Shown: piece after piece, positions 1 through 64,000 of the stretch
Numbering within the stretch: position 1 is the first letter of the stretch
How the letters are laid out: every line of letters starts with the position of its first letter
Source of the DNA: Micromonospora violae
GTDB taxonomy: Bacteria; Actinomycetota; Actinomycetes; Mycobacteriales; Micromonosporaceae
Length of the DNA: 64,000 bases
Direction of reading: 5' to 3'
Assembly (NCBI RefSeq): GCF_004217135.1
Contig: NZ_SHKK01000001.1
Coordinates: 2,046,001-2,110,000, forward strand
The notes under the pieces: model-generated
Database searches by the model: none
What the model saw: only the letters and a program-made list of their open reading frames with translations
Told to the model about the DNA's origin: nothing
Position numbers and translations under genes: made by a program

Positions 1-330
1 ACCACTGACGGCCTGGCGTCCTGGGCGGCGGCACAGGGCGGTGGGAGCCTGTTCCGGCCCGCGCTCCTGGCCGACCCACGGGTACGGGTGCTCGCCCGCC
101 ACGACCACCGGGGTGAGATCACCGGCGGGGCGGTGCTCAGCGGTGGCGGTCCGTACGGTGTCTCCAACCTGTTCACCCGCACCGACTGCTCCCGCGACAT
201 CTGGGGCGCGGTGTGCGCCACCGTTCCCGATGCGCCGCTGGTCGGCTACGAGACCACCCCGGACCTGACGCCGGCGCTCTCCGCTGGCTTCGCCACCACC
301 GGTCCGCTGCGCGTCTGGTTGCACGGCTAG
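1..330 (+). CDS. GNAT-like acetyltransferase, C-terminal part (5' end outside window)
   Basis: An open frame runs from the first base to a TAG stop at 328-330, giving about 109 residues without a start, so the gene is cut by the window edge. The visible part reads like the second half of a GNAT-fold protein: a strand with 'GEITGGAVLSGG', then a segment containing 'GVSNLFT', and a closing 'GFATTGPLRVWLHG', as in proteins where a GNAT-like domain ends in a Gly-rich strand. No acetyl-CoA binding (R/Q-x-x-G-x-G/A) loop can be confirmed in what is visible. Family assignment is by general resemblance only. The gene ends about 30 bp before the ileS leader RNA and is probably a separate unit. Confidence 0.5.
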   Translation, partial: TTDGLASWAAAQGGGSLFRPALLADPRVRVLARHDHRGEITGGAVLSGGGPYGVSNLFTRTDCSRDIWGAVCATVPDAPLVGYETTPDLTPALSAGFATTGPLRVWLHG

Positions 331-360
331 CGCTCCGGCCACGGGTCCTCCGCACGGACC

Positions 361-603
361 GCTATGCTGCACGGCATCGGCACCGATCCGGCCATCACCG
401 GGGAGCCTCCGGAAGAACGGGCAGCTCGCTGCCTCAGTAGAACCGGACGTAGCGGCACGTCACGTCGCGGAAATCGAGCGGCGCCCGCACGGTCGGGGCG
501 CAAGCGGGGTGGTACCGCGGAGTCCTGGCCCTACGCCCGGCGCTTCGTCCCCGCGTGGGCAGTGAGCTGATGCCCGCGTGAGCGGATGTGGAGTGTAGGG
601 AGA
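361..603 (+). promoter_or_regulatory. T-box riboswitch (tRNA-Ile sensing leader of ileS), actinobacterial translational type
   Basis: The gap before ileS carries the T-box hallmark GGGTGGTACCGCGG at 507-520. The TGGT within it is the part that pairs with the tRNA acceptor end. Upstream, a short stem region at about 380-430 presents ATC (394-396) in the sequence GGCCATCACCGG, which fits an isoleucine specifier in the ultrashort Stem I of actinobacterial ileS leaders. I see no terminator with a U-run. Instead CCCTAC at 529-534 is complementary to GTAGGG at 595-600, which overlaps the ileS ribosome binding site. That supports translational control: uncharged tRNA-Ile would free the site. Motif and specifier are seen directly; the pairing scheme is inferred. 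Confidence 0.85.
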
Positions 604-609
604 GTGTCG

Positions 610-3600
610 GTGCCGGACGGTCCGTCGAAGTCGCCATTCGTGCCACTACCCACCAAGATCGACTTTGCGGTGCTGGACCGTGCGGTCATCGAGTGGTGGC
701 AGGCCAACAACGTGTTCAGCCGGAGCCTGGAGCAGACGGCCGACGGGACGCCGTGGGTGTTCTACGAGGGGCCGCCGACCGCCAACGGCACACCGGGCAC
801 CCACCACATCGAGGCGAGGGTCTTCAAGGACCTGTTTCCCCGGTACCGGACGATGCGGGGCTTCTCGGTGCCACGCCGCGCCGGGTGGGACTGTCACGGC
901 CTGCCGGTCGAGCTCGCGGTCGAGAAGGAACTGGGCCTCGGCGGCAAGCCCGACATCGAGAAGATGGGCATCGCCGAGTTCAACGCGCACTGCCGCACCT
1001 CGGTGCTTCGGCACGTCGACGAGTTCGTCCAGCTCAGCGAGCGGATGGGTTACTGGATCGACCTGGAGCATCCGTACGAGACGATGTCACCGGAGTACGT
1101 GGACAGCGTCTGGTGGTCGCTGAAGCAGATCCACGACGGCGGACGTCTGGTGGAGGACTTCCGGGTCGCGCCGTACTGCACCCGCGACGGCACGACCCTG
1201 TCCGACCACGAGGTGGCGCAGGGGTACGAGACGGTCACCGACCCGTCGGTGTACGTGCGGTTCCCGGTGCGCGGCGACGTGGCCGGACACCGCGGCGTCG
1301 ACCTGCTGATCTGGACCACCACCCCGTGGACCCTGGTGTCCAACACCGCCGTCGCCGTCCACCCCGACGTGACGTACACGGTCGCCCGCACCGAGCAGGG
1401 CACGTTCGTCGTCGCCGAACCGCTGACCGGGCGGGTCCTCGGCGACGAGGCGGAGATCCTGGCGACCGTGCCGGGGTCGGCCCTGGAGGGTCTGCGGTAC
1501 GAGCGACCGTTCGACCTGGTGGACATCCCGGACGCACACCGGGTGGTCCTCGCCGAGTACGTCACCACCGAGGACGGCACCGGCCTGGTGCACCAGGCGC
1601 CGGCCTTCGGCGCGGACGACCTCGCCGTGTGCCGCGCGTACGGGTTGCCGCTGGTGAACCCGGTCGCCCCGAACGGGCGGTTCAACGACGGCATCGACCT
1701 GGTCGGCGGCGTGTTCTTCAAGGACGCCGACGCGTTGCTCATCGACCGTCTCCGCACGTCGGGTCGGTTGTTCCGGCATGAGCCGTTCGAGCACCCCTAC
1801 CCGCACTGCTGGCGGTGCCACACCCCGCTGATGTACTACGCGCAGCCATCCTGGTACATCCGGACCACCGAGGTCCGCGACGAGCTGACGCGGGAGAACG
1901 AGAAGACCAACTGGTTCCCGGAGCACATCAAACACGGCCGGTACGGCGACTGGCTGAAGAACAACATCGACTGGGCGGTGTCCCGCTCCCGGTACTGGGG
2001 CACCCCGCTGCCGCTGTGGCGGTGCCCGGACAACCACGTGACCGCTGTCGGTTCGCGTACGGAACTCGGAGAGCTGGCCGGCGCCGACCTGTCCGAGCTG
2101 GACCCGCACCGCCCGTACGTCGACGAGATCACCTTCGCCTGCCCGGACTGCGACCGGACCGCCACCCGCGTCTCCGAGGTCATCGACGCCTGGTACGACT
2201 CCGGAGCGATGCCGTTCGCGTCGGTGGGTTACCCCCACGTGCCGGGTAGCAGGGAAATCTTCGAGCGCACCTACCCGGCGCAGTACATCTGCGAGGCGAT
2301 CGATCAGACGCGGGGGTGGTTCTACACGCTGATGGCGGTGGGCACGCTGGTCTTCGACCGGTCCCCGTACGAGAACGTCGTCTGCCTCGGGCACATCCTG
2401 GCCGAGGACGGCCGCAAGATGAGCAAACACCTGGGCAACATCCTGCTGCCGATCCCGTTGATGGACACGCACGGCGCCGACGCGGTGCGCTGGTTCATGG
2501 CCTGCTCCGGCTCACCGTGGTCGCCGCGCCGGATCGGGCCCGGCCCACTCGACGAGATCGTCCGCAAGGTGTTGATGACGTACTGGAACACCGCGGCGTT
2601 CTTCTCCCTCTACGCGGCCAACTCGACGTGGGCGCCGCACCTGGCGCAGCCGGTCGCCCAGCGACCGGTGTTGGACCGCTGGATCGTCGGCGAGGTCCAC
2701 GCCCTCGCGGCCGCCGTGGACGAGCGCATGCGGAACTACGACACGGCGCGCGCCGGCCGACTGCTCGCCGACTTCATCGACGACCTGTCGAACTGGTACG
2801 TGCGGCGCTCGCGGCAGCGTTTCTGGGAGGGCGACCCCGACGCGCTCACCACCCTGTACGAGTGCCTCGACATCCTCACTCGGCTGCTCGCGCCGTTCAT
2901 TCCCTTCGTCACGGAGGAGGTGTGGCAGCAGGTCGTCCGGCGGGGGGCCGCGTCGGCCCCGGAGTCGGTGCACCTGGCGACCTGGCCCACCCCCGACACC
3001 GCGCTGATCAGCACGGAGTTGTCGGCCCAGGTGGCGGCGGCGCGGGCGTTGGCGGAGGCGGGCCGGTCCGCGCGCAAGGCGAGCAGTCTGCGGATCCGTC
3101 AGCCGTTGCGCCGCGCACTGGTGGGGCTGCCGGCCGGCACCGTGCTCCCGCAGGCGTTGCTGGACGACATCGGCGACGAGTTGAACGTCAAGGTCCTCGA
3201 ACCGCTCGATCCCCAGAGCGGGGTCATCGACGTGCAGGTCAAGGCGAACTTCCGGACCCTGGGCCGCCGGTTCGGCAACCGCACCCAGCACGTCGCGAAG
3301 GCCATCGCCGGCGTGGCCGCCCGGGAGTTGGTCGATGGCGTCCGCGCGAACGGGACGTACCCGCTGTCGGTCGACGGTGACCAGGTCGAGGTGGGCCTGG
3401 ACGATCTCCTGATCACGGAGGTGCCGCGCACCGGTTGGGTGGTGGAGTCCCAGCGCGGCGCGACGATCGCGTTGGACACCGAGATCACCCCCGAACTGGC
3501 CGCCGAGGGCGTCGCACGCGATGTGGTCCGCATCGTCCAGCAGGCCCGCCGCGACGCTGACTTCGAGGTGTCCGACCGGATCACGGTGGCGATCGCCGCC

Positions 3601-3756
3601 CCCGCCGAGGTGGCGGCGGCGATCGCCACGCATCAGTTGCTCATCGCGCACGAGACCCTCGCGCTCCAGCTGACCGTGGTGGACGCGTTGTCGGAGGGCT
3701 TCTCCGGCACCGTGGGCAACGGCTACGAGGTCGTCGTCCACGTCGTGCGGGCCTGA
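610..3756 (+). CDS. ileS: Isoleucine--tRNA ligase (eukaryote-like IleRS)
   Basis: Class I aminoacyl-tRNA synthetase that charges tRNA-Ile in the cytoplasm. About 1048 residues, the size of the long IleRS type found in actinobacteria and eukaryotes. The HIGH signature has the form 'PGTHHIEARVFKD' near residue 62-74, and the KMSKS loop is 'DGRKMSKHLGN' near residue 600. Between them lies the large editing insertion ('LLIWTTTPWTL') and a 'WRCHTP' segment, followed by the anticodon-binding helical region and a C-terminal extension. I prefer the GTG at 610 because AGGGAG (597-602) lies 7 bases upstream of it and is the element masked by the T-box. An in-frame ATG at 586 has no good ribosome site. 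Expression is expected to rise on isoleucine or charged tRNA-Ile shortage. Confidence 0.96.
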   Translation: MPDGPSKSPFVPLPTKIDFAVLDRAVIEWWQANNVFSRSLEQTADGTPWVFYEGPPTANGTPGTHHIEARVFKDLFPRYRTMRGFSVPRRAGWDCHGLPVELAVEKELGLGGKPDIEKMGIAEFNAHCRTSVLRHVDEFVQLSERMGYWIDLEHPYETMSPEYVDSVWWSLKQIHDGGRLVEDFRVAPYCTRDGTTLSDHEVAQGYETVTDPSVYVRFPVRGDVAGHRGVDLLIWTTTPWTLVSNTAVAVHPDVTYTVARTEQGTFVVAEPLTGRVLGDEAEILATVPGSALEGLRYERPFDLVDIPDAHRVVLAEYVTTEDGTGLVHQAPAFGADDLAVCRAYGLPLVNPVAPNGRFNDGIDLVGGVFFKDADALLIDRLRTSGRLFRHEPFEHPYPHCWRCHTPLMYYAQPSWYIRTTEVRDELTRENEKTNWFPEHIKHGRYGDWLKNNIDWAVSRSRYWGTPLPLWRCPDNHVTAVGSRTELGELAGADLSELDPHRPYVDEITFACPDCDRTATRVSEVIDAWYDSGAMPFASVGYPHVPGSREIFERTYPAQYICEAIDQTRGWFYTLMAVGTLVFDRSPYENVVCLGHILAEDGRKMSKHLGNILLPIPLMDTHGADAVRWFMACSGSPWSPRRIGPGPLDEIVRKVLMTYWNTAAFFSLYAANSTWAPHLAQPVAQRPVLDRWIVGEVHALAAAVDERMRNYDTARAGRLLADFIDDLSNWYVRRSRQRFWEGDPDALTTLYECLDILTRLLAPFIPFVTEEVWQQVVRRGAASAPESVHLATWPTPDTALISTELSAQVAAARALAEAGRSARKASSLRIRQPLRRALVGLPAGTVLPQALLDDIGDELNVKVLEPLDPQSGVIDVQVKANFRTLGRRFGNRTQHVAKAIAGVAARELVDGVRANGTYPLSVDGDQVEVGLDDLLITEVPRTGWVVESQRGATIALDTEITPELAAEGVARDVVRIVQQARRDADFEVSDRITVAIAAPAEVAAAIATHQLLIAHETLALQLTVVDALSEGFSGTVGNGYEVVVHVVRA

Positions 3757-3775
3757 GCGGTAGCGGGGCGGCCGG

Positions 3776-4672
3776 TCACCGCAGCTGGGTCAGGTCCTCC
3801 GGGGTCAGGCGCAGGGCACCGGCCGCCACGTTCTGCACCAGGTGCTCCGGGTCCGCGGTGCCGGGGATGGCCAGCACGTGGCGGCCCTGGTGCAGGGTCC
3901 AGGCGAGGCGTACCTGGTGCGGGGTGACGCCGTGCGCGCGGGCGACCGTCTCGACGGCCTCGCTGCGCGTGGCGTTCACGCCCGCCTCCCGCCCGGTGCC
4001 GGCCAGGGCGAAGAACGGCACGTAGGCGATGCCCCGCTCACCGCAGAGCCGCACGAGCGCGTCCTGCTCCCGGTAGGCGTCCACCCCGTAGTTGTTCTGC
4101 ACGCAGACCACCGGCGCGATGCCGGCCACCTCGTCCAGCTGCTCGGGGCGGACGTTGGAGAGGCCGAGGTGCCGGATCAGCCCTTCGGCCCGCATCTCGG
4201 CGAGCGCGCCGAACCGGTCGGCCAGCGGCACCGGGCCCGACCCCCGGCCGAGGCGCAGGTTCACCACGTCGAGCTGGTCGCGGCCGAGCCGGCGAAGGTT
4301 CTCCTGGACCTGGGCCCGCAACTGCGCTGCGGTGAGCGCCTCGGTGAAACCCGCCTCCGGGTCGTACCCGAAACCGACCTTGGTGGCGATCACCAGTTCC
4401 TCCGGGTACGGGGCGAGCGCCGCGCGGATCAACTCGGTGGCGTAGCGGGCCGGGCCGGTGCCGACGCGCAGGGTGCCGCCGGGCGAGACGTAGAACGCGG
4501 CCGTGTCGATGTGGTTGACGCCCAGCTCCACGGCGCGGCGCAGCAGGGCGACGGCCCGGTCACGGTCGGGGTTCGCGGTGATCCGCATGGAGCCGAAGCC
4601 CATCCTGTGCACGGTGCGATCGCCCAGGGTCCAGGTGCCCGCCCCGGCGGCGGTGATCTTGTCGGTTGGCAT
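3776..4672 (-). CDS. Aldo/keto reductase family oxidoreductase
   Basis: NAD(P)H-dependent TIM-barrel oxidoreductase of about 298 residues; the substrate cannot be predicted. The catalytic Asp and Tyr are in 'HIDTAAFYVSPG' and the Lys in 'IATKVGFG'. The place where most family members have a catalytic His ('DLVHLH') reads 'DVVNLRLG', so His is replaced by Asn, as in some bacterial subfamilies. The C-terminal cofactor loop is seen as 'VLAIPGTADPEHLVQN'. I chose the ATG of 'MPTDKITAAG' at 4672; the frame stays open to 4717 but that extension is Arg/Pro-rich and not family-like. It is convergent with ileS (20-bp gap) and lies 73 bp downstream of the MFS gene on the same strand, so the two may be co-transcribed. 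Confidence 0.9.
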   Translation of the reverse strand: MPTDKITAAGAGTWTLGDRTVHRMGFGSMRITANPDRDRAVALLRRAVELGVNHIDTAAFYVSPGGTLRVGTGPARYATELIRAALAPYPEELVIATKVGFGYDPEAGFTEALTAAQLRAQVQENLRRLGRDQLDVVNLRLGRGSGPVPLADRFGALAEMRAEGLIRHLGLSNVRPEQLDEVAGIAPVVCVQNNYGVDAYREQDALVRLCGERGIAYVPFFALAGTGREAGVNATRSEAVETVARAHGVTPHQVRLAWTLHQGRHVLAIPGTADPEHLVQNVAAGALRLTPEDLTQLR

Positions 4673-4745
4673 CGGGCGACCGTAACCAGCACGGGTGCGC
4701 GGCGCAGTCGGCCACACACCCGATACCGCCCGGCGGCGGGGTGGG

Positions 4746-5999
4746 TTAGTTTCTTATGGCGGACGAAGCCGGGTGCGGCGGGCGCAGCACCGGCACCAGC
4801 AACAGGGTCGGCAGCAGCAGCAGCGGCACCGCCAGCAGCGCCCGCAGGGTGCCGACCTGGTCGCCGATCAGCCCCAGCAACGGCGGGCCACCGAGGAACG
4901 CGGTGTAGCCGATCACCGCGACCACGCTCACCCGCACCGCCGCGTGCGCCTCGTCGTCGGCCGCCGCGCTCATCCCGACCGGGAAGCCCAGTGACGCCCC
5001 GAGGCCCCACAGCGCGACGCCGATGATGGCCACCGGCCCGGAACCCGCCAGTACGGCCAGGCCGGCGCCGACCACGGCGAGCCCGATGGTGGCGCTGAGC
5101 ACCGGCACCCGACCCCACCGGTCCAACGCGACGGTGCCGGCGGTGCGCCCGACGGTCATGCCCACCACGAAGACGGCGAAGACCGCCGCGCCGGCCGCCT
5201 CGCTCAGGTCCCGTCCGTCGATGAACGCAACGGCCAGCCAATCGTTGGCGGCGCCCTCGGTGAAGGCCGCCACCAGCACGAACAGCCCGATCAGCAGGGT
5301 GCGCGGTTCCCGCCAGGCGGCGAGTTGCGCCCGGCGCCGGGCGGCCGGGGTGGCGTCCGCCGGGTCGCCGGGGTGGTCGCTGCCCACCGGCAGGTAGGTC
5401 CGGGCGGCGAGCGCGGTGCCGGTCAACACGATCACCGCCACCGCCACCAGGTGCGCGCCGACCGACACGTCGAACCGGGCCGCCCCCGCGCCGAGCGCCG
5501 CTCCGGCCACCGAGCCGAGGCTCCAGCCCGCGTGGAAGCGGGGCATGATCGTACGGCCCAGCCGCCGTTCCACCGCCGCGCCCTCGACGTTCATCGCCAC
5601 GTCGCAGGCGCCGGAGCCGTAGCCGAAGGCGACCAACCCCACGGCGACGACCGCGAACGAACCGGTCATCGTGGCGCCCAGCCCCGCCACCGTCAGGCCG
5701 ACCGCGACCAACGCGGTGGCCATCGTGACGGTGCGGGCCGCGCCGAATCGCTGGGCGAGCAGGCCGGCGGTCGGCATGGCGAGCAGCGCACCGACGCTCA
5801 TCGCCAACAGCAGCAGCCCGAGTCGGCCGGCGGAGAGGTCCAACGCCTCACGGACCGCCGGGACGCGGGAGAACCAGCTGCCGACGGCGAGCCCGTTGAG
5901 GGTGAAGGTGCCAGCGACGCCGTTGCGGGCGAGCCGCACCGTCCGCACCGTCAGCGGTGCGGTGTCGCGGGTTTCGGGTCGACTGGTGGGGGCGCTCAC
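4746..5999 (-). CDS. MFS transporter (YbjJ-like)
   Basis: Major facilitator superfamily membrane protein of about 417 residues with roughly twelve hydrophobic segments, starting with 'GVAGTFTLNGLAVGSWFSRVP'. A conserved cytoplasmic loop after TM2 is seen as 'GLLAQRFGAARTVTMA'. The first-repeat layout resembles the YbjJ/fucose-permease-like branch; the substrate is unknown. Start set to the GTG at 5999 (N-terminus V-S-A-P-T-S), which has a GAGG-type ribosome site; the open frame upstream to 6047 is basic and atypical. It diverges from the LacI-family gene at 6160, and a LacI-type operator lies between them at 6049-6062, so repression by that regulator is likely. Confidence 0.88.
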   Translation of the reverse strand: MSAPTSRPETRDTAPLTVRTVRLARNGVAGTFTLNGLAVGSWFSRVPAVREALDLSAGRLGLLLLAMSVGALLAMPTAGLLAQRFGAARTVTMATALVAVGLTVAGLGATMTGSFAVVAVGLVAFGYGSGACDVAMNVEGAAVERRLGRTIMPRFHAGWSLGSVAGAALGAGAARFDVSVGAHLVAVAVIVLTGTALAARTYLPVGSDHPGDPADATPAARRRAQLAAWREPRTLLIGLFVLVAAFTEGAANDWLAVAFIDGRDLSEAAGAAVFAVFVVGMTVGRTAGTVALDRWGRVPVLSATIGLAVVGAGLAVLAGSGPVAIIGVALWGLGASLGFPVGMSAAADDEAHAAVRVSVVAVIGYTAFLGGPPLLGLIGDQVGTLRALLAVPLLLLPTLLLVPVLRPPHPASSAIRN

Positions 6000-6048
6000 G
6001 AGGGTGGGTCCTCTTTCTCGGGGTGATCTCCTGGCACGATCGCACACC

Positions 6049-6062
6049 TGAGAGCGCTACCA
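6049..6062. promoter_or_regulatory. Putative LacI-family operator in the divergent MFS/LacI promoter region
   Basis: TGAGAGCGCTACCA is an imperfect 14-bp palindrome centred on the GCGC core typical of LacI-family sites in actinomycetes (five of seven positions per arm match). It lies about 50 bp upstream of the MFS start and about 100 bp upstream of the LacI start, where a local repressor controlling both genes would bind. The operator role is inferred. Confidence 0.5.
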
Positions 6063-6159
6063 CCACAACCGGCAACCGCCCCTTACCGCTGCTGTTTCGG
6101 CCGGGGCATGATGTGCGCAGGCGATTGTCCGACCGGACGAGCCACCCCGGGAGGCGACG

Positions 6160-7149
6160 ATGACGACAGCGGCACACCGACCGGCCACTCTTGAGGACGT
6201 GGCCCGGGTTGCCGGGGTGTCCCGGTCCACCGCGTCGCGGGTGGTCGCCGGCACGGGGTTCGCCTCACCGGCCGCCCGCAGACAGGTCACGGCAGCCGTG
6301 GACCAGCTCGGCTACGTGCCCAACCCGGCCGCCCGGGCGCTGGTCCGCGGCGGCGGCGTACGCCTGGCCGTGGCCGTCCTGGGCACCAGCGCCGCGGTGC
6401 TGGACGACCCGTACGTGCACCAGGTGGTCGGCGCCGCCGCCCGGGTGTGCACGCCCGCCGGTGTCGGGGTGGCGCTGTACTGGCTGCCGTTCGGCGACCC
6501 CCGCAGCCTCGACCAACTCGACGGGGACCGCAGCGTGTGCGGGGTGATCCTGGTCAACACCACCGAGGAGTTGCTGGAGGCGGTGCCCCGGTCGCTGCAC
6601 GGTCGGGTGGTCTCGATCGGCGTCGGCTCAGCGGCCGTGCCGTCGTTCGACGTCGACAACGCGGCCGGCTCCGAGGCGGTGCTGCGCCACCTGTACGCCA
6701 CGGGTCGCCGCCGGATCGCCATGGTGACCGGCCCCCGGTGGCTGCCCTGCGCGCAACGCCCCGTGCGGACGTACCGTCGGCTCATGGCCGAGGCGGGCCT
6801 ACCGGAACGGATCCTCCCCGGGGACTTCCGGGCGGCGCGCGGCCGGACGGCGGCCGGCGAGGCGCTGCGCCGTTGGCCGGACATCGACGCCATCTACGCG
6901 ATCAGCGACGACACCGCGCTCGGGGTGATCGCGGGCCTGCGGGACGCCGGTGCGCGGGTGCCCTCCGACGTGGCGGTGGCCGGCTTCGACGACATTCCGC
7001 TGGCCGGGATGACCGCCCCGGCGCTGACCACGGCCAGTCATCCGGTGGGCCGCATCGCCGCCGCGGCGGCGACCGCCCTGTTGGACGGGCGCCCGGCGGC
7101 TCCGGTGACCCTCTTCCCGTCCGCCCTGGTGGCACGGGCCAGCGCCTGA
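6160..7149 (+). CDS. LacI family transcriptional regulator
   Basis: DNA-binding sugar-responsive regulator of 329 residues, typical LacI length. The N-terminal HTH is 'TLEDVARVAGVSRSTASRVV' (about residues 10-29), followed by the hinge helix region 'LGYVPNPAARALVRG'. The periplasmic-binding-protein-like core ends with 'PSDVAVAGFDDIPLAGM', characteristic of the family. The start is supported by GGGAGG just upstream of ATG 6160. It is transcribed away from the MFS gene; a likely operator sits between them. The effector is unknown. The downstream esterase follows after a 91-bp gap and has its own ribosome site, so it may be separate. Confidence 0.92.
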   Translation: MTTAAHRPATLEDVARVAGVSRSTASRVVAGTGFASPAARRQVTAAVDQLGYVPNPAARALVRGGGVRLAVAVLGTSAAVLDDPYVHQVVGAAARVCTPAGVGVALYWLPFGDPRSLDQLDGDRSVCGVILVNTTEELLEAVPRSLHGRVVSIGVGSAAVPSFDVDNAAGSEAVLRHLYATGRRRIAMVTGPRWLPCAQRPVRTYRRLMAEAGLPERILPGDFRAARGRTAAGEALRRWPDIDAIYAISDDTALGVIAGLRDAGARVPSDVAVAGFDDIPLAGMTAPALTTASHPVGRIAAAAATALLDGRPAAPVTLFPSALVARASA

Positions 7150-7240
7150 GTCGACGCGCGGTGCAGGACGCCGACGGTTAACCCCGGACGGGCCGGGTAA
7201 CCGCGTCGGACCTTTCGTCCACCGCGAGGAGCACCGAGAC

Positions 7241-7969
7241 GTGTCCGACTCCGCGCCGTCGCACTGGGACGCGCCGCCGAGCCCCCGCGACGGCCGGTTG
7301 ACCGCCCGCCGCCACCCGCCGGGGACGCCGGGCCGCACCGGGCTCGTGCCGATGACCGGCCCCGACGGCGATCGGCTGGCCCTCGGGTACGCCCCGGAGC
7401 CGGCGACCGACGCTTCGGCGTACCGGTTGGTGCTGCTCCTGCACGGCGCGGGCGGCTCGGCGCGACAGGGGCTGGACCTGCTGTTGCCGGTCGCGGACGC
7501 GCAGCGGCTGCTGCTGGTCGCCCCGGACTCGTCGGCGGCCAGTTGGGACCTGATCGCCGGTGGCTTCGGGGCGGACGTGGGGCGTATCGACGGGCTGCTG
7601 GCGACCGTGTTCGACAGCTACCCGGTGTCCGACGTGACGGTCGGCGGCTTCTCCGACGGCGCTTCCTACGCACTGTCGTTGGGCCTGGCGAACGGCGATC
7701 TGATCGACGCGGTGCTGGCTTTCTCCCCCGGTTTCGCCGCGCCACCGGTCACCCACGGTCGACCCCGGATCTTCATCTCGCACGGCGTCGACGACCGGGT
7801 GCTGCCCATCGACGTGTGCAGCCGCCGCCTCGTACCCCACCTGCACGGCCTCGGCTACGACGTGACCTACGAGGAGTTCCCCGGCGGCCATGACATCCCC
7901 ACCCCGATCCGGGATTCCGCCGTCACCTGGCTCACCGCCCATCCCCCACGGGCCGGGACACCGCAGTGA
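7241..7969 (+). CDS. Alpha/beta-hydrolase (esterase / phospholipase-carboxylesterase-like)
   Basis: Serine hydrolase of 242 residues. The oxyanion region is 'LLLHGAGGSARQG', the nucleophile elbow is 'VGGFSDGASYAL' (Gly-Phe-Ser-Asp-Gly), the acid is probably the Asp of 'SHGVDDRVLP' and the base His is in 'FPGGHDIP'. There is no signal peptide, so it acts in the cytoplasm. The short elbow-to-acid distance suits the phospholipase/carboxylesterase group, but substrate is unknown. It begins at GTG 7241 with GCGAGGA upstream. Its end is only 12 bp from the end of the convergent FUSC gene. Confidence 0.85.
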   Translation: MSDSAPSHWDAPPSPRDGRLTARRHPPGTPGRTGLVPMTGPDGDRLALGYAPEPATDASAYRLVLLLHGAGGSARQGLDLLLPVADAQRLLLVAPDSSAASWDLIAGGFGADVGRIDGLLATVFDSYPVSDVTVGGFSDGASYALSLGLANGDLIDAVLAFSPGFAAPPVTHGRPRIFISHGVDDRVLPIDVCSRRLVPHLHGLGYDVTYEEFPGGHDIPTPIRDSAVTWLTAHPPRAGTPQ

Positions 7970-7981
7970 TCGGTGCGGACG

Positions 7982-9106
7982 TCAGATCGGGGGGAGGCCG
8001 AGGGCATCGTCGACGCGGGCGAGGACGGCGGCGTCGTCCTGCGGGTTGACGCCGCGCAGCAGGTCGATGGCGGTGGCCCGGACCTGACCGATGATCATTG
8101 CCAGGGGAAGGGTCTGCGTGGAGCCGAAGAGGTGCCCGGCGACGCGCACGGCCGCCAACGCCGACTCGTCGGCCCGGGTGGCGTACCGGTCGGCGGTCTC
8201 CTCCTCCCCGTTCAGGTCGGCGGCGAGGGCGGCTCCGGCCGAACGGACCGCCTCGGCCAGGGACCGCAGGGCGGCGCCCAACTCGGGCGGGGCCGGGGTG
8301 TGCGACCGGCTGAGGGTCACGCCCGCGCGGGCCAGCACCCGGACGTTGCGGACCGCGTAGTCGATCTGCCGGATCGACTCGTCCACCGAGCGCAGCCGAC
8401 CGAGGTGCCGGCGTCGACGGACGTTGAGCCGCAGCGCCTCACCGGCGGCCAGCACTCCGTCGCGCAGCCCGGCCACCCGGGCGTCCATCCCCCGCGCCTG
8501 CCGCAGCGCGGCCACCGTCGCCGGCTCGTCGCGGTCATCCAGCGCGTCGGCGATGCTGCCCAGCAACCCGGCCAGTTCGTCGAAGGTCCGCCGCACCTCG
8601 GCGATCAGCGGCGCCAGCGGATGCCGGGCGTCGACCAGCAGGCTGGCCGCGAGCGCGACCGCGCCGCCGACCAGCGCGTCGACGAACCGGAACGGCACCA
8701 GCGACCCGTCCGGCGGTGCGACCACCACCAGGTAGAGGGCGGAGACCGCCGCCTGCACCAGCGTCACGCCGGTGGCGCCGAAGGCCACCGCGAGCAGAAC
8801 GGTGAGCAGAATGACGGTGAAGACCGTCCAGGTGCTGCCGGGGCCGAGCGCCTGCACCACCAGGTCGGCGACGAGCACCCCGGCGGCGACGCCGAGGACG
8901 ACCTCGACGGCCCGACGGATGCGCTGCCCCCGGGCCTGACCGAGGACGATCAGCGCGGCGGCCGGCGCGAAGAAGGGCTGTGGGTGCCCGAGCAACCGGG
9001 TGGCCAGCAGCCATGCCACGGTCGCCGAAACGGTCGCCTCCAGCACCGGCCGCCAGCCGTGCCGCAGCCGCCCGCCGGCCGTCCGCAGGCCGCTGAACCG
9101 CACCAT
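7982..9106 (-). CDS. FUSC-family membrane protein (aromatic acid exporter-like)
   Basis: About 374 residues. The N-terminal half has five to six hydrophobic segments ('FFAPAAALIVLGQARGQRIRRAVEVVLG' spans a conserved loop) and resembles FUSC/ArAE proteins related to YccS and AaeB. The C-terminal half is a soluble helical domain with several Arg/Asp-rich helices. Such proteins are suspected to export aromatic acids or other small organic anions, but this was not tested in this group. ATG 9106 is preferred because a GGGAGAGG ribosome site lies a few bases upstream; the frame is open to 9133. It stands alone on the minus strand, upstream of which lies a 476-bp non-coding region. Confidence 0.82.
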   Translation of the reverse strand: MVRFSGLRTAGGRLRHGWRPVLEATVSATVAWLLATRLLGHPQPFFAPAAALIVLGQARGQRIRRAVEVVLGVAAGVLVADLVVQALGPGSTWTVFTVILLTVLLAVAFGATGVTLVQAAVSALYLVVVAPPDGSLVPFRFVDALVGGAVALAASLLVDARHPLAPLIAEVRRTFDELAGLLGSIADALDDRDEPATVAALRQARGMDARVAGLRDGVLAAGEALRLNVRRRRHLGRLRSVDESIRQIDYAVRNVRVLARAGVTLSRSHTPAPPELGAALRSLAEAVRSAGAALAADLNGEEETADRYATRADESALAAVRVAGHLFGSTQTLPLAMIIGQVRATAIDLLRGVNPQDDAAVLARVDDALGLPPI

Positions 9107-9282
9107 CGCCCAACCTCTCCCCACCCGCGCCACGCGCCCCGGTCCGCCCCTGCCCCTGCCCAGCCCTGCCGGGCCGGGCGGCCGAGGCGAACCCCGGGGT
9201 CATAGCCTGGGACGCCGTCACCCCCGGCACCACCGCCAACCCACGACACCGCCGGCCCACCTGCGTAGGCCCGTCCGCTTCC

Positions 9283-9412
9283 CCTTTGGAGCTGATGCCG
9301 TAGACGAATCAGGCGCGATGCCGCAAACGATCAAGCTCGCGGCCGTCAACGGATCAAGCTCGATGTCGCAAACGGATCTGGCTCGATGTCGTAAACGATT
9401 CAGCTCCAAAGG
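9283..9412. repeat. Array of five ~22-23 bp imperfect direct repeats bounded by a 13-bp inverted repeat
   Basis: This occupies the middle of the 476-bp gap between the FUSC and TetR genes; nothing else recognisable is in the gap. Units begin at 9291, 9313, 9335, 9358 and 9381, with a consensus close to GCTCGATGCCGCAAACGATC (20 bases) plus 2-3 variable bases. The array is closed by perfect inverted arms CCTTTGGAGCTGA (9283-9295) and its complement (9400-9412). No spacers separate the units, so it is not a CRISPR array. It may be a mobile intergenic repeat or a cluster of protein-binding sites. Confidence 0.8.
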
Positions 9413-9582
9413 CCAACCCACCGCACCACGCCGGCGGCCCACGGTATCCGAGGTGATCGTCTCCCATCACGCGTCGGACCTGCTCACCGGGCTGCCCCGG
9501 CACCCCCGCCCGGGTGCCGGCGCGCCCACGCTCTCGACAGACCGCGCCGCCGGGCCCGCCTCGACGGTCTGCGGTCTGCGGG

Positions 9583-10212
9583 TCAGCCTCCGGTGAGGGC
9601 GTGCAACAGCGTGCGGACGGCGGCGCTCAGGTCGGCGCGGCTGGCCGCGCTGCCGGGCTGCGGGGCGGTGAGCGCGCCCGCGCCGGCCAGTCGGTCGAAG
9701 AGAAGCCCGTCCACGAATGCGACGAACTGGTCCCCCTGCCGATCGGGGTCGGTCGCCCCGGCCCGGGTCAGTAGGTCCCGGGCCTGCATCCGCAGGCCGG
9801 TGCCGTGCTGCAGGATGCTGCGCAGCTCGGGCCGGTGCACCGCCTCCAGCAGGCAGGCGTAGCGGGCGAGGCTTCGGCTGCGTCCGGTGCTCAACCAGCG
9901 GTCGAGCACCTCGGCGACGCCGGCGGCCAGCGCGTCGAGGTCGGCGCTGTCGAGCCGGGGGGCGGGCGCCGGGGGTGGCAGGTCGGTCGGCAGGTCGTAC
10001 GCGGCCAGGTCGGCCCGGTCCCGTTCGGCGAGCCGGCCCACGACCGCCTCGATCAGCGCCTGACGGGTCCGCAGGTACGCGGAGGTGGTGCCCGGCGGCA
10101 CTCCGGCGCGGCCGTCGACCGCCCGGTGGGTCAGGGCTCGCATGCCACCGTCGGCGATCAGTTCGATGGCCGCGTCGGTCAACGTCGTGACCCGGTTCGC
10201 CCGCGCCGTCAT
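9583..10212 (-). CDS. TetR/AcrR family transcriptional regulator
   Basis: 209-residue repressor-type protein. The N-terminal HTH reads 'LTDAAIELIADGGMRALTHRAVDGRAGVPPGTTSAYLRTR' in outline: helix 1 near residue 10, recognition helix around residues 36-46. The C-terminal ligand domain is helical with no recognisable ligand. It diverges from the flavin monooxygenase at 10280 with only 67 bp between, and a perfect 18-bp palindrome lies in that gap. By the usual arrangement it represses itself and the monooxygenase and is released by the monooxygenase substrate or product. Confidence 0.92.
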   Translation of the reverse strand: MTARANRVTTLTDAAIELIADGGMRALTHRAVDGRAGVPPGTTSAYLRTRQALIEAVVGRLAERDRADLAAYDLPTDLPPPAPAPRLDSADLDALAAGVAEVLDRWLSTGRSRSLARYACLLEAVHRPELRSILQHGTGLRMQARDLLTRAGATDPDRQGDQFVAFVDGLLFDRLAGAGALTAPQPGSAASRADLSAAVRTLLHALTGG

Positions 10213-10251
10213 GGCGCTCCCCCTTCCCGTTGGTCCGCAGGCAGTATTACT

Positions 10252-10269
10252 CTTCTACAGCTGTAGAAG
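10252..10269. promoter_or_regulatory. TetR operator overlapping the monooxygenase ribosome binding site
   Basis: CTTCTACAGCTGTAGAAG is a perfect 18-bp palindrome between the divergent TetR and monooxygenase genes. Its right end runs into the AAGGAGG ribosome site (10267-10273) of the monooxygenase, and TATTACT just upstream (about 10245-10251) could be a -10 box. A bound repressor would cover the start of transcription or the leader. The palindrome is seen; its binder is inferred. Confidence 0.8.
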
Positions 10270-10279
10270 GAGGATCGAC

Positions 10280-11440
10280 ATGGACTCAGACGCGGTGGTG
10301 GTGGGCGGCGGTATCGGCGGATTGAGCGCGGCGCTCGCCCTGCACCGGCACGGGTGGCGGGTCACCGTGCTGGAGCGCGCCCCCGAGCTGCGCGAGGTCG
10401 GCGCCGGCCTGAGCCTGATGGCCAACGCGGTGCGCGCGCTGGACGCCCTCGGCCTCGGCCCGGCCCTGCGCCGCAGCGGACACGGCGAGGCACCCGGCGG
10501 AATCCGCAACCGGCACGGGCGGTGGCTGTCCCGGGTGGACGCCACGGAGATGGTCCGGCAGCTGGGCACCACGGCGCTCGGCGTGCACCGGGCCACGCTG
10601 CACCGCACCCTGCGCGAGGCCCTGCCCGCCTCATCCCTGCACACCGACGCCGCGGTGGAGCACGTCGAGTCCGGCCCGGACCGTGCCGAGGTGCGCTTTC
10701 GGAGGCAGGACGGCGTGCACAGCCTGAGCGCCGATCTGGTGGTCGGCGCCGACGGCCTGCGCAGCCGGGTCCGCGCCCAACTCTGGCCGCACCACGCTGG
10801 CCCGGTGTACGCCGGATCGACGACGTGGCGAGCGGCCATCGCGTTCCCGGACCCGGTCCCGGCCGCCATCAGCTGGGGGCGGGGCGCCGAGTTCGGCATG
10901 GTGCCGATCGGCGACGGCCAGCTCTACTGGTACGGCGCGCTGAACGCCCCACCCGGCGGCCACGCCCCTGACGAGCTGACGGCCCTGCGGGAGCACTTCG
11001 GCGACTGGCACGACCCCATCCCGGCGTTGCTCGCGGCCACCCCACCCGACGTCGTGCTGCGCAACGACATCCATTACCTGCCCGTGCCGTTGCCCTCGTA
11101 CGTGCGGGGACGGGTGGCGCTGCTCGGCGACGCCGCCCACGCGATGACACCCAACCTCGGGCAGGGCGCCGGGCAGGCCATCGAGGACGCGGTGGTGCTC
11201 GGCGCGGTCTGCGCGGGCGGCGCCGAGGGGTTGCCGGCCGCCCTGGCCGCGTACGACGAGCAGCGCCGACCGCGCAGCCAGGCCGTTGCCCGGGCCTCCC
11301 TCACCGCCGGCCGATTCGGACAGCAGCTGCACCACCCGCTCGCTGTCGCGATGCGGGACACCGCGTTGCGGCTCACCCCGGGCCGGGTAGCCCTGCGCAG
11401 CATGGCCCGCTACGCGGACTGGCGGCCGCCGGCGGGCTGA
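10280..11440 (+). CDS. FAD-dependent monooxygenase (PHBH-like, aromatic-ring hydroxylase fold)
   Basis: Group A flavoprotein monooxygenase of 386 residues. The FAD ADP-binding motif is 'VVVGGGIGGLSAALALHRHG' at the N-terminus; the DG motif is 'LVVGADGLRSRVR' mid-protein; the GD motif is 'VALLGDAAHAMTPNLGQGAGQAIED' near residue 280 (shown in part: GDAAHAMTPN). These three bind FAD and NAD(P)H in salicylate/kynurenine hydroxylase relatives. The start is fixed by AAGGAGG six bases before ATG 10280; the open frame upstream overlaps the operator and is not coding. Probable single-gene unit controlled by the divergent TetR protein. Substrate likely a small aromatic or polyketide-like compound, not determinable here. 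Confidence 0.93.
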   Translation: MDSDAVVVGGGIGGLSAALALHRHGWRVTVLERAPELREVGAGLSLMANAVRALDALGLGPALRRSGHGEAPGGIRNRHGRWLSRVDATEMVRQLGTTALGVHRATLHRTLREALPASSLHTDAAVEHVESGPDRAEVRFRRQDGVHSLSADLVVGADGLRSRVRAQLWPHHAGPVYAGSTTWRAAIAFPDPVPAAISWGRGAEFGMVPIGDGQLYWYGALNAPPGGHAPDELTALREHFGDWHDPIPALLAATPPDVVLRNDIHYLPVPLPSYVRGRVALLGDAAHAMTPNLGQGAGQAIEDAVVLGAVCAGGAEGLPAALAAYDEQRRPRSQAVARASLTAGRFGQQLHHPLAVAMRDTALRLTPGRVALRSMARYADWRPPAG

Positions 11441-11683
11441 GCCGGCCCGGCGACCCGGCCGCCCCACAGCTCCCGCTCGGCGGTCCGCTCCGGACGCACG
11501 CGACGATTCTCATCCGACCAGACCATGGCCGACGACGAACCGTCGTCGCCCCAAAATTCCAGAATAGTCATTCGGGTCGTCGTCCGAACTAATCAAAGGC
11601 GACAGCGCGCCGGTACAATCGGCGACTTCGTTGTGACCGATCGCTGACTGCTGATGATGAAAGCGATCACACACACTGAGCGC

Positions 11684-12469
11684 ATGAACAGGAGAGCCAA
11701 CCGCGGTACGGCACTCCGCGTCGCGGTGTGCCTCCTTCTTCTCGCCGCACTGAGCGGCTGCATGCAACTCAACATGGGGTTGACCGTGAACGCCGACGAC
11801 ACGGTAGACGGGCAACTGCTGCTGACCGCCCAGAAGTCCGTGTTGACCTCCCGGAACAAGAACATCCCGGCGGCCTTCGCGGAGCTGCGACAGAACATCC
11901 CCGCCCTGCCGGCCGGAGAAGAGACCCTTTACCAGGACGACACTTTCTACGGCTCCCAGATCAGCTACCGCAAGGCGCCGCTGGCCGGTTTCGACACCGA
12001 GAGCGTGAAATTGATCAGGGACGGGGACCTGTACCGCTTCACACTGCCGCTCGACCCCAAGAAATACGGCGGAAAGGTTGCGGAACAGAATCCGCAAAAC
12101 CAACAGGCGTTCCTCAAACTCATGTCGTTCGAGATCTCGGTGACCTTTCCCGGCCGGGTCATCGACAGCAATGGCACCGTCAACGGCCGATCGGTCAGTT
12201 GGAAGGTCGACCCGAACCAGGAGAAGCCGGCCGAGCTGCGGGCCGTGGCCGAGGCACCACCTCGACCGTCCACCTCGCCGGCCGCCGCCGGCGATGCGGA
12301 CGATGCCGGGTTCCCCTGGCTGCTGGTCGTCGGCGGTGTCCTCCTCCTGCTGCTGCTCGCCGCGGTCGGCGTACTCCTGCTGCACCGCCGACGTCCCGCG
12401 GCGCCGGCTGCGGCACCCGGCCCGACCCCGCCGCCAGGCCCGCCCGCTGGCGCCCCGGGGCCTGGCTGA
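11684..12469 (+). CDS. LppM-like lipoprotein with C-terminal transmembrane helix
   Basis: About 261 residues. A basic n-region, a hydrophobic stretch and the lipobox 'LAALSGC' near residue 20-26 mark a lipoprotein signal. The mature part ('NMGLTVNADDTVDGQLLLTAQKS' region, then 'SFEISVTFPGRV') resembles the LppM/DUF3153 fold of actinobacteria. Near residues 205-228 a run of Leu/Val forms a membrane helix followed by 'HRRRP' and a Pro/Ala/Gly-rich tail. I prefer ATG 11684 because it gives a standard signal length; ATG 11654 is possible. The 240-bp region upstream is less GC-rich and contains TACAAT at about 11612, a plausible -10 box. It precedes the injection-system genes by 141 bp on the same strand; whether it belongs to them is unclear. 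Confidence 0.72.
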   Translation: MNRRANRGTALRVAVCLLLLAALSGCMQLNMGLTVNADDTVDGQLLLTAQKSVLTSRNKNIPAAFAELRQNIPALPAGEETLYQDDTFYGSQISYRKAPLAGFDTESVKLIRDGDLYRFTLPLDPKKYGGKVAEQNPQNQQAFLKLMSFEISVTFPGRVIDSNGTVNGRSVSWKVDPNQEKPAELRAVAEAPPRPSTSPAAAGDADDAGFPWLLVVGGVLLLLLLAAVGVLLLHRRRPAAPAAAPGPTPPPGPPAGAPGPG

Positions 12470-12610
12470 TCCATCTGGTGGCCGGCCCGGCCGGCCACGC
12501 CCGGCCCCGGCCGCCCCCGACGCGACGGCGACCGGCCCCGGTGCCCCGAGGGGCACCGGCCCTCACCACCACCACATCCGGTCGCACCATCGCAGAAAAG
12601 GGGGATCGCC

Positions 12611-12955
12611 GTGAACGATCTCTACACCTGGGCAGCCCTGGGGAGCATCGCCGGCGCGAGCGCCGCCACCCTGCTGGCCACCAACGTCATCGGCGGGCTG
12701 ATCGGCCCGAGCGGCGACAAGTACCGCAAGTGGATCGCCATCGCGATCGCGCTGCTGCTGTCCTACGTGACGGCGGCGTTCGCCGACGACGCCAGCGGCG
12801 AGAAGTGGGTCATCGCGTTCTTCAACGCGCTCGTCATCTTCTCCGCCGCGCTCGGCATCAACCAGCTCCCGCCCGGCAACCGGCAGGCGACCCAGCCGTC
12901 GCCGACCCAGGTCGCGCAGGGTCGCGAGCCCCGAATCTTCCGCTCCTGGGTCTGA
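12611..12955 (+). CDS. Small membrane protein, first gene of the injection-system cluster
   Basis: 114 residues starting at GTG 12611 with a purine-rich AAAAGGGGGGA site upstream. Three hydrophobic segments can be seen (about residues 8-31, 43-60 and 66-87, the last containing 'FFNALVIFSAALGINQLPPG'), followed by a polar tail. I do not recognise the family. The size and three short helices are holin-like, but that is only resemblance. It lies 11 bp before the next gene and heads the contiguous CIS gene set, so a role in membrane docking or release of the particle is plausible. Between the lipoprotein gene and this start (12470-12610) the DNA is extremely GC-rich with no feature I can name. 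Confidence 0.68.
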   Translation: MNDLYTWAALGSIAGASAATLLATNVIGGLIGPSGDKYRKWIAIAIALLLSYVTAAFADDASGEKWVIAFFNALVIFSAALGINQLPPGNRQATQPSPTQVAQGREPRIFRSWV

Positions 12956-12966
12956 GGGGTGCCGTC

Positions 12967-13575
12967 ATGGTCTTCGGAATTCTCAGCGCGAGCGTTCAGG
13001 TCGGCTTCGGCGCCCTGCTCGGGTTCCTCGTTGGTGGCCCGATCGGCCTGCTGATCGGGGCCGTCGTGGGCCTGGTGGTCGGCGCGGTCTTCGGCTGGTC
13101 GGTGGCCTCCGCCGGGGTGTACGCCGCGGACGCCCGCGGCATCTTCCTCTTCGTCGTCGACCACACCTGGAGTCTGCTCAACACGGTCGTCGGCGCCATC
13201 TACCTGACCGTGCACCTGATCTTCGGGCACTCGCTGGACCGGCCCACGTCGCTGGGCAGCGGTCGGATCTGTGTGGTGGAGGGCGTCTCACCCCGGTACG
13301 CCACCACCATCGGCACCGTCTGCGCCGGCTCCAGCTCGGGCATCCAGCGGCACGAGGACGTGCACATCTTCCAGGGTCGCCTGCTCGGGCCGCTCTACAT
13401 CCCGCTGGTCCTGGCCAACTACGTCCTGTTCACCATCGCGCCGGTGTGGCTGCTCTACCACGACCACACCAACGCGCCGATCAACCGCTTCACCCGGTAC
13501 TTCGAGATCGGCGTCTACCCGCACGTGTGGAACGAGGCCATCGCGTACCGGATCCAGGGGACGCCGCCGCGATGA
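12967..13575 (+). CDS. Glycine-zipper membrane protein with HEDVH (HExxH-type) motif
   Basis: 202 residues. The N-terminal 45 residues are Gly/Val-rich ('GFLVGGPIGLLIGAVVG'), typical of glycine-zipper membrane segments, with further hydrophobic stretches at about residues 58-80 and 137-160. Between them lies 'IQRHEDVHIFQGRLLGPLYIP': an HExxH pattern (His-Glu-Asp-Val-His) preceded by Arg, as in zinc metallopeptidase-like folds. A third zinc ligand cannot be pointed out with confidence. Start ATG 12967; the stop overlaps the next gene by 4 bp (ATGA), implying translational coupling with the cap-like gene. Function unknown; a membrane-bound protease or a structural docking protein of the CIS are both possible. 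Confidence 0.7.
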   Translation: MVFGILSASVQVGFGALLGFLVGGPIGLLIGAVVGLVVGAVFGWSVASAGVYAADARGIFLFVVDHTWSLLNTVVGAIYLTVHLIFGHSLDRPTSLGSGRICVVEGVSPRYATTIGTVCAGSSSGIQRHEDVHIFQGRLLGPLYIPLVLANYVLFTIAPVWLLYHDHTNAPINRFTRYFEIGVYPHVWNEAIAYRIQGTPPR

Positions 13576-14270
13576 ACACCCACGGGCGCGGACCGATCGA
13601 GACGGCCACCGCCGAACTGGTCACCTGGGTGACCCGCTCGGCGGGGGAACCCGTCGGAGTCGGCCCGCCCCGCGCGTGCGACGACGCCGACGGGCTCACC
13701 CTCTGGCCCCTCGAACTGCGCCCGGCCCGGCAGACCCGCTCCAGCGGCGCGGTCCGCGAACCGTACCGGTTCACGGTCCGCCACCTGCTCTGCGTCACCG
13801 GTCCGGCCGGGTTGCCCCGGCTGGACCGGGTGCTCACCGCCGCGACCACCGACGGCAGCTACCCCGTGGTGCTGGAGGCCGGAGACGCCGCACTGTGGAC
13901 GGCGTTCGGCGCGGCACCCCGCCCGGCGCTGCTGATCGACGTGGCGGCGCAGGTGGACCATCCGACTCCGGCCGCACCGCCGGTGTTGCAACCGCTGCGG
14001 TTGCGGCACCTCGACGTGCGCAGCCTCAGTGGACGGGTGGTCGGTCCGCAGGACCAGCCACTGGCCGAGATGCGGGTGGAGCTGCCCGGCACCGGGTCGG
14101 TGGCCCGCACCGACCCCGAGGGTCGGTTCCTGATCGTCGGCGTCCCGCACGACCCCGAGCACCCGGGCCCGGTCCGACTGCGGTTGACCGGACGCGGGCT
14201 CGTCCTCACCGCCGACGTCGACGCGGGCGACGACGACATCGTCATCGTCTGCGCGCCACCGACCCACTGA
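13572..14270 (+). CDS. Pvc16/DUF4255-like CIS protein with carboxypeptidase-regulatory-like domain
   Basis: 232 residues. The first ~140 residues ('EPYRFTVRHLLCVTG', then 'LLIDVAAQV') resemble by layout the DUF4255/Pvc16 N-terminal fold that caps or terminates the tube-sheath stack in extracellular CIS. The last ~80 residues form a beta-sandwich-like module: 'SLSGRVVGPQDQPLAEMRVEL' followed by 'RTDPEGRFLIVGVP', the usual signature of carboxypeptidase-regulatory-like domains. It sits directly before the sheath gene (23-bp gap), the common place for this gene in eCIS loci. The DUF4255 link is moderate confidence; the C-terminal domain is clearer. Confidence 0.6.
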   Translation: MNTHGRGPIETATAELVTWVTRSAGEPVGVGPPRACDDADGLTLWPLELRPARQTRSSGAVREPYRFTVRHLLCVTGPAGLPRLDRVLTAATTDGSYPVVLEAGDAALWTAFGAAPRPALLIDVAAQVDHPTPAAPPVLQPLRLRHLDVRSLSGRVVGPQDQPLAEMRVELPGTGSVARTDPEGRFLIVGVPHDPEHPGPVRLRLTGRGLVLTADVDAGDDDIVIVCAPPTH

Positions 14271-14293
14271 CACCCACCCGCACAGGAGGACCG

Positions 14294-15550
14294 ATGCCCA
14301 GCTACTTCTCCCCCGGCATCTATGTCGAGGAGGTCCCCAGCGGCGCCCGACCGATCGGGCCGGCGAGCACCAGCATCGCCGCCTTCGTCGGCGTCGCCCC
14401 GGACCGCTCCGCCCACCTGGGCAAGGCGGTGCCGGTCAACAACTGGACGGAGTTCCTGCGACTCTTCGCCGCCGGCGAGCGGGTGGAGAGCACCCCGCTG
14501 GCCCGGGCGGTCTTCGGCTTCCTGGACAACGGCGGCGCCCGCTGCTGGGTGGTCAACGTCGGCGAGGGTGGTGCGATCACCGGCACCGGGCAGCGGCGCG
14601 GTGGCCTGCAACTGCTGGAGGCCGTCGACGAGATCTCCATCATCGCCGCGCCCGGCTTCCACGACGTGGTGTCCCACGAGGCGCTGCTCAGCATGGCCGA
14701 GCGCACCCGCACCATGGTCGCGATCTGCGACCCGGCACCGGACATCGACGACATCTCCGCGTTGACCCGGGTCGCCACGCCGTCGTCCGGCAAACCCCCC
14801 AAGCCCACCGAGGGCAGCGGCGGCGGCACGGCCGGTGGCGGGGGCGCGACCCAACCGGGCGGCTCCGGCGGGCACGACGGGCCGGCCTACCGGCCGCGGC
14901 AGTCCGAGTTCGGCGCGTTCTACTACCCCTGGCTGCGGGTACGCGACCCGATCAGCGGCGAGTTGGAACTCACCCCGCCGAGCGGGCACCTGGCCGGCAT
15001 CTGGGCCCGCACCGACGCCCTGCGCGGTGTGCACAAGGCACCGGCCAACGAACCCGTACGCGGTGCCGTCGACCTGGGCTACCTGGTCACCCGGCCGGAA
15101 CACGACGTGCTCAACCCCAAGGGCGTCAACGTGATCCGGTACTTCGCCGGCGAGGGCATCCGCGTCTGGGGCGCCCGTACGCTCGCCGCCGAGGCCAGCG
15201 AGTGGCGCTACCTCAACGTGCGACGCCTCAGCATCGCCATCGAGCAGGCCATCGCCAACGGCACCCGCTGGATGGTGTTCGAGCCCAACGACTTCACCCT
15301 GTGGCGCTCGATCCGGCGCGACATCGGGGCGTTCCTCACCCGGGTGTGGCGCGACGGCGCGCTGCTGGGGCGCAGCCCCGAGGAGGCGTTCTTCGTCAAG
15401 TGCGACGAGGAGACGAACCCGCCGGAGGTCCGCGACGCGGGCATGGTGATCGCCCACATCGGCATCGCGGTCGTCAAGCCCGCCGAATTCGTGGTGTTCA
15501 AGCTGAGCCAGTGGGCCGGCGGCACCGAGACCGAGACGATCGGAGGCTGA
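14294..15550 (+). CDS. Contractile tail sheath protein
   Basis: 418-residue phage-tail-sheath family protein; it forms the outer contractile layer of the injection machine and drives the inner tube on contraction. It opens with the family signature 'YFSPGIYVEEVPSGARPI' and closes with the sheath C-terminal domain, including 'RDIGAFLTRVWRDGALLG' and 'FFVKCDEETNPPE', seen in most sheath proteins. A low-complexity Gly-rich loop (about residues 172-195) interrupts the middle and is probably surface exposed. Strong AGGAGGA ribosome site. One base separates it from the tube gene. Only one sheath gene is present, whereas many eCIS loci have two or three paralogues. Confidence 0.95.
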   Translation: MPSYFSPGIYVEEVPSGARPIGPASTSIAAFVGVAPDRSAHLGKAVPVNNWTEFLRLFAAGERVESTPLARAVFGFLDNGGARCWVVNVGEGGAITGTGQRRGGLQLLEAVDEISIIAAPGFHDVVSHEALLSMAERTRTMVAICDPAPDIDDISALTRVATPSSGKPPKPTEGSGGGTAGGGGATQPGGSGGHDGPAYRPRQSEFGAFYYPWLRVRDPISGELELTPPSGHLAGIWARTDALRGVHKAPANEPVRGAVDLGYLVTRPEHDVLNPKGVNVIRYFAGEGIRVWGARTLAAEASEWRYLNVRRLSIAIEQAIANGTRWMVFEPNDFTLWRSIRRDIGAFLTRVWRDGALLGRSPEEAFFVKCDEETNPPEVRDAGMVIAHIGIAVVKPAEFVVFKLSQWAGGTETETIGG

Positions 15551-15551
15551 C

Positions 15552-16034
15552 ATGCCCACCACCGCCACCCCGCAGCCCGGCGCCCCGGTCGACCCGTACC
15601 GGGCGTACAACTTCCGACTGCTCATCAACGGGGTCACCAACGGCCACTTCACCGAGATGACCGGGTTGGAGGTGAACATCCCCGGGCAGCCGTACCGGGA
15701 GCACGGTCTGGGACGGATGCGGATGGTGCCCGGCCAGGCCGAGTACGAGCCGGTGACGCTGCACTTCGGCCTCACCGCGTCCCGCGAGCTGTGGGACTGG
15801 GTGAACGCCACCGCGCAGGGCACCCTCAACCGGCGCAACGTCTCCGTGGTGCTGCTCGACTCGGTCGGAACGGCTGAGGTGTTGCGCTGGAACCTGATCG
15901 ACGCCTGGCCGACCCGTTGGCGGGGCGCCCACCTCAACACCCTCAGCCACGAGATCGCCATCGCCTCGCTGACCCTGCGCTACGAGGGCCTGGAGCTGGA
16001 GACCGGCGGTGCCACCGCGCCGACACCCGCGTAG
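15552..16034 (+). CDS. CIS/phage tail tube protein
   Basis: 160-residue inner tube protein (T4 gp19-like; Hcp-fold family). It stacks in hexameric rings to form the channel through which cargo passes. Seen in sequence: 'YRAYNFRLLINGVTNGHFTEM' at the start (shown in outline), 'GLEVNIPGQPYREHG', 'LHFGLTASRELWDWVN', 'NVSVVLLDSVG' and 'ALRYEGLELETGG'-like ending, all in family order and at family length. It follows the sheath gene by one base and overlaps the next gene by 26 bp. A single tube gene is present. Confidence 0.94.
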   Translation: MPTTATPQPGAPVDPYRAYNFRLLINGVTNGHFTEMTGLEVNIPGQPYREHGLGRMRMVPGQAEYEPVTLHFGLTASRELWDWVNATAQGTLNRRNVSVVLLDSVGTAEVLRWNLIDAWPTRWRGAHLNTLSHEIAIASLTLRYEGLELETGGATAPTPA

Positions 16035-17277
16035 CTGGCTGGCGGGCCGGCTGCGCTCGGCGGCCGGGGCGCTGCAACGCCTCGCCGGGCGGGTCGAGCC
16101 CGCCGCGCACCGCCCGCCGCCGCTGCCGGAGCAGACGCCGGTGGCGACACCGCGCCGTTTCGGGGCGCCTCCGCAGCACTGGCTGGACCTGGTCGCCGCG
16201 CACGCGCCCGGTCTGCTGCACGACCTGGAGCTCGACGCCTCCCGGGGCGGCAACGTCGAGGCCGGTGCCGGCGACGGTGGGCACGGCGAGTCGTCGGGTC
16301 CTGTCGACGCCGCGTCCCCGGTCGCGGACGGCGGGTTCGGTAGGCCGGGTCGCCCGTCGCGCTCCGCCGACCAGCCCGACGGTACGCAGAGCAGGGTCGT
16401 GAGCCCGTCCGGCGGCGGGCCGGCGTCCCACTCCGACACGTCCACCCGGCCGGACGTGACAACCTCGCCGGGCGGGCCGGCGGGACCGGACGCGGTGCCT
16501 CCGGTACGACCGGCGAACCGGGGCACCACCACGGCGGTCGACGCGAGCAGGCCAGCGCGATCGGACGGGCCCCCGCGGCCGGTCCCCTCGATGGTCGTCA
16601 GGCCGCACCATGCGCCGAGCGGCCACCCCCACCCGCCGGAGGCCGTACCGGCCCGAAGCACCCCACCCCCGCCCCTGGACGCACCCTGGTCCGGCGCGGT
16701 CGGCCACGGTCACCGACGGTCCACGGGCTCGTCCCCCGCACGATCCACCGCCGAGGAACGCTCGCGTGGTCGCGACGGGGTCCGGGCCGAGGCGGACCGC
16801 CCGCCCCGGGAGGATCAGCACGGGTACGCGGCCGACCGGCCGGACGACGCGCCGAGCGCGGGCCGGTCGACGCGGGTCGACGCGGTGCCGGCCGGTGTGC
16901 CGGCGCACCTGCGGCTGGCCTGGCCGAACCCGGTCGGGGTCGACGCATCCTGGATCGGGCCCACCGCCCCGGGTGGCGGGCGCACACCGACCATCGGGCG
17001 CGAGCACCCGGCGGGGGTCGTGGACGGTGGGCCCTGGCTGGCCCTGCCCGGCGAACCGGTACCACCCGGACCATCGGGCGCGCTGCCCGACGGCGGGGCG
17101 AGAACGCTCGGCCGCCACCGCGCGACGGGCGTCGACGGGCCGCCGCCCACCGTGGCGGCGGGCGGCGTCGATCCGTGGCCGGCGCTGCCCGACGACAGCG
17201 CGCTGTGGTCGGTGACCAGCGCGGCGCTGGACACCGACCAGCTGACCCGGCTGGACCGGGAACAGGCGGGTGACTGA
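16009..17277 (+). CDS. Proline-rich, largely disordered protein between tube and hub genes
   Basis: About 422 residues from GTG 16009, which overlaps the tube gene; the exact start is uncertain. An N-terminal basic helix ('WLAGRLRSAAGALQRLAGRV') is followed by 'PQHWLDLVAAHAPGLLHDLEL', then some 200 residues dominated by Pro, Gly, Asp, Ser and Arg with no predicted fold. The last 150 residues contain two short conserved-looking blocks, 'VPAHLRLAWPNPVGVDASW' and 'DDSALWSVTSAALDTDQL'. I do not recognise it. Its position between tube and LysM-type hub, and the lack of any other candidate, make a tape-measure or assembly-scaffold role conceivable, but the composition is unlike usual coiled-coil tape measures. 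The TGA overlaps the next ATG by one base. Confidence 0.65.
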   Translation: MPPRRHPRSWLAGRLRSAAGALQRLAGRVEPAAHRPPPLPEQTPVATPRRFGAPPQHWLDLVAAHAPGLLHDLELDASRGGNVEAGAGDGGHGESSGPVDAASPVADGGFGRPGRPSRSADQPDGTQSRVVSPSGGGPASHSDTSTRPDVTTSPGGPAGPDAVPPVRPANRGTTTAVDASRPARSDGPPRPVPSMVVRPHHAPSGHPHPPEAVPARSTPPPPLDAPWSGAVGHGHRRSTGSSPARSTAEERSRGRDGVRAEADRPPREDQHGYAADRPDDAPSAGRSTRVDAVPAGVPAHLRLAWPNPVGVDASWIGPTAPGGGRTPTIGREHPAGVVDGGPWLALPGEPVPPGPSGALPDGGARTLGRHRATGVDGPPPTVAAGGVDPWPALPDDSALWSVTSAALDTDQLTRLDREQAGD

Positions 17278-18170
17278 TGGAACGCGTCGCCTTCCTCATC
17301 GACTCCTCGGGCGTTCGGGTGGACTGCCTGCTCAACCCGGAGACCGTGCAGGTGACCCGGCTCGCCGGCGTCCGCCAGCGGGGTGCCGGCGGTGGGCAGC
17401 TCACCGGGTCCGGCCTGGCCGACGACCCGCTGGTCTTCACCGGCGGCGGCCGTACCGAGTTGGTGCTCGACCTGCTCTTCGACGTCGACTTCGTGGAGGC
17501 GCAGCTGCGCCCGGCCGACGTTCGGGTGCTCACCCGCCCGCTGTGGATGCTGGCGGAGAACTCGACCGCGGAGCACGGTTGGCTGCGACCGCCACTGGTC
17601 CGGTTGGTCTGGGGCAAGACCTGGAACGTGCCCGGCGTGATCATCGCGGTGGCGGAACGCTTCGACGCGTTCACCGGCACCGGGTCGCCCCGACGGTCCT
17701 GGCTGCGACTCAAGCTGGTCCGCGCCGCCGAAACGGCCGATCAGGCCGAGGCCGGCTTCGCCGAGGAGTTGGCCGCCGCGAGCACCCCGACCGCCGCGCC
17801 GGGCAGCGCGGTGATCGCCGCCGGTGACGGCGCGGCCGAGCCGGGACGTTCCGGGGTGCGTTTCGACCTGCTCGCCAACGACGCGCTCGGCTCGCCGCTG
17901 CGCTGGCGGCTGCTGGCCGAACACAACCGGATCACCGATCCGCTCGCCGTACCGGCCGGCACCACCCTCGCCGTCCCACCGACCGCTCCCGGCGGATCGA
18001 CCGTCGGCGGGTCGGTGACCGGGCTGGCTCGGACGGTGGCCGACGCGGTGGGCGCGGGCGCGTCGTACCTGGGCGCGGCGATCGCCGGCGCGCCCGGGTC
18101 GTGGGGCGCCACCACCGGCCCGGCCGGCGCAGGACCGGACGGGCCCGGCAACCCCGGAGGTACGCCATGA
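17277..18170 (+). CDS. CIS tube-initiator / LysM-like hub protein (CIS_tube domain)
   Basis: 297 residues. The N-terminal ~150 residues match the CIS_tube/Pvc7-type domain: 'CLLNPETVQVTRLAGVRQRG', then 'LDLLFDVDFVE' and 'VVWGKTW'-like 'LVWGKTWNVPGVI', followed by 'RSWLRLKLVRA'. A linker leads to a LysM-like segment near residues 205-240 ('RWRLLAEHNRITDPLAVPAGTTLAVP'), which in this family helps link the tube to the spike hub. A Gly/Ala-rich tail closes the protein. It overlaps the spike gene by 4 bp, consistent with co-translation of hub parts. Confidence 0.85.
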   Translation: MERVAFLIDSSGVRVDCLLNPETVQVTRLAGVRQRGAGGGQLTGSGLADDPLVFTGGGRTELVLDLLFDVDFVEAQLRPADVRVLTRPLWMLAENSTAEHGWLRPPLVRLVWGKTWNVPGVIIAVAERFDAFTGTGSPRRSWLRLKLVRAAETADQAEAGFAEELAAASTPTAAPGSAVIAAGDGAAEPGRSGVRFDLLANDALGSPLRWRLLAEHNRITDPLAVPAGTTLAVPPTAPGGSTVGGSVTGLARTVADAVGAGASYLGAAIAGAPGSWGATTGPAGAGPDGPGNPGGTP

Positions 18171-19759
18171 CCAGCATCGCGCCCCGGGCGTTGACCGTTC
18201 TGCTCGACGGCGTCGAGGTGGTCGGCGCGGCCCGTCAACGAATCCGCTCACTGCGGGTGGCGGCCCGCCTCGACCAGCCCACCCAGGCGGAGTTGGTGCT
18301 CGCCACCACCGCGGGGGCCGGCGCGTTCGACCCGGCGGTACGCCCCGGCACGACCCTCGACGTACGGCTGACCGACCAGGCGGACGCCCTGTTCACCGGT
18401 GAGGTCACCTGCGTGGAGGTGGAGTACGCCCCCGACGGGGCGGCGGTCCTGCGGCTGCGCGCGTACGACCCGCTGCACCGGCTGCGCAAGCGGCAGGGGT
18501 TGCGGGTCTTCACCTCGGTGACCGCCGTCGAGCTGGCCCGGGAGCTGTGCGGCGCGGCGGGGCTGACGGTGACGGCGGAGGACGACGGCCCTCGGCTGGA
18601 GCGGCTGCTCCAGCACCGGCACAGCGACCTGGAGTTGCTGCGTGAGGTGGCCGGCCGGGCCGGGCTCCACCTGGCCGCCGACGGCGACGGCGTCCGGCTG
18701 GTAACGCTCGCCGGTTACGGGGAGCCGATCGCGATGACGCTGGGCAAGCAGGTGCACCGCCTGCGGCTGTCCACCAACACCGACCAGGCCAGTGGGGCCA
18801 GCGCCGCCCTGGGTTGGCACCCGCAGCGGGCCGAGGTGATCAGCCAGCAGGTCGACGAGGCGCGCTGCGGTCGACCCGCCGACGACCGCCCCGACCCGGC
18901 CGACGTGGGTGCCGACGGCGTGCGCACCGTGGTGGACCAGCCCGGCCGCAGTGACGACGAGTTGGCGGCGCTGGCCCAGGCCCGACTGGACACCCGGGCG
19001 GCGGCGCTGGTCACGGCCGAGGGGGTGGCCGAGGGCGATCCGGCGCTACGACCGGGCCGCCGCGTCGACCTCGGCGGGGTGCCCGACCCGGTCGCCGGGG
19101 CGTACGTGCTGACCGAGGTGGTGCACACCGTGGACGGTGACGGGCACCTGACCCGCTTCTCCACGGTCCCGCCAGCCACGCCCGCGCCGCCGACCGGCGG
19201 CGCGGTGGTCACCCTCGGCACCGTCACCGACGTCGCGGACCCCGACGGGCTGGGCCGCGTCCGGTTGACCCTGCCGGCGTACGGGGACCTGGACGCCGGT
19301 TGGCTCGCCGTGCTCTGCCCCGGTGCCGGGCCGGGCAAGGGTCTGGTGGCGCTCCCCGATCCGGACGACACCGTGCTGGTGGTGCTACCCGGCGGCGAAC
19401 CGGCCTCGGGCATCGTGCTCGGTTCGCTGTTCGGCACCGTCGAGCCGTACGACGCGGGCATCGACGACGGCAAGGCCCGCCGCTGGACGATGCGCACCGC
19501 CGGCGGACAGTCGATCGTCGTCGACGACGTGCGCCGCAGCCTCCGGCTGGCCACCGAGGGCGGCAGCTTCCTGGAGTTGACCCCCGACCTGGCCACCCTG
19601 CACGCGGCGTCCGACCTGGTGATCTCCGCACCCGGGCGGGCGATGGTGGTGCGCGCCCGCAGCGTGGACTTCCTGCACGCCGTAGCGACCGAGGACCCGA
19701 CCACCGCGGCGGAGCAGGCCCGAACGCCTGCCCGCGCCCACCACGAAGGAGGCGGCTGA
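18167..19759 (+). CDS. VgrG-like spike / phage late control D protein
   Basis: 530 residues. The central spike of the baseplate: an N-terminal gpD/gp27-like beta-barrel region ('RIRSLRVAARLDQPTQAELVL', 'VRLRAYDPLHRLRKRQG'-type segment) followed at about residues 345-430 by the gp5 OB-fold ('LGTVTDVADPDGLGRVRLTL', 'GWLAVLCPGAGPGKGL', 'GIVLGSLFG'). A short beta-prism-like C-terminus follows. Preceded by GGAGG, start ATG 18167. It pairs with the small tip protein encoded immediately downstream (1-bp overlap). It is expected to be carried on the tube end and to pierce the target membrane or cell wall. Confidence 0.92.
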   Translation: MTSIAPRALTVLLDGVEVVGAARQRIRSLRVAARLDQPTQAELVLATTAGAGAFDPAVRPGTTLDVRLTDQADALFTGEVTCVEVEYAPDGAAVLRLRAYDPLHRLRKRQGLRVFTSVTAVELARELCGAAGLTVTAEDDGPRLERLLQHRHSDLELLREVAGRAGLHLAADGDGVRLVTLAGYGEPIAMTLGKQVHRLRLSTNTDQASGASAALGWHPQRAEVISQQVDEARCGRPADDRPDPADVGADGVRTVVDQPGRSDDELAALAQARLDTRAAALVTAEGVAEGDPALRPGRRVDLGGVPDPVAGAYVLTEVVHTVDGDGHLTRFSTVPPATPAPPTGGAVVTLGTVTDVADPDGLGRVRLTLPAYGDLDAGWLAVLCPGAGPGKGLVALPDPDDTVLVVLPGGEPASGIVLGSLFGTVEPYDAGIDDGKARRWTMRTAGGQSIVVDDVRRSLRLATEGGSFLELTPDLATLHAASDLVISAPGRAMVVRARSVDFLHAVATEDPTTAAEQARTPARAHHEGGG

Positions 19760-20097
19760 TGCGCTGGATCCACCGGGACTCGGTGATCACCTGCGATCAC
19801 GACGGCCGGGTCGAGAACCGACCGTCGCGGCAGTGGGTGAGCGTCACCGGGGTGCCCGTGCTCGTCGACGACGACCCGGAGGGACGAAAGATCGTCGCCT
19901 GCCCGAACTACGGCCCCACCATCAAGCCGTGCACGACGACGCTGACCGTGCGGGTCGGCTACAGCGACTGGATCCGCGTCGACGGGCACCGGGTGGTGCT
20001 GTCGCACCTGGAGGGGTTCACCAACGGCACACCGCCGGGGCTGGTCAAGCACACGGTGCGCGACCCCGCTCAGGGGTTCCTGGGGGCGGACCGATGA
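19759..20097 (+). CDS. PAAR-like spike tip protein
   Basis: 112 residues encoded directly after the spike gene, the normal place of the PAAR-type tip in eCIS clusters. Short beta-strands with 'SVITCDHDGRV', 'RKIVACPNYGPTIKPCTT' and 'VDGHRVVLSHLEGFTNG' can be seen. Three Cys residues and several His could hold a metal ion, as at the apex of other tips. The canonical Pro-Ala-Ala-Arg repeats are not obvious, so I infer the role mainly from position, size and Cys/His pattern. ATG 19759 follows AAGGAGG; the end overlaps the gp25 gene by 4 bp. Confidence 0.72.
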   Translation: MRWIHRDSVITCDHDGRVENRPSRQWVSVTGVPVLVDDDPEGRKIVACPNYGPTIKPCTTTLTVRVGYSDWIRVDGHRVVLSHLEGFTNGTPPGLVKHTVRDPAQGFLGADR

Positions 20098-20528
20098 GGG
20101 CCTTCCGCTTCGTCGGCGCCGGCTTCGACGCCGGTCGTAGCGGCGGGTTGGCGCTCACCGCGGCCGGCGGCCTGGCGATGACCGAGGGCGACGAGAGCGT
20201 ACGGCAGGCGCTGTTCCTGCTCCTGTCGACCACACCGGGCGAGCGGTTGATGCGACCCGGGTACGGGTCCCGGCTGCACCGGTTGGTCTTCGCCCCCAAC
20301 GACGACACCACGGCCGGTCTGGCCATCCACTACGTCCGGCAGGCCATCGCGCGGTGGGAGCCCCGGGTCGAGGTGATCGACACCGACGCCGGGCCGGACC
20401 CGGACGACGCGTGGCGGTTGGTGATCCGGTTGGACTACCGGGTGCAAGCCAGCCTGACACCCGGGCAACTGGTCTTCTCCGTTGACCTGCTCCCGGCCGA
20501 CGAGCCCGCCCAGGGAGGAGCGTCATGA
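20094..20528 (+). CDS. Baseplate wedge protein, GPW/gp25 family
   Basis: 144 residues of the T4 gp25-like lysozyme-related family that starts sheath assembly at the baseplate. The family core is visible: 'GDESVRQALFLLLSTTPGER', then 'MRPGYGSRLHRLVFAPND' and the 'RWEPRVEV' helix-strand. It overlaps both neighbours by 4 bp in ATGA junctions, so it is translationally coupled to the tip and baseplate J genes. An N-terminal extension with 'GGLALTAAGGLAMTEG' precedes the core, as in eCIS members. Confidence 0.93.
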   Translation: MRAFRFVGAGFDAGRSGGLALTAAGGLAMTEGDESVRQALFLLLSTTPGERLMRPGYGSRLHRLVFAPNDDTTAGLAIHYVRQAIARWEPRVEVIDTDAGPDPDDAWRLVIRLDYRVQASLTPGQLVFSVDLLPADEPAQGGAS

Positions 20529-23191
20529 CGCTGCCCGTGCCGCATCTGGACGATCGCGGCTTCCTCGACCTGGTCACCGAGGCCCGGGAGCGGATCCGGC
20601 AGTCCTGCCCGGCGTGGACCGACCTGTCGGCGCACGACCCGGGCATGGCGTTGGTGGAGACGTTCGCGCACCTCACCGAGGTGATGATCTACCGGTTGAA
20701 CCAGTTGCCGGAGAAGGCGTACGTCTCGTTCCTGAACCTGCTCGGGGTCACCCGGCACGCACCGACCGCGGCCTGGGCGGACGTCCGGTTCACCCGCACC
20801 GGCACCGACCGTGCGGCGGTGCGGATCCCGGCCGGGCTACGGGTCGCGGCGGCCCGCGGCGCGGACCCCCGGCCGGTCGTGTTCGTCACCACCGAACCGA
20901 CGCTGCTGCCCGCCGACGAGACGTCGGTGACGGTACGGATGCACCACTGCGAACCGGTCGAGGCGGAGCTGCTCGGTGTCGGCACCGGCCAGCCCGGGCA
21001 GGTGCTGCGCGCGGCGCACGCGCCCCTGACGCACACGGCCGAGGCGCTGGACCTGCTGCTCGGCGTGGAGGTGCCGGCCGGCACTGTGGAGCTGGGCGCG
21101 GCGGCCCGCGAGCACGACGGTCGCACGTTCGAGATCTGGCAACCGGTGGACAGCTTCGCCGGGCTCGGCCCGCAGGCCAAGGCGTACCTGGTCGACCGTT
21201 GCTCGGGCACTGTCATCTTCGCCCCGGCCCTCGATCTGCGACCGGCCGCCGGGGCGACGCCGGTGGCCGAGGCCGCGCCGGCCGGGTCGACGCCGGTGAC
21301 CGTCGCGGCGGTGCCGCCGGCCGGGCGGCAGGTCCGGCTCTGGTACCGCGCCGGCGGCGGGCCCACCGGCAACGTGGCGGCGGGCACGCTGACCAGTCTG
21401 CGTGACCCGCTACCCGGGGTACGCGTCGACAACCCCGCCCCGGCGGCCGGCGGCCGGGACATGGAGGCGCTGGAATCGGTACTGCTGCGCGGCCCGTACG
21501 AGTTCTTCGCCCAGCAGCGCGCGGTCACCGCCCGCGACTTCGAGGTCCTCGCGACCAGTTCCGGGGCGGTGGCGCGGGCGCGGGCGTTCACCCGCGCGGC
21601 GGTGTACAGCTTCGCCCGACCGGGCGAGGTTGAGGTGGTGCTGGTGCCGTACGTGCCGGAGGCGGCCCGGCCAGGTGGTCGGCTGCCGGTGGCGGTGCTG
21701 CGCGAGCACGAGGTGCCCGAGGCGCGCCACCGGGTCGAGGCGGACCTGGAGGAACGCCGGATGGTCGGTATCCGCTCCCGGGCCACCTGGGCCCGGTTCA
21801 AGGCGGTGTCGGTACGCGCCCGGGTGGTGGTGCGCCGCGAGGAGGACGTGGACGCGGTCCGTCGCCGCATCCACGACCGGCTGCACCAGACGTTGAGCCC
21901 GCTGCCCACCGCGCTCAACCCAACCGGTTGGCCGTTCGGGGAGCCACTGCGGGCGTCCAACGTGTACCGGCTGCTGGAGCACGCCGAGCCGGGGGTGCGC
22001 TACGTCGAGTCGGTGCGGTTCGTGGTCGACGAGGCCCCCGACGCCGACGTCCGTGCCCTCGCCGTGGACCAGTACCAGCCGCGCACCTGGTATGCCGGGC
22101 GCGGTCCGGTGCTGTTCCGCTCCAGCAACGGCGGCGCGGGTTGGGAACCGGCCGGTCGCTTCGACGACGAGACGGTGCTGCGGGTCGCGCCCGCGCCCGC
22201 TCCGGTGCGGCCGGGCATCGTCGCGCGGGCCGGCTCGGTGGCCGTGGTGACGCTGCGCGCCTCGGGCGGCTCCCGGGTGCACCTGAGCACCGACCTGGGT
22301 GAGACCTGGTCGCTGCTCACCGACCTGGATTCGCGGATCTCCGACGTGGCCTGGCTGGACCGCGACGGCGCGGGCGCGCTGCTGGTGGCCACCGACACCG
22401 GCCTGTACGAGGTGTCGCTGCTGCCCGGGGCGGTGCCGTTGCAGATCCTGGTCGACCCGTCCGACGCCGACCGGGGCTTCTACGCGGTCCGCACGTTCGT
22501 CTCCGAGCGGGGCGCGCCGGGTGTGGCGGTGGCCGCCCAGGCCAGCTTCGGGGTGTACCTGTCGACCAGCGGCGGTCGGCCCGGCAGCTTCACCCACGTC
22601 GGTCTCGCCAACGTGGACAACCGGGTCCTCGCGGTGCAGTACGACGGCCCGGCCACGCTGCTGTGGAGCGGCGCCGGTGAGCCGGACCCGAGGAAGCCCG
22701 GCCAGGGCTGCCACCGCACCCGACTGTTCGAGTCGGACGTGAAGTGGCAGTCGATGCAGTCCGGGTGGCTCGGCGGCACCTGCCGGGACCTCGCCTTCGC
22801 CGGTCAGCAGGCGGTGGCGGCCACGCAGAGCGGCGGGGTGCTGCGGTTGGACACCCTGGCCGCGCAACCACAGTGGCAGGCGGTGTCGGTCAACTGCGGG
22901 TTGCCGTTGCGGGACCGGACCCGGTTCGTGCCGGTCGACGCGATCGCGGTGAGCGGCCCGACGGCCGGCGGCGCTACCGGCGGGGGCGCGACCGGCGGCA
23001 GCGGCGCGGCGGAACGGCTCATCCTGGCCAGCGGCGAACGCGGCGTGCACCGCAGCGCCGACGCGGTCACCTGGACGCCCAGCGCCAACCAGGCCACCGC
23101 CGACGTGGTGACAGTCCCCGACACCTGGCTGCTCTGCTCCGGCGAGCACGACATCGAGGTGGTGCGCCAGGATGCGACGCTCGGCGATTGA
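20525..23191 (+). CDS. Baseplate J-like assembly protein with C-terminal beta-propeller-like extension
   Basis: 888 residues. The first ~530 form the baseplate wedge protein: N-terminal 'CPAWTDLSAHDPGMALVETFAHLTEVMIYRLNQLP' in outline (residues ~25-60), and the baseplate J core around residues 330-470 with 'TARDFEVLATSSGAVARARA'. From about residue 525 to the end, blocks with Asp-box-like turns follow: 'SSNGGAGW', 'STDLGETWS', 'STSGGRPGS', 'SADAVTWTP', spaced 50-110 residues apart as in sialidase/BNR beta-propellers. A Gly/Ala/Thr-rich loop near residue 815 interrupts the last blade. The propeller is unusual for this protein and could bind glycans, the cell wall or the membrane-anchored partner downstream. 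Overlaps gp25 by 4 bp and the next gene by 20 bp. Confidence 0.88.
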   Translation: MTLPVPHLDDRGFLDLVTEARERIRQSCPAWTDLSAHDPGMALVETFAHLTEVMIYRLNQLPEKAYVSFLNLLGVTRHAPTAAWADVRFTRTGTDRAAVRIPAGLRVAAARGADPRPVVFVTTEPTLLPADETSVTVRMHHCEPVEAELLGVGTGQPGQVLRAAHAPLTHTAEALDLLLGVEVPAGTVELGAAAREHDGRTFEIWQPVDSFAGLGPQAKAYLVDRCSGTVIFAPALDLRPAAGATPVAEAAPAGSTPVTVAAVPPAGRQVRLWYRAGGGPTGNVAAGTLTSLRDPLPGVRVDNPAPAAGGRDMEALESVLLRGPYEFFAQQRAVTARDFEVLATSSGAVARARAFTRAAVYSFARPGEVEVVLVPYVPEAARPGGRLPVAVLREHEVPEARHRVEADLEERRMVGIRSRATWARFKAVSVRARVVVRREEDVDAVRRRIHDRLHQTLSPLPTALNPTGWPFGEPLRASNVYRLLEHAEPGVRYVESVRFVVDEAPDADVRALAVDQYQPRTWYAGRGPVLFRSSNGGAGWEPAGRFDDETVLRVAPAPAPVRPGIVARAGSVAVVTLRASGGSRVHLSTDLGETWSLLTDLDSRISDVAWLDRDGAGALLVATDTGLYEVSLLPGAVPLQILVDPSDADRGFYAVRTFVSERGAPGVAVAAQASFGVYLSTSGGRPGSFTHVGLANVDNRVLAVQYDGPATLLWSGAGEPDPRKPGQGCHRTRLFESDVKWQSMQSGWLGGTCRDLAFAGQQAVAATQSGGVLRLDTLAAQPQWQAVSVNCGLPLRDRTRFVPVDAIAVSGPTAGGATGGGATGGSGAAERLILASGERGVHRSADAVTWTPSANQATADVVTVPDTWLLCSGEHDIEVVRQDATLGD

Positions 23192-23687
23192 GCGGCTGCT
23201 GCCCGCCGCCTACCAACGGGCCTGCGTGCCGGGCAGCGTGCTCTGGGCGCTGCTCGACGTGATGGAGGGGTTGCACGCCCCGGACGAGGCGATCCTCGCC
23301 GAGGTCGACGCGCTGTTCGACCCGTACCGGGCACCGGACGGGCTGGTGGTGCGGTTGACCCGCTGGGTGGCGATGGACCACGTGGTGGCCTCGCCCCGGC
23401 CGGACGCCCCGCTGCCGCTGCCGGTGGGTCGGCTGCGGGACCTGGTGGCCAACGCCGCCCTGCTGGCCCGGTGGCGCGGCACCCCGTACGGGATCCGTCG
23501 GGCCCTGGAGCTGGCCACCGGGACGTCGGGCTTCACCATCGACGAACCCGCCGAGCAGCCCTTCCACGTCGTGGTGCGGGTGCCGGCCGCCGCCGCCGAC
23601 CAGCTCCCCGTGATCACCCGCATCGTCGAGGCGGAGAAGCCCGCCTCGGCCACCGTCGAGATCGTCCTGGAAGAGGAGCCGTCATGA
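23172..23687 (+). CDS. Phage tail protein I-like baseplate protein
   Basis: 171 residues resembling the tail protein I / Pvc12-type family found after baseplate J genes. The typical opening 'IERLLPAAYQRACVPGSVLW' leads to a helical block ('LLDVMEGLHAPDEAILAEVD'), then 'RWRGTPYGIRRALELATG', a strong family signature, and a C-terminal strand region ending 'SATVEIVLEEEPS'. It starts inside the previous gene (20-bp overlap) and overlaps the next by 4 bp. It completes the baseplate set; no separate tail-fibre gene follows. Confidence 0.88.
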   Translation: MRRSAIERLLPAAYQRACVPGSVLWALLDVMEGLHAPDEAILAEVDALFDPYRAPDGLVVRLTRWVAMDHVVASPRPDAPLPLPVGRLRDLVANAALLARWRGTPYGIRRALELATGTSGFTIDEPAEQPFHVVVRVPAAAADQLPVITRIVEAEKPASATVEIVLEEEPS

Positions 23688-24613
23688 CCACCGAGTGGGC
23701 GGTCGTCGCCGCCGCCGAGCAGTTCACCCTCGACCCGCGCAACAGCGGCGAGCTGACCTTCACCGTCTCCAATCCGGGCAACGCGCCGGACACTGTGGTG
23801 TTCGACGTGGCGCCCGGCGACGGCTCCCAGCGGGGGTGGTTCACCGTCACCGAGCCCCAACGGGTGGTGCCCGGCCAGGGTTCGGTGTCGTTCCTGGTCA
23901 AGCTCGCCGTACCGGCCGGCACCCCGCCCCGGCGCTACGACATGACCGGGTTCGCGTACTCGGCGAACACCGCGCCGGAGGAGAGCTCCCGCTCCAGCGG
24001 CCGGGTCACGTACGAGGTGCGGGCGGTCGCGCCGCCACGGCGTACCCCGTGGTTGTGGATCGCCGCCGCGGCGGCGCTGGTGCTGGTGGTGGTGACCGTG
24101 GGGGTGGTGTTGCTGACCCGCGGCGGCGAGCCGACCCCCGGAGAGCCGCGGGTGGTCACCGTCGAGGCGGAGAGCCTGGTGTCGGGTGCCGTGGTGGAGT
24201 CGCCGAGCAAGAGCGCGGCGAAGGTGGAGGAGCAACCCAACTGCTGCGGGGTGGTCTGGTCCGGCGACAAGCAGTTGTTCTTCCAGGGGCTGGCCATCGG
24301 TGACAAGGTCACCGTGACGGTGCAGATCCCGGCCGACGGCACCTGGCGTTTCGCCGCGGTCCGCACCACCTCCTTCGACTACGCCAACACCGTCTTCACG
24401 ATCGACGGCAACCAGGTCGGCGGCACGTTCCTCGGCTTCAGCCCGACGGTGCGCACGACGGAGTTGCTGGACGTCGGCTCGGTCCAGCTCAGCAAGGGCC
24501 CGCACCAGGTCACCCTGCTGGTGGTCGGCAAGACGCAGGGCACGAACCGCTACTTCGCGGGCATCGACGAGATCCGGTTCACCGAGATCGTGGCGCAGGC
24601 CGTGGCGCGATGA
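23684..24613 (+). CDS. Bitopic membrane protein: Ig-like domain, one TM, carbohydrate-binding-like domain (CisA-like layout)
   Basis: 309 residues without a signal peptide. Residues 1-115 form an Ig-like beta-sandwich ('NSGELTFTVSNPGNAPDTVV', 'VVPGQGSVSFLVKLAVPAGT'), residues ~123-145 a single membrane helix preceded by 'PPRRTP', and residues ~157-305 a CBM6/galactose-binding-like domain that opens with 'VVTVEAESLVSG' and ends 'YFAGIDEIRF'. Positive charges before the helix favour N-in/C-out: the Ig-like domain would face the cytoplasm and the CBM-like domain the cell wall. Streptomyces CIS use a bitopic protein, CisA, with a CBM-like outer domain to dock cytoplasmic particles at the membrane. 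The layout and position here suggest the same job; homology is not shown. Confidence 0.72.
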   Translation: MTTEWAVVAAAEQFTLDPRNSGELTFTVSNPGNAPDTVVFDVAPGDGSQRGWFTVTEPQRVVPGQGSVSFLVKLAVPAGTPPRRYDMTGFAYSANTAPEESSRSSGRVTYEVRAVAPPRRTPWLWIAAAAALVLVVVTVGVVLLTRGGEPTPGEPRVVTVEAESLVSGAVVESPSKSAAKVEEQPNCCGVVWSGDKQLFFQGLAIGDKVTVTVQIPADGTWRFAAVRTTSFDYANTVFTIDGNQVGGTFLGFSPTVRTTELLDVGSVQLSKGPHQVTLLVVGKTQGTNRYFAGIDEIRFTEIVAQAVAR

Positions 24614-25071
24614 GCGGTGGGCAGAAGGCACTGCTGGGTTTGCTCGCCGTCCTGCTGGTGGCGGTGTTCGTGGTGGCGGTCGGCGTGGGCCGTGACGACC
24701 AGGGCGATCCGGGGGCCCGACCCGGGTTCATCGACCGGTTGGGCGCGCTGGCCGGCGAACGGTCCGCTGTCGATCCGGCGACGGTCAGCGCGGACTGCGC
24801 CGACGAGACAGGCCGGCTGGAGTTCTCGGGCACCTGCCGGCTGCGGGTCGCCGACCCCGGTGCGCTGCGCACCCTGGTGCTGCGCAGCGCGACGCGGTTC
24901 ACGGTCGTCGCCCCGGCGCCCGGCGACGCCGACCTCACCATCCGCGACGAAGTCGAGCCAGCGGCGGACGGCACCGGCGCGGTGGCGAAGATCGCCGTCG
25001 ACCAGGCCACCGAAGTGGGCCTGGTCTGCCCCGGCCTGGGCAGCTGCACGGTCGTCGTGGCCACCACCTGA
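24610..25071 (+). CDS. Membrane-anchored secreted protein of unknown function in the CIS cluster
   Basis: 153 residues. An N-terminal hydrophobic segment (about residues 7-26, 'ALLGLLAVLLVAVFVVAVGV') is either a signal anchor or an uncleaved signal; the rest is predicted outside. The outer part has two pairs of Cys ('SADCADE' with 'FSGTCRL', and 'LVCPGLGSCTV') that could form disulphides, and alternating strand-like segments such as 'LRTLVLRSATRFTVVAP'. I do not recognise the family. It overlaps the CBM-like protein gene by 4 bp, so the two are probably made together and may interact outside the membrane. In its own frame, 22 further codons follow the TGA before another stop (see repeat at 25075). 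Confidence 0.65.
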   Translation: MSGGQKALLGLLAVLLVAVFVVAVGVGRDDQGDPGARPGFIDRLGALAGERSAVDPATVSADCADETGRLEFSGTCRLRVADPGALRTLVLRSATRFTVVAPAPGDADLTIRDEVEPAADGTGAVAKIAVDQATEVGLVCPGLGSCTVVVATT

Positions 25072-25074
25072 GCC

Positions 25075-25140
25075 GACCTGGAGTGGATCGTCGTGACCCA
25101 CGACCTGGACTGGATCGTCGTGACCCACGACCTGGACTGA
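25075..25140 (+). repeat. 27-bp tandem repeat, 2.4 copies
   Basis: Two 27-bp units (25075-25101 and 25102-25128) differ at one base, followed by a 12-base partial unit ending in TGA at 25138-25140. The unit length is a multiple of three, and the array stays open in the frame of the gene that ends just before it at 25071. The repeated codons would read D-L-E/D-W-I-V-V-T-H. The array lies between two genes of the CIS cluster, directly before the ribosome site of the next gene. Confidence 0.85.
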
Positions 25141-25155
25141 GAGGAAGGTGCCGCC

Positions 25156-25923
25156 GTGGGTGACCTGCGCAAGCCGTTCCTGCTGATGGCCATGCTCGCC
25201 ATCGTCCTGGCGATCGGGGTGGAGCTGGGTGCCGGATTGCTGCTCGGCGGTGCCGACGCCGGTGCGGCCCTCGCGGACAGCGCCGGCGCGCTCGACGTGG
25301 AGATCGACGACGTCTCCGGGGTGAGCGAGCCGTCCGGCCGGGGCACCGGCTACCTGGCGTTGATCGACGCCGTGGCGGTCTGGAGCACCGGGCTGTTCTG
25401 CCTGGGTCTGTTGCTGCCCGAGCGCGTCCAGGGTCGGATGCAGGGCGTCGCCAGCCTGATCTTCTCGATCATCCTGATCATCGTCGGGCTGATCGCGCTG
25501 GTCGTCGCGTTCGTCGAGCTGATGATCATGGTGTCGCTCTTCCTGGCCGTGCCGTTCGGCACCCTGGCGTACCTGGCGCTGTGGGGGTTCTTCCCGGTCG
25601 GTGAGGCGGCGGTGCTGCTCGGCCTGGTGCTGCTGCTCAAGCTGGTGTGGGCCGGGATGCTGGTGCTGGCCCAGCCGCGGTTCCTGCAGAACAAGGGCCT
25701 CGTCCTGCTGATCCTCACCACTCTGCTGTGCACGGTCGTGCTGGAGTTCCTGCACAACCTGGTGCCGGTGATCCTGGTCAGCATCGTCGACGACGTGGCG
25801 GCGCTGGTCTTCGCGATCATCGCGATCATCTGGGGCCTGGTACTGCTCATCGGCTCGATCCCGGCGATCGTCAAGGCCATCCGGGTCACCGCCGCCCTGC
25901 CAGCCCGAGCCGCGTCCCGTTGA
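25156..25923 (+). CDS. Polytopic membrane protein, last gene of the CIS cluster
   Basis: 255 residues from GTG 25156 with GAGGAAGG upstream. About six hydrophobic segments: an N-terminal one ('LLMAMLAIVLAIGVELGAGL'), a soluble Asp/Gly/Ser-rich loop at residues ~30-65, then five strongly hydrophobic helices ('VASLIFSIILIIVGLIALVV' among them). The C-terminus is basic. I do not recognise the family. It may help anchor or gate the injection particle, or it may simply be the end of the operon. Its last 38 bp overlap the end of the convergent DUF6807 gene, so no terminator separates the two loci. Confidence 0.68.
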   Translation: MGDLRKPFLLMAMLAIVLAIGVELGAGLLLGGADAGAALADSAGALDVEIDDVSGVSEPSGRGTGYLALIDAVAVWSTGLFCLGLLLPERVQGRMQGVASLIFSIILIIVGLIALVVAFVELMIMVSLFLAVPFGTLAYLALWGFFPVGEAAVLLGLVLLLKLVWAGMLVLAQPRFLQNKGLVLLILTTLLCTVVLEFLHNLVPVILVSIVDDVAALVFAIIAIIWGLVLLIGSIPAIVKAIRVTAALPARAASR

Positions 25924-26794
25924 GGCGGGCCAGGGCGGCGGCACCGTCGCGGTCGAGGGTTCCGTCGGCCACCCACACCCGGTACTGGCCGTGCCGGCTC
26001 CCGCCGGCCGGCACCACCGCCGGCCGGTCGAACGCGAACGCCACACAGACCCCCGGATACATCCCGGTCCGCACGAACCACCGGTCGCCGCGGCCGAGAC
26101 CCGCGAACACCAGGGTGTACGCCCCGCCGCCCGACCGCACGCCGGTCAACGCGAGCCACGGTGCCGCGGTGCCGTTCACCGCCCCCTCCCCGGCGGCGTC
26201 GGCGGTGAACACGGCCGCTTCGCCGTCGGCGGCCGCCCGCCAGAAGAAACCGCCGTAACCAGCGCCACCAGGGCGACCGTTGGTGGCCGGGCTGCCCAGG
26301 CGCACCTCCCGGTCGTCCGGGGCGACCAGGACGGACTCCACCTCGAGCCGCCAGGCGTCCGGCGCGACCACCGACGCGGTGAGCCACCTGCGCTCGGTCA
26401 GCAGCACACCGCCGGCCCGGTCGCGCCACTGGAGATCGTGCGCGTACCGGCCCGGGGACCGCTCGACCTCGCCGGTGTGCACGATGACGCCGTGGTCGTC
26501 ACGCCAGGTGTAGCCGACGTCGCGCACGTAGGTACGCCCACCCCAGAGGTTGCTGCCGTTGACGTCCTGCACCGCGAGGGATGCGCCGAGGTGCCACACG
26601 TGGTCGGCGGGGAGCGCGTCGGTGACCACCGTGCCGCCGAGGGTGCGGACCGGGTGCAGGTACGGTCGGGGCCCGTGCCGCACGTCCAGCCCCGGGTCGA
26701 GCAGGTACTCGGCCACCTCGGTGGCCCCGGCCGCCAGCCGTACCGACTCCCCCACCCCGGCCGTCAGCCGTACCGGCTCCCCCGCCCCGGTCAC
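25886..26794 (-). CDS. DUF6807 (PmoA-like) family protein
   Basis: 302 residues of beta-rich sequence with the family blocks 'HGPRPYLHPVRTLGGTVVTD', 'DHVWHLGASLAVQDVNGSNLWGG' (outline), 'GGFFWRA' and 'GDRWFVRTGMYPGVCVAF'. Proteins of this family are found in polysaccharide-utilisation loci, often with Gfo/Idh/MocA oxidoreductases as here, and their biochemical role is unsettled. No signal peptide. GTG 26794 has a GGGAG site eight bases upstream and overlaps the YesL-like gene by 4 bp (GTGA), so it is the last gene of the minus-strand sugar operon. Its 3' end overlaps the convergent CIS membrane-protein gene. Confidence 0.82.
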   Translation of the reverse strand: MTGAGEPVRLTAGVGESVRLAAGATEVAEYLLDPGLDVRHGPRPYLHPVRTLGGTVVTDALPADHVWHLGASLAVQDVNGSNLWGGRTYVRDVGYTWRDDHGVIVHTGEVERSPGRYAHDLQWRDRAGGVLLTERRWLTASVVAPDAWRLEVESVLVAPDDREVRLGSPATNGRPGGAGYGGFFWRAAADGEAAVFTADAAGEGAVNGTAAPWLALTGVRSGGGAYTLVFAGLGRGDRWFVRTGMYPGVCVAFAFDRPAVVPAGGSRHGQYRVWVADGTLDRDGAAALARLNGTRLGLAGRR

Positions 26795-27510
26795 GGCAGC
26801 TCCCGGCGGCCGATGCCGGCGGCCGAGACCGACCGGCGGACGGTGGGCCCGGCTGCCCGCTGCGGGTTGGCGGTGGAGTCGGCCGGGACCGGCCGGCGGG
26901 TGGCGACGGCGTGCAGGGCGGCCACGGTGTAGCCGGCGAGGATCGGCACCGCGACCGGGGTGACCAGGACGGTGAGCAGCCCGGCCAGCGCGACGACCCC
27001 GGTGAGCGCCGCCCAGCGGGTGGGCGCGTCGAGGCAGGCGCGGGCCGCGGACCGGGCCGAGGCCCGCCACCGCCCGCCCCCGTTGCCGCCCACCTCGACG
27101 ACGACCAGCCCGGCGTACCCGGCCAGGCCGGCGGCGATCAGCGCCGTCACCAGCAGCGCCGGCGGGCCGCCCGGCACCCGGCCGGTGGCCAGCGCCGCCA
27201 GGTCGGCGGCGAGCAGCGCGGCGCCGACGAGCGCGAGCAGGCTGACCGGCACACCGGGCAGCACCGCGCGGCCGAACCGGCGCACGGTCGTGCGCGCCGA
27301 CGGCCAACTGCCGGTACGCGTCCAGTCCTGCACGGCCGCACTGGCCGTGCCCGCCGCCGCGGCGGCGGTGAGCAGCGGCACCGCCGCGAGGGTCAGCAGG
27401 ATGCCCAGCAGTGCGAGGTCGGCGGCGTCGCGGGCGACGTCGCGCCAGTCCCGCCGAGCGCCGGTCTCCACGGCTTCGGCCCGTGCTGTTGGTTCAGCCC
27501 TTGATGCCAC
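26791..27510 (-). CDS. YesL/DUF624-like membrane protein
   Basis: 239 residues with five hydrophobic segments, the first being 'LALLGILLTLAAVPLLTAAA' and the last 'VVALAGLLTVLVTPVAVPIL'. The topology, the 'TAAAAAGTASAAVQDW' loop after TM1 and its place next to a sugar ABC importer fit the YesL family, which accompanies pectin/rhamnogalacturonan transporters in Bacillus and actinomycetes. Function is not settled; an accessory to the ABC permease is the usual guess. It begins at GTG 27510 inside the end of the permease gene (17-bp overlap), showing tight operon structure. Confidence 0.78.
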   Translation of the reverse strand: MASRAEPTARAEAVETGARRDWRDVARDAADLALLGILLTLAAVPLLTAAAAAGTASAAVQDWTRTGSWPSARTTVRRFGRAVLPGVPVSLLALVGAALLAADLAALATGRVPGGPPALLVTALIAAGLAGYAGLVVVEVGGNGGGRWRASARSAARACLDAPTRWAALTGVVALAGLLTVLVTPVAVPILAGYTVAALHAVATRRPVPADSTANPQRAAGPTVRRSVSAAGIGRRELP

Positions 27511-28393
27511 TGGTGTTGATCCCCTCGACGAGCATCCGCTGGAACGCGACGAAGAACAGGAAGACCGGCAGCAGCGACAGCACCGACATGGCGAACATCG
27601 GTCCGACCGCGCTCTGGCTGGTGGAGTCGATGAACAGGGTCAACGCGACCGGCACGGTGTAGTCCTCCAGTTGGGACAGGAAGACCAGTTGGCGGAAGAA
27701 GTCGTTCCAGGTCCAGATGAACGAGAAGATCGCCGTGGTGACCAGCGCGGGGCGGCTCAGCGGCAGGATGATGTGCCGGAAGATGCCGAACGGGCCGGCG
27801 CCGTCGATGCGGGCCGCCTCGTCCAGTTCCCGGGGGACGCCGCGCATGAACTGCACCATGAGGAAGACGAAGAACGCCTCGGTGGCCAGGAACTGCGGGA
27901 TGAGCAGCGGCAGGTAGGGCCAGTCGCCGCCGACCAGCCCGAGCGTGCGGAACAGGATGTACTGCGGCACGATCAGGACGTGCTGGGGCAGCAGCAGCGT
28001 GCCGATCATGACGGCGAACCACATGCCGCGCAGCCGGAACCGCAACCGGGCGAAGGCGTACGCGGCCAGCAGGCAGGAGAGCCCGTTGCCGACGACGGTG
28101 AGCAGGCTGACCATCGCGCTGTTGAGGAAGAACCGGCCGAAGCCGACGTCGAAGTTGGACCAGCCGGCGGTGTAGTTGCCCGGGGTGAACCGCTCGGGCA
28201 GCAGCCCGACGTTGTTGACGATCTCCTCCTGGGACTTCAGCGAGGTGCCCACCATCCAGATCAGCGGGTAGAGCACCACGGCGACGATCGCCACCAGGAT
28301 CAGCAGCCGCAGCACGGGCCGTCCGCTGGGCCGTCGGCGCGCGGTCGGCGGCGCTGCGGTCGGCGCGTCGGCCGTCGGGGTCACCGTCACCAT
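27494..28393 (-). CDS. Carbohydrate ABC transporter permease, MalG type
   Basis: 299-residue inner-membrane permease with six helices. The EAA loop that contacts the ATPase is visible as 'ELDEAARIDGAGPFGIFRHIILP' in outline (key residues E-A-A, then D-G-A, near residue 195-217). An N-terminal Pro/Thr-rich cytoplasmic tail precedes TM1 'LLILVAIVAVVLYPLIWMVG'. It ends with 'LVEGINTSGIKG', a typical MalG-type end. Start ATG 28393 overlaps the stop of the partner permease by one base. With the binding protein and MalF-type partner it forms a sugar importer; no ATPase is encoded here, so a shared MsiK-type ATPase elsewhere is likely. Confidence 0.93.
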   Translation of the reverse strand: MVTVTPTADAPTAAPPTARRRPSGRPVLRLLILVAIVAVVLYPLIWMVGTSLKSQEEIVNNVGLLPERFTPGNYTAGWSNFDVGFGRFFLNSAMVSLLTVVGNGLSCLLAAYAFARLRFRLRGMWFAVMIGTLLLPQHVLIVPQYILFRTLGLVGGDWPYLPLLIPQFLATEAFFVFLMVQFMRGVPRELDEAARIDGAGPFGIFRHIILPLSRPALVTTAIFSFIWTWNDFFRQLVFLSQLEDYTVPVALTLFIDSTSQSAVGPMFAMSVLSLLPVFLFFVAFQRMLVEGINTSGIKG

Positions 28394-29376
28394 CACCGCT
28401 CCTCCCCGTCGGAGTAGTGCACCCAGAACCGTCCGGTGCTGAAGAAGACCGCGGTGATGACCGCGATGGCGAGCAGGAACACCCAGGCCATCGCCGAGGC
28501 GTAGCCCATCTCGAGGTCGGTGAAGCCGGTGATGTAGAGGTTCAGCGTGTACATCAGGGTGGAGTCGACCGGGCCGCCGGTGCCGTTGCTGAGCACGAAC
28601 GCGGCGGTGAAGCCCTGGAAGCCGTTGATGGTCTCCAGCACCAGGTTGAAGAAGATGACCGGGGAGAGCATCGGCAGGGTGACGTTGCGGAACTGGCGCA
28701 GGCGGCCGGCCCCGTCGACCGACGCGGCCTCGTACAGCTCGGTGGGCACCTGCTTGAGCCCGGCCAGGAAGATCACCATCGGTGCGCCGAACTGCCAGAT
28801 GGCCAGCACCATCAGCGTCTCCAGGGCCCAGTCCGGGTCGTTGACCCATGGTTTGCCGGTGATGCCGAAGAGACTCAGCAGCGAGTTGAACGCGCCGTCG
28901 CGGTTGAACATGTTGACCCAGACGATGGCCAGCGCGACGCTGCCACCGAGCAGGGACGGCAGGTAGAACAGCCCGCGGAACAGCCCGACGCCACGCCAGG
29001 CGCGGTTGAGCAGCAGCGCCACGCCGAGCGCCGCGGCCAGCTTCAGCGGTACGGCGATCAGCGCGAAGGTCACTGTCACCCGCACCGCGTGCCAGTACGA
29101 CGGGTCGGCGGTGAACATCCGTTCGTAGTTGGCCAGCCCCACCCACTGGACCTCGGAGAACGGGGTGAGGATGTCGTAGTTGGTGAAGCTCAGGTAGAGC
29201 GACAGCAGCATGGGGACCGCCGTGACACCCATCAGGCCGATGAGCCACGGCGACAGGAAGACGTACCCCGCCAGACCTTCGCTGTGCCGGAAGCGTCCGG
29301 GCCCACGCCGAGAGGCGTGGGCCCGGGCTGATCCGGGGCCGCGTCGGGTCGGGTCGGGCGCCGTGGTCAACGCCAC
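28393..29376 (-). CDS. Carbohydrate ABC transporter permease, MalF/UgpA type
   Basis: 327-residue permease with six membrane helices: 'GYVFLSPWLIGLMGVTAVPM' begins TM1. The EAA loop appears as 'ELYEAASVDGAGRLRQFRNVTLP' (outline; E-A-A and D-G-A key). Start GTG 29376 is preceded by GGAGAGGAG. It follows the binding-protein gene by 31 bp and is followed at once by the MalG-type gene. The substrate is inferred from context as oligogalacturonate or another pectin fragment. Confidence 0.93.
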   Translation of the reverse strand: MALTTAPDPTRRGPGSARAHASRRGPGRFRHSEGLAGYVFLSPWLIGLMGVTAVPMLLSLYLSFTNYDILTPFSEVQWVGLANYERMFTADPSYWHAVRVTVTFALIAVPLKLAAALGVALLLNRAWRGVGLFRGLFYLPSLLGGSVALAIVWVNMFNRDGAFNSLLSLFGITGKPWVNDPDWALETLMVLAIWQFGAPMVIFLAGLKQVPTELYEAASVDGAGRLRQFRNVTLPMLSPVIFFNLVLETINGFQGFTAAFVLSNGTGGPVDSTLMYTLNLYITGFTDLEMGYASAMAWVFLLAIAVITAVFFSTGRFWVHYSDGEER

Positions 29377-29407
29377 GAACAGCTCCTCTCCTCGCCTCGC
29401 GCGGCGG

Positions 29408-30754
29408 TCAGGCGATGGCGGACGTGCACGCCTCGACGAACTGGGTGGCGGCCTCGGCGGGGGTGGCGCGACCGTACTGCGCGTTCTCGGCGGCCTTGAT
29501 CAGCTCGGACTTCACCTTGCTGTGCCCCTTGATCGGCACCTGCGGCGACTCGCCGAACTTCTGGGTCAGCTCCGCCTCGACGGCGATCGACTGCTTCATG
29601 GCCGGGTCGGTGGTGTCGTCGCTGACCACGCGGCGTAGGTCCAGGTTGGACGGGAGGCCGCGGTCGGTGCCGAGCAGCTTGACCGCCTCCACGTCGTTGT
29701 TCAGGAAGTTGATCACGTCGACCGCGACGTCCTTGTGCTTGCTGCCCTTGAAGACCGACCAGTACATCGAGGCCCGGGCCCACTGCGCGCTGGGGTCACC
29801 GGGGTAGGCGATCACACCCAGCTCGTCCTTGGTGTTCTTCTTCAGGTCCGGCATCTGGTTGGCCCAGACCCAGGAGGTCGCCGACTTGCCGGTGACCACC
29901 AGTTGCTTGGTGACGTCGCTGGAGTTGCCCTCGTGGATGACGTCGGCGGTCGGGGTGGCCTTGCGGTCCCGGGCGCCCTTCCACAGCTCGAACCACCTGG
30001 TCACGTCCTCGGCGGTGAAGCCCAACTCCTTGCCCCGGTAGAGGTCCTTGCCCTGTTGGCGCAGCCAGACCCAGAGCGCCTTGTAGTCGGCGCTCGGGTC
30101 CTGGGTGCCGGGCACCTTGGTCTTCGCGGTGACCTGCTCGGCCCAGGCGATGTGCTCCTCCCAGCTCATCCCGGTGGTCGGCTCGGGCAGGTTGTGCTTG
30201 GTCAGCAACGTCTTGTTGTAGACCAGGCCCTGGGTGTTCTCCCCGGCGGCCAGGCCGGCGAGCTTGCCGTCGACCACGCCGTACTGCCAGAGGCTCTTGG
30301 GGAACTTGGAGGTGTCCAGCTTCCCGGACTCCTGGTACGAGGTGAGGTCGAGCGTGGTGTTGCGGGCCGCGTACTCGGCCAGGTAGTTGTCGTCGATCTG
30401 GAACAGGTCCGGGGGGTTGCCGCCGGCGGTGAGCGTGGCCAGCTTGTCGAAGTAGCCCTGGTTGGCCTGCCAGGTCTTCTCGAAGGTCACGTTGGGGTGC
30501 TTCTTGGTGTAGAGGGCCAGCGCGTCCTCGGTCAGCTTGGCCCGGGCGTCACCGCCCCACCAGAAGATGGACAGCTTGACCGGCGCGTTCGGATCGGCGG
30601 CCGTGCCGTCGTCTCCGCAGGCGGCGGCGCCGAACATCAGCGGTGCGGCGACCGTCACGGCGAGCAGGCCACGCAGGAGGCGCCGCCGAGGCAGCGGGGT
30701 ACGGTGGGCGCGCCCGTCGGGCGCGTCAGTGGTGGGGGGCGTTGCGGGGTGCAT
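29408..30754 (-). CDS. Extracellular sugar-binding lipoprotein of the ABC importer
   Basis: 448 residues, family-1 extracellular solute-binding protein. A basic n-region ('RTPLPRRRLLRG') and the lipobox 'MFGAAAC' near residue 40-46 anchor it on the outer face of the membrane. The mature protein begins with an acidic linker and 'VKLSIFWWGGDARAKLTEDA', then the typical 'NPPDLFQIDDNYLAEYA' segment and many Trp/Tyr residues suited to sugar stacking ('YKALWVWLRQQGKDLYRGKE'). It is encoded 20 bp after the LacI gene, suggesting co-transcription. A role in binding pectin-derived oligosaccharides fits the pectate lyase and uronate genes nearby. Confidence 0.93.
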   Translation of the reverse strand: MHPATPPTTDAPDGRAHRTPLPRRRLLRGLLAVTVAAPLMFGAAACGDDGTAADPNAPVKLSIFWWGGDARAKLTEDALALYTKKHPNVTFEKTWQANQGYFDKLATLTAGGNPPDLFQIDDNYLAEYAARNTTLDLTSYQESGKLDTSKFPKSLWQYGVVDGKLAGLAAGENTQGLVYNKTLLTKHNLPEPTTGMSWEEHIAWAEQVTAKTKVPGTQDPSADYKALWVWLRQQGKDLYRGKELGFTAEDVTRWFELWKGARDRKATPTADVIHEGNSSDVTKQLVVTGKSATSWVWANQMPDLKKNTKDELGVIAYPGDPSAQWARASMYWSVFKGSKHKDVAVDVINFLNNDVEAVKLLGTDRGLPSNLDLRRVVSDDTTDPAMKQSIAVEAELTQKFGESPQVPIKGHSKVKSELIKAAENAQYGRATPAEAATQFVEACTSAIA

Positions 30755-30773
30755 GTGCGCTCACTCCTCGGCA

Positions 30774-31904
30774 TTAGGAGGCGACGGCGTCACCGGTGGC
30801 CGCGGTCGGGATGCCCGGGCCCGCAGGGCAATGCGGGTCCGGGCCATGTGGTGCGGCCGGGGGACGTGCCGGTCGGGCGTACGGGCCCGGGCCGGTCGAG
30901 TCGCGGATGACCAGGTCGGTCTGGAGCATTACCTGTGCGGTGGTACGACGGACGCCGAGCGCCGTGCCGGCACCGGACCCCCGCGCACCGCGCGGTGACT
31001 CGATGTCCTGTTGCAGCAGCATGTCGACGGCCGTCCGGCCGGCGGCCCCGGTGGGTGTGGCCACCGTCGTCAGTTTGGGGCGGGTGAGCCGGCTCAGGGT
31101 GATGTCGTCGACCCCGACGACGCTCACCTCCTGCGGCACCCGGACCCCGAGCGCGTCCAGTCCTTCGATCAGGCCGATCGCCATCAGGTCGTTGTAGGCG
31201 AGCACCGCCGACACGCCGCTGCGTCGCACCTGCTCGGCGATGGCGGAGCCGCCGACCTCGGTGGGCGCGTTGGGGCCGAGCACGGTCAGCTCCGCGCCGC
31301 CGGCCCGGGCGGCCGCGCCGGCGGCACGGCGCATCTCCCGGTTGGTCCACGAGCTGCGGGGGCCACCGAGCAGCGCGATGCTGCGGTGTCCCAGGCCGAC
31401 CAGGTGCTCGATCGCCGAGCGGGCGCCCTGCCCGACGTCCATCAGGACGCAGGGCAGGCCGGTCACCTGGCGGTTCACCACGACCAGTGGCACCTCGCGG
31501 CTGAGCTGTTCGATCAGGCTGTTGCTCATCCGGGGGCTGCACAGCAGCACCCCGTCCACCTGTTTCGCCAGCGCGTGGACCAGCTCTTCCTCGGCGGTCG
31601 GGTCCTCGTTGGTGTCGGCCACGAAGACGTGGTAGTCGCGGTGCCGGGCCTGACTCTCCGCCGCCTTGATCAGCGGTGGGAAGAACGGGTTCGCGATGTC
31701 CGCGATGATCAGCCCGATGTTGTGCGTGCGCCCGGTGATCAGGGCCCGGGCGGCGCGGTTCGGCCGGTAGCCCAGGTCCTCCGCGCACGCCAGCACCCGG
31801 ACCCGGGTCTCCGGGTTGACCAGGTGCGGGGCGGAGAAGGTGCGGGACACGGTGGAGATGTGCACACCGGACGCCCGGGCGACGTCCCGGATGGTGACTG
31901 GCAC
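30774..31904 (-). CDS. LacI family regulator of the pectin/uronate locus
   Basis: 376 residues. HTH 'TIRDVARASGVHISTVSRTF' at the N-terminus, hinge 'LGYRPNRAARALITGRTHNIG', then the sugar-binding core with 'VLAYNDLMAIGLIEGL' and 'VSVVGVDDITLSRL'. A ~45-residue Pro/Ala/Gly tail follows the normal end ('LVIRDST'). GTG 31904 is chosen: GAAGGGG lies about seven bases upstream and the protein then begins V-P-V-T-I-R-D-V, as usual in the family. Codons further upstream overlap an operator. First gene of the minus-strand operon and divergent from the uronate genes, it most likely represses both through the two operators at 31956 and 32107 and responds to a uronate-type inducer. Confidence 0.9.
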   Translation of the reverse strand: MPVTIRDVARASGVHISTVSRTFSAPHLVNPETRVRVLACAEDLGYRPNRAARALITGRTHNIGLIIADIANPFFPPLIKAAESQARHRDYHVFVADTNEDPTAEEELVHALAKQVDGVLLCSPRMSNSLIEQLSREVPLVVVNRQVTGLPCVLMDVGQGARSAIEHLVGLGHRSIALLGGPRSSWTNREMRRAAGAAARAGGAELTVLGPNAPTEVGGSAIAEQVRRSGVSAVLAYNDLMAIGLIEGLDALGVRVPQEVSVVGVDDITLSRLTRPKLTTVATPTGAAGRTAVDMLLQQDIESPRGARGSGAGTALGVRRTTAQVMLQTDLVIRDSTGPGPYARPARPPAAPHGPDPHCPAGPGIPTAATGDAVAS

Positions 31905-31955
31905 GGCGGCCCCTTCGTCCGATGTGGTGGCGGTCACGTGGGTGTGGCCCATTAA

Positions 31956-31969
31956 TGCAAACGGTTGCG
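31956..31969. promoter_or_regulatory. LacI-type operator next to the LacI/ABC operon promoter
   Basis: TGCAAACGGTTGCG contains GCAA and TTGC arms around a central CG, the standard layout of LacI-family sites. It lies about 50 bp upstream of the LacI start codon, where it would block leftward transcription of the importer operon. Binding by the adjacent LacI protein is inferred. Confidence 0.7.
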
Positions 31970-32106
31970 CCAGTGTCAACGGCCAATGGTTACGGTTTTG
32001 CGGCACCCATGCTCCACTTGGTGATCTGCTACCCCACGAAAACTGACATATGACGCCGATCCCGCCGCCGTCGTTGACGCGATCGGATCGATCGTGATTA
32101 CTTCAT

Positions 32107-32120
32107 TGCAAACCTTTGCA
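32107..32120. promoter_or_regulatory. LacI-type operator upstream of the uronate catabolic genes
   Basis: TGCAAACCTTTGCA has perfect six-base arms (TGCAAA/TTTGCA) around CC. It sits 20 bp before the ATG of the first plus-strand gene at 32141 and shares the TGCAAA half-site with the operator at 31956. One repressor could thus control both directions. Role inferred. Confidence 0.7.
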
Positions 32121-32140
32121 GCGCCACGGGAGGCGACCGC

Positions 32141-33469
32141 ATGTCATCGAGAGCCGCCGGACGGGTCCGCTACGCCGTCGTGGGCACCGGCGCGCGGGCG
32201 GAGATGTTCGTCCGGGCGCTGGTGCTCGACCACGCCGACACCACCGAACTGGTCGCCTTCGCCGACATCAACCAGGCCCGGATGGACGCGCACAACCGCT
32301 GGTTGGGCGAGCTGGGGCACCGCCGGGTGCCCACGTACCCGGCCAGTGACTTCACCGCCATGCTCGACTCCGAGCGCGTCGACGTCGTCCTGGTCACCAG
32401 CGTGGACGTCACCCACGACGAGTACGTGGTGGCCGCGCTGCGCGCCGGCCGGCAGGTCGTCACCGAGAAGCCGATGACCGTGGACGCGGCGCGCTGCCGG
32501 CGGATCCTGGACACGGTGACCGAGACCGGCGGTCGGGTCACGGTCGCCTTCAACTACCGCTACAACCCGCTGCACGAACAGGTCCGCCGGCTGCTCGCCG
32601 ACGGCGCGGTCGGCGAGATCGGGTCGGTGCACTTCGAGTGGCTGCTCGACGTCCGCCACGGCGCCGACTACTTCCGCCGCTGGCACCGCGACAAGGCCAC
32701 CTCGGGCGGGCTGATGGTGCACAAGGCCAGCCACCACTTCGACCTGGTCAACTGGTGGCTGGCCGCCACCCCCGTCGAGGTGTACGCGGCCGGCCGGCTC
32801 TTCTTCTACGGCGCGGACGGTCGCCGGCACGGCTACGCCCGTGACTACGAGCGGGCGTACGGCTCCCCCGCCGCCGCGGACGACCCGTTCGCGTTGCGGC
32901 TGGACGCGCACCCCCGGCTGCGCGAGCTGTACCTCGACGCCGAGGCCGAGGACGGCTACCAGCGCGACCGCAACGTCTTCGCGCCCGGGGTGAGCATCGA
33001 GGACGACATGGCGGTGCTGGCCCGCTACTCCACCGGCGCGACCATGACCTACCACCTCACCGCGTACGCGCCGTGGGAGGGCTACCGGGTGATGGTCAAC
33101 GGCAGCCGGGGTCGACTGGAGCTGGACGTGGCCGAGAACGACTTCGTCGACCGGGGCACCGCCGGCGCGGTCAAGGGTGCCGCCCTGCACGGCACCGAGT
33201 CGCCGCCCGAGGGCGGGAGTGCGACGCTGACCCTGCGCCCGTTCTGGGCCCCGCCCCGGCAGATCCCGGTGCAGGGTCGTAGTCGGCACGGGCACGGCGG
33301 CGCGGACGCCCGGATGACCGGGGTGCTCCTCGGCGGTCAACCCGACCCGTTGGACCGCGCCGCGACCGCCGACGACGGCGCGTTGGCCCTGCTCACCGGC
33401 CTGGCCGCCAACCGGTCCTTCGAGACCGGTCAACCCGTCCGCGTCGCCGACCTGCTCACCCCCCGCTGA
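32141..33469 (+). CDS. Gfo/Idh/MocA family oxidoreductase
   Basis: 442 residues. N-terminal Rossmann fold with 'YAVVGTGARAEMFVRAL' (Gly-x-Gly-x-x-Ala), the family motif 'VVTEKPMTVDA' (Glu-Lys-Pro near residue 107), and the substrate-domain signature 'GGLMVHKASHHFDLVNWWL' with the catalytic-type His pair. Members oxidise or epimerise sugars and uronates using NAD(P). First gene of the plus-strand catabolic set, with GGGAGG upstream and an operator just before it. The substrate is not determinable; action on a modified or unsaturated uronate is a reasonable inference from context. Confidence 0.9.
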   Translation: MSSRAAGRVRYAVVGTGARAEMFVRALVLDHADTTELVAFADINQARMDAHNRWLGELGHRRVPTYPASDFTAMLDSERVDVVLVTSVDVTHDEYVVAALRAGRQVVTEKPMTVDAARCRRILDTVTETGGRVTVAFNYRYNPLHEQVRRLLADGAVGEIGSVHFEWLLDVRHGADYFRRWHRDKATSGGLMVHKASHHFDLVNWWLAATPVEVYAAGRLFFYGADGRRHGYARDYERAYGSPAAADDPFALRLDAHPRLRELYLDAEAEDGYQRDRNVFAPGVSIEDDMAVLARYSTGATMTYHLTAYAPWEGYRVMVNGSRGRLELDVAENDFVDRGTAGAVKGAALHGTESPPEGGSATLTLRPFWAPPRQIPVQGRSRHGHGGADARMTGVLLGGQPDPLDRAATADDGALALLTGLAANRSFETGQPVRVADLLTPR

Positions 33470-33490
33470 CACGACGAGGAGCCGCACCCC

Positions 33491-34927
33491 GTGCCCACGT
33501 TCGACCACACCGACCTGCTCCTGCCCCCCGAACCGGGCCAGCGCGCGCTGGCCCGGGACCTGTACGCCCTCGCGGCGGAGCAACCCATCATCTCGCCGCA
33601 CGGGCACGTCGACCCGGCCCTGCTCGCCGAGGACCGCCCCTTCCCGGACCCGGCGCAGCTGCTCATCGTGCCCGACCACTACCTGACCCGGATGCTGCTC
33701 AGTCAGGGCGTACCCCCGGCGGACCTGGGGGTGCCCACCCGCGACGGCAGCCCGGTGGAGACCGACGGTCGGGTGATCTGGCGGCGCTTCGCGGCGCACT
33801 GGCACCTGTTCCGGGGCACCCCGTCGCGGCTGTGGCTGGAGCAGACCTTCCGCACCGTGTTCGGGGTGCACACCCCGCTTCGCCCGGCCACCGCCGACGC
33901 CGTCTACGACGAGATCGCGGCGCGGCTCGCCGAGCCGGACTTCCGGCCCCGGGCGCTGTTCGAACGGTTCGGCATCGAGGTCCTCGCGACCACCGAGTCG
34001 CCACTGGACGACCTCGCGCAGCACGCCAAACTCGCCGCCGACGGGTGGGGCGGGCCGGGCGGCCGGGTGGTCACCACATTCCGACCGGACGACGTGGTGG
34101 ACATGGAGTTCGAGGGCTGGTCGACGAATGTGGACCGGCTCGGCGACCGGGCCGGCGAGGACACCGGCACGTACGCCGGTTACCTGGCCGCGCTGCGGGC
34201 CCGACGCGCCGCGTTCATCGCCGCCGGCGCGACCTCCTCCGACCACGGCCACCCCACCGCGCGCACCCTGGACCTGACCCCGGCCGAGGCCGAACGGCTC
34301 TACGACCGGGGCCGGCGCGGCGAGGCCGACGCCGCCGACGCGGAGGCGTTCCGGGCGCACATGCTCGTGGAGTTCGCCCGGATGTCGCTCGACGACGGCC
34401 TGGTCATGCAGCTGCACCCCGGCGCGGTCCGCAACCACAACCGGTGGTTGCACGCCCGGCACGGCCGCGACGTCGGTGGTGACATCCCCCAGGCCACCGA
34501 GTACGTGCACGCGCTCGCCCCGCTGCTTCAGCGCTACGGCAACGACCCCCGACTGACAGTGGTGCTCTACACCCTCGACGAGGACACCTTCACCCGTGAG
34601 CTGGCCCCCCTCGCGGGCGGGTACGCCGCGCTGCTGCTCGGCGCGCCCTGGTGGTTCCTGGACTCCCCGGAGGTGCTGCGCCGGTTCCGGGAGGCGGTCA
34701 CCGAGAGCGCCGGCTTCTACAACACCGCCGGGTTCGTCGACGACACCCGGGCGTTCTGCTCCATCCCGGTACGCCACGACGTGGCCCGCCGGGTGGACGC
34801 CGGCTTCCTGGCCCGCCTCGTCGCCGAGCACCGGCTGCCGATGGACGAGGCCGCCGAGACCATCGTCGACCTGGCGTACCGGCTGCCCAAGCGGGTCTTC
34901 AACTTCGGAAAGGGACAGACTCGATGA
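33491..34927 (+). CDS. uxaC: Glucuronate/galacturonate isomerase
   Basis: 478 residues, full family length. Uronate isomerase converts D-galacturonate to D-tagaturonate or D-glucuronate to D-fructuronate in the cytoplasm. Seen: 'PIISPHGHVDP' near residue 34-44 (metal-binding His-x-His), 'LFRGTPSRLWLEQTF', 'VVTTFRPDDVVDMEFEGW' and 'MQLHPGAVRNHNRW', and the C-terminal 'TIVDLAYRLPKRVFNF'. Start GTG 33491 with a GAGGAG site. The stop overlaps the next gene by 4 bp. It is the entry step for pectin-derived galacturonate released by the pectate lyase system encoded 4 kb downstream. Confidence 0.95.
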   Translation: MPTFDHTDLLLPPEPGQRALARDLYALAAEQPIISPHGHVDPALLAEDRPFPDPAQLLIVPDHYLTRMLLSQGVPPADLGVPTRDGSPVETDGRVIWRRFAAHWHLFRGTPSRLWLEQTFRTVFGVHTPLRPATADAVYDEIAARLAEPDFRPRALFERFGIEVLATTESPLDDLAQHAKLAADGWGGPGGRVVTTFRPDDVVDMEFEGWSTNVDRLGDRAGEDTGTYAGYLAALRARRAAFIAAGATSSDHGHPTARTLDLTPAEAERLYDRGRRGEADAADAEAFRAHMLVEFARMSLDDGLVMQLHPGAVRNHNRWLHARHGRDVGGDIPQATEYVHALAPLLQRYGNDPRLTVVLYTLDEDTFTRELAPLAGGYAALLLGAPWWFLDSPEVLRRFREAVTESAGFYNTAGFVDDTRAFCSIPVRHDVARRVDAGFLARLVAEHRLPMDEAAETIVDLAYRLPKRVFNFGKGQTR

Positions 34928-36228
34928 CGGTGCGGATCACCTCGGTCGAGGTGCACGACGTGCGGTTCCCCACCGCAGCCCGGGGCGACGGCTCCGACGC
35001 GATCAACCGGGGTGACTACTCGGCGACGTACGTGGAGTTGGGCACCGACGCCGGCCCGAGGGGCGCCGGGTTCACCTTCACCAACGGCCGGGGCAACGAG
35101 ATCACCTGCGCGGCGGTGCGGGCCCTGGCCCACCACGTGCGGGGGCGCACCATCGAGGAGATCGCGGCCGAGCCGGTGGCGTTCTGGCGCTCGCTCAGCG
35201 CCGACGTGCAGCTGCGCTGGCTGGGCCCGGAGAAGGGCGTCATCCACATGGCGACTGGCGCGCTGGTCAACGCGGTGTGGGACCTGCGGGCCACAGTGGC
35301 CGGCAAGCCGATGTGGCGTTTCCTCGCCGAACTGCCCACCGACGACCTCGTGGCCAGCGTCGACTTCCGGCACATCACCGACGCGCTCACCCCGGACGAG
35401 GCGGCGGCCATCCTCGACAAGGGACGCGACGGGCTGGCCGACCGTCTCGCCACCCTCGACCGTGACGGCTTCCCGTCGTACACCACCTCGGTCGGGTGGC
35501 TCGGCTACCCCGACGACAAGGTGCGGGCGTTGACCCGGCAGGCGTACGCCGACGGCTGGCGGGCGATGAAGATGAAGGTCGGCGGCCCGCTCGCCGACGA
35601 CCTGCGGCGGGCGCGGATCATCCGGGAGGAGATCGGCCCGGACGCGCTGTTGATGATGGACGCCAACCAGGTCTGGGACGTCGACGAGGCGATCACCGCG
35701 ATGGCGGCGCTGGCCGAGGTGAACCCGTACTGGATCGAGGAGCCCACCCACGCCGACGACATCCTCGGGCACGCCCGGATCGCCCGCGCGGTGACCGAGT
35801 TGACCGCCGGCCGCTGTCGGGTGGCCACCGGTGAGGTGGCCGCCAACCGGGTGGTCTTCAAACAGCTGCTCCAGGCCGAGGCGATCGGGGTGATGCAGGT
35901 CGACGCCGCCCGGGTCGGTGGCGTCAACGAGGTCCTGGCCGAGCTGCTGCTCGCGGCGAAGTTCGGCGTGCCGGTCTGCCCGCACGCCGGCGGCGTGGGC
36001 CTCTGCGAGTACGTCCAGCACCTGGCGATCTTCGACTACCTGCGGGTGGGCACCGGCCTGGAGGGCCGGATGATCGAGTACGTCGACCACCTGCACGAAC
36101 ACTTCGTCGATCCGGTACGGACCCGCGGTGGCCGCTACCTGCTGCCCGAGCGGCCCGGTTACAGCGCCACCATGAAACCCGCGTCGATCGCGCAGTTCCG
36201 CTTCCCGGACGGCCCGGCATGGCGGTGA
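34924..36228 (+). CDS. Enolase-superfamily sugar acid dehydratase (L-fuconate dehydratase-like)
   Basis: 434 residues of the mandelate-racemase/enolase superfamily, close in layout to L-fuconate dehydratase: 'GDGSDAINRGDYSATYVEL' at the start and 'GFTFTNGRGNEITCAAVRAL' follow the FucD pattern. Catalytic features: 'RAMKMKVGG' (Lys-x-Lys base near residue 218), metal ligands in 'LLMMDANQVWDVDEA', 'YWIEEPTHADDI' and 'VATGEVAANR', and the His base in 'PVCPHAGGVGL'. Enzymes of this group also act on D-altronate and L-galactonate. No UxaA or UxuA is encoded in the locus, so this enzyme could supply the missing dehydration to 2-keto-3-deoxygluconate. Function by homology is clear to subfamily; the substrate is inferred. 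Confidence 0.85.
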   Translation: MTVRITSVEVHDVRFPTAARGDGSDAINRGDYSATYVELGTDAGPRGAGFTFTNGRGNEITCAAVRALAHHVRGRTIEEIAAEPVAFWRSLSADVQLRWLGPEKGVIHMATGALVNAVWDLRATVAGKPMWRFLAELPTDDLVASVDFRHITDALTPDEAAAILDKGRDGLADRLATLDRDGFPSYTTSVGWLGYPDDKVRALTRQAYADGWRAMKMKVGGPLADDLRRARIIREEIGPDALLMMDANQVWDVDEAITAMAALAEVNPYWIEEPTHADDILGHARIARAVTELTAGRCRVATGEVAANRVVFKQLLQAEAIGVMQVDAARVGGVNEVLAELLLAAKFGVPVCPHAGGVGLCEYVQHLAIFDYLRVGTGLEGRMIEYVDHLHEHFVDPVRTRGGRYLLPERPGYSATMKPASIAQFRFPDGPAWR

Positions 36229-37712
36229 CCGTCGGCGCGTCCCGGCTCGGCCTGGGCATGCTGCGCCGGCTGCCCGCCGAGGCCCGCCCCCTGATCCGGC
36301 CGGGTACGGTGCCGACGGGCGTCGTGCACCTGGGGCTGGGCGCGTTCCACCGGGCGCACCAGGCCGTCTTCACCGAGGCGGCGGTCGGCGCGGCCGGCGG
36401 TGACTGGGGCATCGTGGGCGTCGCCCCGCGCAGCACCGCCGTGGTCGAGGCGCTCGCCGCGCAGGACAACCTGTTCAGCGTCAGCACGCTCTCCGCCGCC
36501 GGCAGCACCACCCGGGTGGTGGGTGCGCTGAGCGGCGTACGACACGCCCCCCGCGACCCGGACGCCGTGGTGGCGCTGCTCGCCGACCCGGCGGTCCGGG
36601 TGGTGACCCTGACCGTCACCGAGAAGGCGTACCAACTCGACCCGGTGACCGGTCAGCTGTGCCCGGACGCGGCGCTCGCCGCGGACCTGGCCGGCGGGGC
36701 CCCGCCGCGCACGGTGCCGGGATTGCTGCTGCGCGGGCTGGCCGCCCGGGCCGCCGCGGACGCCGGGCCGGTGGCCCTGGTGAGCTGCGACAACCTGCCG
36801 GCGAACGGTCGACGACTGCGCGGCATGCTCGACCAGGCGGTCGGCCGCGCCGGCGGCGTGCCCGCCGGGCTGGTCGAGTGGGTGGCCGGCAACGTCACCT
36901 GCCCGGGCACCATGGTGGACCGGATCGTGCCGGCCAGCACCCCGGAGACGATCGAGGCGGCCCGCCGGGCGCTCGGGGTGACCGACCTGGCCGTGGTGGC
37001 CGCCGAGCCGTACGCGCAGTGGGTGATCGAGGACGACTTCCCCGGCGGACGGCCGGGGTGGGAGCACGCCGGGGCGGTGCTCACCGACGACGCCGGCCCG
37101 TGGGAGCGGTTGAAGCTGCGCACCCTCAACGGCGTGCACTCGGCCATCGCGTACCTCGGGGCGTTGGCCGGTCGGGAGACGATCGCCGAGGCGCTGGAGA
37201 TTCCGCACCTGCGCGACGTGCTGCGCCGGCTGATCGCCGAGGACGTGGCGGCCAGTTTCACCCCACCGGACGGGGTCCGGGTGGTCGACTACGGCGAACA
37301 GGCCCTCGCCCGGTTCGGTAACCCGGCGATCCACCACCGCACCCTGCAGGTGGCGATTGACGGCTCGCAGAAGCTGCCGCAGCGCGTCCTGCACACCATC
37401 GCCGACCTGCGCGCGGCCGGGCGGTCCGCGCGCTGGGGTGCGCTGGTCGTGGCGTCCTGGTTGCGCTTCGCGCTGGGGTACGCCGACGACGGCCGGCCGT
37501 TGCCGTTCCAGGACCCCCTGGCGGGGCCGATCCGGGCCGCGCTGGACGAGGGGGCGCAGAGCCCTGCGGGCGCCGTCGACGCGGTCTTCGCGCTGCGGGA
37601 GGTCATTCCGGTGGAGGTCGCCGAGGACGAGGAGGTCCGCGCCGATGTGATCGGTTGGCTGACCGCGTTGGAACGGCACGGTGTCGAAGCCACCCTGGCG
37701 GGCGCCCGGTGA
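36219..37712 (+). CDS. Mannitol dehydrogenase family: fructuronate/tagaturonate reductase-like
   Basis: 497 residues. NAD-dependent polyol/uronate reductase of the UxuB/UxaB/mannitol-dehydrogenase family: Rossmann start 'GVVHLGLGAFHRAHQAVFTE', then 'VRVVTLTVTEKAYQL', 'VALVSCDNLPANGRRLRGM' and the catalytic region 'KLRTLNGVHSAIAYLGALAG' with the expected Lys and Asn-x-x-His. It would reduce the UxaC product to D-altronate or D-mannonate. It starts 10 bp inside the dehydratase gene, in line with a pathway UxaC - reductase - dehydratase. Whether the preferred substrate is fructuronate (UxuB) or tagaturonate (UxaB) cannot be told from sequence alone. Confidence 0.9.
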   Translation: MAVTVGASRLGLGMLRRLPAEARPLIRPGTVPTGVVHLGLGAFHRAHQAVFTEAAVGAAGGDWGIVGVAPRSTAVVEALAAQDNLFSVSTLSAAGSTTRVVGALSGVRHAPRDPDAVVALLADPAVRVVTLTVTEKAYQLDPVTGQLCPDAALAADLAGGAPPRTVPGLLLRGLAARAAADAGPVALVSCDNLPANGRRLRGMLDQAVGRAGGVPAGLVEWVAGNVTCPGTMVDRIVPASTPETIEAARRALGVTDLAVVAAEPYAQWVIEDDFPGGRPGWEHAGAVLTDDAGPWERLKLRTLNGVHSAIAYLGALAGRETIAEALEIPHLRDVLRRLIAEDVAASFTPPDGVRVVDYGEQALARFGNPAIHHRTLQVAIDGSQKLPQRVLHTIADLRAAGRSARWGALVVASWLRFALGYADDGRPLPFQDPLAGPIRAALDEGAQSPAGAVDAVFALREVIPVEVAEDEEVRADVIGWLTALERHGVEATLAGAR

Positions 37713-37737
37713 CCGGGCCGACACCGGCCGGTCGGCG

Positions 37738-38916
37738 GTGAGCGGGGCCACCCCGCCGCCCACGGTGGCGGTGATCGGGGCGAACGGGCACGGGCGCTGG
37801 CATCGGCGGGTCATCGCGCCCCTGCACGCCGCCGGGCGGCTGCGCCTGGTCGCCCTGGTTGACGTCCGGCCGGTGGAGGACGACCCGGACGCCCCGGTGC
37901 CGCCCGGCGTGGCGGTGTTCACCGACCACCGGGCGATGCTCGTCGCCACCCGGCCGGACGTGGTGGTGATCTGCACACCGCCGCACACCCACCTGGCGAT
38001 CGCCCGCGACGCCCTGGCGGTCGGCGCGGACCTGCTGCTGGAGAAGCCGCCGGTGCTGTCGTTGGCCGAGCACGAGGAGCTGACCTGGGCCCTCACCGCC
38101 GCTGGCCGGGTGGCCCAGGTCGGCTTCCAGGCGCTCGGCTCGGCGGCCCTCACCGCGTTGACCGACGCGCTGGCCGCCGGCCGACTCGGCACGGTCACCC
38201 GCATCTCCACCATCGCCGCGTGGCAACGGCCGGACGCCTACTACGCCCGCTCCCCCTGGGCCGGGCGACGGAGTCTGGACGGCCGGCCGGTGCTCGACGG
38301 CGCACTCGCCAACCCGTTCGCGCACGCGGTGATGCAGTGCCTGGCGATCGCCGAGGCCCTGGCTGGGGCGATGCCCTGGCCGGCCGCGATCGAGGTGGAG
38401 CGCTACCGGGTCCGGCCGATCGAGGTGGAGGAGACGGCCGTGCTGCGCGTCCAGTTCCGCGCCGGGCCGCCGATGCTGGTGGCGGTGACCCTGGCCGCCG
38501 AGGAGTTCGTGGCGGGCGAGGTGGTGGTGACCGGCACGTCGGGGCAGGCGGTGCTGGAGTACCCGACCGACCGGCTGCGCCTGCCCGGGGACGTGGTGAC
38601 CCGCCGGGTGCCGGGGCGGCTGGGGTTGCTGGAGAACCTGCTCGCCCACCGGGTCGACCCGGCGGGCGTGCCGCTGATCGCACCGCTGGCCCGTACCGCA
38701 CCGTTCACCGCGCTGCTGGACGCCCTGCGCGCCGCACCGGAGCCCCGACTGCTCGACGGCGACCTGGTGACCACCCTCGGCGCGGGCGGGGAGCGGGTCC
38801 GCCACCTGCGGGGCGTCGTCGACGTGTTGCGTCGGGCGGCCGAGCGGGGCGCGTTGCCGAGCGAACTGGCGGTGCCGTGGGCGTCCGCCGCGTACCGCGC
38901 CGAGCTGGCGGGATAG
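37738..38916 (+). CDS. Gfo/Idh/MocA family oxidoreductase (second copy)
   Basis: About 392 residues. Rossmann motif 'VAVIGANGHGRWHRRVI', family motif 'LLLEKPPVLSLAEH' (Glu-Lys-Pro), then a substrate domain with 'LDGALANPFAHAVMQ', in place of the usual HxxD-type catalytic signature. It has little resemblance to the first copy at 32141 beyond the fold and probably acts on another sugar derivative. GTG 37738 is preferred because the protein then begins just before the Rossmann strand; GTG 37681, inside the previous gene, is an alternative. Part of the same plus-strand operon. Confidence 0.85.
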   Translation: MSGATPPPTVAVIGANGHGRWHRRVIAPLHAAGRLRLVALVDVRPVEDDPDAPVPPGVAVFTDHRAMLVATRPDVVVICTPPHTHLAIARDALAVGADLLLEKPPVLSLAEHEELTWALTAAGRVAQVGFQALGSAALTALTDALAAGRLGTVTRISTIAAWQRPDAYYARSPWAGRRSLDGRPVLDGALANPFAHAVMQCLAIAEALAGAMPWPAAIEVERYRVRPIEVEETAVLRVQFRAGPPMLVAVTLAAEEFVAGEVVVTGTSGQAVLEYPTDRLRLPGDVVTRRVPGRLGLLENLLAHRVDPAGVPLIAPLARTAPFTALLDALRAAPEPRLLDGDLVTTLGAGGERVRHLRGVVDVLRRAAERGALPSELAVPWASAAYRAELAG

Positions 38917-38961
38917 ACGCACGACCGACAGGCCCCCACCACCCGCGAACGGAGAGAGCCG

Positions 38962-40314
38962 ATGCGCAGAATCCTCGGCGGCGTCACAGTGATCGCCCTC
39001 CTCCTCGGCGCCGCCCCGGCCGCCGCCGCACGCCCGGAGCATCCGTCCGCCGACCGGCTCTCCTGGTCGGCCCGTCACCTCGGGCGTCAAACGCTGCCCG
39101 CGGGCGACGGTTGGGCGGCCGACGGCGCCGGCACCGTCGGCGGCTCGGCGGCCAGCCCGCAGCGGACCCGGGTGGTCCGCAACCGGGCGGAGCTGGTCGC
39201 CGCGCTGGGCGGTGACAACGCCAGCAACGCCACCGACGCCACCCCGAAGCTCATCTACGTCGACGGGGCGATCGACGGCTTCGAGGGACCGGCCGGAACC
39301 CCGCTGGGCTGCGCCGACCTGGCCGACCCGGCGTACCGGCTCGACGCGTACCTGGCCGCGTACGACCCGGCGGTGTGGGGACGGGTGCCACCGAGCGGGC
39401 CGCTGGAGGAGGCTCGGGTGCGCTCGGTCGCCAACCAGACCCGCCAGACCCAGATCAACGTCGGCCCGAACACCTCCATCGTCGGGTTGCGCGGTGCCCG
39501 GCTGACCGGCCTCACCCTCATGATCGACCGGGCGTCGAACGTCATCGTCCGCAATCTGACCCTCGTCGACGCCCGCGACTGCTTCCCCGCCTGGTCACCG
39601 ACCGACGGTGAAGCCGGCAACTGGAACAGCCAGTACGACCAGATCTCGGTACGCCGCAGCGAGAACGTCTGGGTGGACCACAACACCTTCACCGACGGCG
39701 ACAACCCGGACAGCGCCCAGCCGGTGTACTTCGGTCGGCCGTACCAGGTTCACGACGGGTCGCTGGACGTCACCCACACCGCCAGCCTGGTCACCGCGTC
39801 GTGGAACCGCTTCACGGGCCGGGACAAGCTGCTGCTGATCGGCTCGTCCAACACCGTCGGCCCGGACGTGGACCGGCTGAAGGTCACCCTGCACCACAAC
39901 CTCTTCGACGGTGTCCTGCAACGGCTGCCCCGGGTGCGTTTCGGTCAGGTCGACGTCTACAACAACCACTACCGACTCGGTGGGGCGGACTTCCAGTACG
40001 CGCTCGGCGTGGGTGTCCAGTCGGCGATCCACGCGCAGGACAACTTCTTCACACTGGACTCGGCTGTCGACCCGGCGAACCTGCTCTACGACTGGGGTGG
40101 CACCGCGTTGACCGAGCGAGGCTCGTGGGTCCGCCACGGCGGCGGCGCGCCACGACCGGTCGACCTGCTGGCGGCGTACAACGCGACCCATGACCCCGAC
40201 CTGGGCGCGGACGCGGGCTGGACGCCCACCCTGCGCCGTGACCCCGCCCTGCCGGCGCCGCTGGTCCCGCTCCTGGTGGACCCCCTCGCCGGCGCCAACC
40301 GCCTCCCGGTCTGA
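38962..40314 (+). CDS. Secreted pectate lyase, polysaccharide lyase family 1
   Basis: 450 residues. An N-terminal Sec signal ('RILGGVTVIALLLGAAPAAA', cleavage after about residue 23) exports it. The right-handed parallel beta-helix of PL1 is shown by 'GPNTSIVGLRGARLTG', 'NVIVRNLTLVDARDCFP', the 'NVWVDHNTFTDGDNPD' signature (vWiDH) and the catalytic Arg region 'VLQRLPRVRFGQVDVYNNHY'. It cleaves polygalacturonate by Ca-dependent beta-elimination, feeding the uronate importer and catabolic genes. GGAGAGAG precedes ATG 38962. It is the last gene of the plus-strand operon, ending 66 bp before a large hairpin. Confidence 0.92.
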   Translation: MRRILGGVTVIALLLGAAPAAAARPEHPSADRLSWSARHLGRQTLPAGDGWAADGAGTVGGSAASPQRTRVVRNRAELVAALGGDNASNATDATPKLIYVDGAIDGFEGPAGTPLGCADLADPAYRLDAYLAAYDPAVWGRVPPSGPLEEARVRSVANQTRQTQINVGPNTSIVGLRGARLTGLTLMIDRASNVIVRNLTLVDARDCFPAWSPTDGEAGNWNSQYDQISVRRSENVWVDHNTFTDGDNPDSAQPVYFGRPYQVHDGSLDVTHTASLVTASWNRFTGRDKLLLIGSSNTVGPDVDRLKVTLHHNLFDGVLQRLPRVRFGQVDVYNNHYRLGGADFQYALGVGVQSAIHAQDNFFTLDSAVDPANLLYDWGGTALTERGSWVRHGGGAPRPVDLLAAYNATHDPDLGADAGWTPTLRRDPALPAPLVPLLVDPLAGANRLPV

Positions 40315-40379
40315 CCTCCCAGCCGCCGTCGCGCCCTCGCTCGCCCCCGTCCCGCCCCCGCCGAGCCCCGTCGAGCCCC

Positions 40380-40454
40380 GTCGATCATGGAGTTGTGGTG
40401 CCCGGTTTGGCATCGCACAGGTGCTTTGTCCCCCACCACAACTCCATGATCGAC
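40380..40454. repeat. Perfect 21-bp inverted repeat (large hairpin) after the pectate lyase gene
   Basis: Arms at 40380-40400 and 40434-40454 are perfectly complementary over 21 bp, with a 33-base loop; the core of the left arm is GATCATGGAGTTGTGGTG. No U-run follows, so it is not a classical intrinsic terminator, but a stem this long between two same-strand genes could end or protect the transcript. It looks like an intergenic repeat element of the genome rather than part of either gene. Confidence 0.8.
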
Positions 40455-40522
40455 CGGGGTAGGGGGTCGGGTCTACGACGTAGCGGCTCATCGATGTGGT
40501 GAAGATCGGCTATAAGTGACGC

Positions 40523-41248
40523 ATGGACTTCCCGCCGCACCTGGGCAGCATGCCGATGCACGCGATCACCGAGATCCACGGCGAACCGGGCCTGCTGGAG
40601 CGTTTCCGGTTGGAGGTCCAACAGTTCGACGACAACGCCCGCGCCCGGTTGACCGCCGCGCTCGACCTCGCCGCCGACCTGCACCGCGACGACCGACGTG
40701 TCCGCGAGCCGTACCTCAACCACCTGCTGCGGGTGGCGATCCGGTTGATGCACCACTACCAGGTGCGCGACGTGGACGTGATCGTCGCCGGCCTGCTGCA
40801 CGACGCGGTCGAGGACCACCCGGCCGAGTTGGTCGACGGCGACCCGGGCGCCGACCCGACCGGGGCCGCGCTCGCGGCGCTCGCCGCGCGGTTCGGCCCA
40901 CGGGTGGCCACCCTGGTCGCCGCGGTCACCAACCCGGTGTACGACCCCGAGCGGGACCGCAACGTCCAGTACCGGGAGCACCTGGCGATCAGCCTGGACC
41001 GGGAGCCCTGGGCTCGGGTGATCAAGGTGTCGGACTTCACCGACAACGGCGTGGGCGTGATCCACACGGTCGGGCCGAAGGTGATTTCGTCCGCCCGCAA
41101 GTACCGGCCGCTGGTGCCGCTCTTCCGGGACCTGATCGGCCGGCCGGACACCCCGCTGTCACCGGCGGTGAAGCGGCACATCTTCGGCCAACTGGACCTC
41201 GCCGAGGAGCGCTTCAGCGCCATCCTCGATCAGCCCGCCCCGAACTGA
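40523..41248 (+). CDS. HD-domain phosphohydrolase (SpoT/MESH1-like small hydrolase)
   Basis: 241 residues. The sequence matches the hydrolase half of RelA/SpoT proteins: 'YLNHLLRVAIRLMHHYQ' (first His), 'VIVAGLLHDAVEDHPAEL' (His-Asp and Glu-Asp) and 'WARVIKVSDFTDNGVG' in place of the SpoT 'VKLADRLHN' segment. No synthetase, TGS or ACT domain is present, so it could be a small alarmone hydrolase or act on another phosphorylated nucleotide. Cytoplasmic. It stands alone between a hairpin and the IS element. The nearest preceding region (40455-40522) is likely its promoter. Confidence 0.8.
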   Translation: MDFPPHLGSMPMHAITEIHGEPGLLERFRLEVQQFDDNARARLTAALDLAADLHRDDRRVREPYLNHLLRVAIRLMHHYQVRDVDVIVAGLLHDAVEDHPAELVDGDPGADPTGAALAALAARFGPRVATLVAAVTNPVYDPERDRNVQYREHLAISLDREPWARVIKVSDFTDNGVGVIHTVGPKVISSARKYRPLVPLFRDLIGRPDTPLSPAVKRHIFGQLDLAEERFSAILDQPAPN

Positions 41249-41342
41249 CCCGTCCTCGGATCACCCGACCGGGTTCCGTGACAAGTTCTCAGCTTGATCT
41301 TTAACCCTCTGAGGTCCCGCGGGGACCCCGAACGATCACGGA

Positions 41343-41402
41343 AACAGCCCTTGGTTGATGATCTTCTTGTCTAGGGAAGAACATCAATAACCAAGGGCTG
41401 TT
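41343..41402 (+). promoter_or_regulatory. Hairpin in the transposase leader
   Basis: AACAGCCCTTGGTT (41343-41356) is the exact complement of 41389-41402, extended by GATG/CATC, giving an 18-bp stem with a ~24-base loop. It ends four bases before the GTG start of the transposase. In several IS elements such a stem hides the ribosome site in read-through transcripts and so keeps transposase low; the same role is likely here. Stem seen, role inferred. Confidence 0.7.
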
Positions 41403-41405
41403 CTG

Positions 41406-42869
41406 GTGACCAGTGTGCATGACCGTGGTCCGGCTGATGCCGTCGGGGACCTGGACCGGTTCCGGCGGGAGTTCTACGACTGCTTGACCGCTCGGGCTGA
41501 CGCGTTGTTCGACCTGACCGACGCGGTGTTGTGCGCCGATGGGCCGGTCCGGTCGTTGGTGGAGTTGTCGCTGGTGGGTGAGCACCGCCGGGGTCACGGG
41601 GCGTTGTATGACGCCCTCGCCTGCGGGAAGTTGGACATTGACCGGTTGCGCACTGCTCTCGCCGGGGTGCCGCTGCCCCGGGCAGCCGACGGCCGTCTCG
41701 TCCTGGCGGTCGACATCACCTGCTGGCTGCGGCCGGACGCGCACACCTCACCGCAGCGGATCCTGTGTCACACCTACGGACGCGGAAAGGATCAGACCAT
41801 CATGATCCCGGGCTGGCCGTATTCGATGGTCGTGGCCCTGGAGTCGGGCCGTAGTTCGTGGACCGCGCCGTTGGACGCGGTGCGGCTGGCGCCTGGTGAT
41901 GACGCGGCCATGGTCACCGCCGGGCAGCTGCGAGACATCGTGGGGCGGCTGATCGCGGCCGGACAGTGGCGGCTCGGGGATCTGGACATTCTGGTCGTGG
42001 CCGACGCCGGCTACGACGCACCTCGACTGGCTTTCCTCCTGCGTGACCTGCCCGTGCAGGTCCTCGCGCGGATGCGCTCAGACCGGGTACTCCGCCGGGC
42101 AGCGCCTCCCCGGCGACCGGGAACGGTCGGCCGTCCGCCCCGCCACGGCGGCGAGTTCGTCTTCGGTGATCCCGCCACCTGGGGTGAGCCCGACGCGGCC
42201 ACGGTCACCGACACCCGTCTCTACGGCACGGCGTGGGCCCGCGCCTGGGATCGGTTGCACCCTCGGTTGACCCACCGATCCGCCTGGACCGCCGCGGCTA
42301 AAGTACTGCCGGTCATCGAGGGGACCGTCATCCGCCTGGAAGTCGACCACCTACCCAGCGGCGCGACACCGAAGCCGGTGTGGTTGTGGTGGTCCGGCGT
42401 CGACGCCACCTCGGATGACGTGAACCTGCTCTGGCAGACGTTCCTACGCCGCTTCGACATCGAACACACGTTCCGCCTGTTCAAACAGACCCTCGGCTGG
42501 ACCTGCCCGAAGATCCGCACCCCGCAAGCCGCCGACCTATGGACCTGGCTGATCCTCGCCGCCTACACCCAGCTCCGTCTGGCCCGCGCCCTCGCCGCCG
42601 ACCTGCGCCGCCCCTGGGAGCAACCCGCACCACCGCAGCGTCTGTCACCCGCCCGCGTCCGCCGAGGGTTTCGGCACCTCCGCGCGAAGGCGACCTGCCC
42701 GGCCGGTGCACCCAAACCCGCCCGGCCAGGCCCGGGGCGACCACCCGGCCGCCGCAACACCCACCCCACCCCGCGATACGACGTCCACATCGCGACCACC
42801 ACGAACGCCAAAACATCGGCCACAAAGAAGACGAAGACTGTCAATTCCCGGCCACGCCGCACAGGTTAA
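41406..42869 (+). CDS. IS transposase, DDE (IS4/IS701-like superfamily)
   Basis: 487 residues. Catalytic residues are recognisable: Asp ~103 in 'LVLAVDITCWLRPDA', Asp ~200 in 'DILVVADAGYDAPRLAF', and Glu ~353 in 'RRFDIEHTFRLFKQTLGW' (with the Y-(2)-R-(3)-E-(6)-K-like spacing of the IS4 group). The C-terminal ~70 residues are Pro/Arg/Lys/Thr-rich and basic, probably DNA contacting. Start GTG 41406 follows the leader hairpin directly. The gene is uninterrupted, so transposition competence is likely. Family name is by motif; an exact IS name cannot be given without a database. Confidence 0.92.
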   Translation: MTSVHDRGPADAVGDLDRFRREFYDCLTARADALFDLTDAVLCADGPVRSLVELSLVGEHRRGHGALYDALACGKLDIDRLRTALAGVPLPRAADGRLVLAVDITCWLRPDAHTSPQRILCHTYGRGKDQTIMIPGWPYSMVVALESGRSSWTAPLDAVRLAPGDDAAMVTAGQLRDIVGRLIAAGQWRLGDLDILVVADAGYDAPRLAFLLRDLPVQVLARMRSDRVLRRAAPPRRPGTVGRPPRHGGEFVFGDPATWGEPDAATVTDTRLYGTAWARAWDRLHPRLTHRSAWTAAAKVLPVIEGTVIRLEVDHLPSGATPKPVWLWWSGVDATSDDVNLLWQTFLRRFDIEHTFRLFKQTLGWTCPKIRTPQAADLWTWLILAAYTQLRLARALAADLRRPWEQPAPPQRLSPARVRRGFRHLRAKATCPAGAPKPARPGPGRPPGRRNTHPTPRYDVHIATTTNAKTSATKKTKTVNSRPRRTG

Positions 42870-42988
42870 AGATCAAGCTCAGGTCTGTCGGTCAACTCGG
42901 GCATTACGGTTGGTTTGCGCCAGATGAGAGGTAAACGCCCTCTCAGGTTCATCTTTCGGGCGTGCCACCAATCGAGAGGACTCGGACC

Positions 42989-44482
42989 ATGCGCGACCTT
43001 TCCCGTCGCGACCTGCTCAGGGCCACGGCCGTCGGTGCTGGAGCGGTCGCTATCCCGAGCATGATCGCCGGCAGCTCGGCGCTCGCGGACGACGGTCCTG
43101 GCTGGGCCGCCGACACCAAGTACCCCCCGGCACAGCTGACCGGGCGTATCGTCCGCCCGCAGAGCCCCGACTACCCGGAAGCCAGCCTCGGCTGGGACGA
43201 GCTGTTCGTGCACTATCCGCTGGTCATCGTCTTCGCGCAGGAGACCCAGGACGTGGTCAACGCGCTCACCTGGGCGCGGCAGCACGACGTCGCGCTGCGG
43301 GTACGCAGTGGCCGGCACAACCTGGAAGGCTGGTCGAACGTCGACAACGGCATCGTGATCGACGTCAGTGAGCTCAAGGACGTCCACATCGACACCGCCA
43401 GCCGCACGGCAAAGCTCGGGGCGGGGCTCAACCAGTCGGAGGCGGTGGCCGCCCTCGGGGAGTACGACCTGGCTGCGACGACCGGTACGGAGGGGACCGT
43501 GGGCCTCTCCGGGGCCACCCTCGGCGGCGGCTTCGGCTTCCTCACCCGCTACCTCGGGATGGCCTGCGACAATCTGATCGGCGTGGAGATCGTCGTGGCG
43601 GCGGGCGCCGACGGGGCGAAGGTGCTCGAGGTGGACCCGTGGAACCACTCGGACCTGCTCTGGGCGCTGCGCGGCGCGGGCAACGGCAACTTCGGGATCG
43701 TCACCTCCCTGACCTACAAGGTCGCTCCGCTCAGCAGCGTCGCCTACCTGCAGGTGACCTGGCCCGGTCTCGGCGACCTGCACGAGGTCTTCGACGCCTG
43801 GCAACGCCTCGCACCCTTCACCGACCCCCGGCTCGGCACCCAGGTCGAGGTCCACCCGGATGAGATCCTGTTGTTCGCGGTGCTCGCGGAGGGCTCCGAG
43901 GCGGAGGCCAGGAAGCTGCTGGCGCCGATCCTGTCGATCGGCAACCCCACGGTCACCGCCCAGACCGGCGGCTGGGATGACGTCTACGCCGGCTTCCAGA
44001 TCCCGAACGAGGACGAGCCCGGAAAGTGGAAGTTCTTCTCCCAGTTCACCCGGGAACCGTTCCCGGAGAAGGCGGTCAGCATAGTCAAGGCGTTCATGGA
44101 GAAGGCCCCCTCGCCCGACAGCAACTACTTCACCCAGGCCTTCGGCCGCGGGGCACAACGGCAGGAGCCGTTCGGTGGCGCGGCCTTCCCACACCGCGAC
44201 GCGCTCTTCTACGGCGAGCCCGGCGTCGGCTGGGGAACCCGCGGCGAACCCGACAGCGACGACGCCGTCACCCCGATCGCCCAGACCTGGATCGCCGAGT
44301 TCAGCCAGGCGCTGCGCCCCTATGTGGACGGCGCCTACGTCAACGTGCCGAACATCGGCATGGCCGAGTGGGAAAAGGCCTACTGGGGGCACAACTTCCC
44401 CCGACTGCGCAAGATCAAGGCGAAGTACGACCCGCACAACGTCTTCCAGTACGAGCAGAGCATCCCACCCGCAACACACTGA
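42989..44482 (+). CDS. Tat-exported FAD-binding oxidoreductase (berberine-bridge-enzyme-like)
   Basis: 497 residues. A twin-arginine signal 'DLSRRDLLRATAVGAGAVAI' directs folded, FAD-loaded export. The FAD_binding_4 domain shows 'LRVRSGRHNLEGWSN', whose His is the usual 8-alpha covalent FAD site, and 'GATLGGGFGFLTRYLGMACD'. The second (Cys) attachment site of bicovalent members is absent: the matching loop reads 'TGTEGTVGLSG'. The C-terminal BBE segment is 'YVNVPNIGMAEWEKAYWG' and 'YDPHNVFQYEQSIPP'. It probably oxidises a sugar or alkaloid-like compound outside the membrane. ATG 42989 has GAGAGG upstream; the IS right end lies 110 bp before it, so its promoter must be close to or within the IS edge. 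Confidence 0.9.
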   Translation: MRDLSRRDLLRATAVGAGAVAIPSMIAGSSALADDGPGWAADTKYPPAQLTGRIVRPQSPDYPEASLGWDELFVHYPLVIVFAQETQDVVNALTWARQHDVALRVRSGRHNLEGWSNVDNGIVIDVSELKDVHIDTASRTAKLGAGLNQSEAVAALGEYDLAATTGTEGTVGLSGATLGGGFGFLTRYLGMACDNLIGVEIVVAAGADGAKVLEVDPWNHSDLLWALRGAGNGNFGIVTSLTYKVAPLSSVAYLQVTWPGLGDLHEVFDAWQRLAPFTDPRLGTQVEVHPDEILLFAVLAEGSEAEARKLLAPILSIGNPTVTAQTGGWDDVYAGFQIPNEDEPGKWKFFSQFTREPFPEKAVSIVKAFMEKAPSPDSNYFTQAFGRGAQRQEPFGGAAFPHRDALFYGEPGVGWGTRGEPDSDDAVTPIAQTWIAEFSQALRPYVDGAYVNVPNIGMAEWEKAYWGHNFPRLRKIKAKYDPHNVFQYEQSIPPATH

Positions 44483-44544
44483 CCGGCCCCACCGCGCCCC
44501 ACCCCAGCGCGCCTCGCTCCCTCACCTCACCTGCCTCATGCGCA

Positions 44545-44617
44545 TCCTTTGCTCTGCACCCGCCCATGCACCAGCTACAGACCGTGAGTGGCGCGCCCGC
44601 GGGTGCAGAGCAAAGGA
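44545..44617. repeat. Palindromic element, copy 1 (19-bp perfect arms)
   Basis: TCCTTTGCTCTGCACCCGC at 44545-44563 is perfectly complementary to 44599-44617, with a 35-base loop. The same stem occurs at 63283-63358 with an unrelated loop, so it is a dispersed element. It lies between the ends of the convergent FAD oxidase and barstar genes, where a bidirectional transcript end would be needed. The rest of the 208-bp gap holds nothing I recognise. Confidence 0.88.
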
Positions 44618-44690
44618 CGGATGTCGGGGGTGTGGGTCGTGGGGCCGGTCCTACGGCCGGCAGCCGGTTCACCGCAGGCCCGGAACGTGG

Positions 44691-45056
44691 TCAGGCGGGC
44701 GGAACTTCGTGGAGGACGACGCGCAACGGGTGCGGTGCGGTCGTGGCGAGGTCGCCGAGCACGGTGAGCAGCAGAGCGTACTGACCCGCCGGCTCGTCGA
44801 CCAGCAACTGACCGGCGTCGCCGACCAGCAGGGTGAGCGGACCGGCGTCCAGTCGGTCCCGCAGAGCGTCGGCGAGGGCGTCCCAGGTGTTCCCCAGGTG
44901 GGCCGGCAGGGCCAGTGCCTCGGCCATCGCGGCGAAGAGCCCCGGCCGGGTCCGGGTCGCCGCACCGTCCAGCACCACCGCGCCCCGCGCGTGTGGCGCG
45001 TCGTCGCCGCACACGGTCAACCAGTCGGGCCACCGCCCGTCGTCCTCGTCGGCCAT
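44691..45056 (-). CDS. Barstar-like RNase inhibitor
   Basis: 121 residues of the barstar fold, an intracellular inhibitor of barnase-type ribonucleases. The family signatures are present: 'AVVLDGAATRTRPGLFAAMAEAL' (outline) with the inhibitory helix, 'LGNTWDALADALRDRL' (the strong 'NWDAL' motif, here N-T-W-D-A-L), and the C-terminal 'LRVVLHEVPPA'. No signal peptide. GGGAGG seven bases before ATG 45056. It lies 83 bp downstream of the secreted RNase on the same strand with a strong hairpin between them, the arrangement expected for a toxin and its immunity protein. Confidence 0.88.
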   Translation of the reverse strand: MADEDDGRWPDWLTVCGDDAPHARGAVVLDGAATRTRPGLFAAMAEALALPAHLGNTWDALADALRDRLDAGPLTLLVGDAGQLLVDEPAGQYALLLTVLGDLATTAPHPLRVVLHEVPPA

Positions 45057-45094
45057 CACGTGCCTCCCGGTGGTCAGGCATCGAAACCGCTGGG

Positions 45095-45124
45095 CCGGTC
45101 GGACGCGAGGCCGCGTCCGACCGG
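45095..45124 (-). terminator. Intergenic hairpin between RNase and barstar genes
   Basis: CCGGTCGGACGCG (45095-45107) and its exact complement (45112-45124) form a 13-bp GC-rich stem with a four-base loop. There is no clear U-run in either direction. Placed between the RNase and barstar genes, it could attenuate read-through or stabilise one of the two messages and so set the toxin-to-inhibitor ratio. Role inferred. Confidence 0.6.
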
Positions 45125-45139
45125 TCGGTCCACTGTCGG

Positions 45140-45589
45140 TCAGAGCCGGTAGAAGTCGGTGTAGTGGTTGGGCGAGAACCAGGTCACGCCGGTGCTGCGG
45201 TTCACCACGATCCGGTACGCGTCCCGGGCGGCGCCCTGGGTACGCGGGTAGACGTCGTACTCGTGGTAGGTGGCGTTGGTGGGCAGTTGACCCTCGTAGT
45301 TGTAGAACTGGCCGCCGGCGAAGTTTGACTTCCCACCGCTCCAGGAGTACCAGCCGCGACTGGTCGGGAAACCCTTGGCGGACCAGCCCGAGCGGGCAGT
45401 ACGGGCGTCCGCGCAGCGGCTCATGGTGCAGGAGCTGTAGACCGCCGCCGAGGCCGGGTCGGTCAACCGGGGGGCGACCACGGACGGGCCGACCAGCGCG
45501 GCGGCGACCATGGCGAGGAGCAGAACGAGGCTGGTGGTACGCCGGCGGATCGCGCCGAGCGTGGCCAGCGGGGACACGAGGGTGGACAC
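45140..45589 (-). CDS. Secreted guanyl-specific ribonuclease (RNase Sa / N1-T1 type)
   Basis: 149 residues. A basic N-terminus and hydrophobic stretch ('SLVLLLAMVAAALVGP') form a signal peptide. The mature C-terminal part matches microbial guanyl-RNases: 'LPTNATYHEYDVYP' supplies the catalytic Glu (in Tyr-His-Glu-Tyr), 'DAYRIVVNRSTG' the Arg and 'SPNHYTDFYRL' the catalytic His, all in the order and spacing of RNase Sa. It cleaves RNA 3' to guanosine outside the cell. GTG 45589 is supported by GGAGG ten bases upstream. Paired with the barstar-like inhibitor downstream. The mature part before the catalytic region has extra Cys and Ser/Gly-rich sequence not in RNase Sa. Confidence 0.88.
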   Translation of the reverse strand: MSTLVSPLATLGAIRRRTTSLVLLLAMVAAALVGPSVVAPRLTDPASAAVYSSCTMSRCADARTARSGWSAKGFPTSRGWYSWSGGKSNFAGGQFYNYEGQLPTNATYHEYDVYPRTQGAARDAYRIVVNRSTGVTWFSPNHYTDFYRL

Positions 45590-45797
45590 AGGCTGCCTCC
45601 AGACCATCCAATCCATCGATCCGCGTGATTGTCGGATCGGGACCAGTCTCACCGCTGCCGGGCGGCGACAACACCCCTCGTCGGCAAACCCGAGGTGACG
45701 TGTCCGCTTCGGTGCGGCGTCGTGTCGGCGTGGCGACGATCAGATCGGTTACCCGTTGTTAGCGTGGGACGCGAATCCGTGACCAGGGAGGGGTGGC

Positions 45798-46571
45798 ATG
45801 GCCGACACCTCCGACGGCCGGCCGAGACCGGCGGAGGCGCGGCCGCACTGGGCAATCCGCAGCCTCACCGCCACCCGGGGCGCGAGTGCCCGCGGCTGGC
45901 GGTGGTGGGCGCGAAACTGGGATCGACTGGTCGCGGCCCTCCAGGACGAGGAGCCCGTCGGACTGGGCGCCCCCGCGACGCCGTCCGGCCCGCTCATCGA
46001 GCAGCGCACCGCTCCCCGGCAGATCGTGGTGCCCGCCCAGGGTTACGTGTACTCCTTCCACATCCGCGCGACGTTCGCCTGGTCGTCGACGGTCAGCCTG
46101 CGTGCCGAGGTGCTGACCTGGTACGCCGACTACTTCATGCCGCAGGCGGTCCAGCGGCTGACCCGGCTCGCCGCCGACGCCGCCCGGGAGTTGGCCCCAC
46201 ATCGCGCGGCGGACCTGGAGATACACCTACAGCAGGCGCTCGCCACGCAGAGCCCGTGGTGCTACCAGCGAGGTGACCTTGAGGTCAGCTGCACGCCGGA
46301 CGTCGCCGTCCGGCTCGACGAGCCCATCAGACGGGCGGTTCAGCCACAGATCGATCGCCTGGTCAGCCTCGAATGTCGCCTTGAAGAGCACCTACAGCAG
46401 GCGCGGTACGCCGAGGAACTCAGCCGCCGGTGGGTGGTGATCCTGGACGAACACCTCGCGGTGGCCGGTGGCGACCCGGAGTTGGCCACCGCACGCCAGC
46501 ACCTGCTCAGCAGGCAGCGAGAAGCCATCCGGTGGATTGACGAGCTGCTCGCCCAACGCCCGCTGAGTTAA
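45798..46571 (+). CDS. Conserved-looking soluble protein of unknown function
   Basis: 257 residues, GGGAGGGG before ATG 45798. The middle has 'PAQGYVYSFHIRATFAWSST', reminiscent of the strand-rich start of SPFH/band-7 domains, then long amphipathic helices rich in Arg, Glu and Gln ('LVSLECRLEEHLQQARYAEE') up to the C-terminus. No signal or membrane helix is evident. I do not recognise the family. It precedes the 2-TM protein gene at 46706 by 134 bp on the same strand; the two may work together, the helical part as an oligomerisation module. Confidence 0.7.
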   Translation: MADTSDGRPRPAEARPHWAIRSLTATRGASARGWRWWARNWDRLVAALQDEEPVGLGAPATPSGPLIEQRTAPRQIVVPAQGYVYSFHIRATFAWSSTVSLRAEVLTWYADYFMPQAVQRLTRLAADAARELAPHRAADLEIHLQQALATQSPWCYQRGDLEVSCTPDVAVRLDEPIRRAVQPQIDRLVSLECRLEEHLQQARYAEELSRRWVVILDEHLAVAGGDPELATARQHLLSRQREAIRWIDELLAQRPLS

Positions 46572-46705
46572 GGCGGCCCAGCGAGCAACGGCTGTCAGAT
46601 TTTTGTCATTCTCGATGCTTTGATCGGCATGCAAACATCGAAATGCGAAGGCGGGCGGCTCTGTCGGCGCCACGCCTAGAAAACAACTCCAGGACGGGTG
46701 GGCTG

Positions 46706-47704
46706 ATGCGTAGGACCTGGCTGTTCTTCCGAAAGAGTCCACTCGTCGCCGTCCTCGGCGCGGGGATCGCGTTCACGCTCGCGGTGCTCGGTCAGGCGCT
46801 GGTCGGACAACTGGGTCAGAACGTCGCCGACAAAGCCACCACTCAATCGACGTGGCTCACCGTGGTGCTCATCTTCATCCTCATCGTGGCGATCGCCATC
46901 CTCGCCTCGCTGCGCGGCAGCGTCGAGGAGCTGACCCGACGTGCCGGGCTCTCCATTCAGTACTATCCGCTGGACCCCGGCCAGCACTCGCCGGAGCGCG
47001 ACGAGAAGGCGCGGGCCCTCTACGCGGCCGCACGGATGGTCATCGAGTCGGCAAAGGAGGACGGCGACTCCCGCATTTACGCTGTCAACTCATTCGTGGA
47101 AGTCGGCGTCCAACCGGGCGACGTTCACGTCAAAGATCACAGCCTGCGCTACCTCGAATCACTCAATCGGAAGCTCGGAAAGGTCACCTACCACCGCATC
47201 GTGCAGCTGTCGCACTTCGACATGAACCGGCTGGAGCGCCACCCCGACGAATCGATCTCGGAGCTCGTGGCGGAGAACTACCTGGCGCATTATCGGGAAA
47301 TCGTCAAGGCCGGCCAACAGGGCAAAGAAGCCGTGCTGGAAGCGGTGCTCGGCAAATACCCGACGTGTTTCGTGCTCGTCCAGAACGCCGCAGACGGAAA
47401 GTACGGTGGCCGGCTGATCTGGCAGATGCACCAGCACGTCGACGGGCGGCCCCGCGAGGACACCGTCGAACTGACCGGCATCTACATCATCAACGACCCG
47501 GACGGCATCTTCATCGGCACCTTCGTGCGATGGTTCAACGACCTCCGGGCGGCGCAGCGGCCACGCCGGCACCTGACCCTGGCCAACCTGAACGGCACCG
47601 CACCGGTGGAAAGGACCACGACGGCTACTCCCGCCACCCCACGGCCGCGCCGGCCCTGGTGGCCCGGCCGACGCGCACCGGCCGATCAGGTAGAGGAAAG
47701 GTAG
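46706..47704 (+). CDS. Two-TM protein with cytoplasmic domain, unknown function
   Basis: 332 residues, ATG 46706. Two membrane helices at about residues 10-32 ('SPLVAVLGAGIAFTLAVLGQ') and 48-68 ('WLTVVLIFILIVAIAILASL') are followed by a ~230-residue cytoplasmic domain with mixed helices and strands: 'DSRIYAVNSFVEVG', 'YHRIVQLSHFDMNRLERH', 'TGIYIINDPDGIFIGTFVRW'. This domain has the look of a phospholipase-D-like or sensor fold but no HKD motif is present. A Pro/Arg-rich tail closes it. Not recognised. A similar two-TM-plus-soluble layout recurs in the protein at 50017, so both may belong to membrane-linked conflict systems. Confidence 0.68.
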   Translation: MRRTWLFFRKSPLVAVLGAGIAFTLAVLGQALVGQLGQNVADKATTQSTWLTVVLIFILIVAIAILASLRGSVEELTRRAGLSIQYYPLDPGQHSPERDEKARALYAAARMVIESAKEDGDSRIYAVNSFVEVGVQPGDVHVKDHSLRYLESLNRKLGKVTYHRIVQLSHFDMNRLERHPDESISELVAENYLAHYREIVKAGQQGKEAVLEAVLGKYPTCFVLVQNAADGKYGGRLIWQMHQHVDGRPREDTVELTGIYIINDPDGIFIGTFVRWFNDLRAAQRPRRHLTLANLNGTAPVERTTTATPATPRPRRPWWPGRRAPADQVEER

Positions 47705-47789
47705 GCGGCCCGCGGTCCGGGGGCCCAGGTAGTCAATGTCACTGCTGGTCATTCCGACGAGAGTGGCTGGCGGCGAGGCCGACCAGCGC

Positions 47790-47905
47790 GGTGACGCTGC
47801 TCGGCTCACCCTCGCGGAGGCCGGCCAGCGCTGCGGATATTCGGCGGCGACCCTCTCCCGGATCGAGCGTGGCCGCCAGCCGCTGACAGACGCGCGGCGT
47901 CGTGC
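47790..47905 (+). pseudogene. Remnant of an XRE-family regulator (HTH only)
   Basis: A frame here encodes 'RLTLAEAGQRCGYSAATLSR' followed by 'IERGRQPLTD', a good match to the helix-turn-helix of XRE regulators. The sequence before it lacks the first helix and the sequence after it loses all resemblance (the expected 'LRRLADALGV'-type helix is missing). An ATG at 47736 opens the frame but gives an unrelated N-terminus. It is best read as a gene fragment left by deletion, ending against the convergent GntR gene. Confidence 0.6.
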
Positions 47906-47913
47906 CGGGCTCG

Positions 47914-48156
47914 CTACCGTGGCTCCCGCATCCAGGTCTTCGGGTCGGTCACGAAGATGCCCTTGCCCTGATGCCTCCGGATCACCCGCAACGCTTCCAG
48001 ACGGACGTAGACCATTTGGATGGTTGATGAACTGACGTCGAAGCGATCAGACATGTCAGCGATCGAGGGCAGCTTGTCCCCCGGCTTGACCTTCCCGCTG
48101 CGCAGGTCCCCGATGATCTCGTCCGAGATCCGGATGTAGTCCGGTGTCTGTGGCAT
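47914..48156 (-). CDS. Small GntR-family DNA-binding protein (HTH only)
   Basis: 80 residues, ATG 48156 with AAGGAG four bases upstream. The whole protein is one winged helix of GntR type: 'YIRISDEIIGDLRSGKVKPG', 'KLPSIADMSDRFDVSSSTIQ', 'RLEALRVIRRHQGKGIFVTD'. There is no ligand domain, so it either binds DNA constitutively or works with a partner. It diverges from the DivIVA-like gene; the 217-bp gap between them is less GC-rich and holds GCATATATGGTTATGC (48235-48250) with five-base inverted ends, a possible operator or -10 region. Such solo GntR proteins occur beside DivIVA-like genes in actinomycetes and in integrated plasmids. Confidence 0.85.
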   Translation of the reverse strand: MPQTPDYIRISDEIIGDLRSGKVKPGDKLPSIADMSDRFDVSSSTIQMVYVRLEALRVIRRHQGKGIFVTDPKTWMREPR

Positions 48157-48373
48157 GGCACTCCTTGCGTGGCACGCCAATTTGATCACGACACGCACCG
48201 GTGAGACAACTATGCGTTGCAACACGCGACTTAGGCATATATGGTTATGCAGGAGCTGCTCCTCGCGTGGCAACGAGTTCGGCTCATCCCCTCGGTCGGG
48301 GCGGGTGCGGGTGCCCGTCCCGACCCACCGCACGGACCTTCCGCGCTCCCGCCTGCCCCCAGAGAGGACCGCC

Positions 48374-48667
48374 GTGGCTCAGGTGTATCGAGGTGGCCAG
48401 CCCTACCCCGCCGGCTACCCAGGTCGGTTGACGCCGCACGAGGTGCGGACCCGCGCGTTCGCCGCGTGCCGGCGCGGCGTCGACCCCGATGAGGTACGCG
48501 AGTTCCAGGCCCGGGTGTCAGATGAGCTGGCCATGCTCAACGAGACGGTACGGCTGCTCAGCCAGGAGAACGACCGGATCAAGCGGGCGCTGCGCGACTG
48601 GCAGACCATGCACGCGCGGGAGTGCACGTCGGCCCCGGAGCAGGGCCGCAACTCCGGCCACTGGTGA
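48374..48667 (+). CDS. DivIVA-domain protein
   Basis: 97 residues, GTG 48374 with AGAGAGGA upstream. 'LTPHEVRTRAFAACRRGVDP' and 'DEVREFQARVSDELAMLN' form the short DivIVA N-terminal module (membrane-curvature loop and coiled coil), followed by a short coiled coil 'ETVRLLSQENDRIKRALRDW'. At 97 residues it is much shorter than the cell-pole DivIVA and is probably a scaffold for another protein. Its stop overlaps the next start (GTGA). Confidence 0.85.
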   Translation: MAQVYRGGQPYPAGYPGRLTPHEVRTRAFAACRRGVDPDEVREFQARVSDELAMLNETVRLLSQENDRIKRALRDWQTMHARECTSAPEQGRNSGHW

Positions 48668-49014
48668 CCGCGCGCCCCTCCCCCGGCGACCTGCTCATCA
48701 TCGACGGCCGAGCATCGGTGCAGTTCGCCGGGGATCGTGCACTGACCTTCCGCGTCGTCTCGGTCTGCGACCAGCCGACGTACGAGGGTTGGATCTGGCT
48801 GACCGGCTACGTCCTCAACCGCCGAGGCAACGCGACCGCCAAACGCGAGATATACGTCCAACTCGCCGGCCTTCGCCGCGCTCCCACGCCCGCTGCATCA
48901 ACCCTGGGCAGGATGCGTTTCGCTGGGCCTAACCGCCGAAGCTCAGCGCCTGCCGCAGATCCGCGTCCAGGCTCTCCTGGTACTGCGGATCGGGCTCAGC
49001 CCCGGCCGCGCTGA
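48664..49014 (+). CDS. Small protein of unknown function coupled to the DivIVA-domain gene
   Basis: 116 residues from GTG 48664, overlapping the previous stop. The first ~75 residues ('GDLLIIDGRASVQFAGDRAL', 'TFRVVSVCDQPTYEGWIWLT', 'GYVLNRRGNATAKREIYVQL') look like a small beta-barrel. The last ~30 residues, Pro/Arg-rich, overlap the 3' end of the convergent carboxymuconolactone-decarboxylase-like gene by 86 bp and may be non-conserved. Not recognised; the tandem with a DivIVA-domain gene suggests a joint role. Confidence 0.65.
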   Translation: MTARPSPGDLLIIDGRASVQFAGDRALTFRVVSVCDQPTYEGWIWLTGYVLNRRGNATAKREIYVQLAGLRRAPTPAASTLGRMRFAGPNRRSSAPAADPRPGSPGTADRAQPRPR

Positions 49015-49498
49015 GGACGGTGCTGAAGAAGCATCTCGCGCCAACGGCGAGGATGACGCGGAAGACATCCGTGTCATCGAGGCCGTGAGCACGCAGGCCC
49101 GTTACATCGGCCTCGGTGACGGAGTTCGCATCGGCCGCGACCTTTCCGGCGAAGTTGACGACTGCGACCTCCTGCGCGGAGAGACCGGCGCTGCCGTGGT
49201 CCGACGCGATGGCGGCGACAGTCGCCGCGTCGAAGAACTTGTCGCGCAGGACCTTTCCATGTGCCAGACCGCAGTAGGAGGATTTCAGGGCCCGGGCCGC
49301 GGCGAGGGTCACCAACTCATAGCGGCGCAACTCCATCCCGTCCTTCACCGCACCGTTGAGCTGCTGCCATGCCAGATACGCCGCCGGGTTGTGGGCGAAC
49401 AACCTGGTGTAGTTGGGCAGGTAGCCCATCGCCTTCGTGTCGGTGTCGAAGATCCGCTCAGTGTCCGCGGACCGCTCTGCCTGCCGTAGGAAACTCAT
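48929..49498 (-). CDS. Carboxymuconolactone decarboxylase / AhpD-like family protein
   Basis: 189-residue helical protein. The core 'YELVTLAAARALKSSYCGLAHGKVLRD' (shown in outline) corresponds to the AhpD CxxC-x5-H site, but the first Cys is Ser here (S-S-Y-C-G-L-A-H), so the classical disulphide reductase centre is incomplete. The rest ('VVNFAGKVAADANSVTEADV', 'FRVILAVGARCFFSTVLSA') fits peroxidase-related members. Such proteins may still act in peroxide handling or as decarboxylase-like enzymes. Monocistronic; start ATG 49498 with GGAGGAG upstream. Confidence 0.88.
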   Translation of the reverse strand: MSFLRQAERSADTERIFDTDTKAMGYLPNYTRLFAHNPAAYLAWQQLNGAVKDGMELRRYELVTLAAARALKSSYCGLAHGKVLRDKFFDAATVAAIASDHGSAGLSAQEVAVVNFAGKVAADANSVTEADVTGLRAHGLDDTDVFRVILAVGARCFFSTVLSAAGAEPDPQYQESLDADLRQALSFGG

Positions 49499-49624
49499 CC
49501 GGCTCCTCCCTGTTTGGACCCGGACGGTACGCCGTTGGGGCTGCGAACGCTGTCGGGAAACCGGCCGTGTGCGAAGGGCCGGACGGTCGTCAGGTGTCGG
49601 GCCGCCAGGCGACGTTGACAGCCG

Positions 49625-49963
49625 CTACAGGCTGTTGACGGCCTGGGAGACGCGCAGAACGGCATCGGCAACGGCGGTCACCGTTCCGGCGCCTGCCAGC
49701 AGGGCCGGTAGCAGGCTGCGGATGCCCTCCACGTTGGGCCGCGGCTCGGCGGCGTACGCCGCGGCCGTGCTCGCCAACTGGGTCAGCCGTTCGGCCTCGC
49801 GAACCTCCGTCCGGTGTTTCGCGATCTCGTCGACCAGAGCAGCGACGAGCCCGGTGAGATCCGAGCCTCGACTGAAGTCGTTGCTCCGGTTGTGCACCTG
49901 CGCGTGGTCACCGAAGACGTTCGCCTCACCGCTGATGTCGCCGCCGAAATTGAACTGACTCAC
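49625..49963 (-). CDS. Small protein with Gly/Asn-rich N-terminal motif and helical tail
   Basis: 112 residues from GTG 49963. The N-terminus 'SQFNFGGDISGEANVFGDHA' continues 'QVHNRSND' and closely mirrors the C-terminus of the neighbouring 50017 gene product. The rest is helical ('VAALVDEIAKHRTEVREAER'), ending in a hydrophobic segment ('LLPALLAGAGTVTAVADAVL') that could sit in a membrane or pack in an oligomer. Motifs of this kind occur in actinobacterial proteins thought to act in conflict or signalling systems; I infer only that the two adjacent proteins share an interaction module. It lies 53 bp after the larger gene on the same strand. Confidence 0.75.
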   Translation of the reverse strand: MSQFNFGGDISGEANVFGDHAQVHNRSNDFSRGSDLTGLVAALVDEIAKHRTEVREAERLTQLASTAAAYAAEPRPNVEGIRSLLPALLAGAGTVTAVADAVLRVSQAVNSL

Positions 49964-50016
49964 TGACTCATCCTTCCTGGTCGCCCGACGGCCGGACCTC
50001 CGGGGCCACAAACCGA

Positions 50017-51552
50017 TCAGTCCGACTGGTCAACGTGCTCGACATTCGACACCCGTCCGTGGTTGCCGAAGATGTTGCCCCGGCCGGACACCTCCCCGAT
50101 GTTGGTGATGTTGTTGATGATCCGCCGCTGTCCGGCGGCTATCTCGGATGTGTCGATGCCCTTGTCCGTCAGGAACGCGATCAGACAGTCGATCACTCCT
50201 CGCTGCATCCGCAACAGACAATCACGCACATCCGCGACTTCGAAATAGCTCTCGATGCTCGCGTTGGCCGCGAGTTCCCGGGCGCTGAAGAGCGACCCGT
50301 AGTCGTAGCGTCGACCCTCCTGGAGCGCCTCGTAGTGATGCAGCGCCCGTTCCTCGCGCGCCCTGGCCAGATCGATGCCCCGCTCCGAGCGCAGGAACAG
50401 TTCGGCAACGTAGGTGCGCCATGCCGCGATGGCGAGGGCCCACGTGGTCGAGCGTCCACGAAGCGGGCTCAGATCCTCCCCGAACAGGCCATAGAACCCG
50501 GTGGCGGGCGCGGAGCCGCGCAGGACCGGCGGCAGGACGAGGGCCGCGAACTCGCAGGACAGAATGCCCTGGTCGAGGGTGTAGCGGGCGACGAGGGTGA
50601 CGACGATCCGGCCACCCACGAGGCTCTTCGCCAGACACACGTACGTCCTGGCCTGCTCCCCTGGCGCGTCGCTGCCCAGGTCCACCCATGAGGTTTCCAG
50701 GCGGGAAGGCGGGCGCATCTCGTCGGGATGGAACAACCCCTCACAATCCGGCAGCACGTCCCCTCGCACGTAGATCCGCTTGGTGACCTCGATGTCGCTC
50801 AGGCCGAGCCGGGACCGGGCGAGTCGGATCAGGTCGTCGTGCAGTTCTCGGATGGTGAAGGTCGCCGGTGGTCGTGCGGCGTCTCGATTCTCTTCTCGAC
50901 CGCGACCGCGACCGCGACCGATGTCGATGGGCGACAGGGCCCAGCGGCCGATCTCAGTGCCGCTGCCGACGAACGGGCTGGCCGCGGCAACCCCGAAGAC
51001 GATCATGTTGGCATCGTGCAGAGCGGCAAGCTCGTCTTCCAGGTCTGATTCGACCTCTGGCGCCTGGGCGCCCAGAGCCTCCTCCTCCGCCATGATGCCG
51101 ATCGCCGCCGCGCGGGTTTCCTGGAGACTGAGGAAGGTCGTGCGCCACCCGACTCCGCACGCCACGGCGATGAGAGGCAGCGAGAGTAGCGCCGTCGCCA
51201 GCCCGTCGCGCCAGAGGAGGAAGGCAGCGAGCGTGACCAGGCCGAGCAACGAATAACGCGTCAGCGCGACCGCGTCGTACAACTTCCGCCAATGGGTGTG
51301 GGCCGCCTGGGCGTGCCGCACCAGCGCAACCGCATCCACCCCGAAAGGGGGACACCACGCCTTCGGGTTGTCGATGCTGTAATCCAGCAACACCTGCGCC
51401 GCCAACGGCGGATGCAGGTGCATGGCGCTGCACATCTGTCGGCTGGCCAGGTCTTTCGGTACCGAGGGCAACGTCGACCCGCCGTCGACACGGCCGCTCA
51501 CCGTGTCGGCAACGTCGTTCGCACTGACACTTCTGGGAATTGGCGGTGCCAT
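50017..51552 (-). CDS. Large two-TM protein with shared C-terminal Gly/Asn motif, unknown function
   Basis: 511 residues. After ~85 soluble residues come two hydrophobic helices (about residues 97-115 and 118-135, 'LLGLVTLAAFLLWRDGLATA' onwards). The large cytoplasmic part contains an Arg/Gly stretch ('IGRGRGRGREENRD') and a domain with 'AKSLVGGRIVVTLVARYTLD'. Near the C-terminus a helical block ('DVRDCLLRMQRGVIDCLIAF') precedes 'NITNIGEVSGRGNIFGNHGR' and 'VSNVEHVDQSD', which matches the start of the 49625 product. I do not recognise the family. It and its small partner may form a membrane-linked sensor-effector pair. Confidence 0.72.
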   Translation of the reverse strand: MAPPIPRSVSANDVADTVSGRVDGGSTLPSVPKDLASRQMCSAMHLHPPLAAQVLLDYSIDNPKAWCPPFGVDAVALVRHAQAAHTHWRKLYDAVALTRYSLLGLVTLAAFLLWRDGLATALLSLPLIAVACGVGWRTTFLSLQETRAAAIGIMAEEEALGAQAPEVESDLEDELAALHDANMIVFGVAAASPFVGSGTEIGRWALSPIDIGRGRGRGREENRDAARPPATFTIRELHDDLIRLARSRLGLSDIEVTKRIYVRGDVLPDCEGLFHPDEMRPPSRLETSWVDLGSDAPGEQARTYVCLAKSLVGGRIVVTLVARYTLDQGILSCEFAALVLPPVLRGSAPATGFYGLFGEDLSPLRGRSTTWALAIAAWRTYVAELFLRSERGIDLARAREERALHHYEALQEGRRYDYGSLFSARELAANASIESYFEVADVRDCLLRMQRGVIDCLIAFLTDKGIDTSEIAAGQRRIINNITNIGEVSGRGNIFGNHGRVSNVEHVDQSD

Positions 51553-51617
51553 GCCGGCACAGTAGTTCCCGCACCGTCAATTCGCTGTCCGTGATCTTTC
51601 AGGGCCGGCCGCGTCCC

Positions 51618-52331
51618 TCAAACTGCGTCAACCGGAGGTCTTCCCGTCCAGGCCCACATTTCCAATGCGTGCCGGTCGATGAGCGTGATGTTGAGCTGCC
51701 GGGCGATCTGGATGCCATCGCCCGCAGTGAAGAAGCTGTTCGTCACGAGGATGCAGATCTCACCGCCATGGATCACCCGGCAGGTGCCGGCGAACCGCTG
51801 GATCGCGGCGCTGCCCACGCGGTTGTCGGCGCTCTGGCGCTTGCACTGCACCACGACGCGTCGGCCGTCGGGAGCCAACGCCACGACGTCGGCTCCCCGG
51901 TCACCGGGGCCGCCACACACCGTCACATCGCGAAACCCGGAGGCGACCAGGAGCCGGGCGAACCACTGCTCGAACTCGGGGCCGCTCATCGCGTCGGTCA
52001 CCGCGATCAGCCGGTCCCGCTGGGCCTGATCGGCCCGCTCGCGGGCGCGCTGCTTCGACACCACGACAAACACCGCGACCGCCCCCGCGACGACGAGGCT
52101 CACCAGGAGCGCGGTCCAGTATGGATGCTGTCGCACGAAGTCGATGACCGCGCGCAGGAGCACAAGGCCGACGACGGCAGCCACCGCGAACATCCAGGCG
52201 TTGGCCGACCTGCCGCCGCCAGCCACGCGGCGGACCGTGGATCTGCGCCGAACCCTGCCGGTACGCCGCCTTCGGTAGTGCGCCCGAACTCGCGCGCCAC
52301 CTTTCCTGGTGTGTGACCTCACGTATGGCAC
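51618..52331 (-). CDS. Membrane-anchored Mrr-type restriction endonuclease-like protein
   Basis: About 237 residues. Two hydrophobic helices in the N-terminal half ('AWMFAVAAVVGLVLLRAVID' and 'WTALLVSLVVAGAVAVFVVV') precede a PD-(D/E)xK domain of the Mrr_cat type: 'SGPEFEQWFARLLVASGFRD', catalytic Asp in 'GDRGADVVAL' and the Gln-x-Lys of 'RRVVVQCKRQSADNRVG', followed by 'ILVTNSFFTAGDGIQIARQL'. GTG 52331 is preferred: GGGGAGG lies six bases upstream, and the start lies 13 bp inside the upstream truncated gene. Such membrane-anchored nuclease-like proteins are common in actinomycetes; a defence role against modified or foreign DNA is possible but unproven. Confidence 0.82.
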   Translation of the reverse strand: MPYVRSHTRKGGARVRAHYRRRRTGRVRRRSTVRRVAGGGRSANAWMFAVAAVVGLVLLRAVIDFVRQHPYWTALLVSLVVAGAVAVFVVVSKQRARERADQAQRDRLIAVTDAMSGPEFEQWFARLLVASGFRDVTVCGGPGDRGADVVALAPDGRRVVVQCKRQSADNRVGSAAIQRFAGTCRVIHGGEICILVTNSFFTAGDGIQIARQLNITLIDRHALEMWAWTGRPPVDAV

Positions 52332-52825
52332 AAGGCACCTCCCCGGTCGAGGAAGCCCCAGTGTCGCGGCAGCGTCCAACAAACCGCGCACACGATCGCC
52401 ATCATGCTTCGCCGGACGACCACCTGCGGCGGCTCGATGCTCAGGCCACGGCGTCGATGCACGATCACCCCGGGCCGGGACCGCAGGCTCGCACTCGCCG
52501 GTGTGCTCAGGTGCACGAGGTCACCAACCTCCTCCGAGCGCAACCCCCACACGGCGAGCGCACTGAGATGACTGAGCGCGCCGTCTCCGCCGGCCCAGGC
52601 GAGAGCCGCCCGCAGACTAAGGGCCGGGTCGAGTCGACTCAGAGCCGGGGCACCGGGTCGCCCACCGACGAGGTGCGCCGCCACGAACACCTCGGGCAGC
52701 ACCCGTACCAATTCGCCGTTACGACAGGCCTGGCGAAGAGTCCACGACGGCACCACCTGCCCGGCCGCCCCGCGCGTCACCAGCCCTGCGCCAAGCTCCA
52801 CGAGTTCCCGAAGCACCGAGTTCAC
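52319..52825 (-). pseudogene. Truncated AbiEi/DUF559-type protein
   Basis: The frame encodes the N-terminal winged helix ('NSVLRELVELGAGLVTRGAA', then 'VPSWTLRQACRNGELVRVLP') and the middle region ('RAALAWAGGDGALSHLSALA', 'VHLSTPASASLRSRPGVIVH') of proteins annotated as AbiEi-family antitoxins or DUF559 proteins in actinomycetes. After 'VRRSMMAIVCAVCWTL' resemblance stops and the frame ends at 52319, without the C-terminal nuclease-like domain, so roughly a third to a half of the usual protein is missing. Deletion or frameshift at the downstream gene border is likely. GTG 52825 is the family-like start; the frame is open to 52888. Between it and 53018 (about 190 bp) I see no gene. Confidence 0.65.
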
Positions 52826-53018
52826 GCACCGAACCGTGACGCCCCGCCCCACCCTCCGCAACCACACCCCACCGCCCTCTGTGGACACCGGCCAACCTGT
52901 GCACGAACACCCGGCCGCCGCCCAGATGTGCTAGCTGCTCAGGTGATCGGTGGCAGTTGAAGAGGGCTGGTGTCGGCGTTTCGAGTCGCTCCACTGCCAA
53001 CGATCAAGAAACGCAGGG

Positions 53019-54644
53019 TCAGGACGGGACGTCGCGGTGGCGGAAGGCTGCCACGCCGACGGCGAGCAGCGCCGCGGCCACCGCCGCCAGCACCAGCAGG
53101 GGAAGCGCTGCCGGGTCGACCGCGGGCACGGACGGCACATGGGTGTACGGCGAGACGTTGAGCGCGGCCTGCGGCAGCTCCAGCACCGCGCCGAGTTGCC
53201 CGAGGAGCAGGAAGACCAGCAGCGCCGTCCAGGACAGCACGACCGACCAGCGGGGCAGCAGCCCGAAGAGCGCGGTGACCACCCCGGCGACGACGAGCAG
53301 GGCGGGCAGGCGCAGCAGCGCGGCACCACCCAGCTCGACGGCCTGGCCGAGCGGGTCGCCGGTGACGATGCCGTAGCCGAGGCCGGTGCTCACGCCGGCG
53401 AGCAGCAGCAGGGCGACCGCGCCGAGCGTCGCGGCGAGCACCTGGGTGCCGAGCCAGCGGGTGCGGCTGACCGCCGTGGCCAGGGCGGCCTCCAGCACCC
53501 CGTCGGCTTCGTCGCCGCGTACCCGGAGCAGGGCCTGCACCACGTACGCGCCGATGGTCAGGGCGAAGAGGCCGAGCATCGCGGCCAGGTACGCGTTGAT
53601 CAGGTCGGCTCCGCCACCCATCGCGTTGATCGCTTCGGCGGCGGCCGGATTCGCGCCGATCATGTCGTTGAACTCGTCGCCGGCGATACCCATGGAGAAG
53701 CCGAGTACGGCCACCCCGACCGCCCAGCCGAGTAGCGTGCCGCGCTGCATCCGCCAGGCCAGACCGGCGGGGTTGAGCAGCCGTGGCGCGCCGGTCGAGG
53801 GGCCGCGGCGGGGGGCGATCAGCCCGGCGCCCTGGTCGCGTCGCTCGGCGAGGGCGTACGCCGCCACCACTCCGGCGAGCAGCAGCGCGACGGGCAGGGC
53901 GAGCACCAACCAGCGTTCACCGTCGAAGGCTCGTACCTGGTTGCCCCACCCGAGCGGGGAGATCCACGACGGCCAGGCGCTCTGCACCCGGGTGCCGTCG
54001 GCGCTCTGCTCGCCGAGCACGTCGCCGGCGGCGCGCAGTACGAAGGAGAGCCCGACCGTGGCGGCGGCGAGGGCGTTGGCGCCGCGTGCGGTGACGGAGA
54101 GCTGGGCGGTGACCGCGGCGATCGCGGTGAAGGCGACCCCGACACCGCCGATCGCGGCCGCTGCCGCGACGGACCCGGCGAGCGGCAGACCGGCGCCGAC
54201 CAGCGCGACCGCGAGCATTACGGCGGCCAGGGCGTTCGCCGCGACGATGACGAGCAGCGCGGCGGTCAGCGGCGCGTACCGGCCGACGACGGAGGCACCG
54301 AGCAGTTCGGCGCGACCGGTCTCCTCGTTCTGGCGGGTGTGCCGGGTCACCGCGAAGGTGCTCAGCAGCGCGACGATCAGGGCCAACGTCACGTACGTCT
54401 CGGCGACCACCACGGCACCGAGGTCGGTGCCGTGGATGGGGCCGTTGAAGGCACGGGCGACCAGGCTGGACGCCGAGGTGACGGCGTAGCCCAACCGGGC
54501 CTCCTGGTCCGGGTAGATGCCGGCGACGCTGCCGGCCAGGGCGTAGCCGAGCAGGGGCGTGCCGAGGATCCAGATGGCCAGGCGGATCCGGTCGCGGCGC
54601 AGGACGAGCCGGGCCAGCCGGGTCGTGCCGGTGAGGGTGGTCAC
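53019..54644 (-). CDS. ABC-2 type exporter, permease subunit
   Basis: 541 residues with about twelve hydrophobic segments, the length of the two-module exporter permeases common in actinomycetes. 'LRRDRIRLAIWILGTPLLGY' opens the first module and 'GLAWRMQRGTLLGWAVGVAV' the second. It overlaps the ATPase gene by 4 bp (GTGA), so the two form one transporter. With the divergent TetR-type regulator at 55728, drug or toxic-lipid export is the usual inference. The 3' end has no clear terminator. Confidence 0.9.
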   Translation of the reverse strand: MTTLTGTTRLARLVLRRDRIRLAIWILGTPLLGYALAGSVAGIYPDQEARLGYAVTSASSLVARAFNGPIHGTDLGAVVVAETYVTLALIVALLSTFAVTRHTRQNEETGRAELLGASVVGRYAPLTAALLVIVAANALAAVMLAVALVGAGLPLAGSVAAAAAIGGVGVAFTAIAAVTAQLSVTARGANALAAATVGLSFVLRAAGDVLGEQSADGTRVQSAWPSWISPLGWGNQVRAFDGERWLVLALPVALLLAGVVAAYALAERRDQGAGLIAPRRGPSTGAPRLLNPAGLAWRMQRGTLLGWAVGVAVLGFSMGIAGDEFNDMIGANPAAAEAINAMGGGADLINAYLAAMLGLFALTIGAYVVQALLRVRGDEADGVLEAALATAVSRTRWLGTQVLAATLGAVALLLLAGVSTGLGYGIVTGDPLGQAVELGGAALLRLPALLVVAGVVTALFGLLPRWSVVLSWTALLVFLLLGQLGAVLELPQAALNVSPYTHVPSVPAVDPAALPLLVLAAVAAALLAVGVAAFRHRDVPS

Positions 54645-55618
54645 CGGGCACCCCCCTGCGGGGCGTCGGCGTGCGAGGCGTCGGCGGCGGGAGCGCCTGC
54701 CGCGGCGGCGGCCGGGGTGCCCGGTGCCGCGGCGGCGGGGTCGTCACCGTAGTGGCGCAGGAAGAGCTGCTCCAGGGTGGGTGGCGTGCTGGTCAGCGCG
54801 CGGACGCCGAAACGGATGAGCTGGCCGAGCAGCTCGTCGAGGTGGGCGGGTTCGACCTCCAGGTGGGTGCGGCCATTGACCTCGTGCACGTCGTGCACGC
54901 CGGGCAGCGTGTCCAGGCCGGTGACCGGGCGGGTGGTCTCGACGGTCACCGCCGTGCGGGTGAGGTGGCGCAGCTCGGTGAGGGTGCCGGATTCGACGGT
55001 GCGGCCCTCGCGGATGATGCTGACCCGGTCGCAGAGCGCCTCGACCTCGGCGAGCACGTGGCTGGAGAGCAGCACGGTGGCTCCGGCGTGCTTGACCCGC
55101 CGGACCTCGTCCTGGAACACCGCCTCCATCAGTGGGTCGAGGCCGGACGTCGGCTCGTCGAGCACGTACAGCTCCACCGGGGAGGAGAAGGCGGCGACGA
55201 TGGCGACCTTCTGCCGGTTGCCCTTGGAGTAGGTGCGGCAGCGGCGCGTCGGGTCCAGGTCGAAGCGGTGCAGCAGCTCGTCGCGGCGGCGTCGGTCGAG
55301 GCCGCCGCGCAGCTGACCGAGCAGGTCGATGGCTTCCCCGCCGGTGAGGTTGGGCCAGAGATTGACGTCTCCCGGCACGTACGCCAGCCGGCGGTGCAGG
55401 CGGACCGCGTCGCGCCACGGGTCAGCGCCGAGCACCTGGGCGTCGCCGGAGTCGCGGCGGAGGAGCCCGAGCAGAATCCGGATGGTGGTGGACTTTCCGG
55501 AGCCGTTGGGCCCGAGGAAGCCGTGCACCTCTCCCTGCTCGACGTGCAGGTCCAGCCCGTCGAGTGCCCGGATGGCGCCGAACGTCTTGACCAGATTGCC
55601 GATCGAGATGACGGGCAT
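54641..55618 (-). CDS. ABC-2 type exporter, ATP-binding subunit
   Basis: 325 residues. Walker A 'GFLGPNGSGKSTTIRILLGL', the Q-loop region 'LAYVPGDVNLWPNLTGGEAI', the signature 'TYSKGNRQKVAIVAAF' (Y-S-K-G-N-R-Q-K, with Asn in place of Gly-Gln-type usual 'LSGGQ'), Walker B 'LYVLDEPTSGLDPLM' and the switch His in 'VLLSSHVLAEVEAL' are all seen. The C-terminal ~30 residues are Ala/Pro/Asp low-complexity sequence. Transcribed away from the TetR gene, with a palindromic operator about 40 bp upstream of its start. It powers the permease encoded immediately after it. Confidence 0.93.
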   Translation of the reverse strand: MPVISIGNLVKTFGAIRALDGLDLHVEQGEVHGFLGPNGSGKSTTIRILLGLLRRDSGDAQVLGADPWRDAVRLHRRLAYVPGDVNLWPNLTGGEAIDLLGQLRGGLDRRRRDELLHRFDLDPTRRCRTYSKGNRQKVAIVAAFSSPVELYVLDEPTSGLDPLMEAVFQDEVRRVKHAGATVLLSSHVLAEVEALCDRVSIIREGRTVESGTLTELRHLTRTAVTVETTRPVTGLDTLPGVHDVHEVNGRTHLEVEPAHLDELLGQLIRFGVRALTSTPPTLEQLFLRHYGDDPAAAAPGTPAAAAAGAPAADASHADAPQGGAR

Positions 55619-55658
55619 CGCCCCTCCTGCCGTTGGCTGCGTCGACCACCCTCACTGT

Positions 55659-55675
55659 ACTGACCGATGGTCAGT
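55659..55675. promoter_or_regulatory. TetR-type operator between the exporter and the two-HTH regulator
   Basis: ACTGACCGATGGTCAGT has perfect seven-base arms (ACTGACC/GGTCAGT) around GAT. A second, degenerate half-site CCCATCGGTCAG follows at about 55695-55706, in opposite orientation to the GACCGATGG core. Both lie in the 109-bp divergent promoter region, fitting control of the exporter and of the regulator itself. Binder inferred. Confidence 0.75.
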
Positions 55676-55727
55676 GGAATCAACGGTCATTGTGCCCATC
55701 GGTCAGGACGTCGCTAGGCTGGCCGGC

Positions 55728-56582
55728 ATGACCGCCGATCCCGCGGACGACACCCGCACCCGGATCCTGCGCGCCGCGCTCGACCTGTTCGCCGAACACG
55801 GCTACCAGCGCACCTCGCTGCGCCAGATCGGCGAGCGGCTACGGCTCACCAAGACCGCGATCCTGTATCACTTCCCGGCCAAGGAGAATCTGCTCGCCGC
55901 CCTGGTCGAGCCGTTGTTGGCGGACCTGGAGGCACTGCTCGACTCGGCCCAGGCACAGCCCACCGAGCAGGCCAGGTGGGCGGTCCTGGAGGGCTGGGTG
56001 GACATCATGCTCGCCCATCGCCGGCCGCTCGGGATGCTCTTCCACGACATCGCGCTGGTCGGCCGTGGCGACACGTACCACCGATTGATAGTGATCGCGA
56101 TGCGCGCCAACGACCTCATCGCGGGGCCGGACGCCGGGCGTCGGGAGCGGGTCCGCGCGGTGCAGGCCATCGCGGCGTGCAGTGATCCGATCGTGTTCTT
56201 CACCGACGTACCCGACGAGGTGCTGCGCGCCGACATGCTCGACGGCGTACGCCGGCTGCTGGCACCGCTGCCCGCGGACGCCGGGACGCCGGCGGGCGGG
56301 GCGCGCACGACGATCCCGGCGCCAGCGGGGGAAACACCGCCACGCGCGACCGCGAGGGACGCGGCCCCGGGCGGCGCGGCCCCGACGACGCCGTCGGGCG
56401 TGAGCGGCGGTGCGGCGATGGCGAGCCGGCGTCGGCGGCCGGGACGGCCACCTGCGCTGCGCCGGGATCAGATCGAGGCGGCCCGGCGGATGCACGCGGC
56501 GGGCACCCATTCGGTGAACGCCATCGCCGCCGAGCTGGGTGTCTCGCGGGCCACCGTCTACCGGCACCTGACCGCGTCATAA
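55728..56582 (+). CDS. TetR-family regulator with a second, C-terminal recombinase-type HTH
   Basis: 284 residues, about 80 longer than a usual TetR protein. Residues 10-55 are the TetR HTH ('ILRAALDLFAEHGYQRTSLR', then 'LRLTKTAILYHFPAKENLLA'). A helical ligand domain runs to about residue 185, then ~45 residues of Ala/Pro/Thr linker. The last ~50 residues ('GRPPALRRDQIEAARRMHAA' and 'AAELGVSRATVYRHL') are a Hin/resolvase-type helix-turn-helix with the Gly-Arg-Pro minor-groove arm. Two different DNA-binding domains in one chain suggest looping or a second target set. It diverges from the ABC-2 exporter genes, its probable target. Confidence 0.9.
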   Translation: MTADPADDTRTRILRAALDLFAEHGYQRTSLRQIGERLRLTKTAILYHFPAKENLLAALVEPLLADLEALLDSAQAQPTEQARWAVLEGWVDIMLAHRRPLGMLFHDIALVGRGDTYHRLIVIAMRANDLIAGPDAGRRERVRAVQAIAACSDPIVFFTDVPDEVLRADMLDGVRRLLAPLPADAGTPAGGARTTIPAPAGETPPRATARDAAPGGAAPTTPSGVSGGAAMASRRRRPGRPPALRRDQIEAARRMHAAGTHSVNAIAAELGVSRATVYRHLTAS

Positions 56583-56626
56583 TGAGACAGTTCTAAGACT
56601 GTTTCGAGACGGTTGTGAACCGGGAT

Positions 56627-58447
56627 TCAGGCCGCCAGGGTGGCGTAGCGGCCGTTGCGGTTCAGCAGGCTGTCATGGGTGCCGGCCTCGACGACGCGGC
56701 CGTGGTCGAGCACCGCGATCTGGTCGGCGTCGCGGACCGTGGAGAGCCGGTGCGCGATGGTGATCGTGGTGCGCCCCTGGGCGAGCGCGTCGAAGGCCTG
56801 CTGCACGGCCCGTTCGGTCTCGGTGTCCAGCGCGCTGGTGGCCTCGTCGAGGACCAGGATGCGCGGGTCCCGCAGCAGCGTCCGGGCGATGGCGAGGCGC
56901 TGCTTCTCCCCACCGGAGAACCGGTGGCCGCGCGATCCGACCATGGTGTCGTACCCGTCGGGCAGCCCGGCGATGAGGTCGTGGATCTGGGCGGCGCGGG
57001 CGGCGTCCTCGATCTCGGCGTCGGTGGCCTCCGGCCGGGCGTAGCGCAGGTTCTCCCGGACGGTGGTGTGCAGCAGATACGTCTCCTGGCTGACCACGCC
57101 CACGATCGCGGCCAGGTCGGCCAGGCGCAGGTCGCGCAGGTCGACGCCGTCGACGGTGATCCGGCCGGCGGTCGGGTCGTGCAGCCGGCTGACCAGCCCG
57201 GCGAGGGTGCTCTTGCCGGAGCCGGTCTCGCCGACCAGGGCGAGGCTGGTGCCGGCGGGCACGTCCAGGGTGATCCCGGCGAGAGCGGCGGTGTCGCTGC
57301 CGGGGTAGCCGAACGTGACGTCCTCCAGGCGCAGGTGCCCACGTACGCGGCGGGGGTCGAGGCGGACCGGCTCGGTGGGGTCGGCCACGTCGACCGGCAG
57401 GTCCAGGTATTCGAAGATCCGGGCGAAGAGCGCCAGCGACGCAGTGAGCGAGACACCCACGTTGAGCAGCCCCATCAGTGGCCGGAACAGGCCGCCCTGT
57501 AGGGCCGTGAAGGCGACCAGGGTGCCGATGCTCAGCGTGCCGGCGGTGCCGGGCAGCCCGGCGGCGAGGTAGATGACCGCCGGTACGGCGGCGAAGATGA
57601 TGCTCATCGAGGCCATCCGCCAGCGGCCGGCCAGCTCACTGCGCAGCTCCAGGTCGACCAGTCGGGCCGAGGAGGCGGTGAACCGGTCGATCAGCGCGGG
57701 CCCGGTGCCGAGGGTCTTGGCCAACTGGACGCCGCTGATCGAGAGCCCTTCCTCGACGGTGACGTTGAGGTCGGCGAGTTCACGTTGGCGCTGGGCGGTG
57801 ATCTCGCGGCGCATCCGGGCGACCCGGCGGGTCAGCCAGATGGCCGGCGGCAGCACCACGAGCGAGACCAGGGAGAGCTGCCAGGAGAGCGCGACCATGG
57901 CGACCGTGGTGGCGACCACGGTGGTGAGGTTGGCGGCGACGGCGGTGGCGGTGGACGTGACCACCGACTGCATGCCACCGATGTCGTTGGTGATCCGGGA
58001 CTGCACCTCGCCGGTGCGGGTGCGCGTGAAGAAGCCGAGCGACTGGCGCTGGAGGTGACTGAAGACGTCGGTGCGCAGCCGGTGCATGACCCGCTGGCCC
58101 ACCTGGGTGGAGATCCAGGTCTGCACGACACCGAGCGCGGAGGTCACCGCGGCGACGGCGACCATGCCGAGGACCAGCCAGACCAGCAGGGTCACGTCGC
58201 CCTGCGGCAGCGCCCGGTCGATCACCGCGCGGAGCAGGAACGGGCTGGCCATCGCGATGATCGAGGAGAGCACGATGATCGCGGTGACGGCGGCCAACGC
58301 GGGCCGGTGGGGGGTGAACAGGCGGCCGATGCGGCGCAGCGACACCTGGCGGGCCTGCGTCTTCTCTTCGGCGCTGAGGGTGCGGTGGCCGCGATCGCGG
58401 CCCATCGGGGTGGGTTCCAAGGGGACACTGCCTCTCGTCGACAACAT
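56627..58447 (-). CDS. ABC transporter, fused permease/ATPase (multidrug/lipid exporter type)
   Basis: About 606 residues: a six-helix exporter domain followed by an ATPase. The membrane part starts around 'LAAVTAIIVLSSIIAMASPF', with the intracellular loop 'GFFTRTRTGEVQSRITNDIG'. The ATPase has Walker A 'LVGETGSGKSTLAGLVSRLH', Q-loop 'VGVVSQETYLLHTTVRENLR', signature 'RFSGGEKQRLAIARTLL', Walker B 'ILVLDEATSALDTETE' and the H-loop 'TITIAHRLSTVRDAD'. It acts as a dimer, most likely an exporter of drugs or lipids. ATG 58447 is preferred; the MarR-type palindrome lies just upstream of it, so the divergent MarR protein probably represses it. Confidence 0.93.
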   Translation of the reverse strand: MLSTRGSVPLEPTPMGRDRGHRTLSAEEKTQARQVSLRRIGRLFTPHRPALAAVTAIIVLSSIIAMASPFLLRAVIDRALPQGDVTLLVWLVLGMVAVAAVTSALGVVQTWISTQVGQRVMHRLRTDVFSHLQRQSLGFFTRTRTGEVQSRITNDIGGMQSVVTSTATAVAANLTTVVATTVAMVALSWQLSLVSLVVLPPAIWLTRRVARMRREITAQRQRELADLNVTVEEGLSISGVQLAKTLGTGPALIDRFTASSARLVDLELRSELAGRWRMASMSIIFAAVPAVIYLAAGLPGTAGTLSIGTLVAFTALQGGLFRPLMGLLNVGVSLTASLALFARIFEYLDLPVDVADPTEPVRLDPRRVRGHLRLEDVTFGYPGSDTAALAGITLDVPAGTSLALVGETGSGKSTLAGLVSRLHDPTAGRITVDGVDLRDLRLADLAAIVGVVSQETYLLHTTVRENLRYARPEATDAEIEDAARAAQIHDLIAGLPDGYDTMVGSRGHRFSGGEKQRLAIARTLLRDPRILVLDEATSALDTETERAVQQAFDALAQGRTTITIAHRLSTVRDADQIAVLDHGRVVEAGTHDSLLNRNGRYATLAA

Positions 58448-58450
58448 TGC

Positions 58451-58473
58451 TGAGGTTACCTCATCATGAGGTA
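58451..58473. promoter_or_regulatory. Nested palindromes: probable MarR operator
   Basis: TACCTCATCATGAGGTA (58457-58473) has perfect eight-base arms about a central C, and TGAGGTTACCTCA (58451-58463) overlaps it as a second palindrome, so three TGAGGT half-sites alternate in this 23-bp block. It lies 4 bp upstream of the ABC exporter start and 30 bp before the MarR start, so a bound MarR dimer would block both. Binder inferred. Confidence 0.78.
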
Positions 58474-58502
58474 GCAACCACATCTCCTGCTACCGTATTC
58501 CG

Positions 58503-58934
58503 GTGACCGAGCACACCGTCGACAGCGCCGACGACGAGAGCCTGGCGGAGACGTTCTGGGCGGTGGCGTCCCACCTGCGCCGGCAGACCCGGGACGCGCT
58601 GGCGCCCTGGGATGTCACCCCCAGCCAGTCCCGGGCGCTCGGCGTGCTGGCCCGCCACGGCGAGGTTCGCCCCGGCACCCTCGCCGAGCACCTGCGCATC
58701 GCGCCCCGCTCCGCGACCGAGGTCGTCGATGACCTCCAGACCCGTGGGCTGGTCGAGCGCCGCCCCGACCCGGCCGACCGGCGGGCGACCCTGGTCGCGC
58801 TCACCGAGCAGGGCGACCGCGTCAGCACCGCCATCCGGGCCGCCCGCCGCGCCGAGGCGGACCGCTTCTTCGGCCACCTCGACGACACCGACCGCGCCGA
58901 GCTGGCCCGCATCCTGCGTACCCTCCGAGGCTGA
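58503..58934 (+). CDS. MarR family transcriptional regulator
   Basis: 143 residues, standard MarR length. The winged helix is clear: 'VTPSQSRALGVLARHGEVRP', recognition helix region 'LAEHLRIAPRSATEVVDDLQ', then the wing 'GLVERRPDPADRRATLVALT' with the conserved Asp-x-Arg. Start GTG 58503. It is divergent from the ABC exporter gene with a nested palindrome between them, so it probably represses the exporter and itself and is relieved by an exported compound. Confidence 0.92.
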   Translation: MTEHTVDSADDESLAETFWAVASHLRRQTRDALAPWDVTPSQSRALGVLARHGEVRPGTLAEHLRIAPRSATEVVDDLQTRGLVERRPDPADRRATLVALTEQGDRVSTAIRAARRAEADRFFGHLDDTDRAELARILRTLRG

Positions 58935-59048
58935 CCCGGACGCGGGTCTCACCTGCGGGTTTGCCCGCCCGCTGCCCGGGTAGCCAGCGCCCCCGTTCCC
59001 ACCGCGGGCCCCGCCACCACCAGTCGGGGAGACCTGACAGGAGGGGCC

Positions 59049-59081
59049 ATGTCTGCCCTGAACCACCACCGCCCCGGCTGA
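59049..59081 (+). CDS. Ten-codon leader ORF coupled to the amidotransferase gene
   Basis: ATG 59049 is preceded by AGGAGG (59039-59044) and encodes MSALNHHRPG before TGA at 59079-59081. The A of that TGA is the first base of the amidotransferase ATG (TGATG). The amidotransferase itself has no other ribosome site, so its translation most likely depends on ribosomes finishing this leader. Too short for normal gene calling. That it is translated is inferred from the site and the overlap. Confidence 0.65.
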   Translation: MSALNHHRPG

Positions 59082-60865
59082 TGTGCGGGATCAGCGGGGA
59101 GGCGCGATTCGACGGCCGCTCACCCGACGCGGCGGCGGTCACCCGGATGACCGAGGCGATGCGCTCACGCGGCCCGGACGACGAGGGCCTGTTCACTGAC
59201 GGCTGGGTGACCCTCGGCCACCGCCGGCTGACCATCATCGACCTGTCCGACGCGGGCGGGCAGCCGATGGTCCGCGACGACCTCGGCCTGGCGCTGGTCT
59301 TCAACGGCTGCATCTACAACTACCCGCAGCTGCGTGAGGAGCTGCGCCGCGCCGGGTACGCCTTCGGATCCACCAGCGACACCGAGGTGATCCTGGTGGC
59401 GTACGCGCACTGGGGTGAACGGTTCGTCGACCACCTGGTCGGCATGTTCGCGATCGGGCTGGTCGACCGGGCCCGGCGGCGGCTGATCCTGGCCCGCGAC
59501 CGGCTCGGCATCAAACCGCTCTACCTCGCCGAGACCCCGGGGCGGCTGCGGTTCGCCTCCACCCTGCCCGCGCTGTTGCGGGCCGGCGACGTCGACACCG
59601 ACATCGACCCGGTGGCGCTGCACCACTACCTGTCCTGGCACTCCATCGTGCCCGCGCCGCGCACCGTGCTGCGCGGTGTCCGCAAGCTGCCGCCGGCCAC
59701 CCTGCGGGTGATCGAGGCGGACGGGCGCAGCCGCGAGGAGGTGTACTGGCGACCCGACTACGTGCGGGAGCCCGCCGACGCGGGGATGGACGCCGCCGAC
59801 TGGCGGGCCGCGATCGGCGACGCGCTGCGCGCGGCGGTACGCCGACGACTCGTCGCCGACGTACCGGTGGGGGTGCTGCTCTCCGGCGGACTGGACTCCA
59901 GCCTCATCGTGGCGCTGCTCGCCGAGGCCGGCCAGCAACATTTGCGCACCTTCAGCATCGGCTTCGACAGCCGCGACGGCGAGTCCGGCGACGAGTTCCA
60001 CTACTCCGACCTGGTGGCCCGCGCGTACGACACCGACCACCACCGGATCCGCCTGGCCGACGACGACCTGGTGCCCGCCGTACGACAGGCCGTGCTGGCC
60101 ATGACCGAGCCGATGGGCAGCCACGACGTGGTCGCCTTCCACCTGCTCTCCGAGCAGGTCGCCAGACACGTGAAGGTGGCCCAGTCGGGGCAGGGCGCGG
60201 ACGAGGTGTTCGCCGGTTACGGCTACCACCAGCCGCTGGTCGACGCGCCCCGGCACGGCGCCGCCGAGACGTTCGCCGCCGCGTTCTTCGACCGGGACCA
60301 TGACGAGCTGCGCCGCGTCGTCGGCCCGTCGTACGCGTTGGAGCGCGACGCCAGCCGGGACCTGCTCACCGGGCACCTCGCCGCGCCCGGGGCGCAGACC
60401 GCGCTGGACGCCGTCCTTCGCCTGGACACCCACCTGATGCTCCCCGACGACCCGGTCAAGCGGGTGGACAGCATGAGCATGGCGTGGGGTCTGGAGGTGC
60501 GCACGCCCTTCCTCGACCAGGACCTGGTCACCCTGGCCGCGCACTGCCCGCCGGAGCACAAGGTCGCCCAGGGCGGTAAGGGCGTGCTCAAGGAGGTGGC
60601 CCGGGAGGTGCTGCCCGCCGAGGTGATCGACCGGCCCAAGGGCTACTTTCCGGTGCCGGCGCTGCGCAACGTGGACGGCCCGGTACGCGAACTGGTCGCC
60701 GAGGCGTTGCAGGCGCCGGCCGCGCGGGAGCGGGGGCTGTTTCGCCCGGAGTACGTGGCCCGTCTGCTCGCCGAGCCGGACCAGGCGGAGGCGGCGGCCG
60801 GCAGCAACAAGCTGTGGCAGCTCGGCCTACTGGAGTTGTGGCTCCAGACGCACGACATCAGCTGA
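59081..60865 (+). CDS. N-acetylglutaminylglutamine-type amidotransferase (asparagine synthase family)
   Basis: 594 residues. N-terminal class II glutaminase: catalytic Cys2 in 'MCGISGEARFDGRSPDAAAV', with 'RGPDDEGLF', 'LGHRRLTIIDLSDAGGQPM' and 'FNGCIYNYPQLREEL'. The C-terminal synthetase has the ATP P-loop 'VPVGVLLSGGLDSSLIVALL' and 'VRTPFLDQDLVTLA'. The segments 'PLYLAETPGRLRFASTLPAL' and 'VAQSGQGADEVFAGYGYH' are typical of the subfamily that amidates N-acetylglutaminylglutamine, a compatible solute, rather than of AsnB. The partner dipeptide synthetase is not in the window. Start at ATG 59081 is certain because Cys2 must be N-terminal. Convergent with the YbdK-like gene (11-bp gap). Confidence 0.88.
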   Translation: MCGISGEARFDGRSPDAAAVTRMTEAMRSRGPDDEGLFTDGWVTLGHRRLTIIDLSDAGGQPMVRDDLGLALVFNGCIYNYPQLREELRRAGYAFGSTSDTEVILVAYAHWGERFVDHLVGMFAIGLVDRARRRLILARDRLGIKPLYLAETPGRLRFASTLPALLRAGDVDTDIDPVALHHYLSWHSIVPAPRTVLRGVRKLPPATLRVIEADGRSREEVYWRPDYVREPADAGMDAADWRAAIGDALRAAVRRRLVADVPVGVLLSGGLDSSLIVALLAEAGQQHLRTFSIGFDSRDGESGDEFHYSDLVARAYDTDHHRIRLADDDLVPAVRQAVLAMTEPMGSHDVVAFHLLSEQVARHVKVAQSGQGADEVFAGYGYHQPLVDAPRHGAAETFAAAFFDRDHDELRRVVGPSYALERDASRDLLTGHLAAPGAQTALDAVLRLDTHLMLPDDPVKRVDSMSMAWGLEVRTPFLDQDLVTLAAHCPPEHKVAQGGKGVLKEVAREVLPAEVIDRPKGYFPVPALRNVDGPVRELVAEALQAPAARERGLFRPEYVARLLAEPDQAEAAAGSNKLWQLGLLELWLQTHDIS

Positions 60866-60876
60866 CGCGTACCCGG

Positions 60877-62013
60877 TCAGACGGCGGCGGTGCGGGCGAC
60901 CAGGTCGTCGATGACCGCGCGCAGGTCCCCGGTCCGCTCCAGCACCCGCAGCTGCCGGGTCGCGCCGGTGCCGTCGCGGCGCAGCCGGGCCAGCTGCGCC
61001 AACACGTAACCGAGGTCGCCGTGACGCAGCAGGGCCGGGGCGATCACCGCCATCAACTCGTCGACCAACGCCCAGGCCGGCCGGGTGCCACCGCCCCGCA
61101 GGTCGATCAGCTCGCCGTCGAGACCGTCGTGGGCGGCCCGCCAGTGCGCCGCCGCGACCAGGCAGTCCCGAACGTTCGGGGCGGTCACGCCGTCGCGTAC
61201 GTCGTCGGCGACGGTGGCGACGAGGGACCGGACCAGCGCGGCGACCAGGACCGTGTCGTCCACGTCCGAGCAGACGTCACCGACGCGCACCTCCACCGTC
61301 GGGTACGTCGACGACGGCCGGGCGTACCAGTAGACCATCGCCGCGTCGAGCATGATGCCGGCGGCGATCAGCTCGTCGACCGTGCGGTCGTAGTCGGCGG
61401 CGGAGTCGAAGTACGGGGTCGGACCGATGCTGGGCCAGCGTTCCAACTGCATGGAGCGCCAACTGGCGTGCCCGGTGTCGTACCCGTCGTGCAGCGGTGA
61501 GTTGGTGGTGATCGCCTGCACCACCGGCAGCCACACCCGCAGGTGGTTGCAGACCTGCACGGCCAGTTCCCGGTCCGGCAGCCCGACGTGCACGTGACAG
61601 CCGCACACCGCCGGGTCGTGCGCCACCGGCCCGTACCGGCGCGACATCGCGTGGTAGCGCGGTTCGTCGGGGACCGTCCGGTGCGGTTCGGTCACCGGGG
61701 TGGCACCGACCGCCACCAGTCGCGCCCCGGCCGCCGCGGCGGCCTCGGCGGCGGAGTGGCGCAGCGTCACCAGGTGCGCGCGCAGCTCGCCGAGGTCGGC
61801 GCAGACCGGGGTGACCATCTCCACCATGCTGTGCCGGAACTCCTGGCGGCTCTGTTCCCGGGCGGGACCCCGCAGCGCGGCGAGCACCTGGTCGGCGACG
61901 GGCAGGTTCCGGCCGCTGACGGGGTCGATCAGCAGGAACTCCTCCTCCACGCCGAGCGTGAGGATGGACAGGTCGGGTGCGGTGTCCGTGACCGTTGCCG
62001 GACGGTACGCCAT
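60877..62013 (-). CDS. Carboxylate-amine ligase, YbdK/GCS2 type
   Basis: 378 residues of the glutamate-cysteine-ligase-2 fold. The hallmark 'LGVEEEFLLIDPVSGRNLPV' (Glu-Glu-Glu metal site) stands near residue 20, then 'FRHSMVEMVTPVCADLGELR', 'CGCHVHVGLPDRELAVQVCN' with the conserved His pair, and 'PTVEVRVGDVCSDVDDTVLV'. Such enzymes join a carboxylate and an amine with ATP; E. coli YbdK has weak glutamate-cysteine ligase activity, but the true substrate in actinomycetes is often unknown. ATG 62013 has GGAGGG upstream. Stands alone; its closeness to a peptide amidotransferase gene (convergent) may be a functional hint. Confidence 0.9.
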   Translation of the reverse strand: MAYRPATVTDTAPDLSILTLGVEEEFLLIDPVSGRNLPVADQVLAALRGPAREQSRQEFRHSMVEMVTPVCADLGELRAHLVTLRHSAAEAAAAAGARLVAVGATPVTEPHRTVPDEPRYHAMSRRYGPVAHDPAVCGCHVHVGLPDRELAVQVCNHLRVWLPVVQAITTNSPLHDGYDTGHASWRSMQLERWPSIGPTPYFDSAADYDRTVDELIAAGIMLDAAMVYWYARPSSTYPTVEVRVGDVCSDVDDTVLVAALVRSLVATVADDVRDGVTAPNVRDCLVAAAHWRAAHDGLDGELIDLRGGGTRPAWALVDELMAVIAPALLRHGDLGYVLAQLARLRRDGTGATRQLRVLERTGDLRAVIDDLVARTAAV

Positions 62014-62154
62014 GATCACCCTCCATCCACTGCGGCGACCACGGGTGGACCCGTGGCCGGGGCCGTTCGGGTTCCCGGCTCGCCGCTCGGCAAACGCGTT
62101 CGCGCGCGACGTGGCCGTACCATCGAGGTGGCGGAAATTTGGGAAGATGCAAAA

Positions 62155-62883
62155 ATGCTGATGCGTTGGCGCGGTTCCCGGTGGTTCCACATCGCGTTGG
62201 GTCTGGTGGCCGGTGCCGCCGTGGGGTTGGCGGTCTATCTGGCCAGCCGACTGACCGGGCCGGCGCTCTTCGCGCTCTGCGGCACGACGGCGGGTGGCGT
62301 CGCGGCGGTGGTGGCGTCCGCCTACTCGCGGTTCTTCCAGTTGGCGGAGGTGACCGTCTCGGTTCCGCAGTTCAGTGAGCTGCGGTTCGCCGTCACCCGG
62401 GACAACAAGCAGACCGCGTGGCGGCTGTTCGTCGAGGCGGTCACCCGGGTGTCCGGCCAGCCGCTGGCGGCCGGCACCGGCCTCGTCCGGGAGGCGCTGA
62501 CCTCGCTCTACCAGCTGTTCGGGATCACCCGGGAGGTGCTGAGCCAGGCCGCGCCCACCATTCGGACCACCGGTCGCCCGACCGTCGAACACCTCGGGAT
62601 CGCCATGCTCAACAACGAGCTTCGGCCTTTCCTCTCCACCTGGCATCCGCGCCTGCGAGCGTGGGAGCAGGCCAACCCCGACCGGCCCGAGTCGGCCTGG
62701 CCCGACGACGCGGCGTGCCGCGCGGAGCTGGCGGCGATGCAGCTCCGGCTGCTGCGCTACGTCGAAGGGCTGGGCGAACTCGCCCAGGTGCCCAACGTCA
62801 AAGACGTGATGGGCGGCATCATCGCCGACCCGCCGACCGTTCCCGGCCAACCGACGCGCCGGTCGACGGCGGCGGACCAGTAG
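62155..62883 (+). CDS. Two-TM protein of unknown function
   Basis: 242 residues from ATG 62155 (GGGAAG upstream; GTG 62129 is an alternative). Two hydrophobic helices at about residues 12-30 and 36-57 ('GLVAGAAVGLAVYLASRL', 'LFALCGTTAGGVAAVVASAY') are followed by a soluble helical domain with Trp/Arg-rich segments ('NELRPFLSTWHPRLRAWEQA'), a domain seen downstream of membrane helices in other actinobacterial proteins of unknown role. It diverges from the YbdK-like gene with a 141-bp gap that contains A-rich codons ('GATGCAAAAATG'), unusually AT-rich for the window. Confidence 0.7.
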   Translation: MLMRWRGSRWFHIALGLVAGAAVGLAVYLASRLTGPALFALCGTTAGGVAAVVASAYSRFFQLAEVTVSVPQFSELRFAVTRDNKQTAWRLFVEAVTRVSGQPLAAGTGLVREALTSLYQLFGITREVLSQAAPTIRTTGRPTVEHLGIAMLNNELRPFLSTWHPRLRAWEQANPDRPESAWPDDAACRAELAAMQLRLLRYVEGLGELAQVPNVKDVMGGIIADPPTVPGQPTRRSTAADQ

Positions 62884-62904
62884 CGCCCGCGCCGGGCCAC
62901 TGCG

Positions 62905-63230
62905 GCGCCAGGGCCGTCGCGCGGGCGGTAAAAAAGGCCCGTCCGGCCGCGTTGTCCGTCAGGGCGACAGCCCGGTTCGGCCACCTCGGCGAGGGCGACA
63001 GCCCGGCTCGGCGCAACCACCGGGCTGGGGCGAGCGCCGTCAGGTGGTCGTAATTCTGCAGGATCTGGCCCCAGTCGGTGTCGGCGGCGCGCGCCGCGAC
63101 ACTGTGCACGGCGGCGATCGCGGCCTGGATCTGGTACGGCCCAGGGGGCGGACCTCGATCGGCGGCGCGGTAGCCAGCGCGTAGCGTCGACCCCAGTCCA
63201 GGGCGTCGTCCAGGTCCGGCACGTCGATGA
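62905..63230 (-). pseudogene. Fused remnants of a YCII gene and an ECF sigma factor gene (SigJ/DUF6596 type)
   Basis: Read on the minus strand, 63230-63145 encodes 'FIDVPDLDDALDWGRRYALA' followed by 'PPIEVRPL', the end of a YCII-domain protein. At once, one frame over, 63144-62920 encodes 'GPYQIQAAIAAVHSVAARAA' and 'DTDWGQILQNYDHLTALAPA', a core segment of ECF sigma factors with the DUF6596 domain. The usual pair is a YCII gene followed by such a sigma gene; here the sigma N-terminal half and both gene ends are missing. A short duplication of GAGGGCGACAGCCCGG lies at about 62970-63008 within the sigma part. Clearly decayed. Confidence 0.75.
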
Positions 63231-63282
63231 AAGCTCGGCGGCCCGCCCAAGGCCCGGCCCGCCCAAGGCCCGGTGGGGGCGC

Positions 63283-63358
63283 GTCCTTTGCTCTGCACCC
63301 ACGAATGCGACGGGGGCGCCAGCCCGGGTGGTGCCTCCGCGGGTGCAGAGCAAAGGAC
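63283..63358. repeat. Palindromic element, copy 2 (18-bp perfect arms)
   Basis: GTCCTTTGCTCTGCACCC at 63283-63300 is perfectly complementary to 63341-63358, with a 40-base loop. The arms match those of the element at 44545-44617, while the loops differ. It lies in the 580-bp gap between the 62155 gene and the amine oxidase, next to the YCII/sigma remnant; the rest of the gap shows no other feature. Confidence 0.88.
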
Positions 63359-63463
63359 GGAGGGCAGGGGCACGATCCGCCCGAGCCGCAGCCGCGACCG
63401 AGGCGGGCAGCCGCTACGGGCGCCGGTAGTCATGCCTTCGGCGGTTGTGGGTAGACCCCCGGT

Positions 63464-64000
63464 GTGGCCGACGGCTTGCGGGTGGTCGTGGTCGGCGCCG
63501 GTTTCTCCGGGCTCGCCGCCGCGCTGGCGCTCACCCGCGCCGGCGCACAGGTGCGGTTGCTGGAGGCCCGCGACCGGGTGGGAGGTCGGGTGTTGACCCG
63601 CTGGCTGCCCGACGCGACCCAACTCGACCTGGGCGCGCAGTGGATCGGCCCGACACAGGACCGGATGTACGCGCTGGTCGCCGAGCACGGGCTGACCACG
63701 TTCCCGTCGGCGGCGCTCGGCGCGCCCACCGTTCTCTGGGGCGGCGAGCGCCGGGCCGAGCCGCCGGCGCGGGGCGCACGGGTCCTCGGCCTGCTCGACG
63801 AGTACGCCGCCCGCCTGGACCCGACCGCGCCCTGGCAGGCGCCGGAGGCCGCGCAGTGGGACCGGACGCTTCTCGGCGGCTGGCTGCGCGCCACGGCCGG
63901 AGACGACGATACCGCCGACTACCTGGGGCGACTGCTCGCCGGCGGGCTGCTGGCCACCGGCGCGGACGAGGTGTCGTTGCTGCATCTGCTGCTCTACCTG
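63464..64000 (+). CDS. Flavin monoamine oxidase family protein (3' end outside window)
   Basis: From GTG 63464 the frame runs to the window end (179 codons). It opens with the FAD Rossmann motif 'RVVVVGAGFSGLAAALALTR', then 'VRLLEARDRVGGRVLTRWLP' (Glu-Ala-Arg, Gly-Gly-Arg motif), 'LDLGAQWIGPTQDRMYALVA' and 'LLAGGLLATGADEVSLLHLL', all typical of bacterial flavin amine oxidases near MAO/putrescine oxidase. It is probably cytoplasmic, since no signal precedes the FAD strand. No strong ribosome site is visible, so the start is less certain than the family. Confidence 0.85.
   Translation, partial: MADGLRVVVVGAGFSGLAAALALTRAGAQVRLLEARDRVGGRVLTRWLPDATQLDLGAQWIGPTQDRMYALVAEHGLTTFPSAALGAPTVLWGGERRAEPPARGARVLGLLDEYAARLDPTAPWQAPEAAQWDRTLLGGWLRATAGDDDTADYLGRLLAGGLLATGADEVSLLHLLLYL

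Follow-up and report, generated by a model that had tools for sequence, protein, structure and literature searches.

A compact, conserved actinobacterial contractile injection system without a recognised AAA+ ATPase or tape measure in Micromonospora violae

Judged from sequence, 15 genes of the soil bacterium Micromonospora violae constitute a complete contractile injection system (CIS) of the actinobacterial kind, reduced in its parts. The window, the whole stretch of 64,000 nt that was analysed (GCF_004217135.1, NZ_SHKK01000001.1, positions 2,046,001-2,110,000 of the forward strand), carries them at 12611-25923, all on the + strand and all with intact frames. They encode a cap, one sheath, one tube, a LysM hub, a VgrG spike and a PAAR-like tip, as well as gp25, baseplate J and tail I proteins and five products with predicted membrane segments, confirming the inventory given by a first-pass annotation of this DNA. 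A proline-rich protein completes the set, and J has a BNR-type propeller fused to it. Sheath, tube, hub, spike, gp25, J and tail terminator thus lie in one headless operon, and no capsid, portal or terminase family was found in the 15 products with Pfam or PHROGs. Counts in the list below refer to 32 compared loci, 15 of them independent and 17 made up of the window's own locus and the training loci; in two (L054 and L055) contig ends fall inside the locus.

11654..12469, +, LppM-domain lipoprotein (PF21946), upstream neighbour, membership in the set uncertain
12611..12955, +, g2, 114 aa, three predicted membrane spans (18/32 loci, not core)
12967..13575, +, g3, 202 aa membrane protein, putative metallopeptidase with an HExxHxxQ motif (19/32 loci, not core)
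13572..14270, +, tail terminator/cap (Cis16), Pvc16 fold at residues 8-136
14294..15550, +, single sheath, 418 aa (PF04984, PF17482)
15552..16034, +, single tube, 160 aa (PF06841, E 5.9e-31)
16009..17277, +, g7, proline-rich, 422 aa, between tube and hub, without family match
17277..18170, +, CIS_tube/LysM hub, Cis7 type (PF19266)
18167..19759, +, VgrG-like spike, Cis8 type, 530 aa (PF05954, PF04717)
19759..20097, +, PAAR-like tip, 112 aa, Cys/His positions kept, without family match
20094..20528, +, gp25-like sheath initiator, Cis9 type (PF04965)
20525..23191, +, baseplate J, Cis11 type, with C-terminal BNR-type beta-propeller (PF04865; TIGR02243 over cut-off)
23172..23687, +, tail I protein (PF09684)
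23684..24613, +, g14, single-span membrane protein, putative adaptor with inner Ig-like and outer CBM6/35/84-like domains
24610..25071, +, g15, 153 aa, predicted N-terminal membrane anchor (30/32 loci)
25156..25923, +, g16, 255 aa, predicted multi-span membrane protein (29/32 loci)

The solved sheaths closest to that of the window were 8bky/9gtp (E 1e-126) and 8bl4/9gts (E 3.3e-124); the hub matched 9gtp_P weakly (E 0.0024). A PDB sequence search with the cap returned mainly matches to parts of scaffoldins, and its identity was settled by fold comparison, which retrieved CIS caps (9gts tied with others) along with transthyretin-like domains, the latter matching a C-terminal domain of that type at residues 148-232. 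For the PAAR-like tip the PDB sequence search found nothing useful; its C, H, C and C are retained across 13 aligned loci. The propeller of J occupies about residues 500-888, with a sialidase-like NCBIfam match below cut-off, and the structural relatives of J were 9gtp_1K and 3b7f. The start of g3 is glycine-zipper-like; an assignment of g3 to DUF4157 was rejected, there being the HExxH pattern alone without a Pfam match. Among the 120 listed of 798 homologues of g16, none has a Pfam domain, and the names given are hypothetical, membrane protein and putative permease.

No Walker A motif occurs at 9-30 kb of the window, which excludes a P-loop protein concealed in the locus, and the stretches fetched for another 31 compact loci yielded no Walker A+B frame, in agreement with the first-pass claim that the locus has no ATPase. 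The two-sheath actinomycete loci G157 and G298 look ATPase-free at first sight but are not evidence of absence: G157 has PF22977 17-19 kb downstream, and G298 has it on another contig. Absence within 20 kb is therefore a weak test, and a whole-genome test a stronger one. Of 15 genomes that have larger CIS sheaths, PF22977 alone detects the ATPase in 12, so a second (Pvc15) profile was used. A first look through the genome for an orphan ATPase scored 150 of 265 candidates. With the Pvc15 profile, the top score among 22 AAA loci identified in the window's genome was 72 bits, compared with 451-828 bits for 13 Pvc15-type genes. An orphan Pvc15-like ATPase, for which the annotation had proposed a genome-wide search, is thus rejected for these 22 loci, and the AAA+ ATPase of eCIS (PF22977 with PF00004) was found in neither locus nor genome. 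The genome has 28 PF00004 matches, and the role of Pvc15 could be taken over by generic cellular AAA proteins.

The same absence extends to relatives. A search of 77 compact-bearing genomes found no PF22977 in 66; the remaining 11 have it on a different contig or no closer than 370 kb to the locus, and none of the compact loci scanned holds an ATPase. We reject the idea that ATPase loss is peculiar to the compact lineage, as Pvc15 is likewise missing from the stretches fetched for the larger multi-tube loci G012, G025 and G050. These three also lack g14-g16, so ATPase absence alone does not imply docking of the kind proposed here. The earlier contrast with known eCIS therefore holds for the ATPase-free set but is narrowed by these larger loci, and by the absence of a tape measure already published for Streptomyces CIS. 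In the Photorhabdus system, according to PMC11495950, payload loading is the task of the AAA+ ATPase Pvc15, and PVC particles made without it still assemble with the payload missing; on that account an ATPase-free particle is possible.

The sheath type was present in 88 of 300 genomes of the host's family, and the set is retained across seven genera, with two genomes from other classes of the same phylum also holding the locus. Eight core genes, one copy each, and a single tube by profile were found in all 32 loci, bearing out the proposal of a conserved ATPase-free, single-sheath, single-tube set. Of the five membrane proteins that had been counted as parts, g14 (31/32 loci), g15 and g16 keep their place, but g2, confined to Micromonospora among the loci compared, and g3 do not belong to the core. 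The upstream lipoprotein (17/32) is a neighbour kept in Micromonospora loci. With dN/dS of 0-0.43, the locus genes are under purifying selection by sequence comparison, g7 (0.85 and 0.95) excepted. Because related bacteria retain the same intact-looking set, this is apparently a functional variant that merits experiments. One relative, L128, whose genome carries PF22977 elsewhere, has no g15 or g16 in its 20 kb; an eCIS_core effector-like gene stands in their place, and this compact locus therefore probably carries cargo. Viral contigs held 15 relatives, the best with 43% identity to a distant query.

In the sheath tree, the 13 compact sheaths form one group on one side of a branch with support 99/96, with or without extra upstream residues on the window's row; the two-sheath actinomycete CIS are nearest to them (100/99; long branch). 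Since the outer and nearest groups include ATPase-bearing loci, the ATPase state having been seen for part of the 23 other rows, an ancient ATPase loss is likely, and is the simplest history. Whether the locus is a deletion derivative, the check proposed at first pass, can be answered in part: conservation and dN/dS reject a recent derivative of a standard eCIS, no compact locus scanned having an ATPase, but in the older sense of an ancient loss the locus may be a derivative.

Neither a tape measure (Afp14) nor a fibre (Afp13) was recognised when all 15 products were scanned with Pfam and PHROGs and ten with NCBIfam, although fast-evolving proteins can escape such scans. By position g7 is the sole candidate for a folded tape measure, a role we reject for a proline-rich, spanless protein without family match; speculatively, it might be an unstructured ruler. 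Its ends are conserved and its middle is variable, and its length ranges from 380 to 575 aa among 34 relatives listed, with start codons set by script.

The gene for g14 directly follows the baseplate genes, as does cisA in Streptomyces. PMC12237407 describes CisA as a membrane protein, encoded right after the baseplate genes, that is required for firing in S. coelicolor. By hydropathy and charge, g14 is predicted to span the membrane once, and 9 of 11 rows show at least two basic residues ahead of it; confidence in its structural model is middling (mean pLDDT 74.7, pTM 0.52). Among relatives the inner Ig-like domain is conserved and the outer domain is exchangeable, the CBM-like domain being swapped for PASTA and, in one case, also LamG. 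The inner-domain profile was partly trained on the non-Micromonospora loci for which it is reported; a Micromonospora-only profile found g14 in such loci independently (weakest, L195, E 8e-6, and L196, E 1.3e-5). One weak match in the larger loci (E 0.003; 8e-4 in a smaller set), to a secreted protein of von Willebrand A/Ig type by appearance, was taken as unrelated. This architecture and the cisA-like position favour docking to the cell's own envelope; the docking suggested at first pass is strengthened to that extent and stays conditional, whereas the shortness suggested along with it finds no support.

We consider it somewhat probable that the locus specifies a cytoplasmic, ATPase-free particle, docked by g14 to the cell's own membrane and contracting outward. 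Assembly would take place in the cytoplasm, with no AAA+ protein driving the loading, and the particle would be retained in the cell, given that neither fibre nor lysis genes were recognised in the set of 15. The inner Ig-like domain of g14 would draw the baseplate up to the cytoplasmic side of the plasma membrane, perhaps assisted by the propeller on J, while its outer domain would grip the cell's own wall glycans. On contraction, the tube with its spike would be driven out across the membrane. Any payload might ride on spike, tip, hub or g7 or be loaded at assembly; puncture without payload may also occur. More tentatively, and less likely than not, this may be an ancient CIS lineage that works without AAA+ ATPase or folded tape measure and docks to its own envelope from within, by modular single-span adaptors that would combine a conserved baseplate-binding inner domain with interchangeable wall-binding outer domains (CBM, PASTA, LamG). 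There g7, with its conserved ends and its tape-measure or plug position, would be an unstructured ruler, plug or payload.

Other readings account for parts of this evidence. A released eCIS-like particle, loaded by another cellular AAA+ protein so that Pvc15 is merely not a neighbour, would draw on the PF00004 proteins of the genome and agree with the eCIS_core gene beside one relative locus, and loading in PVC depends on Pvc15 (PMC11495950); we think it unlikely, as none of the AAA loci examined is Pvc15-like, no tail fibre was recognised among the products, and g14-g16 belong to the set. We give a still smaller chance to a developmental or stress-triggered self-lysis device, that is, S. coelicolor CIS biology with fewer parts, which is a sub-case of the docked particle and not an exclusive alternative. 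The hosts are filamentous and sporulate, and g14 is placed like cisA. According to PMC12237407, cell death in S. coelicolor is brought about by its CIS, for which CisA is required; the published CisA differs from g14, however, its inner part being disordered and its outer domain solute-binding-like.

An R-type tailocin-like killing particle, freed by lysis and never needing an ATPase, would suit a small set with one sheath and one tube. Tailocins carry lysis genes, yet the 15 products include no recognised one; nor were the tape measure and tail fibres of tailocins recognised (Pfam and PHROGs, which can miss them; likewise the ten products given to NCBIfam). The sheath, moreover, is far nearer the Streptomyces type (E 1e-126) than pyocin (5e-14), making this improbable. 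Hardest to credit is that a standard eCIS lost its ATPase and is now decaying: the ATPase-bearing loci in the outer and nearest tree groups are compatible with such an origin, but all 15 frames are intact, dN/dS is low outside g7, and the set has been kept over seven genera and in two genomes of other classes.

A conserved, selected lineage without Pvc15 raises the question of payload, loading route or puncture alone; g14 offers a genetic handle on envelope docking, testable in culturable Micromonospora, and its inner domain with exchangeable wall-binding domains would, if true, place CisA within a broader family of modular adaptors. With a sheath of 418 aa and just one tube, this is a small actinobacterial CIS suited to structure work.

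Among known systems, the nearest is the S. coelicolor CIS (CISSc, eCIS class IId), which we take to be that of PDB 8bky and 9gtp, 9gts being assigned to it by its title. This likeness is one of sheath and J, among solved structures. CISSc provides the closest solved sheaths and J (9gtp_1K), and shares the cap fold (9gts, tied with other CIS caps), the lack of tape measure and tail fibre (published for CISSc, none recognised here), a membrane protein gene directly behind the baseplate genes, and a Gram-positive host. It differs in having two tubes (Cis1a, Cis1b) and a sheath of 534-539 aa, whereas the window's set has one tube, a propeller fused to J, a PAAR-like tip and its own g14-g16. An ATPase is a defining feature of class IId CIS; the compact loci have one tube and no Pvc15, in contrast to related larger actinomycete loci that were fetched (the S. 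coelicolor locus itself not among them). As far as position and single-span layout go, g14 is like CisA. Afp/PVC eCIS share cap, sheath, tube, LysM hub, VgrG, gp25 and J, with g7 in the position of pvc6 in PVC numbering, but have three sheaths and a second tube, and Afp13 fibre, Afp14 tape measure and Afp15/Pvc15 ATPase were not recognised here. A T6SS does not fit: the sheath is a one-protein phage type, not two-part TssB/TssC, no TssJLM family was found in g2, g3 or g14-g16, and the locus has no Walker A (ClpV). The two-sheath actinomycete CIS (G157, G298; L208, L210, L211, L228) have two sheaths, two tubes and a longer J, with tube scores of 124-128 bits, between both tube types. Finally, the Anabaena tCIS (PDB 7b5h, 7b5i) anchors by a baseplate extension, whereas the compact set is proposed to anchor by a separate membrane protein.

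The compact locus lacks a recognizable AAA+ ATPase, as the first-pass annotation had claimed. No Walker A motif was present in any frame of at least 100 aa lying from 9 to 30 kb in the window, and the M. violae genome returned zero matches to PF22977. CIS loci elsewhere in the genus and order do carry an ATPase, and each of the three checked combines this winged-helix family with PF00004. A Pvc15 profile, built from six ATPases of this PF22977 and PF00004 kind, scored 451-828 bits on 13 Pvc15-type genes (one of them a training row, and some cut by stretch ends). None of the 22 AAA loci that PF00004 revealed in the genome (28 matches, from 150 scored candidates out of 265) exceeded 72 bits. Thus, by either route, no orphan Pvc15 was found in the genome. 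The claim of a single sheath also held, with one PF17482 gene genome-wide. None of the 15 products was recognized as a tape-measure, fibre or lysis protein in searches of Pfam and PHROGs, with ten of them also run against NCBIfam. The premise that known eCIS, including those of Streptomyces, normally carry a tape measure required correction, as its absence has been published for the S. coelicolor and S. venezuelae systems (excerpts of PMC10066040 and PMC12237407).

We then compared the locus with those of relatives. The first relatives search yielded a sheath match in 34 of 61 genomes; by reading of the rows, 21 were of the compact type, all in the same genus as the window, and 15 of the larger type, two having both. 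Gene order was kept in the 16 compact loci fetched, although g3 was not found in L053 and two loci were cut by contig ends. Across the family, 88 of 300 sampled genomes, in seven of 44 genera, had a sheath match at E <= 1e-120. Some match occurred in 65 of 394 genomes of the class sample; the matches listed there include just two that are full length in one piece, from the window's genome and a congener. Three of 396 genomes in the phylum sample reached E <= 1e-110. One is the window's own; the others, G846 and G985, belong to other classes, and in both the locus is present with no Walker A+B frame in 20 kb.

A 32-locus comparison (the window, 16 congeners, 13 stretches from seven family genera, one congener included, and the G846 and G985 loci) bore out a conserved, ATPase-free set in related genomes. 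Cap, sheath, tube, hub, spike, tip, gp25 and J occurred once each in all 32 loci; tail I and g14 were found in 31, g15 in 30 and g16 in 29, with two loci stopping at contig ends. As g2, g3 and the upstream LppM gene were present in only 18, 19 and 17 loci, respectively, they are not core. Apart from the window, 31 compact loci were fetched, and in these the Pvc15 profile gave no score above 5.8 bits; 56 named loci (L139-L194) had no match to it at E <= 1e-3. Of the 90 compact-bearing genomes of the family and phylum samples, 77 were searched for PF22977. It was absent from 66; in the other 11 it was separated from the compact sheath by 370 kb or more, or sat on a different contig. Among the 15 genomes with larger sheaths, PF22977 picked up the ATPase in 12, the other three being G012, G025 and G050.

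While the core of the interpretation survived its own refutation tests, ATPase absence is not unique to the compact type. Genomes G012 (L060, L233, L234), G025 (L229, L231, L232) and G050 (L230, L235) carry larger multi-tube loci with baseplate genes, and the fetched stretches surrounding these loci showed neither Pvc15 nor a Walker A+B frame, although the second locus of G012 does include a Pvc15-type gene. Within those stretches they constitute a second ATPase-free type, so that the absence probably arose outside the compact lineage as well. Near the compact group are G157 (L210, L211, L228) and G298 (L208), with two sheaths and two tubes. The G157 type, the nearest to the compact group, seemed to lack the ATPase in the first stretches, but PF22977 lies 17-19 kb downstream of its sheath.

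A tree of 36 sheaths, its root not inferred by the tool, compared the 13 compact ones with 23 others. A 99/96 branch separates all compact sheaths from the rest, and the two-sheath row L208 is joined to them at 100/99. Long branches leave the exact placement of L208 and three further rows unsure. Because the nearest and outer groups include loci with an ATPase, the simplest reading is that the ATPase was lost once, long ago, ahead of the spread of the compact lineage, on an unrooted tree with ATPase state seen for part of the rows. The sheath's closest solved structures are 8bky/9gtp (E 1e-126) and 8bl4/9gts (3.3e-124), with pyocin far behind (5e-14); that of J is 9gtp_1K. By its title 9gts is from S. 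coelicolor, as we take 8bky and 9gtp to be. In the literature searched, seen in part, no actinobacterial CIS lineage lacking the ATPase was described, and the main CIS classification may list one without comment. The observation stands, and we regard the compact locus as a new form of the contractile injection systems known from actinobacteria.

PVC particles without Pvc15 are reported to assemble with payload absent (PMC11495950). In the second compact copy of G488, a 600-codon frame with eCIS_core (PF13699; L128:15140-16939) comes after g14, at the position usually taken by g15 and g16; judged by this domain, it is likely a CIS effector adjoining an ATPase-free locus, suggesting that some compact-type members may carry cargo. 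Tape-measure-like effectors, among them one from Micromonospora eburnea, have been reported for actinobacterial CIS and linked to an SLP-like nanomachine (PMC13277306).

Two features concern g3 and the 3' edge of the locus:
12967-13575, plus strand: g3, a membrane protein with an HExxHxxQ motif (relatives include L196:15905-16570)
25886-27307, minus strand: DUF6807 gene, transcribed opposite to g16, whose 3' end it overlaps

The g3 motif is kept in eight rows above the inclusion threshold, one from another class, and g3 is possibly a membrane metallopeptidase. The DUF6807 gene occurs in some congeners at variable distance. Against two congeners, dN/dS ranged from 0 to 0.43 for all genes except the proline-rich g7 (0.85 and 0.95). 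In 15 of the 32 compact loci, a strict pattern detects a conserved 'HWL..V..HAPGLL'-like motif close to the N-terminus of the g7 protein; the 26 larger-type stretches gave no match. The protein continues with a proline-rich middle of varying length and a 'WP.LPD ... LDREQ'-like C-terminal end, and measures 380-575 aa in the 34 relatives listed. Its place between tube and hub is presumably that of pvc6 in PVC, by gene number, and of the tape measure in phages, by gene order. The pvc6 product has been described as a spike plug (PMC12210884).

The first-pass annotation also proposed membrane docking, for which g14, directly after the baseplate genes, is the candidate. Its inner ~115 residues and span are similar in the window protein and ten relatives, and at least two basic residues immediately precede the span in nine of these 11 rows. 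As a basic flank marks the cytoplasmic side (positive-inside rule), the N-terminus is predicted to be inside. The outer part of the window's protein, compared through its predicted structure, is CBM6/35/84-like (MiXBM 7ehg; TM 0.8 on the target, 24-25% identity), while among nine g14-type proteins in a Pfam scan seven had PASTA, one of these also LamG, and two had neither. The outer part is exchanged between relatives. PASTA, LamG and CBM-type outer domains bind wall or sugar polymers. No g14 relative was found at E <= 1e-3 in 30 larger-type stretches scanned. Stretch L196 has several g14-type genes (16528-19314 and 5006-6043) with a shared inner domain and PASTA-repeat outer parts, one with LamG, and in G022 ~1.4 kb of extra DNA lies between tail I and g14 (L051:5096-6469). 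We postulate that g14 would be an adaptor docking the CIS to the cell's own envelope, which its position and domain layout support without proving. In the S. coelicolor CIS, cisA stands at the gene position that g14 has in the compact locus, and CisA is described as a membrane protein required for firing (PMC12237407).
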